DNA of 39,511 nt from Anaerolineaceae bacterium (GTDB lineage Bacteria; Chloroflexota; Anaerolineae; Anaerolineales; E44-bin32): the NCBI GenBank assembly GCA_020350285.1, contig CP070708.1, positions 2,122,644-2,162,154 on the forward strand, read 5' to 3'. The translations under genes and the position numbers were made by a program. How positions within the stretch are numbered: the stretch's first letter is position 1; the number at the start of each line of letters is the position of its first letter. Shown here piece by piece: positions 1-39,511 of this stretch. Below the pieces are notes generated by a model, which made no database searches, was not told where the DNA came from, and worked only from the letters and a program-made list of their open reading frames with translations.

Positions 1-1
1 C

Positions 2-592
2 GGGCAGATCATGCTAGGACTCGCATTGGGCATGGCCAGCGGTTGGGTTGGCGGGTTAGCGATTCTCGGATTCTTGCCAATTGCACTCTATGTGCCGCTC
101 AAGAATCGGATCACGTTTCCACGACTTGGTTATGTAGAATTCATATCAAAACCAAGTAGAGAAGCCCTGTTAAAGATTGGTTATCCAATCTTTTTTTGTA
201 CTTGCATGGTGATCTTCCTACTCATAGCAAGGGTTCCTGAGGGAGTGACTCCGGTTGCCGAGGTTTGGACACCTTCTGAGGCATGGCCTACTTTCAGATT
301 GTGGCTCCAGGGGAAAGAGCCCTTTCTCCTCGGATTGGCGATGCTCGTCGTTTTTGGAGTTGTGGGATTAGCCACAGAGATACGGCGCATGTTCATTTAC
401 GCAGTGCTGGGTTTAATCATCATGTTGAGTGGTCAGTTACTCAACAGCCCGATCTTCATTCCCTTGTTTGTATTATCTGGCATCGCCTTTGCGGTAGGCA
501 TCATTATGCTGATCCGCTTCTTGCGAAAGTATCCAAAAATATCAGATGATGAGATTCTACCGATGGGTCACACGAACCATGCCTCCAGGTAA
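2..592 (+). CDS. Multi-pass membrane protein, N-terminus cut by window edge
   Basis: The frame stays open to the left edge, so the ATG at position 11 is probably internal and the gene begins outside the window. The visible ~193 residues hold about four hydrophobic helices (near residues 8-30, 52-74, 105-122 and 128-170) joined by short polar loops, with a basic/acidic C-terminal tail. No catalytic motif or cysteine pattern is visible and I do not recognise the family. The next gene overlaps it and encodes a winged-helix regulator; such pairs of a membrane protein and a small winged-helix regulator are common in bacteria, so co-regulation is plausible. Function unknown. Confidence 0.6.
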   Translation, partial: GQIMLGLALGMASGWVGGLAILGFLPIALYVPLKNRITFPRLGYVEFISKPSREALLKIGYPIFFCTCMVIFLLIARVPEGVTPVAEVWTPSEAWPTFRLWLQGKEPFLLGLAMLVVFGVVGLATEIRRMFIYAVLGLIIMLSGQLLNSPIFIPLFVLSGIAFAVGIIMLIRFLRKYPKISDDEILPMGHTNHASR

Positions 593-908
593 ACCTAAAA
601 ACAAGGACCTGCAATTGATTGCGGACATCGACCGTACACTACATGCGCCGGCTCGTTTAATGATCCTAGCGATGCTGCATATTGTCGAAAGTGCTGATTT
701 CATCTTTCTAATGAATCAAACAGGATTGACGCGGGGAAATCTGTCCACTCACTTGAACAAGCTGGAAGAAAACAAATATATCGATATTAAAAAGCGTTTT
801 GTGGGCAAGAAACCTCGCACACTGATCCGCCTTACTGAGCGAGGTCGATCCGCAATAAAGAACTACAGGAAGAACATGAGACAGGTAGTTGACGATTTGC
901 TTGAGTAA
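579..908 (+). CDS. Small winged-helix transcriptional regulator
   Basis: A protein of about 109 residues (120 if the upstream ATG at 546 is used). It has the layout of MarR/ArsR-like winged helix domains: a helix with LHAPARLMILAML, a recognition region TGLTRGNLSTHLNKLEENKYI, and a wing ending in IRLTERGRSAIKNY. It therefore probably binds DNA as a dimer and controls the overlapping upstream membrane gene or nearby genes. No metal-binding or redox cysteines are present, so the effector is not evident. I chose the ATG at 579 because it overlaps the previous stop by only 14 bases and drops an atypical N-terminal extension; neither start has a strong ribosome-binding site. Confidence 0.8.
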   Translation: MPPGKPKNKDLQLIADIDRTLHAPARLMILAMLHIVESADFIFLMNQTGLTRGNLSTHLNKLEENKYIDIKKRFVGKKPRTLIRLTERGRSAIKNYRKNMRQVVDDLLE

Positions 909-1041
909 TCCAGACCGCTCTATTTCCCCCCACCAATCTGTTCCGTGATCAATGCTTGTTTGTTTGTCTCCCCCGAAAAAATGCCTAGGGAATCTTATTT
1001 CGTTACATCAAATCACATCCACAACCCATTCAGGTCCTGAA

Positions 1042-1494
1042 TCAATCCTCTTCGCTTTCGTCTAGGATCCAGTGAAGGGCTTTGGCTTTCGCCAAAAGCT
1101 TGCCACTCGGATCGCGGACATCTGCACGGAAGGTGAGCATTCGGTGATCGCGCTTTATAAACCTGGCTTCAACTGTGATGTATTCAAGATCCGGTGTCAC
1201 AGGGCTGCTGTACTTCATCTCTATTCGCCGCGTCACACTCGGTGGTGCGACCAGCATGCTTAACGGGCCAAATGTGTTATCCACCGCTGCCGCAACGATA
1301 CCACCCTGTAAGGATCGAAATGGATTGAGGAATTGCTCTTGAACAGGGAATTTGGTTTTCAGAACACCATCTTCCAAATCGAATGTGATAAATTCACCTT
1401 TCATGGTAATAAAAACGGGAGGCGGGATCATGTATCGGTCTTTCTTCTGCCCCAATTTTTTGGAAATGATTTCAATGATATCGTCGCCAGACAT
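1042..1494 (-). CDS. PaaI-family hotdog-fold thioesterase
   Basis: A 150-residue protein of the usual length for a single hotdog domain of the PaaI/YdiI acyl-CoA thioesterase family. The central helix carries LQGGIVAAAVDNTFGPLS (residues 62-79), which matches the HGG...D motif of the family with Gln in the usual His position and Asp72 as the likely catalytic acid. The C-terminal strands (ITVEARFIKRDHRMLTFRAD) are typical. It would hydrolyse acyl-CoA or a related thioester in the cytosol; the substrate cannot be read from sequence. It sits 22 bases downstream of the DUF4332 gene on the same strand and probably shares its transcript. Confidence 0.85.
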   Translation of the reverse strand: MSGDDIIEIISKKLGQKKDRYMIPPPVFITMKGEFITFDLEDGVLKTKFPVQEQFLNPFRSLQGGIVAAAVDNTFGPLSMLVAPPSVTRRIEMKYSSPVTPDLEYITVEARFIKRDHRMLTFRADVRDPSGKLLAKAKALHWILDESEED

Positions 1495-1516
1495 TTAACC
1501 AATCCCTATTCTCAAG

Positions 1517-2200
1517 CTATCCATACTCTATGACCTTCTCTAATGCATCTGCCATTTCTACATACTGCTTGACGTCTTTTAGAGACGGGACCCATTTCGT
1601 GATCTCCCTCTCCTTATTTAACTTCACCACTGCCTGTGATAGTTTCTCGGGTTCCCATTTCGATAGCGCCTCAATGGTATCTGCACCCGCCTCATAGAAC
1701 AATCTAACAAACGCCCCTCCAAGACCCCTTATCCGGGCTAAGTCTGATAACTTAACCAACTCTATGAGTTCCTCCAGCGGAACTCCTGATGCTTCCGACA
1801 ACCTCTCTCTCTCCTCCTTAGTTCGTCCACGTTCGAACAGGTGCTTACTATGTGTGATCCCTACCGCCTCAAGCCTGTCAGCATATATTTCATCAACCCC
1901 CAACATCTCTCGCAAGGGCACGACTTTGGGCTTAAAACTCCTCGCCTCCCTTCCCAATATGACGAGATATTCCTTAGATAAACCTGAGCGTCTGGCAAAA
2001 TCTTTGATCTTGCCTTTTGTGCTGAGCGCGCTGATCAAATCCTTTACGTGACTGATCCCCATCGATGTCAGAACCTCAAAGCGACCCTCGACATCCTCCT
2101 TGAGAATCTGGCGTGCTGGCAGCATCTCCTCGGTTTTGAGGATTTGTTTAAACTTATCGAGACTGAATTTCGCGAGATCCATGTAATACTGATTCGTCAC
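1517..2200 (-). CDS. DUF4332 helix-hairpin-helix protein
   Basis: A 227-residue, mostly helical protein with repeated helix-hairpin-helix-like segments: one around ARRSGLSKEYLVILGREA (residues ~68-85), one around GVDEIYADRLEAVGITHSKHL, and one around LARIRGLGGAFVRLFYEAGADTIEAL (~153-178). This is the pattern of DUF4332 proteins, whose function is not established. Related helix-hairpin-helix units often bind DNA non-specifically, but binding here is inference. The start is a GTG at 2200 preceded by GGAGG eleven bases upstream; the next in-frame ATG is only six codons in. The thioesterase gene follows closely. Confidence 0.75.
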   Translation of the reverse strand: MTNQYYMDLAKFSLDKFKQILKTEEMLPARQILKEDVEGRFEVLTSMGISHVKDLISALSTKGKIKDFARRSGLSKEYLVILGREARSFKPKVVPLREMLGVDEIYADRLEAVGITHSKHLFERGRTKEERERLSEASGVPLEELIELVKLSDLARIRGLGGAFVRLFYEAGADTIEALSKWEPEKLSQAVVKLNKEREITKWVPSLKDVKQYVEMADALEKVIEYG

Positions 2201-2272
2201 GATCCAGCTCGCCTCCTACAAAGCCATTGAATATTCACTGATCAGCCATTAGCGAACAAATCACTCAAGTTA

Positions 2273-3205
2273 TCAACCACCTTGTTCTTCTAATGGAACA
2301 ACACACCGAAATCCTACGGCGAGATAATTGGCACTAGGTGTTACAGAATAACGATATGTTGTACGAAGGAATGCGGGGCAATAGCCCCAACTACCACCAC
2401 GCAAGACCCTCAAATCCTCGGTTTGATTTGATGTTGAATTAGACTGGTAATAGATTGTGTGTTCGTTGTAGACATCACCCACCCACTCCCATACATTTCC
2501 AGCCAAATCCATCGCACCACACCAACTCGCACCTAAAGGGAAACTTTCGACTGGAGCAGGACCTGAATAACCGTCTTCACATGGGCTACATTGGTCCGAA
2601 AAACTACCCCGTTCGCATTCAAACTCATCCCCCCATGGGTAAATGGTCCCTTTAGCCCCTTTCGCTGCATACTCCCACTCTACCTCCATAGGCAATCTTC
2701 CACCTGCCCAGATACAATAATCGACAGCATCCTTCCAGGGTATCCCGGCTACTGGATAGATTTCTCCATTGTATGTAGGGTCATCAGCAAGACGAGAAGG
2801 ATTGCAAGCTCCATCTTCTACACAGAGGCTGTATTGCCCATTGGTCACCTCGGTCCGATCGATCCAAAACGCATCTACTTCAGCGAAATGTTGCGGTGTC
2901 TCTAACTCGAAAGTCTCACTGGAACACTTTCCATAAGCGTCCGGGTACTCTTCACATAAGGTCTTGGCGGTTTCAATCTGGTTCTCATCACTCCCAATCA
3001 AAAAACTTCCTTCTGGTACAAAGACCATAACCATACTGTCAGATGGTCGAATCCTAGTTTCGTTCAAGGATGGTCCGGTTGCAGACTCTGGCTCCAACAA
3101 ATCTACTTCCTCGACTTTGGACCCTGAGCAGGCAACGAGCAAGAGCGCGGTGATCATTGCCAATGCCAGTAACTGGAGTGGGATGACTCTAAGCTGCCTA
3201 TTCAT
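2273..3205 (-). CDS. FGE-sulfatase (SUMF1/EgtB-like) domain lipoprotein
   Basis: A 310-residue predicted lipoprotein: a hydrophobic signal peptide ends in the lipobox LLVAC with Cys26 as lipidation site. The rest is a formylglycine-generating-enzyme-type domain (VPEGSFLIGSDE, FWIDRTEVTNGQY, GGRLPMEVEWEYAAKG, YPWGDEF, DLAGNVWEWVGD, LRGGSW, VGFRC). In true FGE the segment after RGGS carries two catalytic cysteines five apart; here it reads RGGSWGYCPAFLRTTYR, with one shifted Cys and no second. Sulfatase activation is therefore unlikely, and a structural or binding role of this C-type-lectin-like fold is more probable. I start at the ATG at 3205; an in-frame TTG lies two codons earlier. The rhomboid protease gene is just upstream. 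Confidence 0.85.
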   Translation of the reverse strand: MNRQLRVIPLQLLALAMITALLLVACSGSKVEEVDLLEPESATGPSLNETRIRPSDSMVMVFVPEGSFLIGSDENQIETAKTLCEEYPDAYGKCSSETFELETPQHFAEVDAFWIDRTEVTNGQYSLCVEDGACNPSRLADDPTYNGEIYPVAGIPWKDAVDYCIWAGGRLPMEVEWEYAAKGAKGTIYPWGDEFECERGSFSDQCSPCEDGYSGPAPVESFPLGASWCGAMDLAGNVWEWVGDVYNEHTIYYQSNSTSNQTEDLRVLRGGSWGYCPAFLRTTYRYSVTPSANYLAVGFRCVVPLEEQGG

Positions 3206-3255
3206 ATCCAACGAAATCGCACAACTTGTCCCGTTCTTAAAGAAGGAAGCGAAGG

Positions 3256-3981
3256 TTAAAATCGATAGCGTTGCGCTCGCTCATAGAGGACTTCCTGTCG
3301 ATCTTCAACCGGCGGTTGAGGGACGAGTTTCATGAAGATCCAAGTCAGAACTAAACCGGTGATAAACCCGCCAATATGAGCAAAGAACGCAATACCACCT
3401 GTCGCGCCAGTTTGCACTCCGAGGGCTACCACGCCGTTGAACAGCTGTATGACGAACCATAAGCCCAAAACAGCCCAGGCCGGCCATTCTGCAGCTCTGA
3501 CAAAGAACCCTAACGGGATGATCCCTCTCACCCTTACCCCGGGGAAGAGGATCAAGTAGCCGCCTAGAACGCCCGCAATCGCACCACTAGCCCCGATCAT
3601 CGGGACGAGGGAGTTGGGATTGACGATGATCTGAGCGAAAGAAGCGACGAGTCCTCCTAGGAAATAAAGGAACAGGTATAACACGACGCCCATGCGATCT
3701 TCGAGATTATCTCCAAAAAGCCATAAGTAGAGCATGTTCCCTAATAAATGTGCCCAGCCACCATGAAAGAACATGCTTCGAATGAAATCCAAGAAGGTAT
3801 CAAGAGAAAGTGGGTCTTGGATAGCAAATGTGGGTACGACGGAAAGCCTCATGAAGATTCCTTCGAGTTCATTCAGGGGGATCGTTTGTTCCCAAATGAA
3901 CACCAGAACGTTGATCACAATCAAGGCATAAGTGATCACTGGTATTCGGCGGGTAGGATTTAGATCCTTTAAAGGCAGCAT
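3256..3981 (-). CDS. Rhomboid-family intramembrane serine protease
   Basis: A 241-residue protein with six or seven hydrophobic helices. It starts with MLPLKDLNPTRR, the usual N-terminus of bacterial rhomboids. The signature residues are present: FFHGGWAHLLGNMLYLW (His73, His78, Asn82) in the second helix, GASGAIAG with nucleophile Ser132, and AHIGGFITG with catalytic His202. It should cleave membrane-spanning substrates inside the cytoplasmic membrane. Start choice is supported by AAGGAGG seven bases before the ATG. It is followed at 51 bases by the FGE-like lipoprotein gene, so both could be co-transcribed; a link to that lipoprotein as substrate is only speculation. Confidence 0.93.
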   Translation of the reverse strand: MLPLKDLNPTRRIPVITYALIVINVLVFIWEQTIPLNELEGIFMRLSVVPTFAIQDPLSLDTFLDFIRSMFFHGGWAHLLGNMLYLWLFGDNLEDRMGVVLYLFLYFLGGLVASFAQIIVNPNSLVPMIGASGAIAGVLGGYLILFPGVRVRGIIPLGFFVRAAEWPAWAVLGLWFVIQLFNGVVALGVQTGATGGIAFFAHIGGFITGLVLTWIFMKLVPQPPVEDRQEVLYERAQRYRF

Positions 3982-4155
3982 CGCTTACCTCCTTCTAGCA
4001 TCGTACCTTATCCAAGAAAGAGCATCTACGAGATCGAAAGGTTCACAAGATCTCGATTATCCTAACTGAACCATTCGCCACACTTGACCAAATAGGTTTC
4101 AGAGAATGGCGCTCCCTGAATCCTGCCCGTAGTTGTGGAAGTCGGCGATGAATGT

Positions 4156-4458
4156 TTATTTCCGACGTCGTCTCGCCACACCGCCGCCTCCACCTCCGAA
4201 GAAGATGGAAGCGCCGAAAAGGAATCCAAAGTTATACCAACCCCCGTTGTTGTGGACCTCATAGATATGTATCGTATCCGAAAAGAGTGAAATGACGAAA
4301 GTAATCGGCGATATGAACCCGTGCCAAAGACCTTGCCAGAATCCGGCAACCTTCCCTTCTTCATTGGGAGAATCTGCCATTTCATTGGGTCCGGCAGCAC
4401 AACCGGCAACGAAGATAAGCGTTAGTCCACACACGAGTAGAATGATGATCTTCTTCAT
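4156..4458 (-). CDS. Small lipoprotein with Gly-rich/Arg-rich C-terminus
   Basis: A 100-residue protein starting MKKIIILLVCG at 4458, with GGAGG six bases upstream; a longer frame to 4503 lacks this support. The signal peptide ends in the lipobox VAGC, so the mature protein is probably lipid-anchored. A conserved-looking stretch (GFWQGLWHGFISPITFVISLFSD) follows; I have seen similar segments in small proteins annotated as hypothetical in many bacteria. The C-terminus has a hydrophobic patch, six consecutive glycines and then ARRRRK. Function unknown. The tail of a short hydrophobic segment, glycine run and basic cluster superficially resembles a sorting signal, but I cannot support that. Confidence 0.7.
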   Translation of the reverse strand: MKKIIILLVCGLTLIFVAGCAAGPNEMADSPNEEGKVAGFWQGLWHGFISPITFVISLFSDTIHIYEVHNNGGWYNFGFLFGASIFFGGGGGGVARRRRK

Positions 4459-4617
4459 GTTCGATCCTCCATAAGGTATGAAAATTCTATTCAAATCCCC
4501 CATTTTTCAGCCCAAAATATGGCTATGCGCACGTGGTTATTAATAACGTTTTTTGCCCTAAATTCCAAATACCTCATCACGTTGTAGATCCTTTTTCTTC
4601 ACTCACATCACATAACA

Positions 4618-5808
4618 TTAAGATGCAATCCGACACACCAATCCCTTCAAGTACCTACCCTCGGGAAAGTTCAACGCCACTGCGTGATCTGATGGTTGAC
4701 CAAGCCAGGCAACGATCGCAGCCTCCACCCCTGCATCCAAGGCCGCACCGGCTACAATCTTCTGAAATAGATCCATATCCACGGCACCTGAACAGGAATA
4801 CGTGAATAACCTGCCACCTGGGCGAAGCAACTTGAATGCAAGAAGGTTGATATCCTTATATCCACGCGACGCACGCTGCACCTGAGAGGTTCTCCGCGCA
4901 AAACGCGGCGGATCTAGTATAACCGCATCAAAAGATCGTCCCTGGTCTCTGAGCTTCCGTAATTCTTCGAAAACATCAGACTCTACCCATTCGCAACGGT
5001 CAAGAGGGAGATCATTCAGGCGAACGTTCTCAGCTGCCAGCGCTAACGCAGATGCAGATGTGTCGATGGAGCGTACTGAGTCCGCACCCGCTGCTAATGC
5101 CGACACGGTAAAACCACCAGTGTACGCGAAACAATCGAGGACCTCTCCACCATGAATCCAGTCCCGAATGAAACGCCGATTATCTCGTTGATCGAGGTAG
5201 AAGCCTGTCTTCTGACCCTGGTGGATGTCAACCTTAAATCGCAGACCAAATTCGGAGATGATCAAAGGCTCGTTCGATCCTTCTTCCGATAAAAATCCCC
5301 TTCGAGAGGTCAATCCTTCCAATTCACGAACGTCTATATCCGATCGCTCGTATATAGCAGCACAATCACCCCTCTGCTTAAGATACGCAACAATCACATC
5401 CCTCCACTGCTCTGCGCCAGCGCTTAGGATTTGCAGCACAAGAGTATCGTTATAGCGATCGATGACCACCCCAGGAAGACCATCAGATTCTGCGTGCACC
5501 TCTCGATAGGCGGTCACATCCAAAGAGCGAGCAAGATGATATCGGGCTCCAATAGAACGTTCTAAACGACGTTGGAAGAATGCAGCATCGATTTGTTCGT
5601 CCGGATCCCACGTCCAGATTCGAGCTCGGATTTGAGAGCGCGGTGAGTAAGCCGCCCGTGCTAGCCACTGATGATCGTGTGAAAAGACATCCACAGTCGC
5701 GCCGATACCCGGGGCGCCTACAACCTCTTCGATAGCCCCAGAGAAGATCCAGGGATGACGTCTGAGAACCGATCTTTCCCTTCGTGCCTTCAACCTAATC
5801 TCAGGCAT
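4618..5808 (-). CDS. rlmI: RlmI-like 23S rRNA (cytosine-C5) methyltransferase
   Basis: A 396-residue protein with the full RlmI/RlmK-like layout: an N-terminal PUA domain (residues ~1-80, with RRHPWIFSGAI), a small linker domain with GLPGVVIDRY, and a C-terminal Rossmann methyltransferase. SAM motif I is VLDCFAYTGGFTVSA; motif IV is LDPPRFAR; the motif VI nucleophile lies in FTYSCSGAV. This family makes m5C1962 in E. coli 23S rRNA using SAM. The substrate base in this organism is inferred by homology. The gene is 174 bases downstream of ligA on the same strand, so it may have its own promoter. Confidence 0.88.
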   Translation of the reverse strand: MPEIRLKARRERSVLRRHPWIFSGAIEEVVGAPGIGATVDVFSHDHQWLARAAYSPRSQIRARIWTWDPDEQIDAAFFQRRLERSIGARYHLARSLDVTAYREVHAESDGLPGVVIDRYNDTLVLQILSAGAEQWRDVIVAYLKQRGDCAAIYERSDIDVRELEGLTSRRGFLSEEGSNEPLIISEFGLRFKVDIHQGQKTGFYLDQRDNRRFIRDWIHGGEVLDCFAYTGGFTVSALAAGADSVRSIDTSASALALAAENVRLNDLPLDRCEWVESDVFEELRKLRDQGRSFDAVILDPPRFARRTSQVQRASRGYKDINLLAFKLLRPGGRLFTYSCSGAVDMDLFQKIVAGAALDAGVEAAIVAWLGQPSDHAVALNFPEGRYLKGLVCRIAS

Positions 5809-5982
5809 CGATTCTCCAGTACTGATTCCGAAGCGGAATTCTATTGCCCCCTAAGCTGATTTTTCTGATGAGGATAATACGATCCGCCTTCGATGAGGAT
5901 TCAAAACTTTTGAACTCTGATTTGCACCACATCCGCTGACATCCATAAACCATGATGAAAGCGCATGCTTTGGCCGCTAGAC

Positions 5983-8046
<2,064 letters not shown>

Positions 8047-8958
8047 TTATTTTTCATCGCTTTGAGGTGGCAAGGCATCGGGCCAAATTGCGTGGAACAT
8101 CAACCATTCGGATGGACTCTCTCGGATCAGGTCTTCACATATCTTGATGATTCGTTGGGCGAGATTCAATACATCTTTATCTTCATCACCGGTTAACTCC
8201 GGCTCGATGAACTCTTGGCACTTCCCTCGATAGTAGCCATTGCCCTCATCTTCGATCCTACCAACAAGAACATTAGCACCCGTCCGAATCGCCAATCTTG
8301 CATGACCGACTGGAAGGACCACCTTGCGATCGAAGAAGGTCAGTGGTTCCCCACCAACGTCGGGCCTATCAATGCCGGTCATGACAAATCCATAATTTCG
8401 TAATCGTCGCATCGCTTCACGAAGAGCTTTGAAAGAAATGGGCGTAAGATTGACCCCGAATTTCCTGCGCACCTCGTTGTCGACAACATAGGACCCCCTT
8501 ACATCAGGATATGAGAGAGCTTGCACTGGATGACCCATCACAGCGATTGCAAGCAGCATGATATTGAAACTGCTCATATGAGGTCCCACAAATAAAACGC
8601 CATGTTTTTCGCGCACGGATTGGAACACTCGCTCTTTGAGCCTGTCTTCAATGATGAGGCTTTGTTCTAAAACCTCTGGTCCACCTGCAACCGCACGGTA
8701 CCAATCAGCATAACCACGCGCCGTGTTGCGGATCACTTCATAAACCGCTTTATCAAGCTCAGGGGATTCGAAGGGAATCCCACGCACGACAGATTGGTTA
8801 GCGCGAACTCCCCGGATCACCCATGAGTCTTCTCGCTTGACAACAAGTCCTGTCATCCAATCCGCAAGACGGTAGGCTTGCTTTCGGCTGATATAGCGCG
8901 CAATGAAGAGACCAAGTCTGGGTCCCAATTGGCTGTTGATGAAAGAAATGAGATCCAT
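8047..8958 (-). CDS. LpxL/HtrB-like membrane acyltransferase
   Basis: A 303-residue protein resembling the LpxL/HtrB lysophospholipid acyltransferase superfamily (bacterial lipid A acyltransferases and PIM acyltransferases). The acyltransferase core runs from GVLFVGPHMSSFNIMLLAI (residues ~120-138) through GIDRPDVGGEPLTFFDRKVVLPVGHARLAIRTGANVLVG. The usual catalytic HxxxxE/D motif reads H127-MSSF-N132 here, so the acidic partner is replaced by Asn. A lipid-anchoring or phospholipid-modifying role at the membrane is likely, but activity is uncertain because of that substitution. GGAGTG lies just ahead of the ATG. It sits between the glycosyltransferase gene and ligA. Confidence 0.78.
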   Translation of the reverse strand: MDLISFINSQLGPRLGLFIARYISRKQAYRLADWMTGLVVKREDSWVIRGVRANQSVVRGIPFESPELDKAVYEVIRNTARGYADWYRAVAGGPEVLEQSLIIEDRLKERVFQSVREKHGVLFVGPHMSSFNIMLLAIAVMGHPVQALSYPDVRGSYVVDNEVRRKFGVNLTPISFKALREAMRRLRNYGFVMTGIDRPDVGGEPLTFFDRKVVLPVGHARLAIRTGANVLVGRIEDEGNGYYRGKCQEFIEPELTGDEDKDVLNLAQRIIKICEDLIRESPSEWLMFHAIWPDALPPQSDEK

Positions 8959-9024
8959 TTCACTCCTTAGATAATTCAGTTGAGCCGGTTCAACTTCGAA
9001 CTCTAATCATACCCTCGATCTCAT

Positions 9025-9726
9025 TCAGGATGAAGCTTGATTTCGTCCGGGAAACCTGCGACGGTATTGATAAGCCGACCAAACCATTTTCAAGAAACGG
9101 ATCGTATCGTGGAGAGGATGGAAATAACTCACCTTGCCAGTACCATATATCGTTCGAATAGGCACCCATGCGATGGTCATACCCAAACAGACCGCCTGCA
9201 TGACCACCTCAACCTCTAGTTCGAATCCGGTCGCCTTTAGATCCAGTGATTCTAACAATCTGCGGGTGTGAAGACGGAAGCCGCACTGATTATCATAGAT
9301 CCGTTGCCCCAAAGCTTTGGAGAGAAGCCAAGAACCGATTGGATTCGCATATCGGTTCGGGAAGGGCATCTGCCCAAAATCCCTTCGGCCGATGATCAGA
9401 TCACCAGCTTTATCTTTGTATGCTGAGACAAAATTGGGGATCTCAGTTGGATCGTGCTGACCATCCGCATCCAAAGTAATGACGGCATCGAATCCCTGCG
9501 TCAAAGTCCACTCAAAGCCAGTGACCAACGCTTGGCCCTTCCCCATGTTCTCCTCATGCCGAACAATCTCTGCACCAGCCGAGGTGGCAATATTAGGAGT
9601 GCGATCTTGTGAACCATCATCTACCACGAGGACGGGCAGCTGTATAAGTGTCGCCTCGATTACCGGTCCAATAAATGCTTCTTCATTCCAGGCTGGTATC
9701 ATGGCCAAGATTTTATCTTCAATCAT
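9025..9726 (-). CDS. Family 2 glycosyltransferase (dolichyl-phosphate-mannose-synthase-like)
   Basis: A 233-residue GT2 enzyme with the GT-A fold signatures: IPAWNEEAFIGPVIEA, VVDDGSQDRT and LDADGQHDP (the metal/nucleotide-sugar-binding DxD region). NQCGFRLHTRRLLESLDL and the short C-terminus without membrane helices resemble single-domain DPM1-type enzymes, which transfer a sugar from a nucleotide sugar to a polyprenyl phosphate. It ends in a basic RRRFPGR segment. The LpxL-like acyltransferase follows 66 bases downstream, suggesting a shared glycolipid or envelope pathway (inference). The donor and acceptor are not readable from the sequence. Confidence 0.88.
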   Translation of the reverse strand: MIEDKILAMIPAWNEEAFIGPVIEATLIQLPVLVVDDGSQDRTPNIATSAGAEIVRHEENMGKGQALVTGFEWTLTQGFDAVITLDADGQHDPTEIPNFVSAYKDKAGDLIIGRRDFGQMPFPNRYANPIGSWLLSKALGQRIYDNQCGFRLHTRRLLESLDLKATGFELEVEVVMQAVCLGMTIAWVPIRTIYGTGKVSYFHPLHDTIRFLKMVWSAYQYRRRFPGRNQASS

Positions 9727-10207
9727 GATGTTGAACCCAAATCGTGACGCTCAATCTCCAATTCTAGCCCACCCACACGCAGCGTCAAGGATGAGTAGGA
9801 GGTTGGATGATTCCTTGTAAGATTGAGGGCAAGTTGTTCTGAGTCACACCGCTTGGTGTACGGGCGTGAAACGTGATACGTAAAACGTGAGGATTTGAGG
9901 GGTTCGCGAACCGCCCCTACGACGTATCAGGCTGTGCTTCCCTTCCTGTAGGGGCGGGGTAACCCCGCCCCTACGGCATGATAAGTTGTATTTCAATGCA
10001 TGTAGGGGCAATTCATGCCGTCTCGCACCCCGTTCGGGCCGCGAGCTACGGCCCGCCGGGGCGAGACGGCCGGCGTGCCGCCGGGGTTCGCGGCACGAAC
10101 GGTGAATAGCCCCTACCAAATCTCCTGGATGACAAGAGAAATCATTTCGGAGGCTTATTGTCATCTGATTGTCATGTTGTCAACATTCACTGAGCTTATC
10201 TTGAGTA
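9727..10207. repeat. Gene-free stretch rich in nested palindromic repeats
   Basis: No supported gene. At 9898-9920 lies half of a GTAGGGGCGGTTCGCGAACC-type element. At 9948-9974 is a 27-base palindrome with arms GTAGGGGCGGGG and CCCCGCCCCTAC. At 10002-10116 a larger unit opens with GTAGGGGC and closes with GCCCCTAC; inside it a second inverted repeat spans 10018-10069 (CCGTCTCGC to GCGAGACGG) and a third has arms GTGCCG/CGGCAC near 10075-10095. A perfect palindrome of the same family recurs at 35970-35997. These look like REP-type dispersed repeats placed between convergent or divergent genes. Confidence 0.8.
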
Positions 10208-10237
10208 TGGTCATCAATATAGGTTGCTATGTATAAT
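10208..10237 (+). promoter_or_regulatory. Possible sigma-70 promoter for the radical SAM locus
   Basis: A perfect TATAAT box lies at 10232-10237, with a weak -35 TGGTCA (four of six matches) at 10208-10213, 18 bases apart. It would give a leader of about 100 bases before the first gene at 10343. It is the only good -10 box in this gap, but it rests on sequence match alone. Confidence 0.35.
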
Positions 10238-10342
10238 TCTGAGATGGACAGGTTAGAACGGAGCAGAGGCAGTGTTGAAATATTGCCCATATGACAAGGA
10301 TTTGCTAGACTGGGAAGCGATACTGAATATCCGGGAGGCATA

Positions 10343-10702
10343 ATGTCCGCTGGACGTATAATCGCATACATTGCTGCAGCGATTCTGATTTTCTTCGGTG
10401 TAATGTTCATCTACGCGACTTTTTCTCCCACAGGTCAAACCGCATGGTTGATCATTGGGATCATCAGCGTAGGCATCGGTTTTGGTTTGATCTGGCTTGC
10501 AGGACGTCAAGCCAAACGGGAGGAAGCGGAACTTGTACAAAAGATCGAACTATCCGGCGATATTGATCTAGAAACTCTGACCTGCCGAAATTGTGGTGGC
10601 GCACTATCGCCAGATAATGTCAAGATGGTCGCTGGAGCACCAGTCGTATCCTGTCCGTATTGCAATACGTCTTACCAACTAACGGAAGAGCCTAAGTGGT
10701 GA
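10343..10702 (+). CDS. Two-TM protein with C-terminal zinc-ribbon-like domain
   Basis: A 119-residue protein with GGGAGG just upstream of its ATG. Two hydrophobic helices occur at residues ~6-28 and ~34-54, joined by a short loop, so both ends are probably cytoplasmic. A charged linker (GRQAKREEAELVQKIE) leads to a ribbon with CxxC pairs at Cys81/Cys84 (CRNCGG) and Cys104/Cys107 (CPYCNTSY), a pattern of structural Zn(II) sites. I do not recognise a named family. It is the first gene of a same-strand run ahead of the Cys-Ala-tailed membrane protein and two radical SAM-type proteins, so it may be an accessory or scaffold of that system (inference). Confidence 0.75.
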   Translation: MSAGRIIAYIAAAILIFFGVMFIYATFSPTGQTAWLIIGIISVGIGFGLIWLAGRQAKREEAELVQKIELSGDIDLETLTCRNCGGALSPDNVKMVAGAPVVSCPYCNTSYQLTEEPKW

Positions 10703-10751
10703 AAGGAATGAGATCAATCCCTCTCCATCACAACCAAACATGGAGTATGGT

Positions 10752-12449
10752 ATGAAACGCCTAATATTTCCGGTTCTACTCATTGTTGGCATTCTGCTCG
10801 TAGCGATCGCGCTCCCCGTGCGAGCTCAGACCTACTACTTCAGCGTAGACGAGTCGTATGTCCAAGTCTTTTGGGAGTCAGATGGCAGTATTCGGATCGA
10901 GTACATCATGGTTTTCACCAATGATCTATCTGCCTCACCGATGGAGTTCATTGACATCGGTATGCCCAACTACGAGTACGATCTATCGAGCATCTACGGC
11001 TGGATCAACGATCAACCCATCGGTCATGTGGAGCACTCTGAGTATGTCAGTCCTGGAGTTGAGTTTGGACTTCAATCCAATGCAATTCCACCTGGAGGTA
11101 CAGGTGAGTTCAAAGCCTCCATTGGAAGGGTTGAAGGAGTCGTATTTGATGATTACGATGACCCGAACTACGCCAGTGGTAAGTTCGCGCCCCACTGGTA
11201 CGACAAGCAGAATGTGTTCGGCAGAACGGATTTAACGGTAGTATTCCACCTCCCTCCAGGTGTTGAACCTGAGGAACCAAAATGGCATTCTGCGCCCAGT
11301 GGTTTTCCAGACGAGCCGGAAACGGGCTTCGATTCAGAGGGTCGAATTATTTATGCCTGGAGAAATCCTTCAGCGAACGCCTATACGCAGTATGTCTTCG
11401 GAGCGTCATTCCCTCGTAAATATGTCACTACAGATGCGATTCGCGAACCCGTACCTGAAGGTGAATTCTTCGAACCCAGCCGACCGAGCGATTTCAGTGG
11501 AGCGATCTTTGGCTTCCTCTGCGTCGGAGGGATCATACTCGCTTTCATAGGGTTCATCGCACTGGCGGTTCACAGTGATCGAAGCCGGAAGCTCGCGTAC
11601 TTACCTCCTAAGTTATCGATCGAGGGTCATGGTATCAAGCGCGGATTAACAGCCATTGAAGCCGCGATCTTGATGGAAACACCTCTCGATCGGGTGTTGA
11701 CGATGATCCTCTTCTCGACTATCAAAAAGAACGCCGCGCAGGTCGTTTCTGAAGACCCATTGAAGATCGAACGGATCACCCCTCAGCCAGTAGGTCTGAG
11801 AACATATGAGGTAGACTTTCTCAAAGCGATGATCGATGAGCAGCCTCGGAAACGAAGAGGGGCTCTCCAGGATCTCATGGTCAGTATGGTGAAATCTGTC
11901 CAAAAGAAGATGAAGGGCTTCAGTCTTAAAGAGACGAAGAATTATTACCAAGCGATCATGAAGAAAGCCTGGCAACAAGTCGAAGAAGCCGAAACACCCG
12001 AGGTTCGATCGAAACTCTATGATGAAGGCCTCGAATGGACCATGCTCGATCGTGACTTTGATGATCGAACTAGAAGGGTCTTTCGAACGGGTCCGGTCTA
12101 TGTTCCCGTGTGGTGGGGACGTTATAGTCCTTCATCGACACCTGTAACGACCACCACGAGAGCACCGAGTACAACCCCGAGTGCTCCTAGACCTAGCATC
12201 TCTCGACCGACACTACCCGGAGCCGAGTTCGCAGCCTCCATGGTCAATGGGGTGCAAAATGCGGCTTCCAATATGGTGTCCAATGTCGTCGGTTTCACCA
12301 ATGGAGTTACAAAGACTACCAACCCTCCACCGCCACCCTCCCGCTCTAGAGGTGGTTGGTCATCAGGTGCGGGTGGTTCCGGTTGCGCTTGCGCTTGTGC
12401 TTGCGCCTGTGCGGGTTGTGCGTGTGCTTGCGCCGGAGGCGGTCGGTGA
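10752..12449 (+). CDS. DUF2207-like membrane protein with (Cys-Ala)n C-terminal tail
   Basis: A 565-residue protein; the ATG at 10752 has GGAG six bases upstream, while an in-frame ATG at 10740 does not. A signal peptide (residues 1-26, ending PVRA|Q) leads to an extracytoplasmic beta-rich region (~27-245), one membrane helix (~249-273), then a cytoplasmic helical region (GLTAIEAAILMETPLDRVLTMILF...) and a Thr/Ser/Pro-rich linker. This topology resembles DUF2207 proteins. The last residues are GSG, five Cys-Ala pairs, Gly, three Cys-Ala pairs, then GGGR. Eight of nine cysteines lie in this tail (545-560); the ninth is in the membrane helix. The Cys and Ala codons vary, so the repeat is not a simple DNA microsatellite. 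The next gene encodes a radical SAM/SPASM enzyme overlapping by four bases, making this protein the likely substrate (inference). Confidence 0.82.
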   Translation: MKRLIFPVLLIVGILLVAIALPVRAQTYYFSVDESYVQVFWESDGSIRIEYIMVFTNDLSASPMEFIDIGMPNYEYDLSSIYGWINDQPIGHVEHSEYVSPGVEFGLQSNAIPPGGTGEFKASIGRVEGVVFDDYDDPNYASGKFAPHWYDKQNVFGRTDLTVVFHLPPGVEPEEPKWHSAPSGFPDEPETGFDSEGRIIYAWRNPSANAYTQYVFGASFPRKYVTTDAIREPVPEGEFFEPSRPSDFSGAIFGFLCVGGIILAFIGFIALAVHSDRSRKLAYLPPKLSIEGHGIKRGLTAIEAAILMETPLDRVLTMILFSTIKKNAAQVVSEDPLKIERITPQPVGLRTYEVDFLKAMIDEQPRKRRGALQDLMVSMVKSVQKKMKGFSLKETKNYYQAIMKKAWQQVEEAETPEVRSKLYDEGLEWTMLDRDFDDRTRRVFRTGPVYVPVWWGRYSPSSTPVTTTTRAPSTTPSAPRPSISRPTLPGAEFAASMVNGVQNAASNMVSNVVGFTNGVTKTTNPPPPPSRSRGGWSSGAGGSGCACACACACAGCACACAGGGR

Positions 12450-13819
12450 AAGAACCTTCCAGCCGGAACAAGGGCAACGAGGGAGCCCAGGTACAACCCG
12501 GTTTATATGGCTACACGCAGGAAGGCAATGGTGACCGGTCACAGATCCACCTGCGTGTCGAGGCCGATGGCCACGGATTACTCCTGATCAATGCAAACCG
12601 AGCCATACATCTCAACCCCACCGCTACCCTGATGGCCTGGTTGTTCCTTGAAGGCGTTCCACAAAAGGCCGCCATCAATGCGTTGAGGAAGCATTTCCAC
12701 GTCAGTGGCCGAACAGCCAAGAACGATTATCAAACCGTGCGGGATCAAATCGAACAACTCATCCACCCAGATGGTGTCTGTCCCGTCCACGATCTGGAGT
12801 TGGATCTCTTACCACCCTTCTCGGAAATCCCCAGCGCACCGTACCGTATGGACCTGGCACTCACATACCGTTGTAATGCCAACTGCTCCCACTGCTACAA
12901 TTCAAGATCTCGGGACTACCCCGAGATATCCACGGACCAATGGAAAACGGTGATCGATAAGCTTTGGCTGACTGGCGTGCCTCATATATGTTTCACGGGA
13001 GGTGAGTCCACTTTACGAAACGATCTCCCTGATCTTATCGCTCATGCGAAATCGACTGGCCAGATCAGTGGTCTGCTTACCAACGGTATTCGTCTCTCCG
13101 ACAGGAACTATATGATGAGTTTGGTGCGTGCTGGCCTCGATCACGTGCAAATCACGATCGAATCCCACATTCCAACGGTTCATGATCAAATGGTGGGCGC
13201 ACCTGGCGCATGGGAAAAGACTGTTCAAGGTATCCGAAATTGTCTTGAGAGCGAAGTCTTTGTAATGACCAACACCACGCTGTTGGCAAGTAACATCTCC
13301 CCCATTGGAGAGACCATCGATTTTCTTGCCGAATTAGGAGTCCCAACTGTTGGCTGCAACGCGTTGATCTATTCTGGCAAGGGGCGATCAGTCGGCACAG
13401 GTATCCAAGAGCATGAGCTCGGACCGATACTTGAGACCGTACGCCAGCATACCACCGCTAATGGTCAACGATTAATCTGGTACACACCAACACAGTACTG
13501 CCATTTTGATCCAGTTCAGATGCAGCTTGGAGTCAAAGGTTGCTCCGCCGCACGATACAACATGTGCATCGAACCAAATGGGGACGTGATACCTTGCCAA
13601 TCGTTTTACCAAACAGTCGGCAATATCCTTCAAGATCCATGGGATGAAATATGGAATCATGATCTCTCCCTATGGCTTCGTGAGCGTGAATACGTACCCG
13701 AAGAATGTCAGCGTTGTGCAATGCTCAATGAATGTGGGGGTGGTTGCCCTCTCACACTCATGCACCAACCAGATCAAATACCGATTAATCAAGTTCAGCT
13801 ACCCGATTCGACCTCATAG
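12446..13819 (+). CDS. Radical SAM/SPASM enzyme with N-terminal PqqD-like domain
   Basis: A 457-residue protein starting at GTG 12446, which overlaps the previous stop as GTGA and has GGAGG six bases upstream. Residues ~32-105 look like a PqqD/RiPP-recognition domain (HGLLLINANRAIHLNPTATL). The radical SAM core has DLALTYRCNANCSHCYN with Cys143, Cys147 and Cys150 binding the SAM [4Fe-4S] cluster, then FTGGESTLRNDL for SAM binding. The C-terminal SPASM region has Cys374 and Cys384 (IEPNGDVIPC) followed by CQRCAMLNECGGGC (Cys421, 424, 430, 434), which fits the CX2CX5CX3C signature for auxiliary clusters. Such enzymes install thioether or C-C links in peptides. The Cys-Ala tail encoded just upstream is the obvious candidate target. 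Confidence 0.93.
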   Translation: MKEPSSRNKGNEGAQVQPGLYGYTQEGNGDRSQIHLRVEADGHGLLLINANRAIHLNPTATLMAWLFLEGVPQKAAINALRKHFHVSGRTAKNDYQTVRDQIEQLIHPDGVCPVHDLELDLLPPFSEIPSAPYRMDLALTYRCNANCSHCYNSRSRDYPEISTDQWKTVIDKLWLTGVPHICFTGGESTLRNDLPDLIAHAKSTGQISGLLTNGIRLSDRNYMMSLVRAGLDHVQITIESHIPTVHDQMVGAPGAWEKTVQGIRNCLESEVFVMTNTTLLASNISPIGETIDFLAELGVPTVGCNALIYSGKGRSVGTGIQEHELGPILETVRQHTTANGQRLIWYTPTQYCHFDPVQMQLGVKGCSAARYNMCIEPNGDVIPCQSFYQTVGNILQDPWDEIWNHDLSLWLREREYVPEECQRCAMLNECGGGCPLTLMHQPDQIPINQVQLPDSTS

Positions 13820-13840
13820 ATAAAAAGAAGGAAGAGCTCG

Positions 13841-14998
13841 ATGTCATCTTTTCTATCCCGTCTTCTACCCCCCTATGAAATCCCTCGACCACTAAAAGCC
13901 GGTATGTATCACTGGATGGCGCCCGATGACGCCCCCATTCCGTATCGACTGCATTTAAGAGTCGAGGATGATGAAACCAGCGTGCTGATTGTCAACGCCG
14001 CCACGGTTGTCCACCTCAATCCGACAGCCACCGCGCACGCACTTCAGATCATGGAAGGTGCTTCGGAGGAAGAGGCAGCCCAAGCAGTCGCAAGACGATA
14101 CCGGGTTGGTCGTCGTAAAGCATTACAGGATCAGAGGGAACTGCGAGAACAGATCCTCACGCTCGCAACCATCCCTGATGTTGATCCAGTGGTCTTCCTG
14201 GGCATGGATCGAGCAGAGCCATTTGGTGAGCACCCTTCTGCGCCATATCGGCTCGATCTCGCGTTGACCTACCGCTGCGATGCCGAAGGGGAACTCGATC
14301 CATTGGCGCGCAAAAGGGTAGACCGAGAACTTTCAGGAGAAGAGTGGAAGAAGATCCTTTCAACAGCTTGGGAAGTTGGAATCCCTCATGTCACCTTTAC
14401 CGGTGGCGAACCAACGCTTCGAGAGGACTTACGCGATCTCATCGAACATGCCGAGGCACAGGGTCAGGTCACCGGATTGCTCACTGATGGCAGGCGCCTC
14501 TCAGATGCAGACTACTTGGAGACGCTCTCACAGGCAGGGCTCGACCATATTCTTATAACATTAGTAGAGGGAGATCCTTCAAGCCGAAAAGGTCTCGAGA
14601 ACGCCATCGCTTCAGATATATATACAGCAGTTCATTTGACGCTCTCCCCAGGCCCGATTGGTAAATCACAAAAGATCCTCCAGGATTTGGTCGAGTTAGG
14701 TGTACCAGCAGTATCACTCTCCTCAAGCGGAACAACGGATGAGCTATTCGTGGAGTTATCCTCAGCGCGTGATCATGCTGCAGATCTACACCTCGATCTA
14801 ATCTGGGATATACCCGTTCCCTACTCCTCCACCAACCCCATTGCACTTGAACTTGATACGATACCTGTCGGTGCTGGGCGCGCTTGGTTGTATGTCGAGC
14901 CGGACGGGGATGTCCTTCCCACTCAGGGTCTGGATCAAATTCTGGGCAATCTCCTTCGAGATCCATGGTCCGAGATCTGGGCGAAAGCACAAAGCTGA
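13841..14998 (+). CDS. Degenerate radical SAM/SPASM paralogue (probable pseudoenzyme) with PqqD-like domain
   Basis: A 385-residue protein aligning end to end with its upstream neighbour: PqqD-like region (TSVLIVNAATVVHLNPTATA), SAPYRLDLALTYRC, FTGGEPTLREDLRDL, VEPDGDVLPTQ, GNLLRDPWSEIW. The radical SAM triad is destroyed: after Cys146 the next positions read DAEGELD, and from that Cys to the next conserved Trp the spacing matches the neighbour with no gap. All SPASM cysteines are gone and the protein stops right after the first SPASM half. Cys146 is the only cysteine in the whole protein. The frame is intact with a good ribosome-binding site (GAAGGAAG), so it is a maintained gene, not decay. 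It probably binds peptide or SAM as a partner of the active enzyme, but cannot be a radical SAM catalyst. Confidence 0.9.
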   Translation: MSSFLSRLLPPYEIPRPLKAGMYHWMAPDDAPIPYRLHLRVEDDETSVLIVNAATVVHLNPTATAHALQIMEGASEEEAAQAVARRYRVGRRKALQDQRELREQILTLATIPDVDPVVFLGMDRAEPFGEHPSAPYRLDLALTYRCDAEGELDPLARKRVDRELSGEEWKKILSTAWEVGIPHVTFTGGEPTLREDLRDLIEHAEAQGQVTGLLTDGRRLSDADYLETLSQAGLDHILITLVEGDPSSRKGLENAIASDIYTAVHLTLSPGPIGKSQKILQDLVELGVPAVSLSSSGTTDELFVELSSARDHAADLHLDLIWDIPVPYSSTNPIALELDTIPVGAGRAWLYVEPDGDVLPTQGLDQILGNLLRDPWSEIWAKAQS

Positions 14999-15081
14999 GG
15001 GAGAAACTCAGCTATGTACCCACACCTGATACGGGCGTCAGCTGAAGATTGAAGCCTACGACGACAATGATAAACTGTAGC

Positions 15082-15232
15082 CGCACCCTTTAGGGTGCGC
15101 TGAGTATCTCCGACATAAGCCTGCGGTTTCAAATAGAAACACTTTTATCGCACCACATAGGGTTCGTAATAATCTCAGGTAAAAGCCTGCGGCTATAGGT
15201 TAATCCACTGTGGTCGCACCCTTTAGGGTGCG
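15082..15232. repeat. Pair of 18-base palindromes and flanking repeats in a spacer
   Basis: The gap between the pseudo-radical-SAM gene and the methyltransferase holds two copies of the palindrome CGCACCCTTTAGGGTGCG, at 15082-15099 and 15215-15232, each followed by TGAG.ATCTCC. Between them are two AGCCTGCGG segments, matching the wording of an AGCCTGCGGCTACAG repeat near 36482. These look like members of small dispersed repeats. They may also form RNA hairpins that end or attenuate transcription from the upstream genes. Confidence 0.75.
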
Positions 15233-15280
15233 TTGAGAATCTCCAACCTAAACTTGTATGTACAGGCAAGTTCTCTTGAA

Positions 15281-16048
15281 ATGAAACCATACAACTATCC
15301 ACCCTCCGAGTGGCATGATAGGTATCTCGTTCAAGCGGGATGGACAAAGTCGCTGCGTGAACGAATTTACCAGTTATCCAACCTGCGAAACGCCAACCGA
15401 ATCATGGAGATAGGATCTGGTACTGGCGTGATCATATCTGAGATCGCGGACCAGTCTCATGGTCAGACCTACGGCCTGGACATCGATCACGAAGCAAATA
15501 TCTTTTCCCGCAGTCTTGATTCGGGGACCCGCTATATCACAGGTGATGGCCGTACTCTCCCCTTCCCCAGCGCATCCTTCGATGTCACGCTTTGTCATTT
15601 CCTCCTGATGTGGGTACCCGACCCAGAGACTGTAATTGGTGAAATGCGGCGCGTCACTAAGCGAGAAGGATGGATCTTGGCGCTTGCTGAACCGGATTAT
15701 GGTGGTCGGATTGACTATCCACCAGAATTCGATGAGATTGGGGAGCTACAAATCCAGTCTTTATTCGATCAAGGAGCCGATCCGATGATCGGACGTAGGC
15801 TTAAGGCTCTCTTCTCAAGCGTTGGTCTGGTCGACATTCAAGTGGGTGTGCTGAGTGGAGAATGGACAGGACCCCCAACTCCAGAGGAACTCGAATCCGA
15901 ATGGCGCACCATCGCCGCGGACCTTCAACACAAACTCTCAAAGGAAGCTCTTGAAGACTTCCGTGAAGCTGAAATGGAGGCCTGGCGCTCAGGAAGTCGT
16001 ATTCTCTTCATCCCCACATTTTACGCGATCGGTCGAGTTCCCTCTTAG
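15281..16048 (+). CDS. Class I SAM-dependent methyltransferase
   Basis: A 255-residue Rossmann methyltransferase of the UbiE/MenG-like Methyltransf_11 type. Motif I is IMEIGSGTGV (residues ~42-51), the acidic ribose-binding residue lies in GLDIDH, and the post-motif segment GDGRTLPFPSASFDVTLCHFLLMWVPDPE is typical. The substrate is not evident. I start at ATG 15281, which has only a weak ribosome-binding site; a TTG at 15233 would extend it into the palindrome and is unlikely. It lies 282 bases after the radical SAM pair on the same strand, so membership of that system is possible but not shown. Confidence 0.85.
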   Translation: MKPYNYPPSEWHDRYLVQAGWTKSLRERIYQLSNLRNANRIMEIGSGTGVIISEIADQSHGQTYGLDIDHEANIFSRSLDSGTRYITGDGRTLPFPSASFDVTLCHFLLMWVPDPETVIGEMRRVTKREGWILALAEPDYGGRIDYPPEFDEIGELQIQSLFDQGADPMIGRRLKALFSSVGLVDIQVGVLSGEWTGPPTPEELESEWRTIAADLQHKLSKEALEDFREAEMEAWRSGSRILFIPTFYAIGRVPS

Positions 16049-16074
16049 ACAAAAACTGCTATATCTATGGGTAG

Positions 16075-16094
16075 GTCGGGCTCCCTTGCCCGAC
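16075..16094. terminator. Hairpin after the methyltransferase gene
   Basis: Arms GTCGGGC and GCCCGAC with a six-base loop lie 26 bases after the stop at 16048. The following bases (AGATTCTTTCTC) are only partly T-rich, so it may be a terminator or another dispersed palindrome. Confidence 0.45.
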
Positions 16095-16229
16095 AGATTC
16101 TTTCTCCCTGTCCCTTTGATGGAGATGGTCGGAACGAGAGTTGTTCTTGCTCAGACAACCTCCCCTCACCCATCCTGGCCTGTATGAAAAACTAATCCGC
16201 ATCGATCGGAATCATTTTATCGTTTAATG

Positions 16230-16351
16230 TCATTGCGAGCCCCGTAGGGGCGAAACAATCTCCTCTTTTGCATGTGATGTAACTCTTAGAAGACCGAATC
16301 AATCTCCTCAACGACAAGATTGCTTCGTCGCCTAATGGCTCCTCGCAATGA
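16230..16351. repeat. MITE-like inverted-repeat element
   Basis: A 122-base stretch bounded by TCATTGCGAG (16230-16239) and its exact complement CTCGCAATGA (16342-16351). Just inside, GCGAAACAATCT is matched by AGATTGCTTCGTCGCC in inverse order. No open frame of note lies inside. The wording matches a class of dispersed CATTGCGAG repeats widespread in bacterial genomes; a family assignment would need a search. Confidence 0.65.
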
Positions 16352-16352
16352 T

Positions 16353-16417
16353 AGATTGAGGGAGGGCTCCTCGCATTGACAGATTGAGGGAGGGCTCCTC
16401 GCATTGACAGATTGAGG
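16353..16417. repeat. 28-base tandem repeat, 2.3 copies
   Basis: Two exact 28-base units (16353-16380 and 16381-16408, each beginning AGATTGAGGGAGGGCTCC and ending TCGCATTGAC), then AGATTGAGG of a third. The unit contains CTCGCATTGA, a near copy of the right end of the adjacent MITE-like element, so it probably arose by slippage or duplication of that end. Confidence 0.85.
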
Positions 16418-16450
16418 ATGATCCAACTCTAGGGACATTGCACAACAAAT

Positions 16451-16479
16451 AAGGGGCTGCCCATGAGTGACAGCCCCTT
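16451..16479 (-). terminator. Rho-independent-type terminator of fhs
   Basis: A nine-base stem AAGGGGCTG/CAGCCCCTT with an 11-base loop lies 24 bases beyond the fhs stop. Read on the minus strand it is followed by ATTTGTTGTG, a moderately T-rich run. Confidence 0.8.
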
Positions 16480-16502
16480 GTTAGATCTAAAGAACGATCG
16501 GC

Positions 16503-18287
16503 CTAGAACAGCCCGGTGATCTTACCAGTCTCGAGGTCAATATCGATATCCATGAAGGCCGCATGGGTAGCGAGACCGGGCATGGTACTCATCTTGCCGA
16601 TCAAGGGGTAGATGAAGCCAGCGCCGACGCTTGCGCGTACCTCACGCACAGGAACGGTGAAGCCTGTGGGTACACCTTTCAGCAGAGGATCGTGACTCAA
16701 ACTGAGGTGCGTCTTTGCCATACAGATCGGCAGGTTGCCAAAACCCGCCTTCTCATAAGTAGCGATCTGCTCTTCGGCCAAAGGCTCGTAAGACACACCA
16801 TCTGCTCCGTAGATCTCAGTGGAGATCGTCTCGATCTTCTTCTTGATCGACCAATCCAGAGGATAGAGAAATTCGAACTTGCTCGGTTTTTCGCAAGCTG
16901 CGACAACCGCTTCGGCTAAAGCCGCTGCGCCCTGACCGCCATCGGCCCAATGGGTCGAAACGACGGAGTCCTCCGCACCCTGAGAGAGCGCGTACTCACG
17001 GACCATCTCCATCTCTGCGGGGGTATCGTCCTTGAACCCGTTGACTGCGACAACGACCGGGATACCAAAACGTAATGCGTTTTTGATGTGCACACCGAGA
17101 TTAGGCAAGCCAGCTTCGAGCAGCTCGAGGTTTTCCTCGGTATATGCCTTGTCGAGAGGAGCACCAGGCGATACTTTGGGTCCACCGCCATGCATCTTCA
17201 ACGCGCGCACCGTGGCGACCAAAACCACCGCATTGGGGATCAAACCGGAGTAGCGGCATTTGATATTGAAGAATTTCTCCATCCCAATGTCAGCACCAAA
17301 ACCGCTTTCGGTGATGACATAATCTGCCAGCTTCAATGCGATCTGGTCAGCGATGATCGATGAATTCCCATGAGCGATGTTGGCAAAAGGTCCGGCATGG
17401 ACAAAGGCTGGCTGTCCCTCCAAAGTCTGCATCAGGGTAGGCATGATCGCGTCTTTCATAAGGACGGTTACAGCCCCTGCAATGCCCAGCTTCTCCAGAT
17501 TGACTGGATTCCCCTTCTTGTCCATACCAACAACGACACGCCCCATGCGTTCACGTAAATCACGCAGCCCAGTTGTGAGGGCGAGGATGGCCATGAATTC
17601 GCTGGCGACGGTGATATCAAATCCGGTCTTGCGGGGGAAAACAGGGCTCGGTGAGCCATCCCGAAGTTTATCGTCGTTGAACCCCACTTGGATTTCTCGC
17701 AAGGATCGATCGCAGATGTCGACAACACGATTCCATGTAATCGTTGCTGGATCGATATCGATGCGAGTCACGCCGCGTCGTTGGAGCGCCTCATCGGATT
17801 GTCGACTTTCATGATACAGGCGAGTATCGAGGGCGGCAGCGACCAGGTTGTGGGAGACGGTGATGGCATGAATATCACCTGTCAAGTGGAGGTTGAAGTC
17901 CTCCATGGGTATGACTTGGCTATATCCGCCTCCTGCAGCCCCTCCCTTGATATTGAAAGTTGGGCCCATGCTAGGCTGGCGGATGCAGCACATAACATTC
18001 TTCCCAAGAACGGTTCCCATAGCCTGGGTCAACCCGACCATGGTCGTACTCTTCCCTTCGCCCAGCGGGGTCGGTGTGATCGCGGTCACGTCCACGTATT
18101 TACCCTGTGGTCGATCAGCGAATTTCTCGAGGACATCGAGATGAACCTTGGCTTTGTATTTCCCGTACAGATCGAGGTCATCTATTGTCAAGCCGAGCTT
18201 GTCGGCCATCTCAAGGATCGGACGAAGATCAGCCTCCTGGGCAATTTCGATGTCCGATGGAACAGGTCTACGTGGTTTGAGTGGCAT
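16503..18287 (-). CDS. fhs: Formate-tetrahydrofolate ligase
   Basis: A 594-residue enzyme that makes 10-formyl-THF from formate, THF and ATP, an entry step of the methyl branch of the Wood-Ljungdahl pathway and of C1 supply. Diagnostic stretches are [14 protein letters not shown], the P-loop [44 protein letters not shown] and [18 protein letters not shown]. It is somewhat longer than the ~557 residues of many bacterial forms. The ATG at 18287 has GGAGGAG eight bases upstream; an in-frame TTG five codons earlier overlaps that site. The gene stands alone and is transcribed away from the Hdr/Etf unit across a 741-base gap. Confidence 0.97.
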
Positions 18288-18540
18288 GTTATTCTCCTCC
18301 AAAAGAATGTAAGCGATTACGTTTCGGTTATGAGACCAACATCATTCTAGTGTGCAATGACTTCATGAATAAGGCAAGCGACAATTTTCACAATCTCTTT
18401 AGACATCCTGCACATATATTTGATACACAGCCCCTTCAATGTGTATAACGCAATGTTGGATGTGGGGTGTTGGCTGTAGCGAAGGGAATACATTCATACA
18501 CATATCAGGATAGTCATGAATCAAATACCCCCGTCATGTC

Positions 18541-18940
18541 TCTAGAATCGATTCACGTACGATTTTTACTAATTTCAACGTTCTTGGTTCCAGATTCGAG
18601 GTTATGACATTAGTTTTTCGACATAAATGTCTACTAGCACTTCTTATTTGTACATACTTTCGCATACCATCCTTAAGTATAGGGTGAAACCGAACCTGCA
18701 CAGTATCGCTCATTTTCCAGCTACTCCCCTCCTTGCTTTCAGGGTCGCTTCGCGTACAATTTGTCCGTATTTCCACGATTTTTTTTCGCTGAATCCAGGC
18801 TAGGACGTTAATCGGTCAGTACAAGTGTTCTCTGTCACTACGCTTTTGTTCTTTATTTCACATACCATACCTTAGTGTAGGCCAATAGGTAATGAACCTT
18901 CATTATTTGGATCCGACTTTTGTCCATTTTGGGCGATTTT
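18541..18940. repeat. Imperfect ~199-base tandem duplication in the fhs/hdrD intergenic region
   Basis: Two diverged copies lie head to tail with an offset near 199 bases. Anchors are CACGTACGATTTTT (18554) with CGCGTACAATTTGT (18753), and CGCATACCATCCTTAAGTAT (18661) with CACATACCATACCTTAGTGT (18860). Neither strand gives a convincing protein. The remaining 18288-18540 shows no feature I can name. The duplication sits between two divergently transcribed metabolic units, so a regulatory role is possible but unproven. Confidence 0.6.
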
Positions 18941-18948
18941 TTCGGAGG

Positions 18949-19001
18949 AACCCCACGAGGAATGTGGCATCTGCTTCGTTTAGCAATCATCACGTGGGGT
19001 T
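18949..19001 (+). promoter_or_regulatory. Leader hairpin ahead of the Etf/HdrD-like unit
   Basis: Arms AACCCCACG (18949-18957) and CGTGGGGTT (18993-19001) form a nine-base stem around a 35-base loop, followed by TCTTTATTTT and then the GGAGGAG ribosome-binding site of the first gene at 19029. The stem plus T-rich run resembles an intrinsic terminator placed in the 5' leader, as in attenuators or riboswitch expression platforms. Confidence 0.5.
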
Positions 19002-19028
19002 TCTTTATTTTGATGGAGGAGATACACC

Positions 19029-20252
19029 ATGACAGGACCAATGGCACTCGATACCTCCAAGGAATTCCTTAATCAATTGATCACCGCTACACCGGATGGG
19101 GAACGAATCCGATTATGTCTCCAATGCGGAGCTTGCAGCGGAGCGTGTCCGTTTGGCTTTGTGATGAAGTTCCCCCCTCATGGAATGATCGCAGCCTTAC
19201 GGGCGGGTATGCTTGACACTTTGGTGGACACCGATACGTCTTGGATGTGCGTCTCGTGCTACGCTTGCACCCAGGTTTGTCCGGCGAAGATCCCTGTCAC
19301 AGCTGGCCTGACGACACGGATAAAAGAGGAGATGCTGCTTGCCGGTAACGTCCCCTCCGAGCTTCAGGATGCCCTCGAGAAAGCCCAGCGATATGATAAT
19401 CCTCTGGGTGAGTCCCCACGGAAGCGAGCTGAATGGGCGAGCGGATTTGAGCCCGAGATCCCGATTATGGCCAAAGCCAAACGCCCGGTGGACGTACTGT
19501 GGTTTGTCGGCGATTATCCCTCCTATCACGCAGGGGTTATCCCGTCAACGAAAGCCATGGCAAAAATTCTCCAAGCCCTGGATGTTGATTTTGGGATCCT
19601 GGGTCCCGAGGAGGTCAGCGATGGCGATTCGGTTCGGCTAGCGGGTGAGAGTGGATTATTTGAGATGCTAGCCGAGAAGAATGCCAAGGCGTTCGATAAA
19701 TATGAATTCAACGAGATCATCACGACCGACCCACACGCCTTCAACGCCATTAAGAACGAATACCCCAACCTCGAGATCTCTTATCCAGTCCGCCATTACA
19801 CACAATTCCTCGCCGAGCGGCTCGATCAGCTTGAAAAGTTGATGAAAAAGAGTATTGAGGCGACTGTGGCGTTCCACGATCCCTGCTATTTAGGTCGGGT
19901 CAATGGGATATTCGAAGAACCGCGACAGTTGCTGCAAGCCATTCCTGGGGTGGAGCTCGTGGAGATGGCTCACCAGCGCGAAAACAGCTTATGTTGCGGA
20001 GGCGGTGGTGGTGGGATGTGGTTGGATGGTTTCCAATGGGAAAAGGCCGAAGTCAGAATCTCTGAGTGGCGGGTGCGTGAAGCCATCTCTGCAGTTGGGA
20101 CGGATGAAAACGGCACACGTATTCTGGCTGTCGCTTGCCCATACGAACCGCCGAGGTTTGAAGACGCAACTAAAACAGTTCCCGGAGCTGCGGGGTTAAT
20201 TGTGAAGGATATCGTTGAACTGATCGCAGAAGCCATGGGCTTGGAGGGGTGA
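19029..20252 (+). CDS. Soluble HdrD-like Fe-S protein (two ferredoxin clusters plus CCG domains)
   Basis: A 407-residue cytosolic protein. Residues 30-40 (CLQCGACSGAC) and 74-84 (CVSCYACTQVC) hold two [4Fe-4S] motifs of the HdrC/GlpC type. Two CCG-like domains follow. The first is degenerate: its expected cysteines are replaced by TTDPHAFNAIKNEYPN. The second keeps HDPCYLGR, LCCGGGGGG and ACPYEP, so one non-cubane or similar cluster could form, although the last Cys of the usual CPxC is absent. Its C-terminal two thirds are paralogous to the end of the membrane protein four genes on (shared WFVGDYxSYHA, KNEYP, IVKD(I/L)). Start at 19029 has GGAGGAG. It begins the etf unit and probably passes electrons to or from Etf. 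Confidence 0.85.
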   Translation: MTGPMALDTSKEFLNQLITATPDGERIRLCLQCGACSGACPFGFVMKFPPHGMIAALRAGMLDTLVDTDTSWMCVSCYACTQVCPAKIPVTAGLTTRIKEEMLLAGNVPSELQDALEKAQRYDNPLGESPRKRAEWASGFEPEIPIMAKAKRPVDVLWFVGDYPSYHAGVIPSTKAMAKILQALDVDFGILGPEEVSDGDSVRLAGESGLFEMLAEKNAKAFDKYEFNEIITTDPHAFNAIKNEYPNLEISYPVRHYTQFLAERLDQLEKLMKKSIEATVAFHDPCYLGRVNGIFEEPRQLLQAIPGVELVEMAHQRENSLCCGGGGGGMWLDGFQWEKAEVRISEWRVREAISAVGTDENGTRILAVACPYEPPRFEDATKTVPGAAGLIVKDIVELIAEAMGLEG

Positions 20253-20256
20253 GAAG

Positions 20257-21021
20257 ATGAACATTGTGGTGCTGGTCAAGCTTGTACCAGATCTCGTCGA
20301 AGAACTTGAGATCGATTCGAGCGGGGCGACACTAGATACAACTTTCATGCGTATGATCATCAATGAGCCAGACGAGCACGCCCTCGAACAGGCGATCATC
20401 CTCAAGGAACGTGAGGGCGGAGAGGTCACGGTTCTGGGACCCGCGATTGAGGACATCGATGGCGTCCTATTTACGGCATTTGCCAAAGGCTCAGATCGCC
20501 TGATCAAGCTTGTAGACGGGTTTGAACTCGAGGTGAACAATCATGCCCTGGCACGTGCTTTTACCTCGGTAATTCGTGAACTCAATCCTGATCTCGTTCT
20601 AACAGGTGTCCAAGCCCATAACGATCTCGATGGATCGTTGGGACCTTTAGTGGCGGAATACCTTGGAATGTCCTACGTCGGCTACGTATCTGGCGTGACC
20701 TCATCCGGAGATAAGCTTACCGTGCGGAAAGAATATCCGGGTGGGCTGATCGGCGAAATGGAGGTCGCAATACCAGCTGTTCTTGGTATCCAGTCAGCGG
20801 AACAACCGCCACGCTATGTGGCCATCAGCAAGGTCCGTCAGGCGATGAAAACCGCGACCATTGATGAACAAACACTTACAGAATTGGATCCCAGCGGCGG
20901 TCCAACGGTCTCTCAGATGTTCCAACCGCAGGTAGGTGAACGGGCGGAGATGATCGAAGGGGACATCGACCAAATTGCGGCCAAACTCGTTGAATTATTC
21001 GGGGATTTAGGCGTCGTCTGA
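20257..21021 (+). CDS. etfB: Electron transfer flavoprotein beta subunit
   Basis: A 254-residue EtfB of normal length beginning MNIVVLVKLVPD, with NEPDEHALEQAIILKE and the signature region DLVLTGVQAHNDLDGSLGPLVAEYLGMSYV. It carries the AMP or second flavin site and pairs with EtfA to accept electrons from acyl-CoA dehydrogenases. It starts four bases after the HdrD-like gene and ends 31 bases before etfA. Whether this Etf bifurcates cannot be settled by eye; its genetic link to a membrane DUF224-type oxidoreductase suggests a quinone-reducing role. Confidence 0.95.
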   Translation: MNIVVLVKLVPDLVEELEIDSSGATLDTTFMRMIINEPDEHALEQAIILKEREGGEVTVLGPAIEDIDGVLFTAFAKGSDRLIKLVDGFELEVNNHALARAFTSVIRELNPDLVLTGVQAHNDLDGSLGPLVAEYLGMSYVGYVSGVTSSGDKLTVRKEYPGGLIGEMEVAIPAVLGIQSAEQPPRYVAISKVRQAMKTATIDEQTLTELDPSGGPTVSQMFQPQVGERAEMIEGDIDQIAAKLVELFGDLGVV

Positions 21022-21052
21022 TCCCGGGAATCAATCGTCCACGGAGGTAGCG

Positions 21053-22018
21053 ATGGGTGACAACATCTATGTCGTCATTGAACACCTGCAAGGCCAGGTG
21101 AGCGAAATTTCTTACGTAATGTTAGCTGCGGGTCGCGCTCTAGCTAGTGGAATTGGTGGAGAACTGGTCGCGATACTGCTAGGCCACCAGGCACAGAACC
21201 TCGCCGGGGATTTAGCTGCGGATCGGGTCTTGTATATGGACGACCCTGCGCTGGCTGAATTTACGCCCGATGCCTATCAGCTGGCTTTAGCTGAGTTAAT
21301 TAAGACGGATACACCGCGCGCGGTCTTGCTAGGGGACACATCCGTTGGTGCGGAAGTAGCTGGTGCCCTTTCCGTTCGCTTGGAAATTCCCCTGGTCAGT
21401 CGCTGCAGCAGTGTCCATGCAAAAGAGGGAACCCCTAAGTTCGTCAGTCAGATCTGTGGTGGCAAGATCATGGCCGAGGGCGATTTACCAGGTCCTACAG
21501 CTTTGGTGACGATGGTCCCTGGTGACTTCAAGGCAGAAGAAGGACAAAGTGACCAACCAGCCGAGGTGACCTCGATCCCGGCCCCGTCATTTGACGATCT
21601 TAAGGTTACGCTGAAGCAATACATCGAACCTGAAGTTGGAGATGTAGACATCTCCACTGAGCCGATCCTGATCGCTGTGGGGCGTGGAATTCAACAAGAA
21701 GCCAATCTAGAGCTGGCTGAGGAATTAGCGGCAGCACTGGGTGGCACGATATGCGCCTCCCGTCCTGTGGTGGATCAAGGCTGGTTACCCATCAGCAGAC
21801 TAGTGGGTAAATCAGGCAAGAGTGTCAAACCAAAATTATTCCTCGCGATCGGCATCAGCGGTGCTCCTGAGCACGTTGAAGCCGTGACGGGTAGCGAGAC
21901 AATCATCGCCATCAACACCGATCCAGCAGCACCAATCTTCGATATTGCGAAGTATGGAGCTAATGTAGACCTATTTGAATTGGTACCGGCCTTAACCGAA
22001 CAACTGCAGGGTTCTTAG
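21053..22018 (+). CDS. etfA: Electron transfer flavoprotein alpha subunit
   Basis: A 321-residue EtfA with GGAGG seven bases before the ATG. The N-terminal domain holds VVIEHLQGQVSEISYVMLAAGRALA, and residues ~195-321 are the FAD domain with ASRPVVDQGWLPISRLVGKSG, LFLAIGISGAPEHVEA and IIAINTDPAAPIFDIAKYG, all expected contacts for FAD. It partners with EtfB. It is followed at 22 bases by the membrane cytochrome b/HdrD-like fusion, the probable next electron carrier. Confidence 0.95.
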   Translation: MGDNIYVVIEHLQGQVSEISYVMLAAGRALASGIGGELVAILLGHQAQNLAGDLAADRVLYMDDPALAEFTPDAYQLALAELIKTDTPRAVLLGDTSVGAEVAGALSVRLEIPLVSRCSSVHAKEGTPKFVSQICGGKIMAEGDLPGPTALVTMVPGDFKAEEGQSDQPAEVTSIPAPSFDDLKVTLKQYIEPEVGDVDISTEPILIAVGRGIQQEANLELAEELAAALGGTICASRPVVDQGWLPISRLVGKSGKSVKPKLFLAIGISGAPEHVEAVTGSETIIAINTDPAAPIFDIAKYGANVDLFELVPALTEQLQGS

Positions 22019-22040
22019 TAGTTAGCGGACGGGAGGCAGC

Positions 22041-24026
22041 ATGCCAATCCGGGAGACCTTCTGGAACATCCCTCATTGGGCGGAGATCGGGCAGTATGTA
22101 TTAGGACTGCTGACATTCTTGATTCTCGTGTATGGGATATGGCGTCACATACGACGATGGAAATTGGACAAATCAGTGCTCAGGCCTGGTCAATGGGGTA
22201 AACGCCTTACCAATCTCTTTACCCAAGCTCTGGTTCAATTACGAACGTTAAAGGATATCTATCCAGGCATTATGCACTTTACCATCTTCTGGGGGACCAT
22301 AGCCCTTCTCATTGGAACAGCGTTGGCCACCATCGACTGGGATGTGACCCACCTACTCTTCGATTTTCAGTTCCTTGTCGGTGTTGTTTACAACCTTTTT
22401 GAGGTCATCCTTGATATCTTTGGATTGTTGTTAATCGTTGGCATCGCGCTGGCTATCTACCGGCGATATATTTCCCGCCCTGCTCGTTTACAGGATTTCC
22501 CTGAACCGGGCCTCGGCACAGAAGATGCTTTTATCCTCGTCATGCTGACACTGATTGCCATTTCAGGCTATCTGGTGGAGGGGCTTCGTATCGCGGTCAC
22601 CCAACCCGAATGGGCAGCCTGGTCACCAGTGGGCAACGTATTGGCATCGCTCTTCATCGCGATCGGTGATCCAACCAATCAGACGTTGCATCTTGTCCTA
22701 TGGATCTTCCACATCGTGATCTCCTTCGTAATGATTGCAGCTATCCCCTACACCAAACTATTTCACCTGTTAGCAGCACCAGTGAATATCTTCTTTAGCT
22801 CTTTAGAACCGGTCGGAGCGCTCGCCCCAGCGCGTTATACCAGCGGTCCGGGTGTAGAGAAGATGAGTGATTTCACCTGGAACCAGATCCTTAATTTCGA
22901 AAGCTGTACTCGCTGTGGTCGCTGTCAGGACCAATGCCCGGCTCATATCAGCGGTGCAGCTTTATCCCCGAGGGATGTCATCATCAAGTTAGGGATGCAG
23001 GTCTGGGAACCGGAGAACGGAAAATCGCTACACGGTGATGTGATCTCCGCAGAAGAGTTGTGGGCTTGTACAACTTGCCTGGCTTGTGTCGATGTCTGTC
23101 CAGTATTCATCAACCAACTGTGGTCAATTGTGGACATGCGTCGCTTTCTGGTTGATGAAGGACAGATTGACGCTATGCTACAAGACGCGCTAGCTAATTT
23201 GGGGCGCTATGGCAACTCCTTTGGTCAATCAGAGCGGATGCGTGCCAAGTGGACCCAACCGATCGAACCTAAGATCAAAGATGCCCGTAAAGAACCGGTG
23301 GATTACCTCTGGTTCGTTGGGGACTATGCTTCATACCATGCCAGTCTCACGGATATCACTCGCATGACGAGCGAGGTATTCAAAAAAGCCGGTCTGGATT
23401 ACGGCATCCTCTATGAAGGCGAAAAGAATTCCGGCAATGATGCACGCCGAGCTGGTGAAGAGGGTCTCTTCGAAATGATGGTCGAGGAGAATGTGGCAAC
23501 ATTCGAAAGTTGTGAGTTCAAAGCCATCGTTACCACCGATCCCCATACGTATAACACCTTGAAGAATGAATACCCAGCCGAAGTGAATGGGGATAAACCG
23601 ATCCTGCATTATTCTGAACTGCTGGACCAACTGATTACGTCCGGTAAACTTGAGTTGAGCAAGAAACTTAACTACAAGGTCACATATCACGATCCCTGCT
23701 ACTTGGGCCGCTACAACAAGATCTTTGACGCACCACGGCGTGTAATCGAGGCCACTGGATGCACCATTGTCGAGATGCCTCGCCATCGCGATCAAGCCCT
23801 CTGTTGCGGTGCGGGTGGCGGACGGATCTGGATGGACGAGATCGAAGTCGAGGAGCGACCCAGCGAAGCGCGCATCCATGAAGCCGTAGGGTTGGGCGAT
23901 GTGCAGGTTTTCGCCGTCACATGTCCCAAGGACGTCACCATGTATCAAGATGCGGTTAAGACCACAGGACATGAGGATCGTCTTGTCGTCAAGGATCTGA
24001 TCGAATTGGTTCACGAGGCGCTATGA
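22041..24026 (+). CDS. Membrane Etf:menaquinone oxidoreductase-type protein (cytochrome b + HdrD-like fusion, DUF224)
   Basis: A 661-residue fusion with GGGAGG ahead of the ATG. The N-terminal ~270 residues have about six membrane helices of the NarI/HdrE cytochrome b type with helix histidines (for example His79, His217, His224) that could bind heme b. Next come two [4Fe-4S] motifs (Cys289/292/295/299 and Cys343/346/349/353), then a degenerate CCG domain (TTDPHTYNTLKNEYP) and a second CCG domain (HDPCYLGR, LCCGAGGG, TCPKD). DUF224 proteins of this layout beside etfAB act as Etf:(methyl)menaquinone oxidoreductases in syntrophic fatty-acid oxidisers. The same role is proposed here by homology and context. 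Confidence 0.88.
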   Translation: MPIRETFWNIPHWAEIGQYVLGLLTFLILVYGIWRHIRRWKLDKSVLRPGQWGKRLTNLFTQALVQLRTLKDIYPGIMHFTIFWGTIALLIGTALATIDWDVTHLLFDFQFLVGVVYNLFEVILDIFGLLLIVGIALAIYRRYISRPARLQDFPEPGLGTEDAFILVMLTLIAISGYLVEGLRIAVTQPEWAAWSPVGNVLASLFIAIGDPTNQTLHLVLWIFHIVISFVMIAAIPYTKLFHLLAAPVNIFFSSLEPVGALAPARYTSGPGVEKMSDFTWNQILNFESCTRCGRCQDQCPAHISGAALSPRDVIIKLGMQVWEPENGKSLHGDVISAEELWACTTCLACVDVCPVFINQLWSIVDMRRFLVDEGQIDAMLQDALANLGRYGNSFGQSERMRAKWTQPIEPKIKDARKEPVDYLWFVGDYASYHASLTDITRMTSEVFKKAGLDYGILYEGEKNSGNDARRAGEEGLFEMMVEENVATFESCEFKAIVTTDPHTYNTLKNEYPAEVNGDKPILHYSELLDQLITSGKLELSKKLNYKVTYHDPCYLGRYNKIFDAPRRVIEATGCTIVEMPRHRDQALCCGAGGGRIWMDEIEVEERPSEARIHEAVGLGDVQVFAVTCPKDVTMYQDAVKTTGHEDRLVVKDLIELVHEAL

Positions 24027-24044
24027 GGGAGCAGGCAACCACCG

Positions 24045-24518
24045 ATGACACCTGAAACCGTGCTCCAGGCATTGAAGACAATAGAATTCACCAAGGATCT
24101 GGAGCAACAGCATTTAGAGAAACTTGCCACGATCGCCACTCATGTGACTTTCTCTGAAGGTTCGACCATCTTCAGGGAAGGAGACGCAAGTGAGTTAGTT
24201 TACTTGATCGAGAAAGGGCAAGTATCGCTTGTGACACAGGTGCCTGGTCATGGTCAAGTAACGATCATCACAATCGGTCCGGGTCAGCTCCTGGGTTGGT
24301 CTTCTTTGTTTCCTCCCAAAACCAAAACAGCTGGAGCACAGACTTTAGAGCCCACAAAGGTTATCGCCATCAACGCCACCCAACTTCGAGAACTGTGCCA
24401 GACAGATCCCAGCCTGGGAAATAGCATCATGTGGCGTGTAGCAGAGGTCATCTCAGATCGACTTCGAGCTGCCCGTGTTCAGTATTTGGATATTTTTGGA
24501 CCGACCAGCAAGAGATGA
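24045..24518 (+). CDS. Stand-alone cyclic-nucleotide-binding-fold protein (no DNA-binding domain)
   Basis: A 157-residue protein with a single Crp-type cNMP-binding domain: EGSTIFREGDASELVYLIEKGQVSLV, ITIGPGQLLGWSSLFPPKTKTAGAQTLEPTKVIAI, then a C-helix. There is no helix-turn-helix after it. The phosphate-binding cassette does not match the canonical cAMP motif (usual GE.A and RxA residues are not evident), so the ligand is uncertain. It ends the etf/membrane oxidoreductase unit, 18 bases after it, and a related protein ends the Hdr-Mvh unit. It may tune activity of the electron-transfer complex rather than transcription (inference). Confidence 0.82.
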   Translation: MTPETVLQALKTIEFTKDLEQQHLEKLATIATHVTFSEGSTIFREGDASELVYLIEKGQVSLVTQVPGHGQVTIITIGPGQLLGWSSLFPPKTKTAGAQTLEPTKVIAINATQLRELCQTDPSLGNSIMWRVAEVISDRLRAARVQYLDIFGPTSKR

Positions 24519-24593
24519 GCCTGGTGAAGAATGGGCTCAAACTTATGTGTAAACAATTTTGGAGATTGTGCCAGTAATAGCTAAAGGTTACCG

Positions 24594-26579
24594 ATGAGTG
24601 ACTGGTTTGCAAGACTGGGTGATGAAGGTAGATTCCGCTTTAGGATACCGATCGCCACAAAGCTTATCCTGAGCTTTCTCCTAATCATCACTCTCATAAG
24701 TGCTGTTTTTGTCGTTGTGGGGATTAGGCTTATTGGTGATCGTATCGTTGCTGAGGCACAGGAGAAGGTACGTTACGATCTCAATGCAGCGCGAGAAATT
24801 TATTTAAACAAATTAGGGCATATTGACAATGTCGTTCGATTTTCTGCAGACAGGTTTTTCTTAATCAATTCCCTACTATCCGGAAACATTGGATTGGCCA
24901 CTGACGAACTGACGAAGATCAAAAATCGGGAAGGGTTGGATATATTAACCGTCACTGACGCATCTGGAAAGGTCCTATTAAGAACCAACAACGTAGATTA
25001 TTTCCAAGATGATCAAAGTGACGATGAACTCGTCAGTGCGGTTTTATTCCAAGGAGAACCTGTCTCTGCCACATCTATCGTGCCCGATCATGAATTGAGC
25101 AGGGAGTCTCCAGTCCTTGCCGAGATGGCATGTTGCGAGGTCATTGACACACCATTAGCAAGGGTTAGGGATGAAACGGAAATAACTGATGGCATGATGT
25201 TGAAAGCAGCGGCGCCGGTATTTGATTATGAAAACAACTTGATCGGAGTGTTATACGGCGGTGTCTTACTCAACAAAAACTTCGAGATCGTGGACAAGAT
25301 CAAACAAACAGTCTTCGAAGATGTCATTTACGATGAAAGGGACCTCGGGACAGCGACTATCTTTCAAGACGATGTGAGGATATCGACCAATGTGAGAAAC
25401 ACGGACGGTTCAAGAGCCATCGGAACACGTGTTTCGGAGGAAGTTTTTATCCAGGTCGTAAAAGAGGGTAAACCTTGGACTGGGCGAGCCTACGTAGTCA
25501 ACGATTGGTACATCACGGCTTATGAACCCATCCGGAACATTAACAACGAGATCATCGGCATCCTCTATGTCGGGGAACTAGAACAGAAATATGTTGACAT
25601 TCAGAGGCAGACCGTCCTTGCCTTCTTGGCGATCACCCTTTTAGGTGCTCTGGCTGCGATGAGTTTAGCCTATGTAATTTCACGAAGAATATCGATACCC
25701 ATCAGGGAATTGGCATCCGCATCGAGGGAGATCGAACAAGGCAACTTGGATGCTGAAGTTGAGATTGTTGGAAGCGATGAATTAGGGGAACTGGCGGAAA
25801 CGTTTAATGCCATGGCATCCGCGTTGAAAGAGAGGGACAAGCAATTAATGGAGTTCACCCAAAGCAAAATCATGGAGTCTGAGAGGTTGGCCCTCATTGG
25901 TCAGATAGCTGCCAATGTAGCGCATGAATTAAATAATCCACTCCAGGGGATCGTCACATACTCGCACCTTCTCTTGGAAAAGATGCCCAGCGAGAATTCA
26001 GCGAGGGAATCATTAAATAAGATCGTCATCCAAGCTAATCGATGCAGAGACATTATTCGAGGATTGTTAGATTTTTCACGGCAGAGAAAACCCGATAAGA
26101 CAATTTGCGACATCAATTCAGTCTTGGATGAATGTGTCGCCCTAATTGAGAATCAGGCTTTATTCCATAACATCGAAATCACGAAGCAGTTCGAGGAAGA
26201 CCTCCCGATGGTCGTGGTAGATCCTTCACAAATGCAGCAAGTCTTCATGAATATGATCATCAATGCTGCAGAGGCCATGGAGGATAGCGGGTATTTGGAA
26301 TTGGTTACCAGGTTCGTTCCGGACGAAGAACTCATAGCAATAGAAATCACCGATTCAGGACAAGGGATCTCCGAAGAAAACGTAGAGAAGCTTTTTGATC
26401 CCTTCTTTACAACAAAAGAGGTGGGACACGGAACTGGTCTGGGATTGGCCATTAGCTACGGAATCATCAAGGAACATGAGGGAACCATTTCAGTTGATAC
26501 CGAACTCGGACATGGAACCACCTTTCTCATCCAACTGCCCATGAAAACAGTCGAAGAGGGTTCAGATGGTAGAAGATAA
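24594..26579 (+). CDS. Membrane histidine kinase with extracytoplasmic Cache domain and HAMP
   Basis: A 661-residue sensor kinase. Membrane helix 1 is at ~22-45, a long Cache-type sensor domain spans ~46-340 (ending GRAYVVNDWYITAYEPIRNINNEIIGILYVG), helix 2 is at ~342-364, HAMP at ~365-417, and the dimerisation domain has ANVAHELNNPLQGIVTY with phospho-acceptor His444. The ATPase domain carries the N box MNMIINAAEAM, DSGQGIS, LFDPFFTTKEVGHGTGLGL. A short linker of 75 bases follows the cNMP-fold gene. The C-terminus overlaps the next kinase gene by 14 bases, so the two are translationally linked. The ligand is unknown. Confidence 0.95.
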   Translation: MSDWFARLGDEGRFRFRIPIATKLILSFLLIITLISAVFVVVGIRLIGDRIVAEAQEKVRYDLNAAREIYLNKLGHIDNVVRFSADRFFLINSLLSGNIGLATDELTKIKNREGLDILTVTDASGKVLLRTNNVDYFQDDQSDDELVSAVLFQGEPVSATSIVPDHELSRESPVLAEMACCEVIDTPLARVRDETEITDGMMLKAAAPVFDYENNLIGVLYGGVLLNKNFEIVDKIKQTVFEDVIYDERDLGTATIFQDDVRISTNVRNTDGSRAIGTRVSEEVFIQVVKEGKPWTGRAYVVNDWYITAYEPIRNINNEIIGILYVGELEQKYVDIQRQTVLAFLAITLLGALAAMSLAYVISRRISIPIRELASASREIEQGNLDAEVEIVGSDELGELAETFNAMASALKERDKQLMEFTQSKIMESERLALIGQIAANVAHELNNPLQGIVTYSHLLLEKMPSENSARESLNKIVIQANRCRDIIRGLLDFSRQRKPDKTICDINSVLDECVALIENQALFHNIEITKQFEEDLPMVVVDPSQMQQVFMNMIINAAEAMEDSGYLELVTRFVPDEELIAIEITDSGQGISEENVEKLFDPFFTTKEVGHGTGLGLAISYGIIKEHEGTISVDTELGHGTTFLIQLPMKTVEEGSDGRR

Positions 26580-27678
26580 GTCCAAAATACTCATCATCGA
26601 TGATGAAGAAGTGGTTTTGGATTCCTGCACCCAAATCCTGGAAGGTGGCCCATATCAAGTCGCAACGGCTATGGATGGCACCTTTGGGTTGGAGCTTGTC
26701 CAGGAGTTCCATCCAGATGTCGTCTTTGTGGATCTAAAAATGCCGGGGATCCAAGGGTTTGAGGTGCTCGACAGAATCCATAGTTTCGATCCCACCATCG
26801 TGGCCATTGTCATCACAGGTTATGCAACCGTGAATTCGGCTGTTGAAGCGATCAAAAAAGGAGCTTACGATTTTCTTCCGAAACCTTTCACCCCCGACGA
26901 ATTTCGCGTGATCACACGCAGGGGTCTTGAAAGAAGGAAATTGGTAACGGAGACAACTGCGTTGAGAAGAGAAAGGGAGATGTTGAGGGATCAATTTGCC
27001 GCCATCCTCTCCCATGAACTCAAGTCTCCGATCAGCGCCGTTCAACAGAATCTGTTCGCATTGGAATCCCAATTATCTGATCAACTGGATGAGGAACAAA
27101 GCAACCGTATCACACGCATGAAGTCTTCCATTGATGATCTCTTGAAACTGATCCATACCTGGCTGCGCGTCGTTTCAGCGGATGCCGATATTCAGAAGAT
27201 CCAGGAGGATTTTCAACCGACATCGATTGAGTCTGTGATCACCAAAGCGATCGAGGGCGTCCAAACTCAATCTACCCGGAAAGACATCGAGATCCAAATT
27301 AAAATCGAGGAAACACTAAGGCCCACCCATGGAGACGAAATCACGCTTGTAGAAGCCTTGGTGAATCTACTAAGCAATGCGATCAAATATTCACGCATGG
27401 GAAGTAAGATTTTCGTTACCGCAGAAGATAAAGATGATGAAATTCTGATCTCTGTGGCAGACAGGGGTGTGGGTATTTCTGAAGAAGATCTGCCTTTCAT
27501 CTTTGGGGATTTCTATGTCGGAGAAGCAAGCCCCGATGGAGAGAGAGGCAGCGGATTGGGATTAGGTATTACCAAACGTATCGTTGAAGCCCACAATGGA
27601 TCGATATCCGTAGATAGCGCTTTAGGTAAAGGGAGCACTTTTGTGATCCATTTGCCTTTGGTGACGCCAAATCGTTAA
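26566..27678 (+). CDS. Hybrid receiver-histidine kinase (soluble)
   Basis: A 370-residue cytosolic protein with an N-terminal receiver domain (phospho-acceptor Asp56 in FVDLKMPG, Thr84, Lys106 in LPKPF) followed by a HisKA domain with His150 in AAILSHELKSPISAV and an ATPase domain (LVNLLSNAIKYS, DRGVGIS, GSGLGLGITKRIV). The receiver resembles NtrC-type receivers (AIVITGYATVNSAVEAIKKGAYDFLPKPF). It probably receives phosphate from the preceding Cache kinase and passes it to the following receiver. A small CCCGC/GCGGG hairpin follows at 27685-27700. Confidence 0.93.
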   Translation: MVEDKSKILIIDDEEVVLDSCTQILEGGPYQVATAMDGTFGLELVQEFHPDVVFVDLKMPGIQGFEVLDRIHSFDPTIVAIVITGYATVNSAVEAIKKGAYDFLPKPFTPDEFRVITRRGLERRKLVTETTALRREREMLRDQFAAILSHELKSPISAVQQNLFALESQLSDQLDEEQSNRITRMKSSIDDLLKLIHTWLRVVSADADIQKIQEDFQPTSIESVITKAIEGVQTQSTRKDIEIQIKIEETLRPTHGDEITLVEALVNLLSNAIKYSRMGSKIFVTAEDKDDEILISVADRGVGISEEDLPFIFGDFYVGEASPDGERGSGLGLGITKRIVEAHNGSISVDSALGKGSTFVIHLPLVTPNR

Positions 27679-27733
27679 GATGAACCCGCCAAGGAGCGGG
27701 TATCTCAGAAAACAATAAGGAAGGAGTTCTCAA

Positions 27734-28156
27734 GTGACCGAAGGAAAGAAACTATTAATCATCGACGACGACCCCGATTTTGTGGAAGGGATCCTCGCTA
27801 TCCTTGAACCGGCTGGGTACGATGTCGAGACGGCCTACAATCCCAAGGATGGCTTCGATGCTTTGGAATCAAAGCATTATGACTTGCTCCTACTCGACAT
27901 CATGATGGGGCGCGGAGCAGAAGGGGTCATGATCGCTCGAAAGATGAGAAAGGACCCCAAACTAAGGCAAATACCCGTGCTGATCATCACAGGCATTCGA
28001 GAGCAGATCGCTTATCTCTTCCCCGGTGGGCCTGTCCACCCTCATTTTGTTGATGTGGACGAACTGGTCGAGAAACCAGTTGAGCCAGAACTTCTCTTAG
28101 ATCGGGTGAGTGCCTTAATTGAAGCTTCAGAAGAAAGAAAAGCGGAAGGTAGCTAG
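27734..28156 (+). CDS. Single-domain response regulator
   Basis: A 140-residue lone receiver with GTG start at 27734, supported by AAGGAG seven bases upstream. Asp12/Asp13 lead to phospho-acceptor Asp55 in LLLLDIMMGRGAEG, then LIITGI and a conserved Lys in VEKPVEP. After the fourth strand it has a longer loop (REQIAYLFPGGPVHPHFVDVDELVEKP) than a typical CheY. No output domain exists, so it must act by protein contact. It closes the kinase block and lies directly upstream of hdrC; action on Hdr-Mvh or on the kinases is possible. Confidence 0.9.
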   Translation: MTEGKKLLIIDDDPDFVEGILAILEPAGYDVETAYNPKDGFDALESKHYDLLLLDIMMGRGAEGVMIARKMRKDPKLRQIPVLIITGIREQIAYLFPGGPVHPHFVDVDELVEKPVEPELLLDRVSALIEASEERKAEGS

Positions 28157-28300
28157 CGATTAAACATAGTTGATCCGAGGGTGCCCACGCTTGTGTCCCT
28201 CAGATAGCACTTGGGATCAGGATGCGAGATGCGGTCCCCTTGGATCAGGTTGCGACATTACGATTGAGGTTGTACTTGTCGAATCTTAGGAGGACACAAT
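28157..28300 (+). promoter_or_regulatory. Structured spacer/leader ahead of hdrC
   Basis: The gap holds an outer stem TTGATCC/GGATCAG around an inner stem GAGGG/CCCTC (about 28169-28220), then two diverged direct copies beginning GGATCAGG(A/T)TGCGA. It ends in AGGAGG before the hdrC ATG. The pattern suggests a folded mRNA leader or operator repeats; I do not recognise a known riboswitch. Confidence 0.35.
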
Positions 28301-28858
28301 ATGGTCAAACCTTCATTCAGCGATGAGATCGCTAATCTACTACATGCATCACACGGTAATCCACTCATAACTTGCATTCAGTGCGGGACTTGCTCTGGTA
28401 CATGCCCGGCGGTTGACTACATGGATCATACACCGCGGCGCATTATAGGCATGATCAGAGCCAATCTCAAAGATGAGGTGCTTAACAGTAACACTTTCTG
28501 GTACTGCGCTTCTTGTTATCACTGTACCGTGAGATGCCCAGCCCAAATCGATATCGCTGAAACGATGTATGCGTTGAAGCGATACTCCATTTGGAAGCGC
28601 GTTCATCAGGAGGGACTGGTCGGTCCGACATTCTCCGAAACCTTTGTCAAAACGATCCTGCGGAGTGGAAGATCGTTCGAACCTATTCTGGCGACCTCCT
28701 ACCTCTTTAGTGCTGGAGTTCGAGAGTTAATTCAGGAAGGTGTTACTGCCACCAAGATGATGCTAAAGGGAAGGTTGCCTATGTTACCGCCCAGGATCAA
28801 AAGGCTCGATAACTTCAAGCGAATGGTTAGTCGGGTTATTCCTTTGGAGGCCGAATGA
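28301..28858 (+). CDS. hdrC: Heterodisulfide reductase-type subunit C
   Basis: A 185-residue HdrC with two [4Fe-4S] motifs: CIQCGTCSGTCPAVDYMDHTP and CASCYHCTVRCPAQIDI. TPRRIIGMIR between them is typical of HdrC. It is an electron-wire subunit linking HdrA to HdrB. AGGAGG precedes the ATG. Its stop overlaps the hdrB start as ATGA, so the two are translated together. The gene order hdrCBA-mvhDGA matches complexes known from methanogens and several anaerobic bacteria. Confidence 0.93.
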   Translation: MVKPSFSDEIANLLHASHGNPLITCIQCGTCSGTCPAVDYMDHTPRRIIGMIRANLKDEVLNSNTFWYCASCYHCTVRCPAQIDIAETMYALKRYSIWKRVHQEGLVGPTFSETFVKTILRSGRSFEPILATSYLFSAGVRELIQEGVTATKMMLKGRLPMLPPRIKRLDNFKRMVSRVIPLEAE

Positions 28859-29727
28859 TGAAGGAGTATGCGTATTTCCCAGGCTGCTCGCTTGAACAAA
28901 TCGGTTTGAGTTATAACCAGTCGTCAGTCGAGACGACCAAGGTTTTAGGTGTGGAACTCAAGGAATTGGAGGATTGGAACTGCTGTGGCGCCACGACTTA
29001 TTTCCACGTCGATGAGCTCCTCGCATATACACTCTGTGCACGCAACCTGGCTATGGCGGAGAAGGATAGCTTAGATCTCGTTGCTCCATGCAGTGCGTGC
29101 TATAAGAACTCCTATTTCACCAATAAGCACCTGAGAGAAGATCCGGATTTGGCCGACCACATTAACTATGCCCTCGAAGAGGACGACCTTAGTTACTCCG
29201 GTCAAATCGAGGTGAAACACCTGATGGAGGTGTTTTACTGTGATGTTGGACTCGATGAGATCCGCGATAAAGTCAAAAAGCCACTGGAGGGTCTTAAGGT
29301 CGCGCCATACTACGGGTGCCAAATCCTGAGGCCGAAGAAAGACGATGAGGACGTCGAGCAGGCCGAGTTTTTCGAAGAGTTAATGTCCGCAATCGGTGCT
29401 GAGCCTGTTCCCTATCCTCTCAAGCTGAAGTGTTGCGGTGGTTCGCTGCTCATCTCGAATCGAATCGCGGCCTTGAGCATGGTTCGCAACTTGCTTCAGA
29501 ACGCGGAAGATAACAATGCTGACGTGATCGCTACCGCATGTCCAATGTGTCAGGTCAATTTGGAGTGTTATCAACCCCAGGTCAATCAGGAGTTTGGTAC
29601 AAAGTTCCAGGTTCCTGTTGTGTATTTCACTCAGCTCATGGGATTAGCACTGGGTATCCGTGGCAAGAAACTGGGTATTGGAAAAGAAATCGTCGCTGCG
29701 ACACCATTAGAGCCGTATACAACATGA
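28855..29727 (+). CDS. hdrB: Heterodisulfide reductase-type subunit B
   Basis: A 290-residue HdrB starting MMKEYAYFPGCSLEQ. It has two CCG domains: the first has GCS, WNCCGATT and APCSACYKN; the second has YGCQILRPK, KLKCCGGS and TACPMCQVN. Both keep the full CxnCCGxnCxxC ligand set for non-cubane [4Fe-4S] clusters, so the disulfide-reducing centre appears intact. In methanogens the substrate is CoM-S-S-CoB; a bacterium lacking those cofactors must use another acceptor, which is unknown. HdrA follows after 67 bases. Confidence 0.95.
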   Translation: MMKEYAYFPGCSLEQIGLSYNQSSVETTKVLGVELKELEDWNCCGATTYFHVDELLAYTLCARNLAMAEKDSLDLVAPCSACYKNSYFTNKHLREDPDLADHINYALEEDDLSYSGQIEVKHLMEVFYCDVGLDEIRDKVKKPLEGLKVAPYYGCQILRPKKDDEDVEQAEFFEELMSAIGAEPVPYPLKLKCCGGSLLISNRIAALSMVRNLLQNAEDNNADVIATACPMCQVNLECYQPQVNQEFGTKFQVPVVYFTQLMGLALGIRGKKLGIGKEIVAATPLEPYTT

Positions 29728-29794
29728 AGCGTGCGATAAGCATCCCTAAGTACGTCATGCCTCTACTAGGGGAATTACGAAAGGAAGGGAATCT

Positions 29795-31822
29795 ATGACC
29801 GAAAAAGTAGGAGTTTACATCTGCCACTGTGGCTCAAATATCGCAGGGGTAGTCGATGTCGAGGAGGTCGCCAAGTGGGCTGGTGAGAACCTCGAAGGCG
29901 TCGCCGTTTCACGTGAATACAAATTCATGTGCTCTTCGCTCGGTCAGGAGCTGATTGAAGATGACATCAAGAACGAAGGGCTGACCCGCGTCGTGGTGGC
30001 TGCTTGCTCGCCGCATCTTCACGAGAGGACATTCCGGCGTGCATGCGCCAATGCAGGGCTGAATCCCTACCTATGCCATATGGCTAGCATCCGCGAACAG
30101 GTCTCCTGGGTCGTTGAAGACAACGAGGTCGCGACGGAAAAAGCCAAGGCCATGATCGCCGGTGCTGTCAACCGGGTTCAGTTGCATGAGGAGCTAGAAC
30201 CGAGCCTTGTTCCCGTCAACCCGAACACGTTAGTGGTCGGTGGGGGTATCGCAGGTATCCAAGCCTCTCTAGAACTTGCCGATGCAGGCTATCCTGTTTA
30301 TCTTGTTGAACGGGAGCCATCTATCGGTGGCCATATGGCCCAATTTGATAAGACCTTCCCCACCCTGGACTGCGCTGCTTGTATCCTGACGCCGAAGATG
30401 TCTGATGTCGGTGCCCACCCGAACATCAACTTGCTGAGCTACAGCGAGGTGGAGGAGGTCTCGGGCTACGTTGGGAACTTCAGCGTTCGGATCAAGAAGA
30501 AAGCCAAATATGTCGATGAAGAGCTATGTACCGGCTGTGGTATCTGCATCGAGAAGTGTCCCAAGAAAGTGATCGACGATGTGTTCGAAGCCGGGATGGG
30601 ATACCGCAAATCGATCTACCGTCCCTTCCCTCAAGCCGTCCCCAATATTCCCGTCATCGACACCGTGTCCTGCACCTATTTTGAAACAGGAAAGTGTAAA
30701 GCGTGCGAGATCTTCTGCCCAACGGAAGCGATCGATTTCGAACAACAGGACAGCTACCTCGATATCGATGTGGGGAACATCATCCTTGCAACCGGCTACG
30801 ACTTGTTCGATTGTAAGACCATCCCCCAATATGGATACGGACGTCTGGCCAATGTGTTCACCAGCCTGGAGTTCGAGAGAATGTGCAACGCTTCCGGTCC
30901 TACGGAGGGTAAGATCGTGCTCCGCGATGGTGTGACAGAGCCAGAATCCGTGGCCATCATCCACTGTGTCGGCAGTCGGGATGAGAATTACAACAGATAC
31001 TGTTCTGCCATCTGCTGCATGAGCTCACTCAAGTTTGGGCACCTTGTCGTGGAGAAAACCGATGCAGAAGTTTTTTCCTGCTACATCGACATGCGCACCA
31101 ATCAAAAGGGGTACGAAGAGTTCTATGAGCGGCTGCTCGAAGAGGGGATGAACTTCGTTCGAGGAAAGGTCGCCGAAGTAACCGACGCCTTTAGGCTACC
31201 CGGCGAGGAAGGTAAGCTTATCGTGCAGGTCGAGGACACCCTACTCGGGATTCAACGTCGCATCCCGGTTGACATGGTGATCCTCATGGCCGCTCTTGAG
31301 CCAAGAGCCGACGCCAGGGAGGTAGGTCTGCAATTTGGGATCGCCTGCAGTATGGAAGGTTGGTTCACCGAGCGCCATCCTAAGCTCGATCCTGTTGCCA
31401 CGATGACCGACGGAATCTTCATCGCCGGCGCGGCGCAAGGACCAAAGGACATCCCAGCCGTTGTAGCACAAGGCGCCGCAGCAGCCGCGCGTGTCCAGGG
31501 CATGATCACCAAAGGCACGGTGGAGATCGAACCGGTCGTAGCGACGATCACCGAAGAAATGTGTTCAGGTTGCAGAATCTGCAACACTCTCTGTCCATTC
31601 AACGCGATCGAGTACTTAGAAGACAAGGAAGTAAGCTACATCAACACGGCTTTGTGTAAAGGCTGCGGAACCTGTGTTGCAGCTTGCCCGGCGCAAGCGA
31701 TCTCAGGTGCACATTACAGTAACGAACAGATATTCGCCGAGATCGAGGGACTGCTCTACGATGTGATCAGCGGTAACGGTGCCAAAGCGCCGCAGGTAGA
31801 GCAGGAACCGGTCCCTGCTTAG
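29795..31822 (+). CDS. hdrA: Heterodisulfide reductase-type subunit A (flavin-bifurcating)
   Basis: A 675-residue HdrA. The N-terminal domain has YICHCGSNIAG; a middle domain has AACSPHLHERTFR. The FAD domain begins LVVGGGIAGIQASLELADAGYPV and includes MAQFDKTFPTLDCAACILTPKM, where some HdrA proteins carry selenocysteine; here it is Cys. Ferredoxin motifs are CTGCGICIEKCP and a variant KCKACEIFCP in the middle, and CSGCRICNTLCP with CKGCGTCVAACP near the end. In HdrABC-MvhADG this flavin splits H2 electrons between ferredoxin and the HdrB acceptor. AGGAAGGG precedes the ATG. Confidence 0.97.
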   Translation: MTEKVGVYICHCGSNIAGVVDVEEVAKWAGENLEGVAVSREYKFMCSSLGQELIEDDIKNEGLTRVVVAACSPHLHERTFRRACANAGLNPYLCHMASIREQVSWVVEDNEVATEKAKAMIAGAVNRVQLHEELEPSLVPVNPNTLVVGGGIAGIQASLELADAGYPVYLVEREPSIGGHMAQFDKTFPTLDCAACILTPKMSDVGAHPNINLLSYSEVEEVSGYVGNFSVRIKKKAKYVDEELCTGCGICIEKCPKKVIDDVFEAGMGYRKSIYRPFPQAVPNIPVIDTVSCTYFETGKCKACEIFCPTEAIDFEQQDSYLDIDVGNIILATGYDLFDCKTIPQYGYGRLANVFTSLEFERMCNASGPTEGKIVLRDGVTEPESVAIIHCVGSRDENYNRYCSAICCMSSLKFGHLVVEKTDAEVFSCYIDMRTNQKGYEEFYERLLEEGMNFVRGKVAEVTDAFRLPGEEGKLIVQVEDTLLGIQRRIPVDMVILMAALEPRADAREVGLQFGIACSMEGWFTERHPKLDPVATMTDGIFIAGAAQGPKDIPAVVAQGAAAAARVQGMITKGTVEIEPVVATITEEMCSGCRICNTLCPFNAIEYLEDKEVSYINTALCKGCGTCVAACPAQAISGAHYSNEQIFAEIEGLLYDVISGNGAKAPQVEQEPVPA

Positions 31823-31837
31823 TGGAGGAAGCGACCT

Positions 31838-32335
31838 ATGGCTGAAGAAAGATTCGAACCTAAAATTGTGGCTTTCCTGTGTAACTGGTGCTCCTACCGC
31901 GCCGCAGACTTAGCAGGGACAGCCCGCATCAAGTATCAACCCAATGTGCGCATGATTCGCGTCATGTGCAGCGGTCGTGTTGATCCCACCTTTGTCCTTA
32001 AGGCCTTGGCTTTAGGGGCCGATGGGGTCATGATCGCTGGCTGCCACCCAGGTGAGTGTCATTACTTGGAGCAGAACTACAAAGCGATGAGGCGCTTCTC
32101 TATGCTCAAGCACAGTCTACGGGCCCTCGGTCTGGAGGAGGATCGCGTCCGCCTCCAATGGGCTTCTGCAGCAGAGGGTGTACAGCTTGCAGAAGCGATC
32201 AACGAGATGGTAGACCAGGTACGTGCGTTAGGTCCGCTAAACTGGCCGGGTAATTGGTCTGAAGATGGCGAGGTCGAAGCGGCGATCGAGCGTCTCGCTG
32301 AAGAACACGCTGAAGCGATGGAGGTGCCAGCATGA
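31838..32335 (+). CDS. mvhD: MvhD-type hydrogenase/Hdr linker iron-sulfur subunit
   Basis: A 165-residue MvhD/FlpD protein that bridges the hydrogenase and HdrA with a [2Fe-2S] cluster. Motifs are LCNWCSYRAADLAGTARI, VMCSGRVDPTFVLKAL and AGCHPGECHYLEQN, which hold the conserved cysteines. GTGGAGGAAG precedes the ATG, 15 bases after hdrA. Its stop overlaps the mvhG start (ATGA). The length is slightly above the ~140 of methanogen MvhD owing to a C-terminal acidic helix. Confidence 0.95.
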   Translation: MAEERFEPKIVAFLCNWCSYRAADLAGTARIKYQPNVRMIRVMCSGRVDPTFVLKALALGADGVMIAGCHPGECHYLEQNYKAMRRFSMLKHSLRALGLEEDRVRLQWASAAEGVQLAEAINEMVDQVRALGPLNWPGNWSEDGEVEAAIERLAEEHAEAMEVPA

Positions 32336-33327
32336 CCAAAAAGGGAAAGCTTGCGAACTACTGGGCTGCCTCCTGCGGTGGTTGTGAGATAGCAGTGCTC
32401 GGCATCAACGAGAAGATCCTGGATGTCGCCAACGCTTTCGACATCGTTCTCTGGCCTGTAGCGGTCGATGCGAAAATCCACAGCATCGAGAAGATGGAGG
32501 ACAAGAGCATCGACCTCTGCCTATTCAACGGCGCCATACGTACAAGTGAGCAAGAGTACATGGCTCGCTTACTGCGTGCGAAATCGAAGGTGATGGTAGC
32601 GTTTGGATCGTGTGCTCATGAAGGTTGTATTCCAGGTCTAGCGAATGTAACCAACCGCGAGGAGATTTTCCAGACCGCCTACCACGACACCCCCAGCACG
32701 GATAATCCGGAAGGGATTCGACCCCAAACAGAAACCGAGGTCGATGAGGGTATGCTCTACCTGCCGGTCTTTTACGACACCGTCAAAACCCTTGGCCAGA
32801 CGATTGAGGTGGATTATTACCTACCGGGTTGCCCGCCGGAACCAGAACGGATCTGGGACTCGATCTTCGCCAAACTTGAAGGCAAACTCCCTGCACCTGG
32901 ATCGGTGATCGGTGCCGAGACCACCGTCTGCGACGACTGCCCACGCACTCGGGAAGAGAAGAAGATCACCGAGTTCAAACGAACTTGGGAGATCATCCCC
33001 GATCCAGAAACCTGCTTGCTTGAGCAGGGTCTCGTTTGCTGCGGGATCGCGACCCGAGCTGGATGTGGTGCGTTATGCCCAACCGTTGGATCACCGTGTA
33101 TCGGATGCTACGGTCCCAATGAAGGCGTGGAAGATTTCGGCGCCCGCATGATGACCGCGCTAGCATCGGTGATCGACTCAGAGGATCCCGAGGAGATCGA
33201 TCGTATCATCCATGAAGGGATCCCGGATCCCGTAGGTACATTCTACCGTTTCAGCCTCGCAGCTAGCCAACTCCGTCGCAGTACACTCGCTGCGGATGGA
33301 GACGGCGAAGCGGCTGCGTCGGCCTGA
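32332..33327 (+). CDS. mvhG: [NiFe] hydrogenase small subunit, MvhG-like (group 3c)
   Basis: A 331-residue small subunit. Proximal-cluster motifs are ASCGGCEIAVLG, GSCAHEGCIPGLAN and LPGCPPEPERIW. The C-terminal half has CDDCPR and an eight-Cys stretch from CLLEQGLVCC through GCGALCP to CIGCYGPNEG for the remaining clusters. It carries electrons from the large-subunit active site to MvhD. No twin-arginine signal is present, so the enzyme is cytoplasmic. The gene end lies 19 bases before the mvhA start. Confidence 0.95.
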   Translation: MTKKGKLANYWAASCGGCEIAVLGINEKILDVANAFDIVLWPVAVDAKIHSIEKMEDKSIDLCLFNGAIRTSEQEYMARLLRAKSKVMVAFGSCAHEGCIPGLANVTNREEIFQTAYHDTPSTDNPEGIRPQTETEVDEGMLYLPVFYDTVKTLGQTIEVDYYLPGCPPEPERIWDSIFAKLEGKLPAPGSVIGAETTVCDDCPRTREEKKITEFKRTWEIIPDPETCLLEQGLVCCGIATRAGCGALCPTVGSPCIGCYGPNEGVEDFGARMMTALASVIDSEDPEEIDRIIHEGIPDPVGTFYRFSLAASQLRRSTLAADGDGEAAASA

Positions 33328-33346
33328 GAGAAAGAGGGAGTGGACC

Positions 33347-34813
33347 ATGAAAAGAATATCAATTGACCCCATCACTCGTCTCGAGGGCCATGGGAAGATC
33401 GACATCTTCCTCACCGATGAGGGTGAGGTAGCCAATGCCTATCTTCAAGTGCCCGAGTTGCGAGGTTTTGAACGCTTTTGTGTAGGCAGACCTGCGGAGG
33501 ACATGCCTAACATCACCAACCGTATCTGTGGTGTGTGCCCTGAGGCGCATCACATGGCCTCAACCAAGGCGCTCGACGCGCTCTTCCACGTCGATCCACC
33601 ACCAACGGCCAAGAAGCTGCGCGAGATGTTCTACAGCATCTTTTACGCGACCGATCACACCACGCACTTCTATGCCCTCGGTGGTCCAGACTTCGTGATG
33701 GGACCAGATGCGCCGGTAGCTGAAAGGAACATCTTGGGTGTCGTGGCTAAAGTCGGCATGGAGATCGCTGGTCAGGTGCTCAAGATGCGCCACGATGGCC
33801 ATCACCTGATCAAGATGATGAGTGGACGACCCGTGCACCCTAATTGGGGACTTCCCGGTGGTGTTAGTCAAGGCATCACGGAAGAGCAGAGAGATGAGAT
33901 CGAGGCTCTTGGTCGCGATGCGATCGAGTTTGCTAAATTCACGATCCAGCTCTTCAATGATATCGTGCTGGCCAACGAAGACTATGTTGCCCTGATCACG
34001 AATGACGCGTACATCCACCGAACGTACAACATGGGCACGGTGGACGAGAACAACCACGTCAACTTCTACGATGGAATGATCCGTGTCGTAGGCCCCGATG
34101 GGAAGGAGCACGCGAAATACCATGCACGTGATTACCTGGAGTACGTCGCCGAACATGTTGAGCCATGGTCGTACTTGAAGTTCCCGTTCTTGAAGAAAGT
34201 AGGCTGGAAGGGGTTTGTGGATGGTGAAGACTCAGGCATCTACAAGGCCACTCCACTTTCACGCCTTAATGCTGCAGATGGGATGGCCACGCCTTTGGCT
34301 CAGGAAGAGTACGAGCGAATGTACGATACGCTGGGAGGCAAACCAGTACATAACACATTGGCTACACACTGGGCACGCATCATCGAGTTGCTCTATGCTG
34401 CCGAGCATTGGGTAGAGCTGTCCCAGGATCCAGATATCACGGGCGAAGAATTCCGCATACTACCCACGGAGACACCGGACGAAGGCGTTGGCTGTGTTGA
34501 AGCACCACGCGGAACACTCACCCACCACTACTGGACGGATGAGCGTGGTATTCTGACGAAGGTTAATCTTATCGTCGGGACGACCAACAACAACGCCCCG
34601 ATCAATATGTCGGTCAAGAAGGCCGCTCAAGGCTTGATCACGAAAGGTACGGTCATCAAGGAAGGGCTTTTGAACACGATCGAGATGGCGTATCGAGCCT
34701 ACGATCCATGTATGGCTTGCGCTACCCACACCCTTCCAGGACAGATGCCCCTAGAGGTGAATATCCGTACGCCTGATGGGGAGATCATCGAGCGTTTGTC
34801 GCAGAATCTTTAG
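33347..34813 (+). CDS. mvhA: [NiFe] hydrogenase large subunit, MvhA-like (group 3c)
   Basis: A 488-residue catalytic subunit starting MKRISIDPITRLEGHGKI, with GGGAG six bases upstream; the longer frame from 33296 runs into mvhG and is rejected. The Ni-Fe site ligands are Cys61/Cys64 in RICGVCPEAHHMA and Cys455/Cys458 in DPCMACATH, with no selenocysteine. After His461 there are 27 more residues (TLPGQMPLEVNIR...), expected to be removed during nickel insertion. A maturation protease gene lies directly downstream. It oxidises H2 for the Hdr complex or works in reverse. Confidence 0.96.
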   Translation: MKRISIDPITRLEGHGKIDIFLTDEGEVANAYLQVPELRGFERFCVGRPAEDMPNITNRICGVCPEAHHMASTKALDALFHVDPPPTAKKLREMFYSIFYATDHTTHFYALGGPDFVMGPDAPVAERNILGVVAKVGMEIAGQVLKMRHDGHHLIKMMSGRPVHPNWGLPGGVSQGITEEQRDEIEALGRDAIEFAKFTIQLFNDIVLANEDYVALITNDAYIHRTYNMGTVDENNHVNFYDGMIRVVGPDGKEHAKYHARDYLEYVAEHVEPWSYLKFPFLKKVGWKGFVDGEDSGIYKATPLSRLNAADGMATPLAQEEYERMYDTLGGKPVHNTLATHWARIIELLYAAEHWVELSQDPDITGEEFRILPTETPDEGVGCVEAPRGTLTHHYWTDERGILTKVNLIVGTTNNNAPINMSVKKAAQGLITKGTVIKEGLLNTIEMAYRAYDPCMACATHTLPGQMPLEVNIRTPDGEIIERLSQNL

Positions 34814-34821
34814 CGAAAGGT

Positions 34822-34900
34822 AAATGGTAAAAGGGATTAGGGATCAGGGACAAGGGATTAGGAAATAGAAGAAGACCTGATCCCTGATCCCTTACCATTT
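34822..34900. repeat. Long imperfect hairpin between mvhA and the maturation protease
   Basis: The left arm at 34822-34848 (AAATGGTAA then AGGGAT copies) pairs with the right arm at 34876-34900 (CCTGATCCCTGATCCC then TTACCATTT). The loop is 27 bases. Both arms contain repeated GGGATCAG-type units. There is no T-run after it, so it is more likely a dispersed repeat or mRNA-processing/stability hairpin than a terminator. Confidence 0.75.
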
Positions 34901-34916
34901 CAAGTTCGGTTCTGAT

Positions 34917-35390
34917 ATGAAGACTTTAGTGTTGGGCCTCGGGAACCCCTTATTGCGGGACGATAGCATCGGCCTTCGTGTCGTACAGGAGCTTCGTGCC
35001 AGATTGGGCGATAAGCCTGACATTGAAGTGGACGAGGACTATTGGGGCGGTTTACGATTGATGGAGCGCATGATCGGCTTCGATCGCGCCATCATCATCG
35101 ATGCCATTCAGACGGATGCCGAACCGGGAACGATTCACTTGCTTTCACCAAACGATATTCCCACAGTTAGGAGCAGTTCAGCGCACGACGTGAATCTGCC
35201 CACTGCGTTAGAATTAGGTCGCCAAGCCGGAGCACAGCTTCCAAGTGCAAGTGACATCCTCCTCGTGGGTGTTGAAGCCGCTGATGTACAGACATTTGAC
35301 GAAACTTTAACACCTGAGGTGGAAGATGCGTTACCACTAGCCGTCGAAGCTGTCTTGACCGCGCTTGATCGAGAGGGAGAGAAGACATGA
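34917..35390 (+). CDS. [NiFe] hydrogenase maturation protease
   Basis: A 157-residue protein of the HycI/HyaD endopeptidase family that trims the C-terminus of the large subunit after nickel loading. GLGNPLLRDDSIGL carries the first metal ligand Asp16; Asp62 (IIDAIQ) and His90 (SSAHDVNL) are the other expected nickel-sensing ligands. GVEAADV and a C-terminal helix complete the fold. It follows mvhA by about 100 bases across a hairpin, and has only a weak ribosome-binding site. Its stop overlaps the next gene (ATGA). Confidence 0.93.
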   Translation: MKTLVLGLGNPLLRDDSIGLRVVQELRARLGDKPDIEVDEDYWGGLRLMERMIGFDRAIIIDAIQTDAEPGTIHLLSPNDIPTVRSSSAHDVNLPTALELGRQAGAQLPSASDILLVGVEAADVQTFDETLTPEVEDALPLAVEAVLTALDREGEKT

Positions 35391-35881
35391 TTTCACCAGA
35401 AGTTTTACGACGATATCCTCACTTCGCTGGAATCGCTGATGCCTGCTTGGGAGAGGTAGCGAAGATCAGCAAGGAGCGCGAATTCAAAGCCGGTGAGCGT
35501 ATATTCGAAGAAAGCGGTTCTTTTCTAGCTACCGCAAGGATCTACGAGAAAGGCGAGGAGGCCACACATCTCATGCTTCTTATCGAGGGTAAGGTTGACA
35601 TCGGTCTTACCCTTGGAACAGGTGAGACAGTTGTGGTTGGCACACTGGTAGAAGGCGATTTGATGGCCCTATCTGCCCTGATCCCCCCCTATCATCTATC
35701 GGCAACAGGCATTGCGAAGGAAGACGGGAAGCTGATCCAAATCGAAGCCGTGGCGTTACGAAAGCTCCTGGATGATAATCCCGAGCTCGGCTATCGTCTG
35801 ATGCAAGGTGTTGCAAAGGGGATCATGACCCGTCTACAGGACACACGCGTCGAACTCGCAGGGCAGAGCTACGCGGGATAA
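35387..35881 (+). CDS. Second stand-alone cyclic-nucleotide-binding-fold protein
   Basis: A 164-residue single Crp-type sensor domain (GERIFEESGSFLATARIYEKGEEATHLMLLIEGKVDIGL, VVVGTLVEGDLMALSALIPPYHLSATGIAKEDGKLIQIEA) with a C-helix and no DNA-binding domain. Compared with the protein at 24045 it has a ~10-residue insert after the first strands (GSFLATARIYEKGEE). It overlaps the protease stop by four bases, so it is a true operon member. Its repeated position at the end of an electron-transfer unit suggests an allosteric or assembly role; this is inference. Confidence 0.82.
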   Translation: MISPEVLRRYPHFAGIADACLGEVAKISKEREFKAGERIFEESGSFLATARIYEKGEEATHLMLLIEGKVDIGLTLGTGETVVVGTLVEGDLMALSALIPPYHLSATGIAKEDGKLIQIEAVALRKLLDDNPELGYRLMQGVAKGIMTRLQDTRVELAGQSYAG

Positions 35882-35913
35882 CGCCTTCCATTCACGTTCC
35901 ACAGTATGAGAAT

Positions 35914-35942
35914 GACGGAGGTCTCCGATCCTCCGTCTTTTT
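35914..35942 (+). terminator. Rho-independent terminator of the hdr-mvh unit
   Basis: Arms GACGGAGG and CCTCCGTC form an eight-base stem with an eight-base loop, followed by five Ts, 32 bases after the last stop. Confidence 0.9.
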
Positions 35943-35969
35943 CGTTGGAAAATGATTCATTACGTTGGT

Positions 35970-35997
35970 GTAGGGGCGGTTCGCGAACCGCCCCTAC
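35970..35997. repeat. 28-base perfect palindrome (GTAGGGGCGG family)
   Basis: A perfect inverted repeat with arms GTAGGGGCGGTTCG and CGAACCGCCCCTAC. The same family occurs at 9898-9974 and around 10002-10116, so it is a dispersed element of this genome. Confidence 0.9.
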
Positions 35998-36009
35998 CTT
36001 GTTTCTAGA

Positions 36010-36243
36010 TGCAATTCTGAGCGCTGTTAGGCGCGACGGTAACGTACCCGAAGGGTGAGAATACCTATGATGAAACATGTTATTTGCCTCATCTTAGTGA
36101 TTCCTTGGTGCAACACTCCTCGGAATGACACAACTGGAAATGTCATTCTGAGCGCCGTTAGGCGCGAAGAATCCCTATGATGAAACATTTTATTGCCTCA
36201 TCTCAGGGATTCCTCGTCGCTACACTCCTAGGAATGACATCCA
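36010..36243. repeat. Two diverged copies of a ~110-base dispersed repeat
   Basis: Copy one (about 36010-36128) and copy two (about 36138-36241) share ATTCTGAGCGC.GTTAGGCGCGA near their start, CTATGATGAAACAT in the middle, and a TTGCCTCATCT..G.GATTCCT segment before ACACTCCT.GGAATGACA. Their ends ATTCTGAG and CGGAATGAC resemble the GTCATTCTGAG class of dispersed bacterial repeats. The rest of this gene-free stretch (35882-36580) adds an AGGCTAAAGCCTGCGGCTACAG-like repeat near 36478. Confidence 0.75.
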
Positions 36244-36520
36244 TTTACAAAAATATATGGCTACACGAAAGAAAATGGGAGAAATCTATCAACTTCGCCT
36301 TACCCACCTGTCAAGAGCTACGCGAAAGGCCGCCGCATATTAGATGTGGTAAACCAACCCTCTTTCAGTAGAAGCGGCTCCCACGTCGCCGTTTTTTCGA
36401 ATGCGGGGGCCTGAACTGCTGCATAATTCACGTTAGCTTGGACAAAGAAAGAAAAATCGCATCCGTGTCTCAGCGCAGGCTAAAGCCTGCGGCTACAGTT
36501 TTTCTTTATAACAATCGAAA

Positions 36521-36551
36521 CCTCCCCGCAAGTTTTAAGCTCGCGGGGAGG
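36521..36551 (-). terminator. Terminator-like hairpin downstream of the YjbQ-family gene
   Basis: Arms CCTCCCCGC and GCGGGGAGG give a nine-base stem with a 13-base loop. Read on the minus strand it is followed by TTTCGATTGTT, 30 bases beyond the stop at 36581. Confidence 0.75.
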
Positions 36552-36580
36552 TAATTTTACAACTTGCGACTTGAAGACCC

Positions 36581-36988
36581 TCAACCCAAATCAACCGGCT
36601 GTAACGCCACATGCACCTTCCGCGTCCGCGGACCATCGAACTCGCAAAAAAAGATCCCCTGCCATGTCCCCAGCTTCAATCCACCGCTGCTGACGATCAC
36701 CCTCACACTCGATCCGACGAGACTCGCTTTAACATGAGCCGCGGCGTTCCCCTCGCTATGTCGATACTTGGGATCACGCCATGGTACGAGCCGATCGAGG
36801 ACCGCAAGGATATCGTGCGCAACGCTCGGATCAGCGCTTTCGTTGATCGTGATCCCAGCCGTGGTATGAGGCACAAAGACATTCACGATCCCAGCATCCA
36901 TCGAAGATTCTGAAACCAAGGCTTGGATCTCACGAGTGATGTCGATCAGCTGAGAATGTTCGCGCGTGCGGACGGTGATGGTCTCCAT
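36581..36988 (-). CDS. YjbQ/UPF0047 family protein
   Basis: A 135-residue protein of the YjbQ family, of typical length. Signatures are GIVNVFVPHTTAGITINESADPSVAHDI, HSEGNAAAHVKASLVG and GTWQGIFFCEFDGPRTRKVHV; the conserved His, Asn and Glu residues are kept. E. coli YjbQ has weak thiamine-phosphate synthase activity in vivo, but the physiological role of the family is unresolved. The ATG at 36988 has GAGGGA just ahead. It stands alone on the minus strand, 80 bases after the PP2C gene. Confidence 0.93.
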   Translation of the reverse strand: METITVRTREHSQLIDITREIQALVSESSMDAGIVNVFVPHTTAGITINESADPSVAHDILAVLDRLVPWRDPKYRHSEGNAAAHVKASLVGSSVRVIVSSGGLKLGTWQGIFFCEFDGPRTRKVHVALQPVDLG

Positions 36989-37069
36989 TCCCTCAACCTC
37001 CCAATATCCAGCGAATACGAATCCGTGAATGCATGTTTATTGATCCTAACAGGATGAAGACCTCTCCCC

Positions 37070-38239
37070 TTAACCCATACGCTGGACCGCCATCAAGGTA
37101 ATATCATCAAATTGTGCCGCACTTTCGATAAAGGCTTCCAGATCCAAGACGATGTGGTTGATCAAAGAATCCGCGGAGTCAGAAAATTCCTCGGCGATCG
37201 CGAGGACATTCTCTCTCCCAAATTCTTCGCCCTCACCACTTTGTGCATCCGTAATTCCATCGGTGTAGAGCAGAAGAATATCATCGGGCTTCAACTGCGC
37301 TTCCGCAACCTTAAAATCGACATCCTCGATACCCCCTACGATCGGTCCAGTTGGCTTGAGTTCTGCGATCACCTTTCCTTCACGAAAGATGAGTGGAGGA
37401 TCAAGCCCGGCATTGATATAAGATAACGATCCTGATTGCGGATCAAGCACCCCAAAGAATAGGGATGCAAACATGGCTGACTTATGAACGCTGCAGATAT
37501 ATTGATTGGTAAATTCTACAGAACTCTTCAACAATCTCTCAAAGCTCTTCTCTTCAAGACCAGTTGAAAATCTTGTCAAATCTGAAGTGACCCGCAACAA
37601 GCTGCGGAAGAGCGCCATATACAATGCAGATCCAACACCCTTATCACACACGTCACCTACGACCAACCCCAACCTTCGTTCATCGAGGTGGAAAACATCA
37701 TAGAAATCTCCGGCTACTTCTCGAGCAGCCTGGAAATATGAGGCGATCTTCCATCCCTCGGGTTGCGGAATTTCATCTGGTAAGAAATCGGTCTGAATCT
37801 CACGACCGATCTCCAACTCACGTTCCAAAGCTTTTAAATACAGACGCTCGAGATCTCGAAACCGCTTCTTCTCCAGCCCCGATTTGATACGGGCTTGCAA
37901 CAAAACCGGGTCGAAAGGTTTGGGTAAATAATCCTCCGCCCCCAGCTCGATCCCTTTCACCACGTTATCCATATCACTTAATGCCGAAATCACGACCACC
38001 GGGATGTCGCGCCACTGTTTCTCCGACTTTAATTGAGCAAGCACCTCAAACCCATCCATGATCGGCATCATGATGTCCAGGAGGATCATGTCTGGCAATT
38101 GTGATTCAACCAACTCCAGTGCTTCTTTTCCATTTCTGGCGCTGAAGACCTCATAATCCAAGTCTTCGAGTTCTTGTTCCAGATAATCGATGTTGAGGGG
38201 TTCGTCATCAACGATGAGGATTCGTGGGAGTTCTTCCAT
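37070..38239 (-). CDS. Response regulator with PP2C/SpoIIE-type phosphatase output (RsbU-like)
   Basis: A 389-residue protein. Residues ~5-122 are a receiver (Asp55 in LLDIMMPIMDG, Lys in LPKPF), followed by a coiled linker (LERLYLKALERELEIGREIQTDFLP) and a SpoIIE-type PP2C domain with metal-binding aspartates in AREVAGDFYDVF, VGDVCDKGVGSALYMAL, LYTDGITDAQ and DDITLMAV. Such proteins dephosphorylate anti-sigma-factor antagonists in partner-switching pathways. No antagonist or anti-sigma gene is in view. It is 15 bases after the next receiver gene and probably in one transcript with it and the kinase. Confidence 0.94.
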   Translation of the reverse strand: MEELPRILIVDDEPLNIDYLEQELEDLDYEVFSARNGKEALELVESQLPDMILLDIMMPIMDGFEVLAQLKSEKQWRDIPVVVISALSDMDNVVKGIELGAEDYLPKPFDPVLLQARIKSGLEKKRFRDLERLYLKALERELEIGREIQTDFLPDEIPQPEGWKIASYFQAAREVAGDFYDVFHLDERRLGLVVGDVCDKGVGSALYMALFRSLLRVTSDLTRFSTGLEEKSFERLLKSSVEFTNQYICSVHKSAMFASLFFGVLDPQSGSLSYINAGLDPPLIFREGKVIAELKPTGPIVGGIEDVDFKVAEAQLKPDDILLLYTDGITDAQSGEGEEFGRENVLAIAEEFSDSADSLINHIVLDLEAFIESAAQFDDITLMAVQRMG

Positions 38240-38254
38240 CAGGTGTCCTCAATC

Positions 38255-38611
38255 CTATAAGTACGAATCTATGATCTTAAAGAGGAGATCTTCATCCAAA
38301 GGCTTTGTCAGATAATCATCACATCCAGCCTCGAGAGCCTTCTCCGTGTCGCCATGCATCGCATGGGATGAAAGACCGATGACCGGGATATGTTTCAAAT
38401 CAGGATCGGCTTTTATCCGGCGAGTGGCCTCCCATCCGTCCATCACTGGCAGTGCCATGTCCATCAGGATTAGGTCTGGCTTTTCCGAGGAGGCTAAATC
38501 CAACCCTGTTGCCCCATCTTTGGCAACAACCAACTCGTAATCGTCCTCCAATAATTGCACGAGTAGATCTAAATTAAGCTCAACATCTTCCACAATCAGG
38601 ATCTTTTTCAT
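38255..38611 (-). CDS. Single-domain response regulator
   Basis: A 118-residue CheY/DivK-like receiver. I start at ATG 38611, where GGGGGAGGGAG lies just upstream; a longer frame to 38695 lacks that support. Asp51 in LILMDMALPVMDG is the phospho-acceptor, with Ser in IGLSSHAMHG and Lys in YLTKPLDEDLL. There is no output domain. The gene lies between a histidine kinase and the receiver-PP2C phosphatase, so it is probably a relay partner. Confidence 0.93.
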   Translation of the reverse strand: MKKILIVEDVELNLDLLVQLLEDDYELVVAKDGATGLDLASSEKPDLILMDMALPVMDGWEATRRIKADPDLKHIPVIGLSSHAMHGDTEKALEAGCDDYLTKPLDEDLLFKIIDSYL

Positions 38612-38726
38612 AGCTCCCTCCCCCTTCAATAGGTACGGTTGTTGATCAATTCTCTCGACCGATTTCGTCTCACATATACAAAATCTTTCGATCAAAAGAG
38701 CGTGGTGAGATCGAATCTGCAGACCC

Positions 38727-39511
38727 CTACGCCTGATATTGAAGCGGAATCGTTAACGTAAAGGTTGAACCCTCCCCTTTCCTGCTGTAGGCAACCAAAT
38801 CTCCCCCCAACAACTGTGCGAGACGATGACTGATTGACAATCCAAGACCGGTTCCGCCATATTCACGCGTCGTACTTGTGTCTACCTGCTGGAAATCTTC
38901 AAAGATACGTCCGAGAGCTTCTTCAGGAATCCCAATTCCGGTATCCGTAACAGATAAAATGAGGGTATCGATGTCGTGAGAGACCCCAACTTTTATTTCC
39001 CCCTCATGAGTAAATTTAGCTGCGTTGCTAAGCAGATTGAGGATGATTTGCTTGACCTTATTTTGGTCGGAGTAAATCGCAGGGATCTCCTTCTCGATCT
39101 CCTTTGTTAGCGAGATCTTCTCGCGCCGTATCAAAGGTTGAGTTGTGGTCATACATAGATCCACCAGCGGTTCAATCTCGAAGGTTGAGGGTTCCACCTC
39201 AATCCGACCCGCTTCGATCTTGGAGAGATCGAGAACTTCATCGATCAGGTTTAACAAATGGTCTGCGCTGACAAGTACCTTGTCGAGATTGTCCAGCTGC
39301 TTCTCGGGCAGGACTTCTGAACCCTTTCGTTTCACAATTCGCGTGAACCCAATAATCGCATTGAGTGGTGTACGAAGCTCATGGCTCATCCTGGCCAAGA
39401 ATTCGCTCTTGGCTTGATTGGCATCCTCAGCCGCCCTACGAGCTTCCTGGAGTGGCCCTATATCGTGATAGATCGCGATGTATCCAACCATTTCCCCATC
39501 CACGATAACTG
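38727..39511 (-). CDS. Histidine kinase, N-terminus cut by window end
   Basis: The frame is open to the right edge, so the GTG at 39503 is probably internal. Visible parts are the end of a PAS-like domain ([10 protein letters not shown]), a coiled linker, a HisKA domain with the phospho-acceptor His in [18 protein letters not shown], and an ATPase domain ([40 protein letters not shown]). It is a cytosolic-side kinase domain of the BarA/ArcB-type core. It heads the kinase, receiver and phosphatase run on the minus strand. Confidence 0.93.

Follow-up and report, generated by a model that had tools for sequence, protein, structure and literature searches.

The window, meaning the whole 39,511-nucleotide stretch of DNA analysed here, carries on its forward strand a gene for a membrane protein with a cysteine-rich C-terminus, and the next gene encodes a radical SAM/SPASM enzyme (Table 1). 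The product of ORF 10740-12449 (+) ends in GCACACACACAGCACACAGGGR, and its C-terminal stretch is organised as GGWSSGAGGSG-CACACACACA-G-CACACA-GGGR-stop. A sequence-only reading of this DNA had described five Cys-Ala pairs, a Gly, three further Cys-Ala pairs and GGGR at this C-terminus, and the positions that it gave, 12384-12434, coincide exactly with the Cys-Ala part (residues 549-565); GGGR and the stop codon occupy 12435-12449. It had also remarked that nearly all cysteines of the protein lie in the tail, which is true of eight of nine (residues 549, 551, 553, 555, 557, 560, 562 and 564), the ninth being Cys261 inside TM2. The two genes are closely packed, and the GTG start of the enzyme gene at 12446 overlaps the TGA stop of the tail gene (GTGA).

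Table 1. Features of the tail-bearing protein, the radical SAM enzyme and their operon in the window
Feature	Position	Strand	Basis or remark
Small protein with two predicted TM helices and C-terminal CxxC...CxxC zinc-ribbon-like part	10343..10702	+	conserved operon member
Proposed substrate, tail-bearing membrane protein, 569 aa	10740..12449	+	profile-profile match to DUF2207-type family, E 2.3e-31
Extracytoplasmic beta domain, residues 30-227	10827..11420	+	AlphaFold pLDDT ~97; Z 17.4 to 6ezn_A
TM2, residues 254-282, predicted cytosolic C-terminus after it	11499..11585	+	hydropathy, flanking charges, model
Pre-tail helical hairpin, residues 494-527	12219..12320	+	pLDDT ~91; semi-conserved LPGxDFAASxVxGxQ...FTxxVTxxTNPxP
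Invariant tail CACACACACAGCACACAGGGR, residues 549-569	12384..12446	+	sequence, alignment of homologues
GGAGG within GGGR codons, likely ribosome-binding site of radical SAM gene 6 nt downstream	12435..12439	+	sequence
Enzyme of radical SAM/SPASM type, 457 aa, RRE (PqqD-like) domain at N-terminus, start codon GTG	12446..13819	+	
RRE/PqqD domain of enzyme, residues 19-106	12500..12763	+	Pfam PqqD, model, SkfB/SuiB alignments starting there
Pseudo-radical-SAM protein lacking cluster Cys, with radical SAM fold and PqqD-like domain	13841..14998	+	
Class I SAM methyltransferase	15233..16048	+	conserved operon member; ORF start assigned mechanically, real start may lie within

From the N-terminus, the tail protein consists of a signal-type TM1 (residues ~6-24), an outer beta domain, TM2 (~254-282), a helical cytosolic domain, the helical hairpin 494-527, and then a Gly/Ser linker and the tail, which are modelled as disordered (mean pLDDT 85.7 overall, <50 in the tail). 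Net negative charge on the N-side of TM2 and positive charge on its C-side suggest that the tail lies in the cytosol, and the cytosolic placement proposed by the sequence-only reading thus agrees with TM1, TM2 and the flanking charges, as a prediction. Structure comparison of the outer domain with the yeast oligosaccharyltransferase subunit 6ezn_A aligned 184 residues at 2.7 A; its fold is like the beta domain of ribophorin I/OST1-type subunits, and it also resembles the N-domain of M1 aminopeptidases (Z ~12.5). Comparison of the cytosolic helical domain yielded no match giving an assignment. The Pfam profile search returned no match for the membrane protein, and ScpB and CNP1 were rejected as noise (E 0.2). 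The hairpin before the tail is a possible recognition element for the radical SAM enzyme; the pre-tail helices are swapped for other sequence in Hodarchaeota and in the clade whose tails have four Cys-Ala units after the Gly.

The enzyme has the features of an RRE-containing radical SAM/SPASM peptide maturase. Its CxxxCxxC motif (C143/C147/C150) is kept in 57/57 aligned homologues, as are SPASM cysteines 366, 384, 421, 424, 430 and 434, and PF13186 (SPASM) is matched in all 57. Six of the seven canonical SPASM cysteines are therefore invariant, the C-terminal seventh is absent in the window, and Cys352 is an extra invariant one. For the N-terminal RRE, Pfam PqqD is matched in 42 of the 57 homologues (best 4.7e-9), and the model of the enzyme (pLDDT 89.9) begins with four strands followed by three helices, which is the RRE arrangement. 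Foldseek and comparisons of structure and sequence placed the RRE-bearing RiPP maturases SkfB, SuiB and CteB among its nearest solved structures; the top match is SkfB (Z 27.8, 346 residues, 3.8 A), tied with SuiB (Z 27.7, 376-378 residues, 3.7 A), and both alignments start in or include the RRE region. Hence, the earlier description of a radical SAM/SPASM enzyme with a PqqD-like domain beside the tail gene is supported for both domains. Against the named NCBIfam radical SAM families the enzyme scored far under every curated cut-off, the best being NirJ2 (130 vs 500 bits), with PqqE at 128 vs 381 and ACGX at 64 vs 400, and membership of NirJ2, PqqE, AhbC/D, GeoRSP or ACGX was rejected on these scores. 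Apart from the general Radical_SAM and SPASM domains, no library family reaches its cut-off for either the tail protein or the enzyme.

Across the collected set, the tail has the general form (CA)2-5-G-(CA)3-4-GGGR. The 156 tails are encoded by 156 different DNA sequences and fall into six peptide forms, namely (CA)4G(CA)3GGGR (84), (CA)5G(CA)3GGGR (20, the form of the window), (CA)3G(CA)4GGGR (19), (CA)3G(CA)3GGGR (18), (CA)2G(CA)4GGGR (13) and (CA)2G(CA)3GGGR (2), and in 155/156 proteins the tail is the exact C-terminus. Most of these loci were gathered via the tail pattern, and the exact peptide is thus partly ascertained; a set gathered with a query from which the tail had been removed is free of this. 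That query found homologues in 55 of the 249 genomes of the window's class, and wherever the C-terminus was readable the closer homologues had the identical tail and the most distant ones another Cys tail instead. In the 91 homologues sharing <70% identity, no position of the tail's final ten residues varies, and conservation along the protein is highest in the tail; the Gly/Ser linker preceding it is variable. Bodies of the tail proteins have a median identity of 46% to that of the window, and the tail stays invariant where they have diverged to 27-58%.

Codon usage in these tails bears directly on how the repeat arose. Both Cys codons, all four of Ala, all four of Gly and all six of Arg are used, and codon diversity together with a fixed peptide indicates selection on the tail peptide and not on DNA. 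Moreover, a reversed control pattern gave 0 matches, against 28 of 400 genomes for the true tail pattern. Judged from these comparisons, a chance origin of the tail is excluded. The repetitive sequence and the GGAGG within the GGGR codons could be taken to mean that the repeat is a functionless low-complexity DNA expansion, or that it persists solely to provide a ribosome-binding site for the gene that follows. However, expansion and low-complexity chance are ruled out by the codon diversity, and a ribosome-binding site is ruled out as the reason for GGGR, as both the tail and its GGGR are retained in families with the enzyme gene upstream or unlinked on another contig; we consider the probability of this explanation practically negligible. 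A C-terminal sorting or membrane-anchor signal, composed of a weakly hydrophobic run and a terminal Arg, would agree with the hydropathy of residues 549-567 (up to 1.75) and with the flexible Gly/Ser linker before them. Hydrophobic signals tolerate substitution, though, and in the tail-less-query set no Cys or Ala was swapped for another hydrophobic residue; such a signal would also leave the radical SAM enzyme unexplained, and is very unlikely.

Scanning the full genome collection for the DNA pattern of the tail gave at least 119 loci. Of the tail ORFs listed, 112/119 match the window protein by BLAST, and for six the fetched stretch holds too little of the ORF for comparison; the Hungatella ORF is distantly related, having the outer domain and lacking the cytosolic one. 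A clear cognate radical SAM gene lies within the fetched 2-8 kb stretch at 93 of the 119 listed loci, a count that omits seven loci where this stretch holds only the pseudo-enzyme. In Hungatella hathewayi the radical SAM gene is directly adjacent to the tail gene, just outside the fetched stretch, and whole-genome search of the other 25 genomes found the enzyme elsewhere in 22 (16/18 and 6/7). A cognate enzyme is thus present in 116/119 genomes of the tail loci listed; the three tails without an enzyme found in the genome (L128, L135, L149) all come from fragmented assemblies with contigs <7 kb. In some families the tail gene and enzyme gene are non-adjacent, with the enzyme upstream or on another contig.

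The 249 genomes of the window's class gave the same association, with tail and enzyme in 59, tail only in 0 and enzyme only in six (Fisher p ~1e-50, phylogeny ignored). These 59 comprise 30 genomes with the Cys-Ala tail and 29 with the (ACHS)n tail described below, and the enzyme was found by search in 58 and read directly in one (G118). In five of the six enzyme-only genomes the gene is at a contig edge, G005 being the exception. Five close relatives of 97-99% completeness (G111, G130, G179, G192, G223) have neither tail nor enzyme. Distances between tail-less bodies and between enzymes are correlated at 34 loci (Mantel r 0.91, 0/2000 permutations), and tails with four Cys-Ala units after the Gly belong to a single enzyme clade (support 99/98), but both partly reflect shared inheritance of neighbours, and co-inheritance of neighbouring genes alone can give high values, which weakens them. 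The sequence-only reading had proposed that the tail is a modification target carried on a full-size membrane protein, and had named missing co-occurrence with radical SAM genes in relatives as the observation against it; the comparison was run and co-occurrence was found, in 116/119 listed and 59/59 class genomes. On this genomic evidence, the enzyme-substrate pairing of the tail with the adjacent radical SAM enzyme is well supported.

About 80 of the 119 tail loci listed are from Chloroflexota and 39 from other lineages, mostly as metagenome-assembled genomes. The latter include Acidobacteriota/Aminicenantes, Planctomycetota, Armatimonadota, Fermentibacterota, Coatesbacteria, Edwardsbacteria, Zixibacteria, Hydrogenedentota, Chrysiogenales, Actinomycetota, Deltaproteobacteria and Bacillota, and also six Asgard archaeal loci. 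Contamination is an unlikely source of the Asgard loci, since they are six independent records from four named lineages, and in four of them the adjacent enzyme is 41-46% identical.

Other members of the operon are conserved over part of this range. Homologues of the small zinc-ribbon protein (10343-10702) were found in 70/119 tail loci listed, with weak matches in the archaeal L090 and L137, and the methyltransferase in 61/119, archaeal ones included, from Chloroflexota to Asgard archaea. The 13841-14998 protein matches PF04055 and has a radical SAM-like domain without cluster Cys: no conserved Fe-S Cys is present among 23 homologues and the SPASM Cys are lost too, with TGGE kept. Such a pseudo-radical-SAM protein is conserved in Chloroflexota systems. 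HExxH peptidase-like exported proteins are encoded within some operons (L046:13938-14975, L047:5368-6435, L051:3168-5363); few operons have such a gene, and it is absent from the window. Downstream in the window, a block of genes (19029-35881) resembles, by eye only, subunits of heterodisulfide reductase, electron-transfer flavoprotein and hydrogenase.

These operons also allow the tail to be considered as an unmodified metal-binding thiol cluster, metallothionein-like with C-x-C spacing, in which case the radical SAM operon would be separate or metal-dependent. Alternating Cys is a classic ligand pattern for soft metals, and a zinc-ribbon TM protein is located within the operon. However, the Ala spacers vary as little as the Cys, a constancy for which metal binding has no need, and the co-occurrence of the tail with an RRE-type peptide maturase is near-obligate. 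We hence regard a bare thiol cluster as quite unlikely.

Further Cys tails occur on related scaffolds. Distant homologues of DUF2207/TIGR04222-like type bear an (ACHS)n tail, a nearly invariant 50-residue Cys/His/Ser stretch of ACHS units with close variants; their family aligns with that of the window over most of the length (profile E 2.3e-31), and one (ACHS)n homologue scores above the Pfam threshold for DUF2207. In 25/29 (ACHS)n genomes a radical SAM gene with ~35% identity follows <=250 nt downstream, a contig end intervenes in three, and the gene is unlinked in one. In several of the (ACHS)n loci (L041, L042, L043, L045, L213-L242) a ~390-aa coiled-coil protein follows. Lachnospiraceae have a (CA)n-GGGRAGC[ST]xKDFY tail on a membrane protein in 9/150 genomes, and in 9/9 the tail gene is directly behind the gene of a related radical SAM enzyme; these loci (L282-L290) make up a third tail class, and some have extra CVHSSC stretches resembling (ACHS)n tails. 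In genome G048, a 1143-aa open frame (L252:978-4406) encodes a Ser/Thr kinase and AAA ATPase with the last part of the cytosolic domain, the linker and a CA tail at its end, and adjoins a radical SAM gene; the fusion may be genuine or may stem from an error of assembly.

According to our model, the neighbouring enzyme has the tail as its dedicated substrate, and the tail is oxidised on the membrane protein and is kept there, a reading to which we assign a probability of roughly 0.65. The 569-aa protein would be embedded in the cell membrane, its C-terminus facing the cytosol, and the RRE of the enzyme would dock on it near the pre-tail helices, probably joined by the pseudo-radical-SAM protein with its own RRE. 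In RRE/SPASM enzymes the RRE binds one part of the substrate and another part is modified (PMC8326336). The radical SAM centre would then oxidise the Cys-Ala tail, and that the tail is modified at all seems very probable. Most likely, intrachain thioethers would form between Cys sulfurs and carbons in other residues of the tail, each with a loss of 2 Da; the odds for this chemistry are about even. Cys thioethers are the product of several RRE/SPASM enzymes, and SkfB tolerates Ala instead of the Met acceptor (PMC8326336).

The single Gly could form the natural turn of a tail hairpin. Folding the tail at this Gly would set a Cys opposite an Ala at every pairing in 156/156 tails, which makes a ladder of Cys-to-Ala links geometrically feasible; this pairing follows automatically from the (CA)nG(CA)m pattern, yet the pattern itself is the conserved feature. 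We hold this particular cross-link pattern only tentatively and think it rather doubtful. The modified tail would stay attached and serve the protein, e.g. as an element that responds to redox state or metal and is coupled to the outer domain. Lasting attachment appears somewhat favoured, and the operons have no universally conserved peptidase, which suggests that the tail remains attached.

Alternatively, the enzyme may modify the tail without thioethers, through epimerisation, a C-C linkage or a Cys-derived group that is methylated later, and the tail may be cut off as a free peptide or cofactor. The chemistry of SPASM/RRE enzymes is varied (PMC8326336), and both the conserved methyltransferase and the HExxH peptidase-like proteins of some operons would suit such a course. 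The tail contains only Cys, Ala, Gly and one Arg, though, which makes Cys the obvious reactive partner, and the peptidase-like gene is confined to a few operons and missing from the window. We thus find this course unlikely, if less so than a metal cluster. Returning to the oxidised and retained tail, a bolder version would be that a class of TM proteins in bacteria and Asgard archaea carries a permanent, radically cross-linked Cys-Ala hairpin with one Gly turn as a cytosolic redox or metal switch, that the tail cassette is modular and also used on a kinase, and that three Cys tails evolved on one scaffold family, each beside a related enzyme. This is speculative, and we would sooner doubt than expect it.

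If the main reading is true, radical SAM peptide chemistry extends beyond small peptides to membrane proteins of full size, which it provides with a modified tail in the cytosol, and such a system spans many phyla and Asgard archaea. Some of the DUF2207/TIGR04222 superfamily, so far uncharacterised, would thereby gain a function, and the repeated appearance of Cys tails in it next to unrelated oxidising enzymes (MNIO, radical SAM) would be accounted for. Given such a regular substrate, a single mass spectrum may suffice to read the chemistry, and producers are available in culture (Ornatilinea, Bellilinea, Levilinea, Hungatella). In the open-licence literature we found neither the tail peptide nor a link of TIGR04222/DUF2207 to radical SAM enzymes; earlier notice of the tail elsewhere is possible.

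Several known systems resemble parts of this one. The NCBIfam radical SAM/SPASM families, including NirJ2, PqqE, AhbC/D, GeoRSP and the ACGX system, belong to the same superfamily as the window enzyme, and the ACGX system targets Cys-repeat peptides. DUF2207 (PF09972) is related through the (ACHS)n homologue above the Pfam cut-off and the family alignment given above; the window protein itself has no match at the PF09972 gathering score, its relation to a family with PF09972 members being through profile comparison, and it differs in its single TM after the outer domain and in its Cys tail. Maturation of sactipeptides and ranthipeptides (SkfB, CteB, ruminococcin C RumMC2) likewise combines RRE, radical SAM and SPASM/twitch domains with a nearby Cys-containing substrate. 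However, those substrates are small free peptides bearing a removable leader, whereas the candidate here is the end of a 569-aa protein with two TM helices.

The nearest precedent is found in TIGR04222 membrane proteins, full-size proteins with a Cys tail that were proposed as MNIO substrates (PMC12452194), and the caution of the sequence-only reading that Gly/Cys-rich tails had been noticed before was well placed. Both systems have a full-size membrane protein, a Gly/Ser-rich Cys-containing low-complexity tail and a peptide-modifying enzyme alongside. By profile, TIGR04222 matches weakly in 9/65 members of the tail family (best 7.8e-5, in the cytosolic domain, a remote relation), and the (ACHS)n type comes closer (1e-9, score 38.3 vs cut-off 43); the window protein has no TIGR04222 hit, and a search of the five operon proteins gave no match to any MNIO family. 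TIGR04222 tails are of variable Ser/Gly/Cys composition and predicted to be periplasmic (PMC12452194), whereas here the tail is invariant, alternates Cys and Ala, is predicted on the cytosolic side and accompanies a radical SAM/SPASM/RRE enzyme. Thus, a Cys-tailed membrane protein as maturase target has already been proposed, and the present system is a new, large variant with a different enzyme class.
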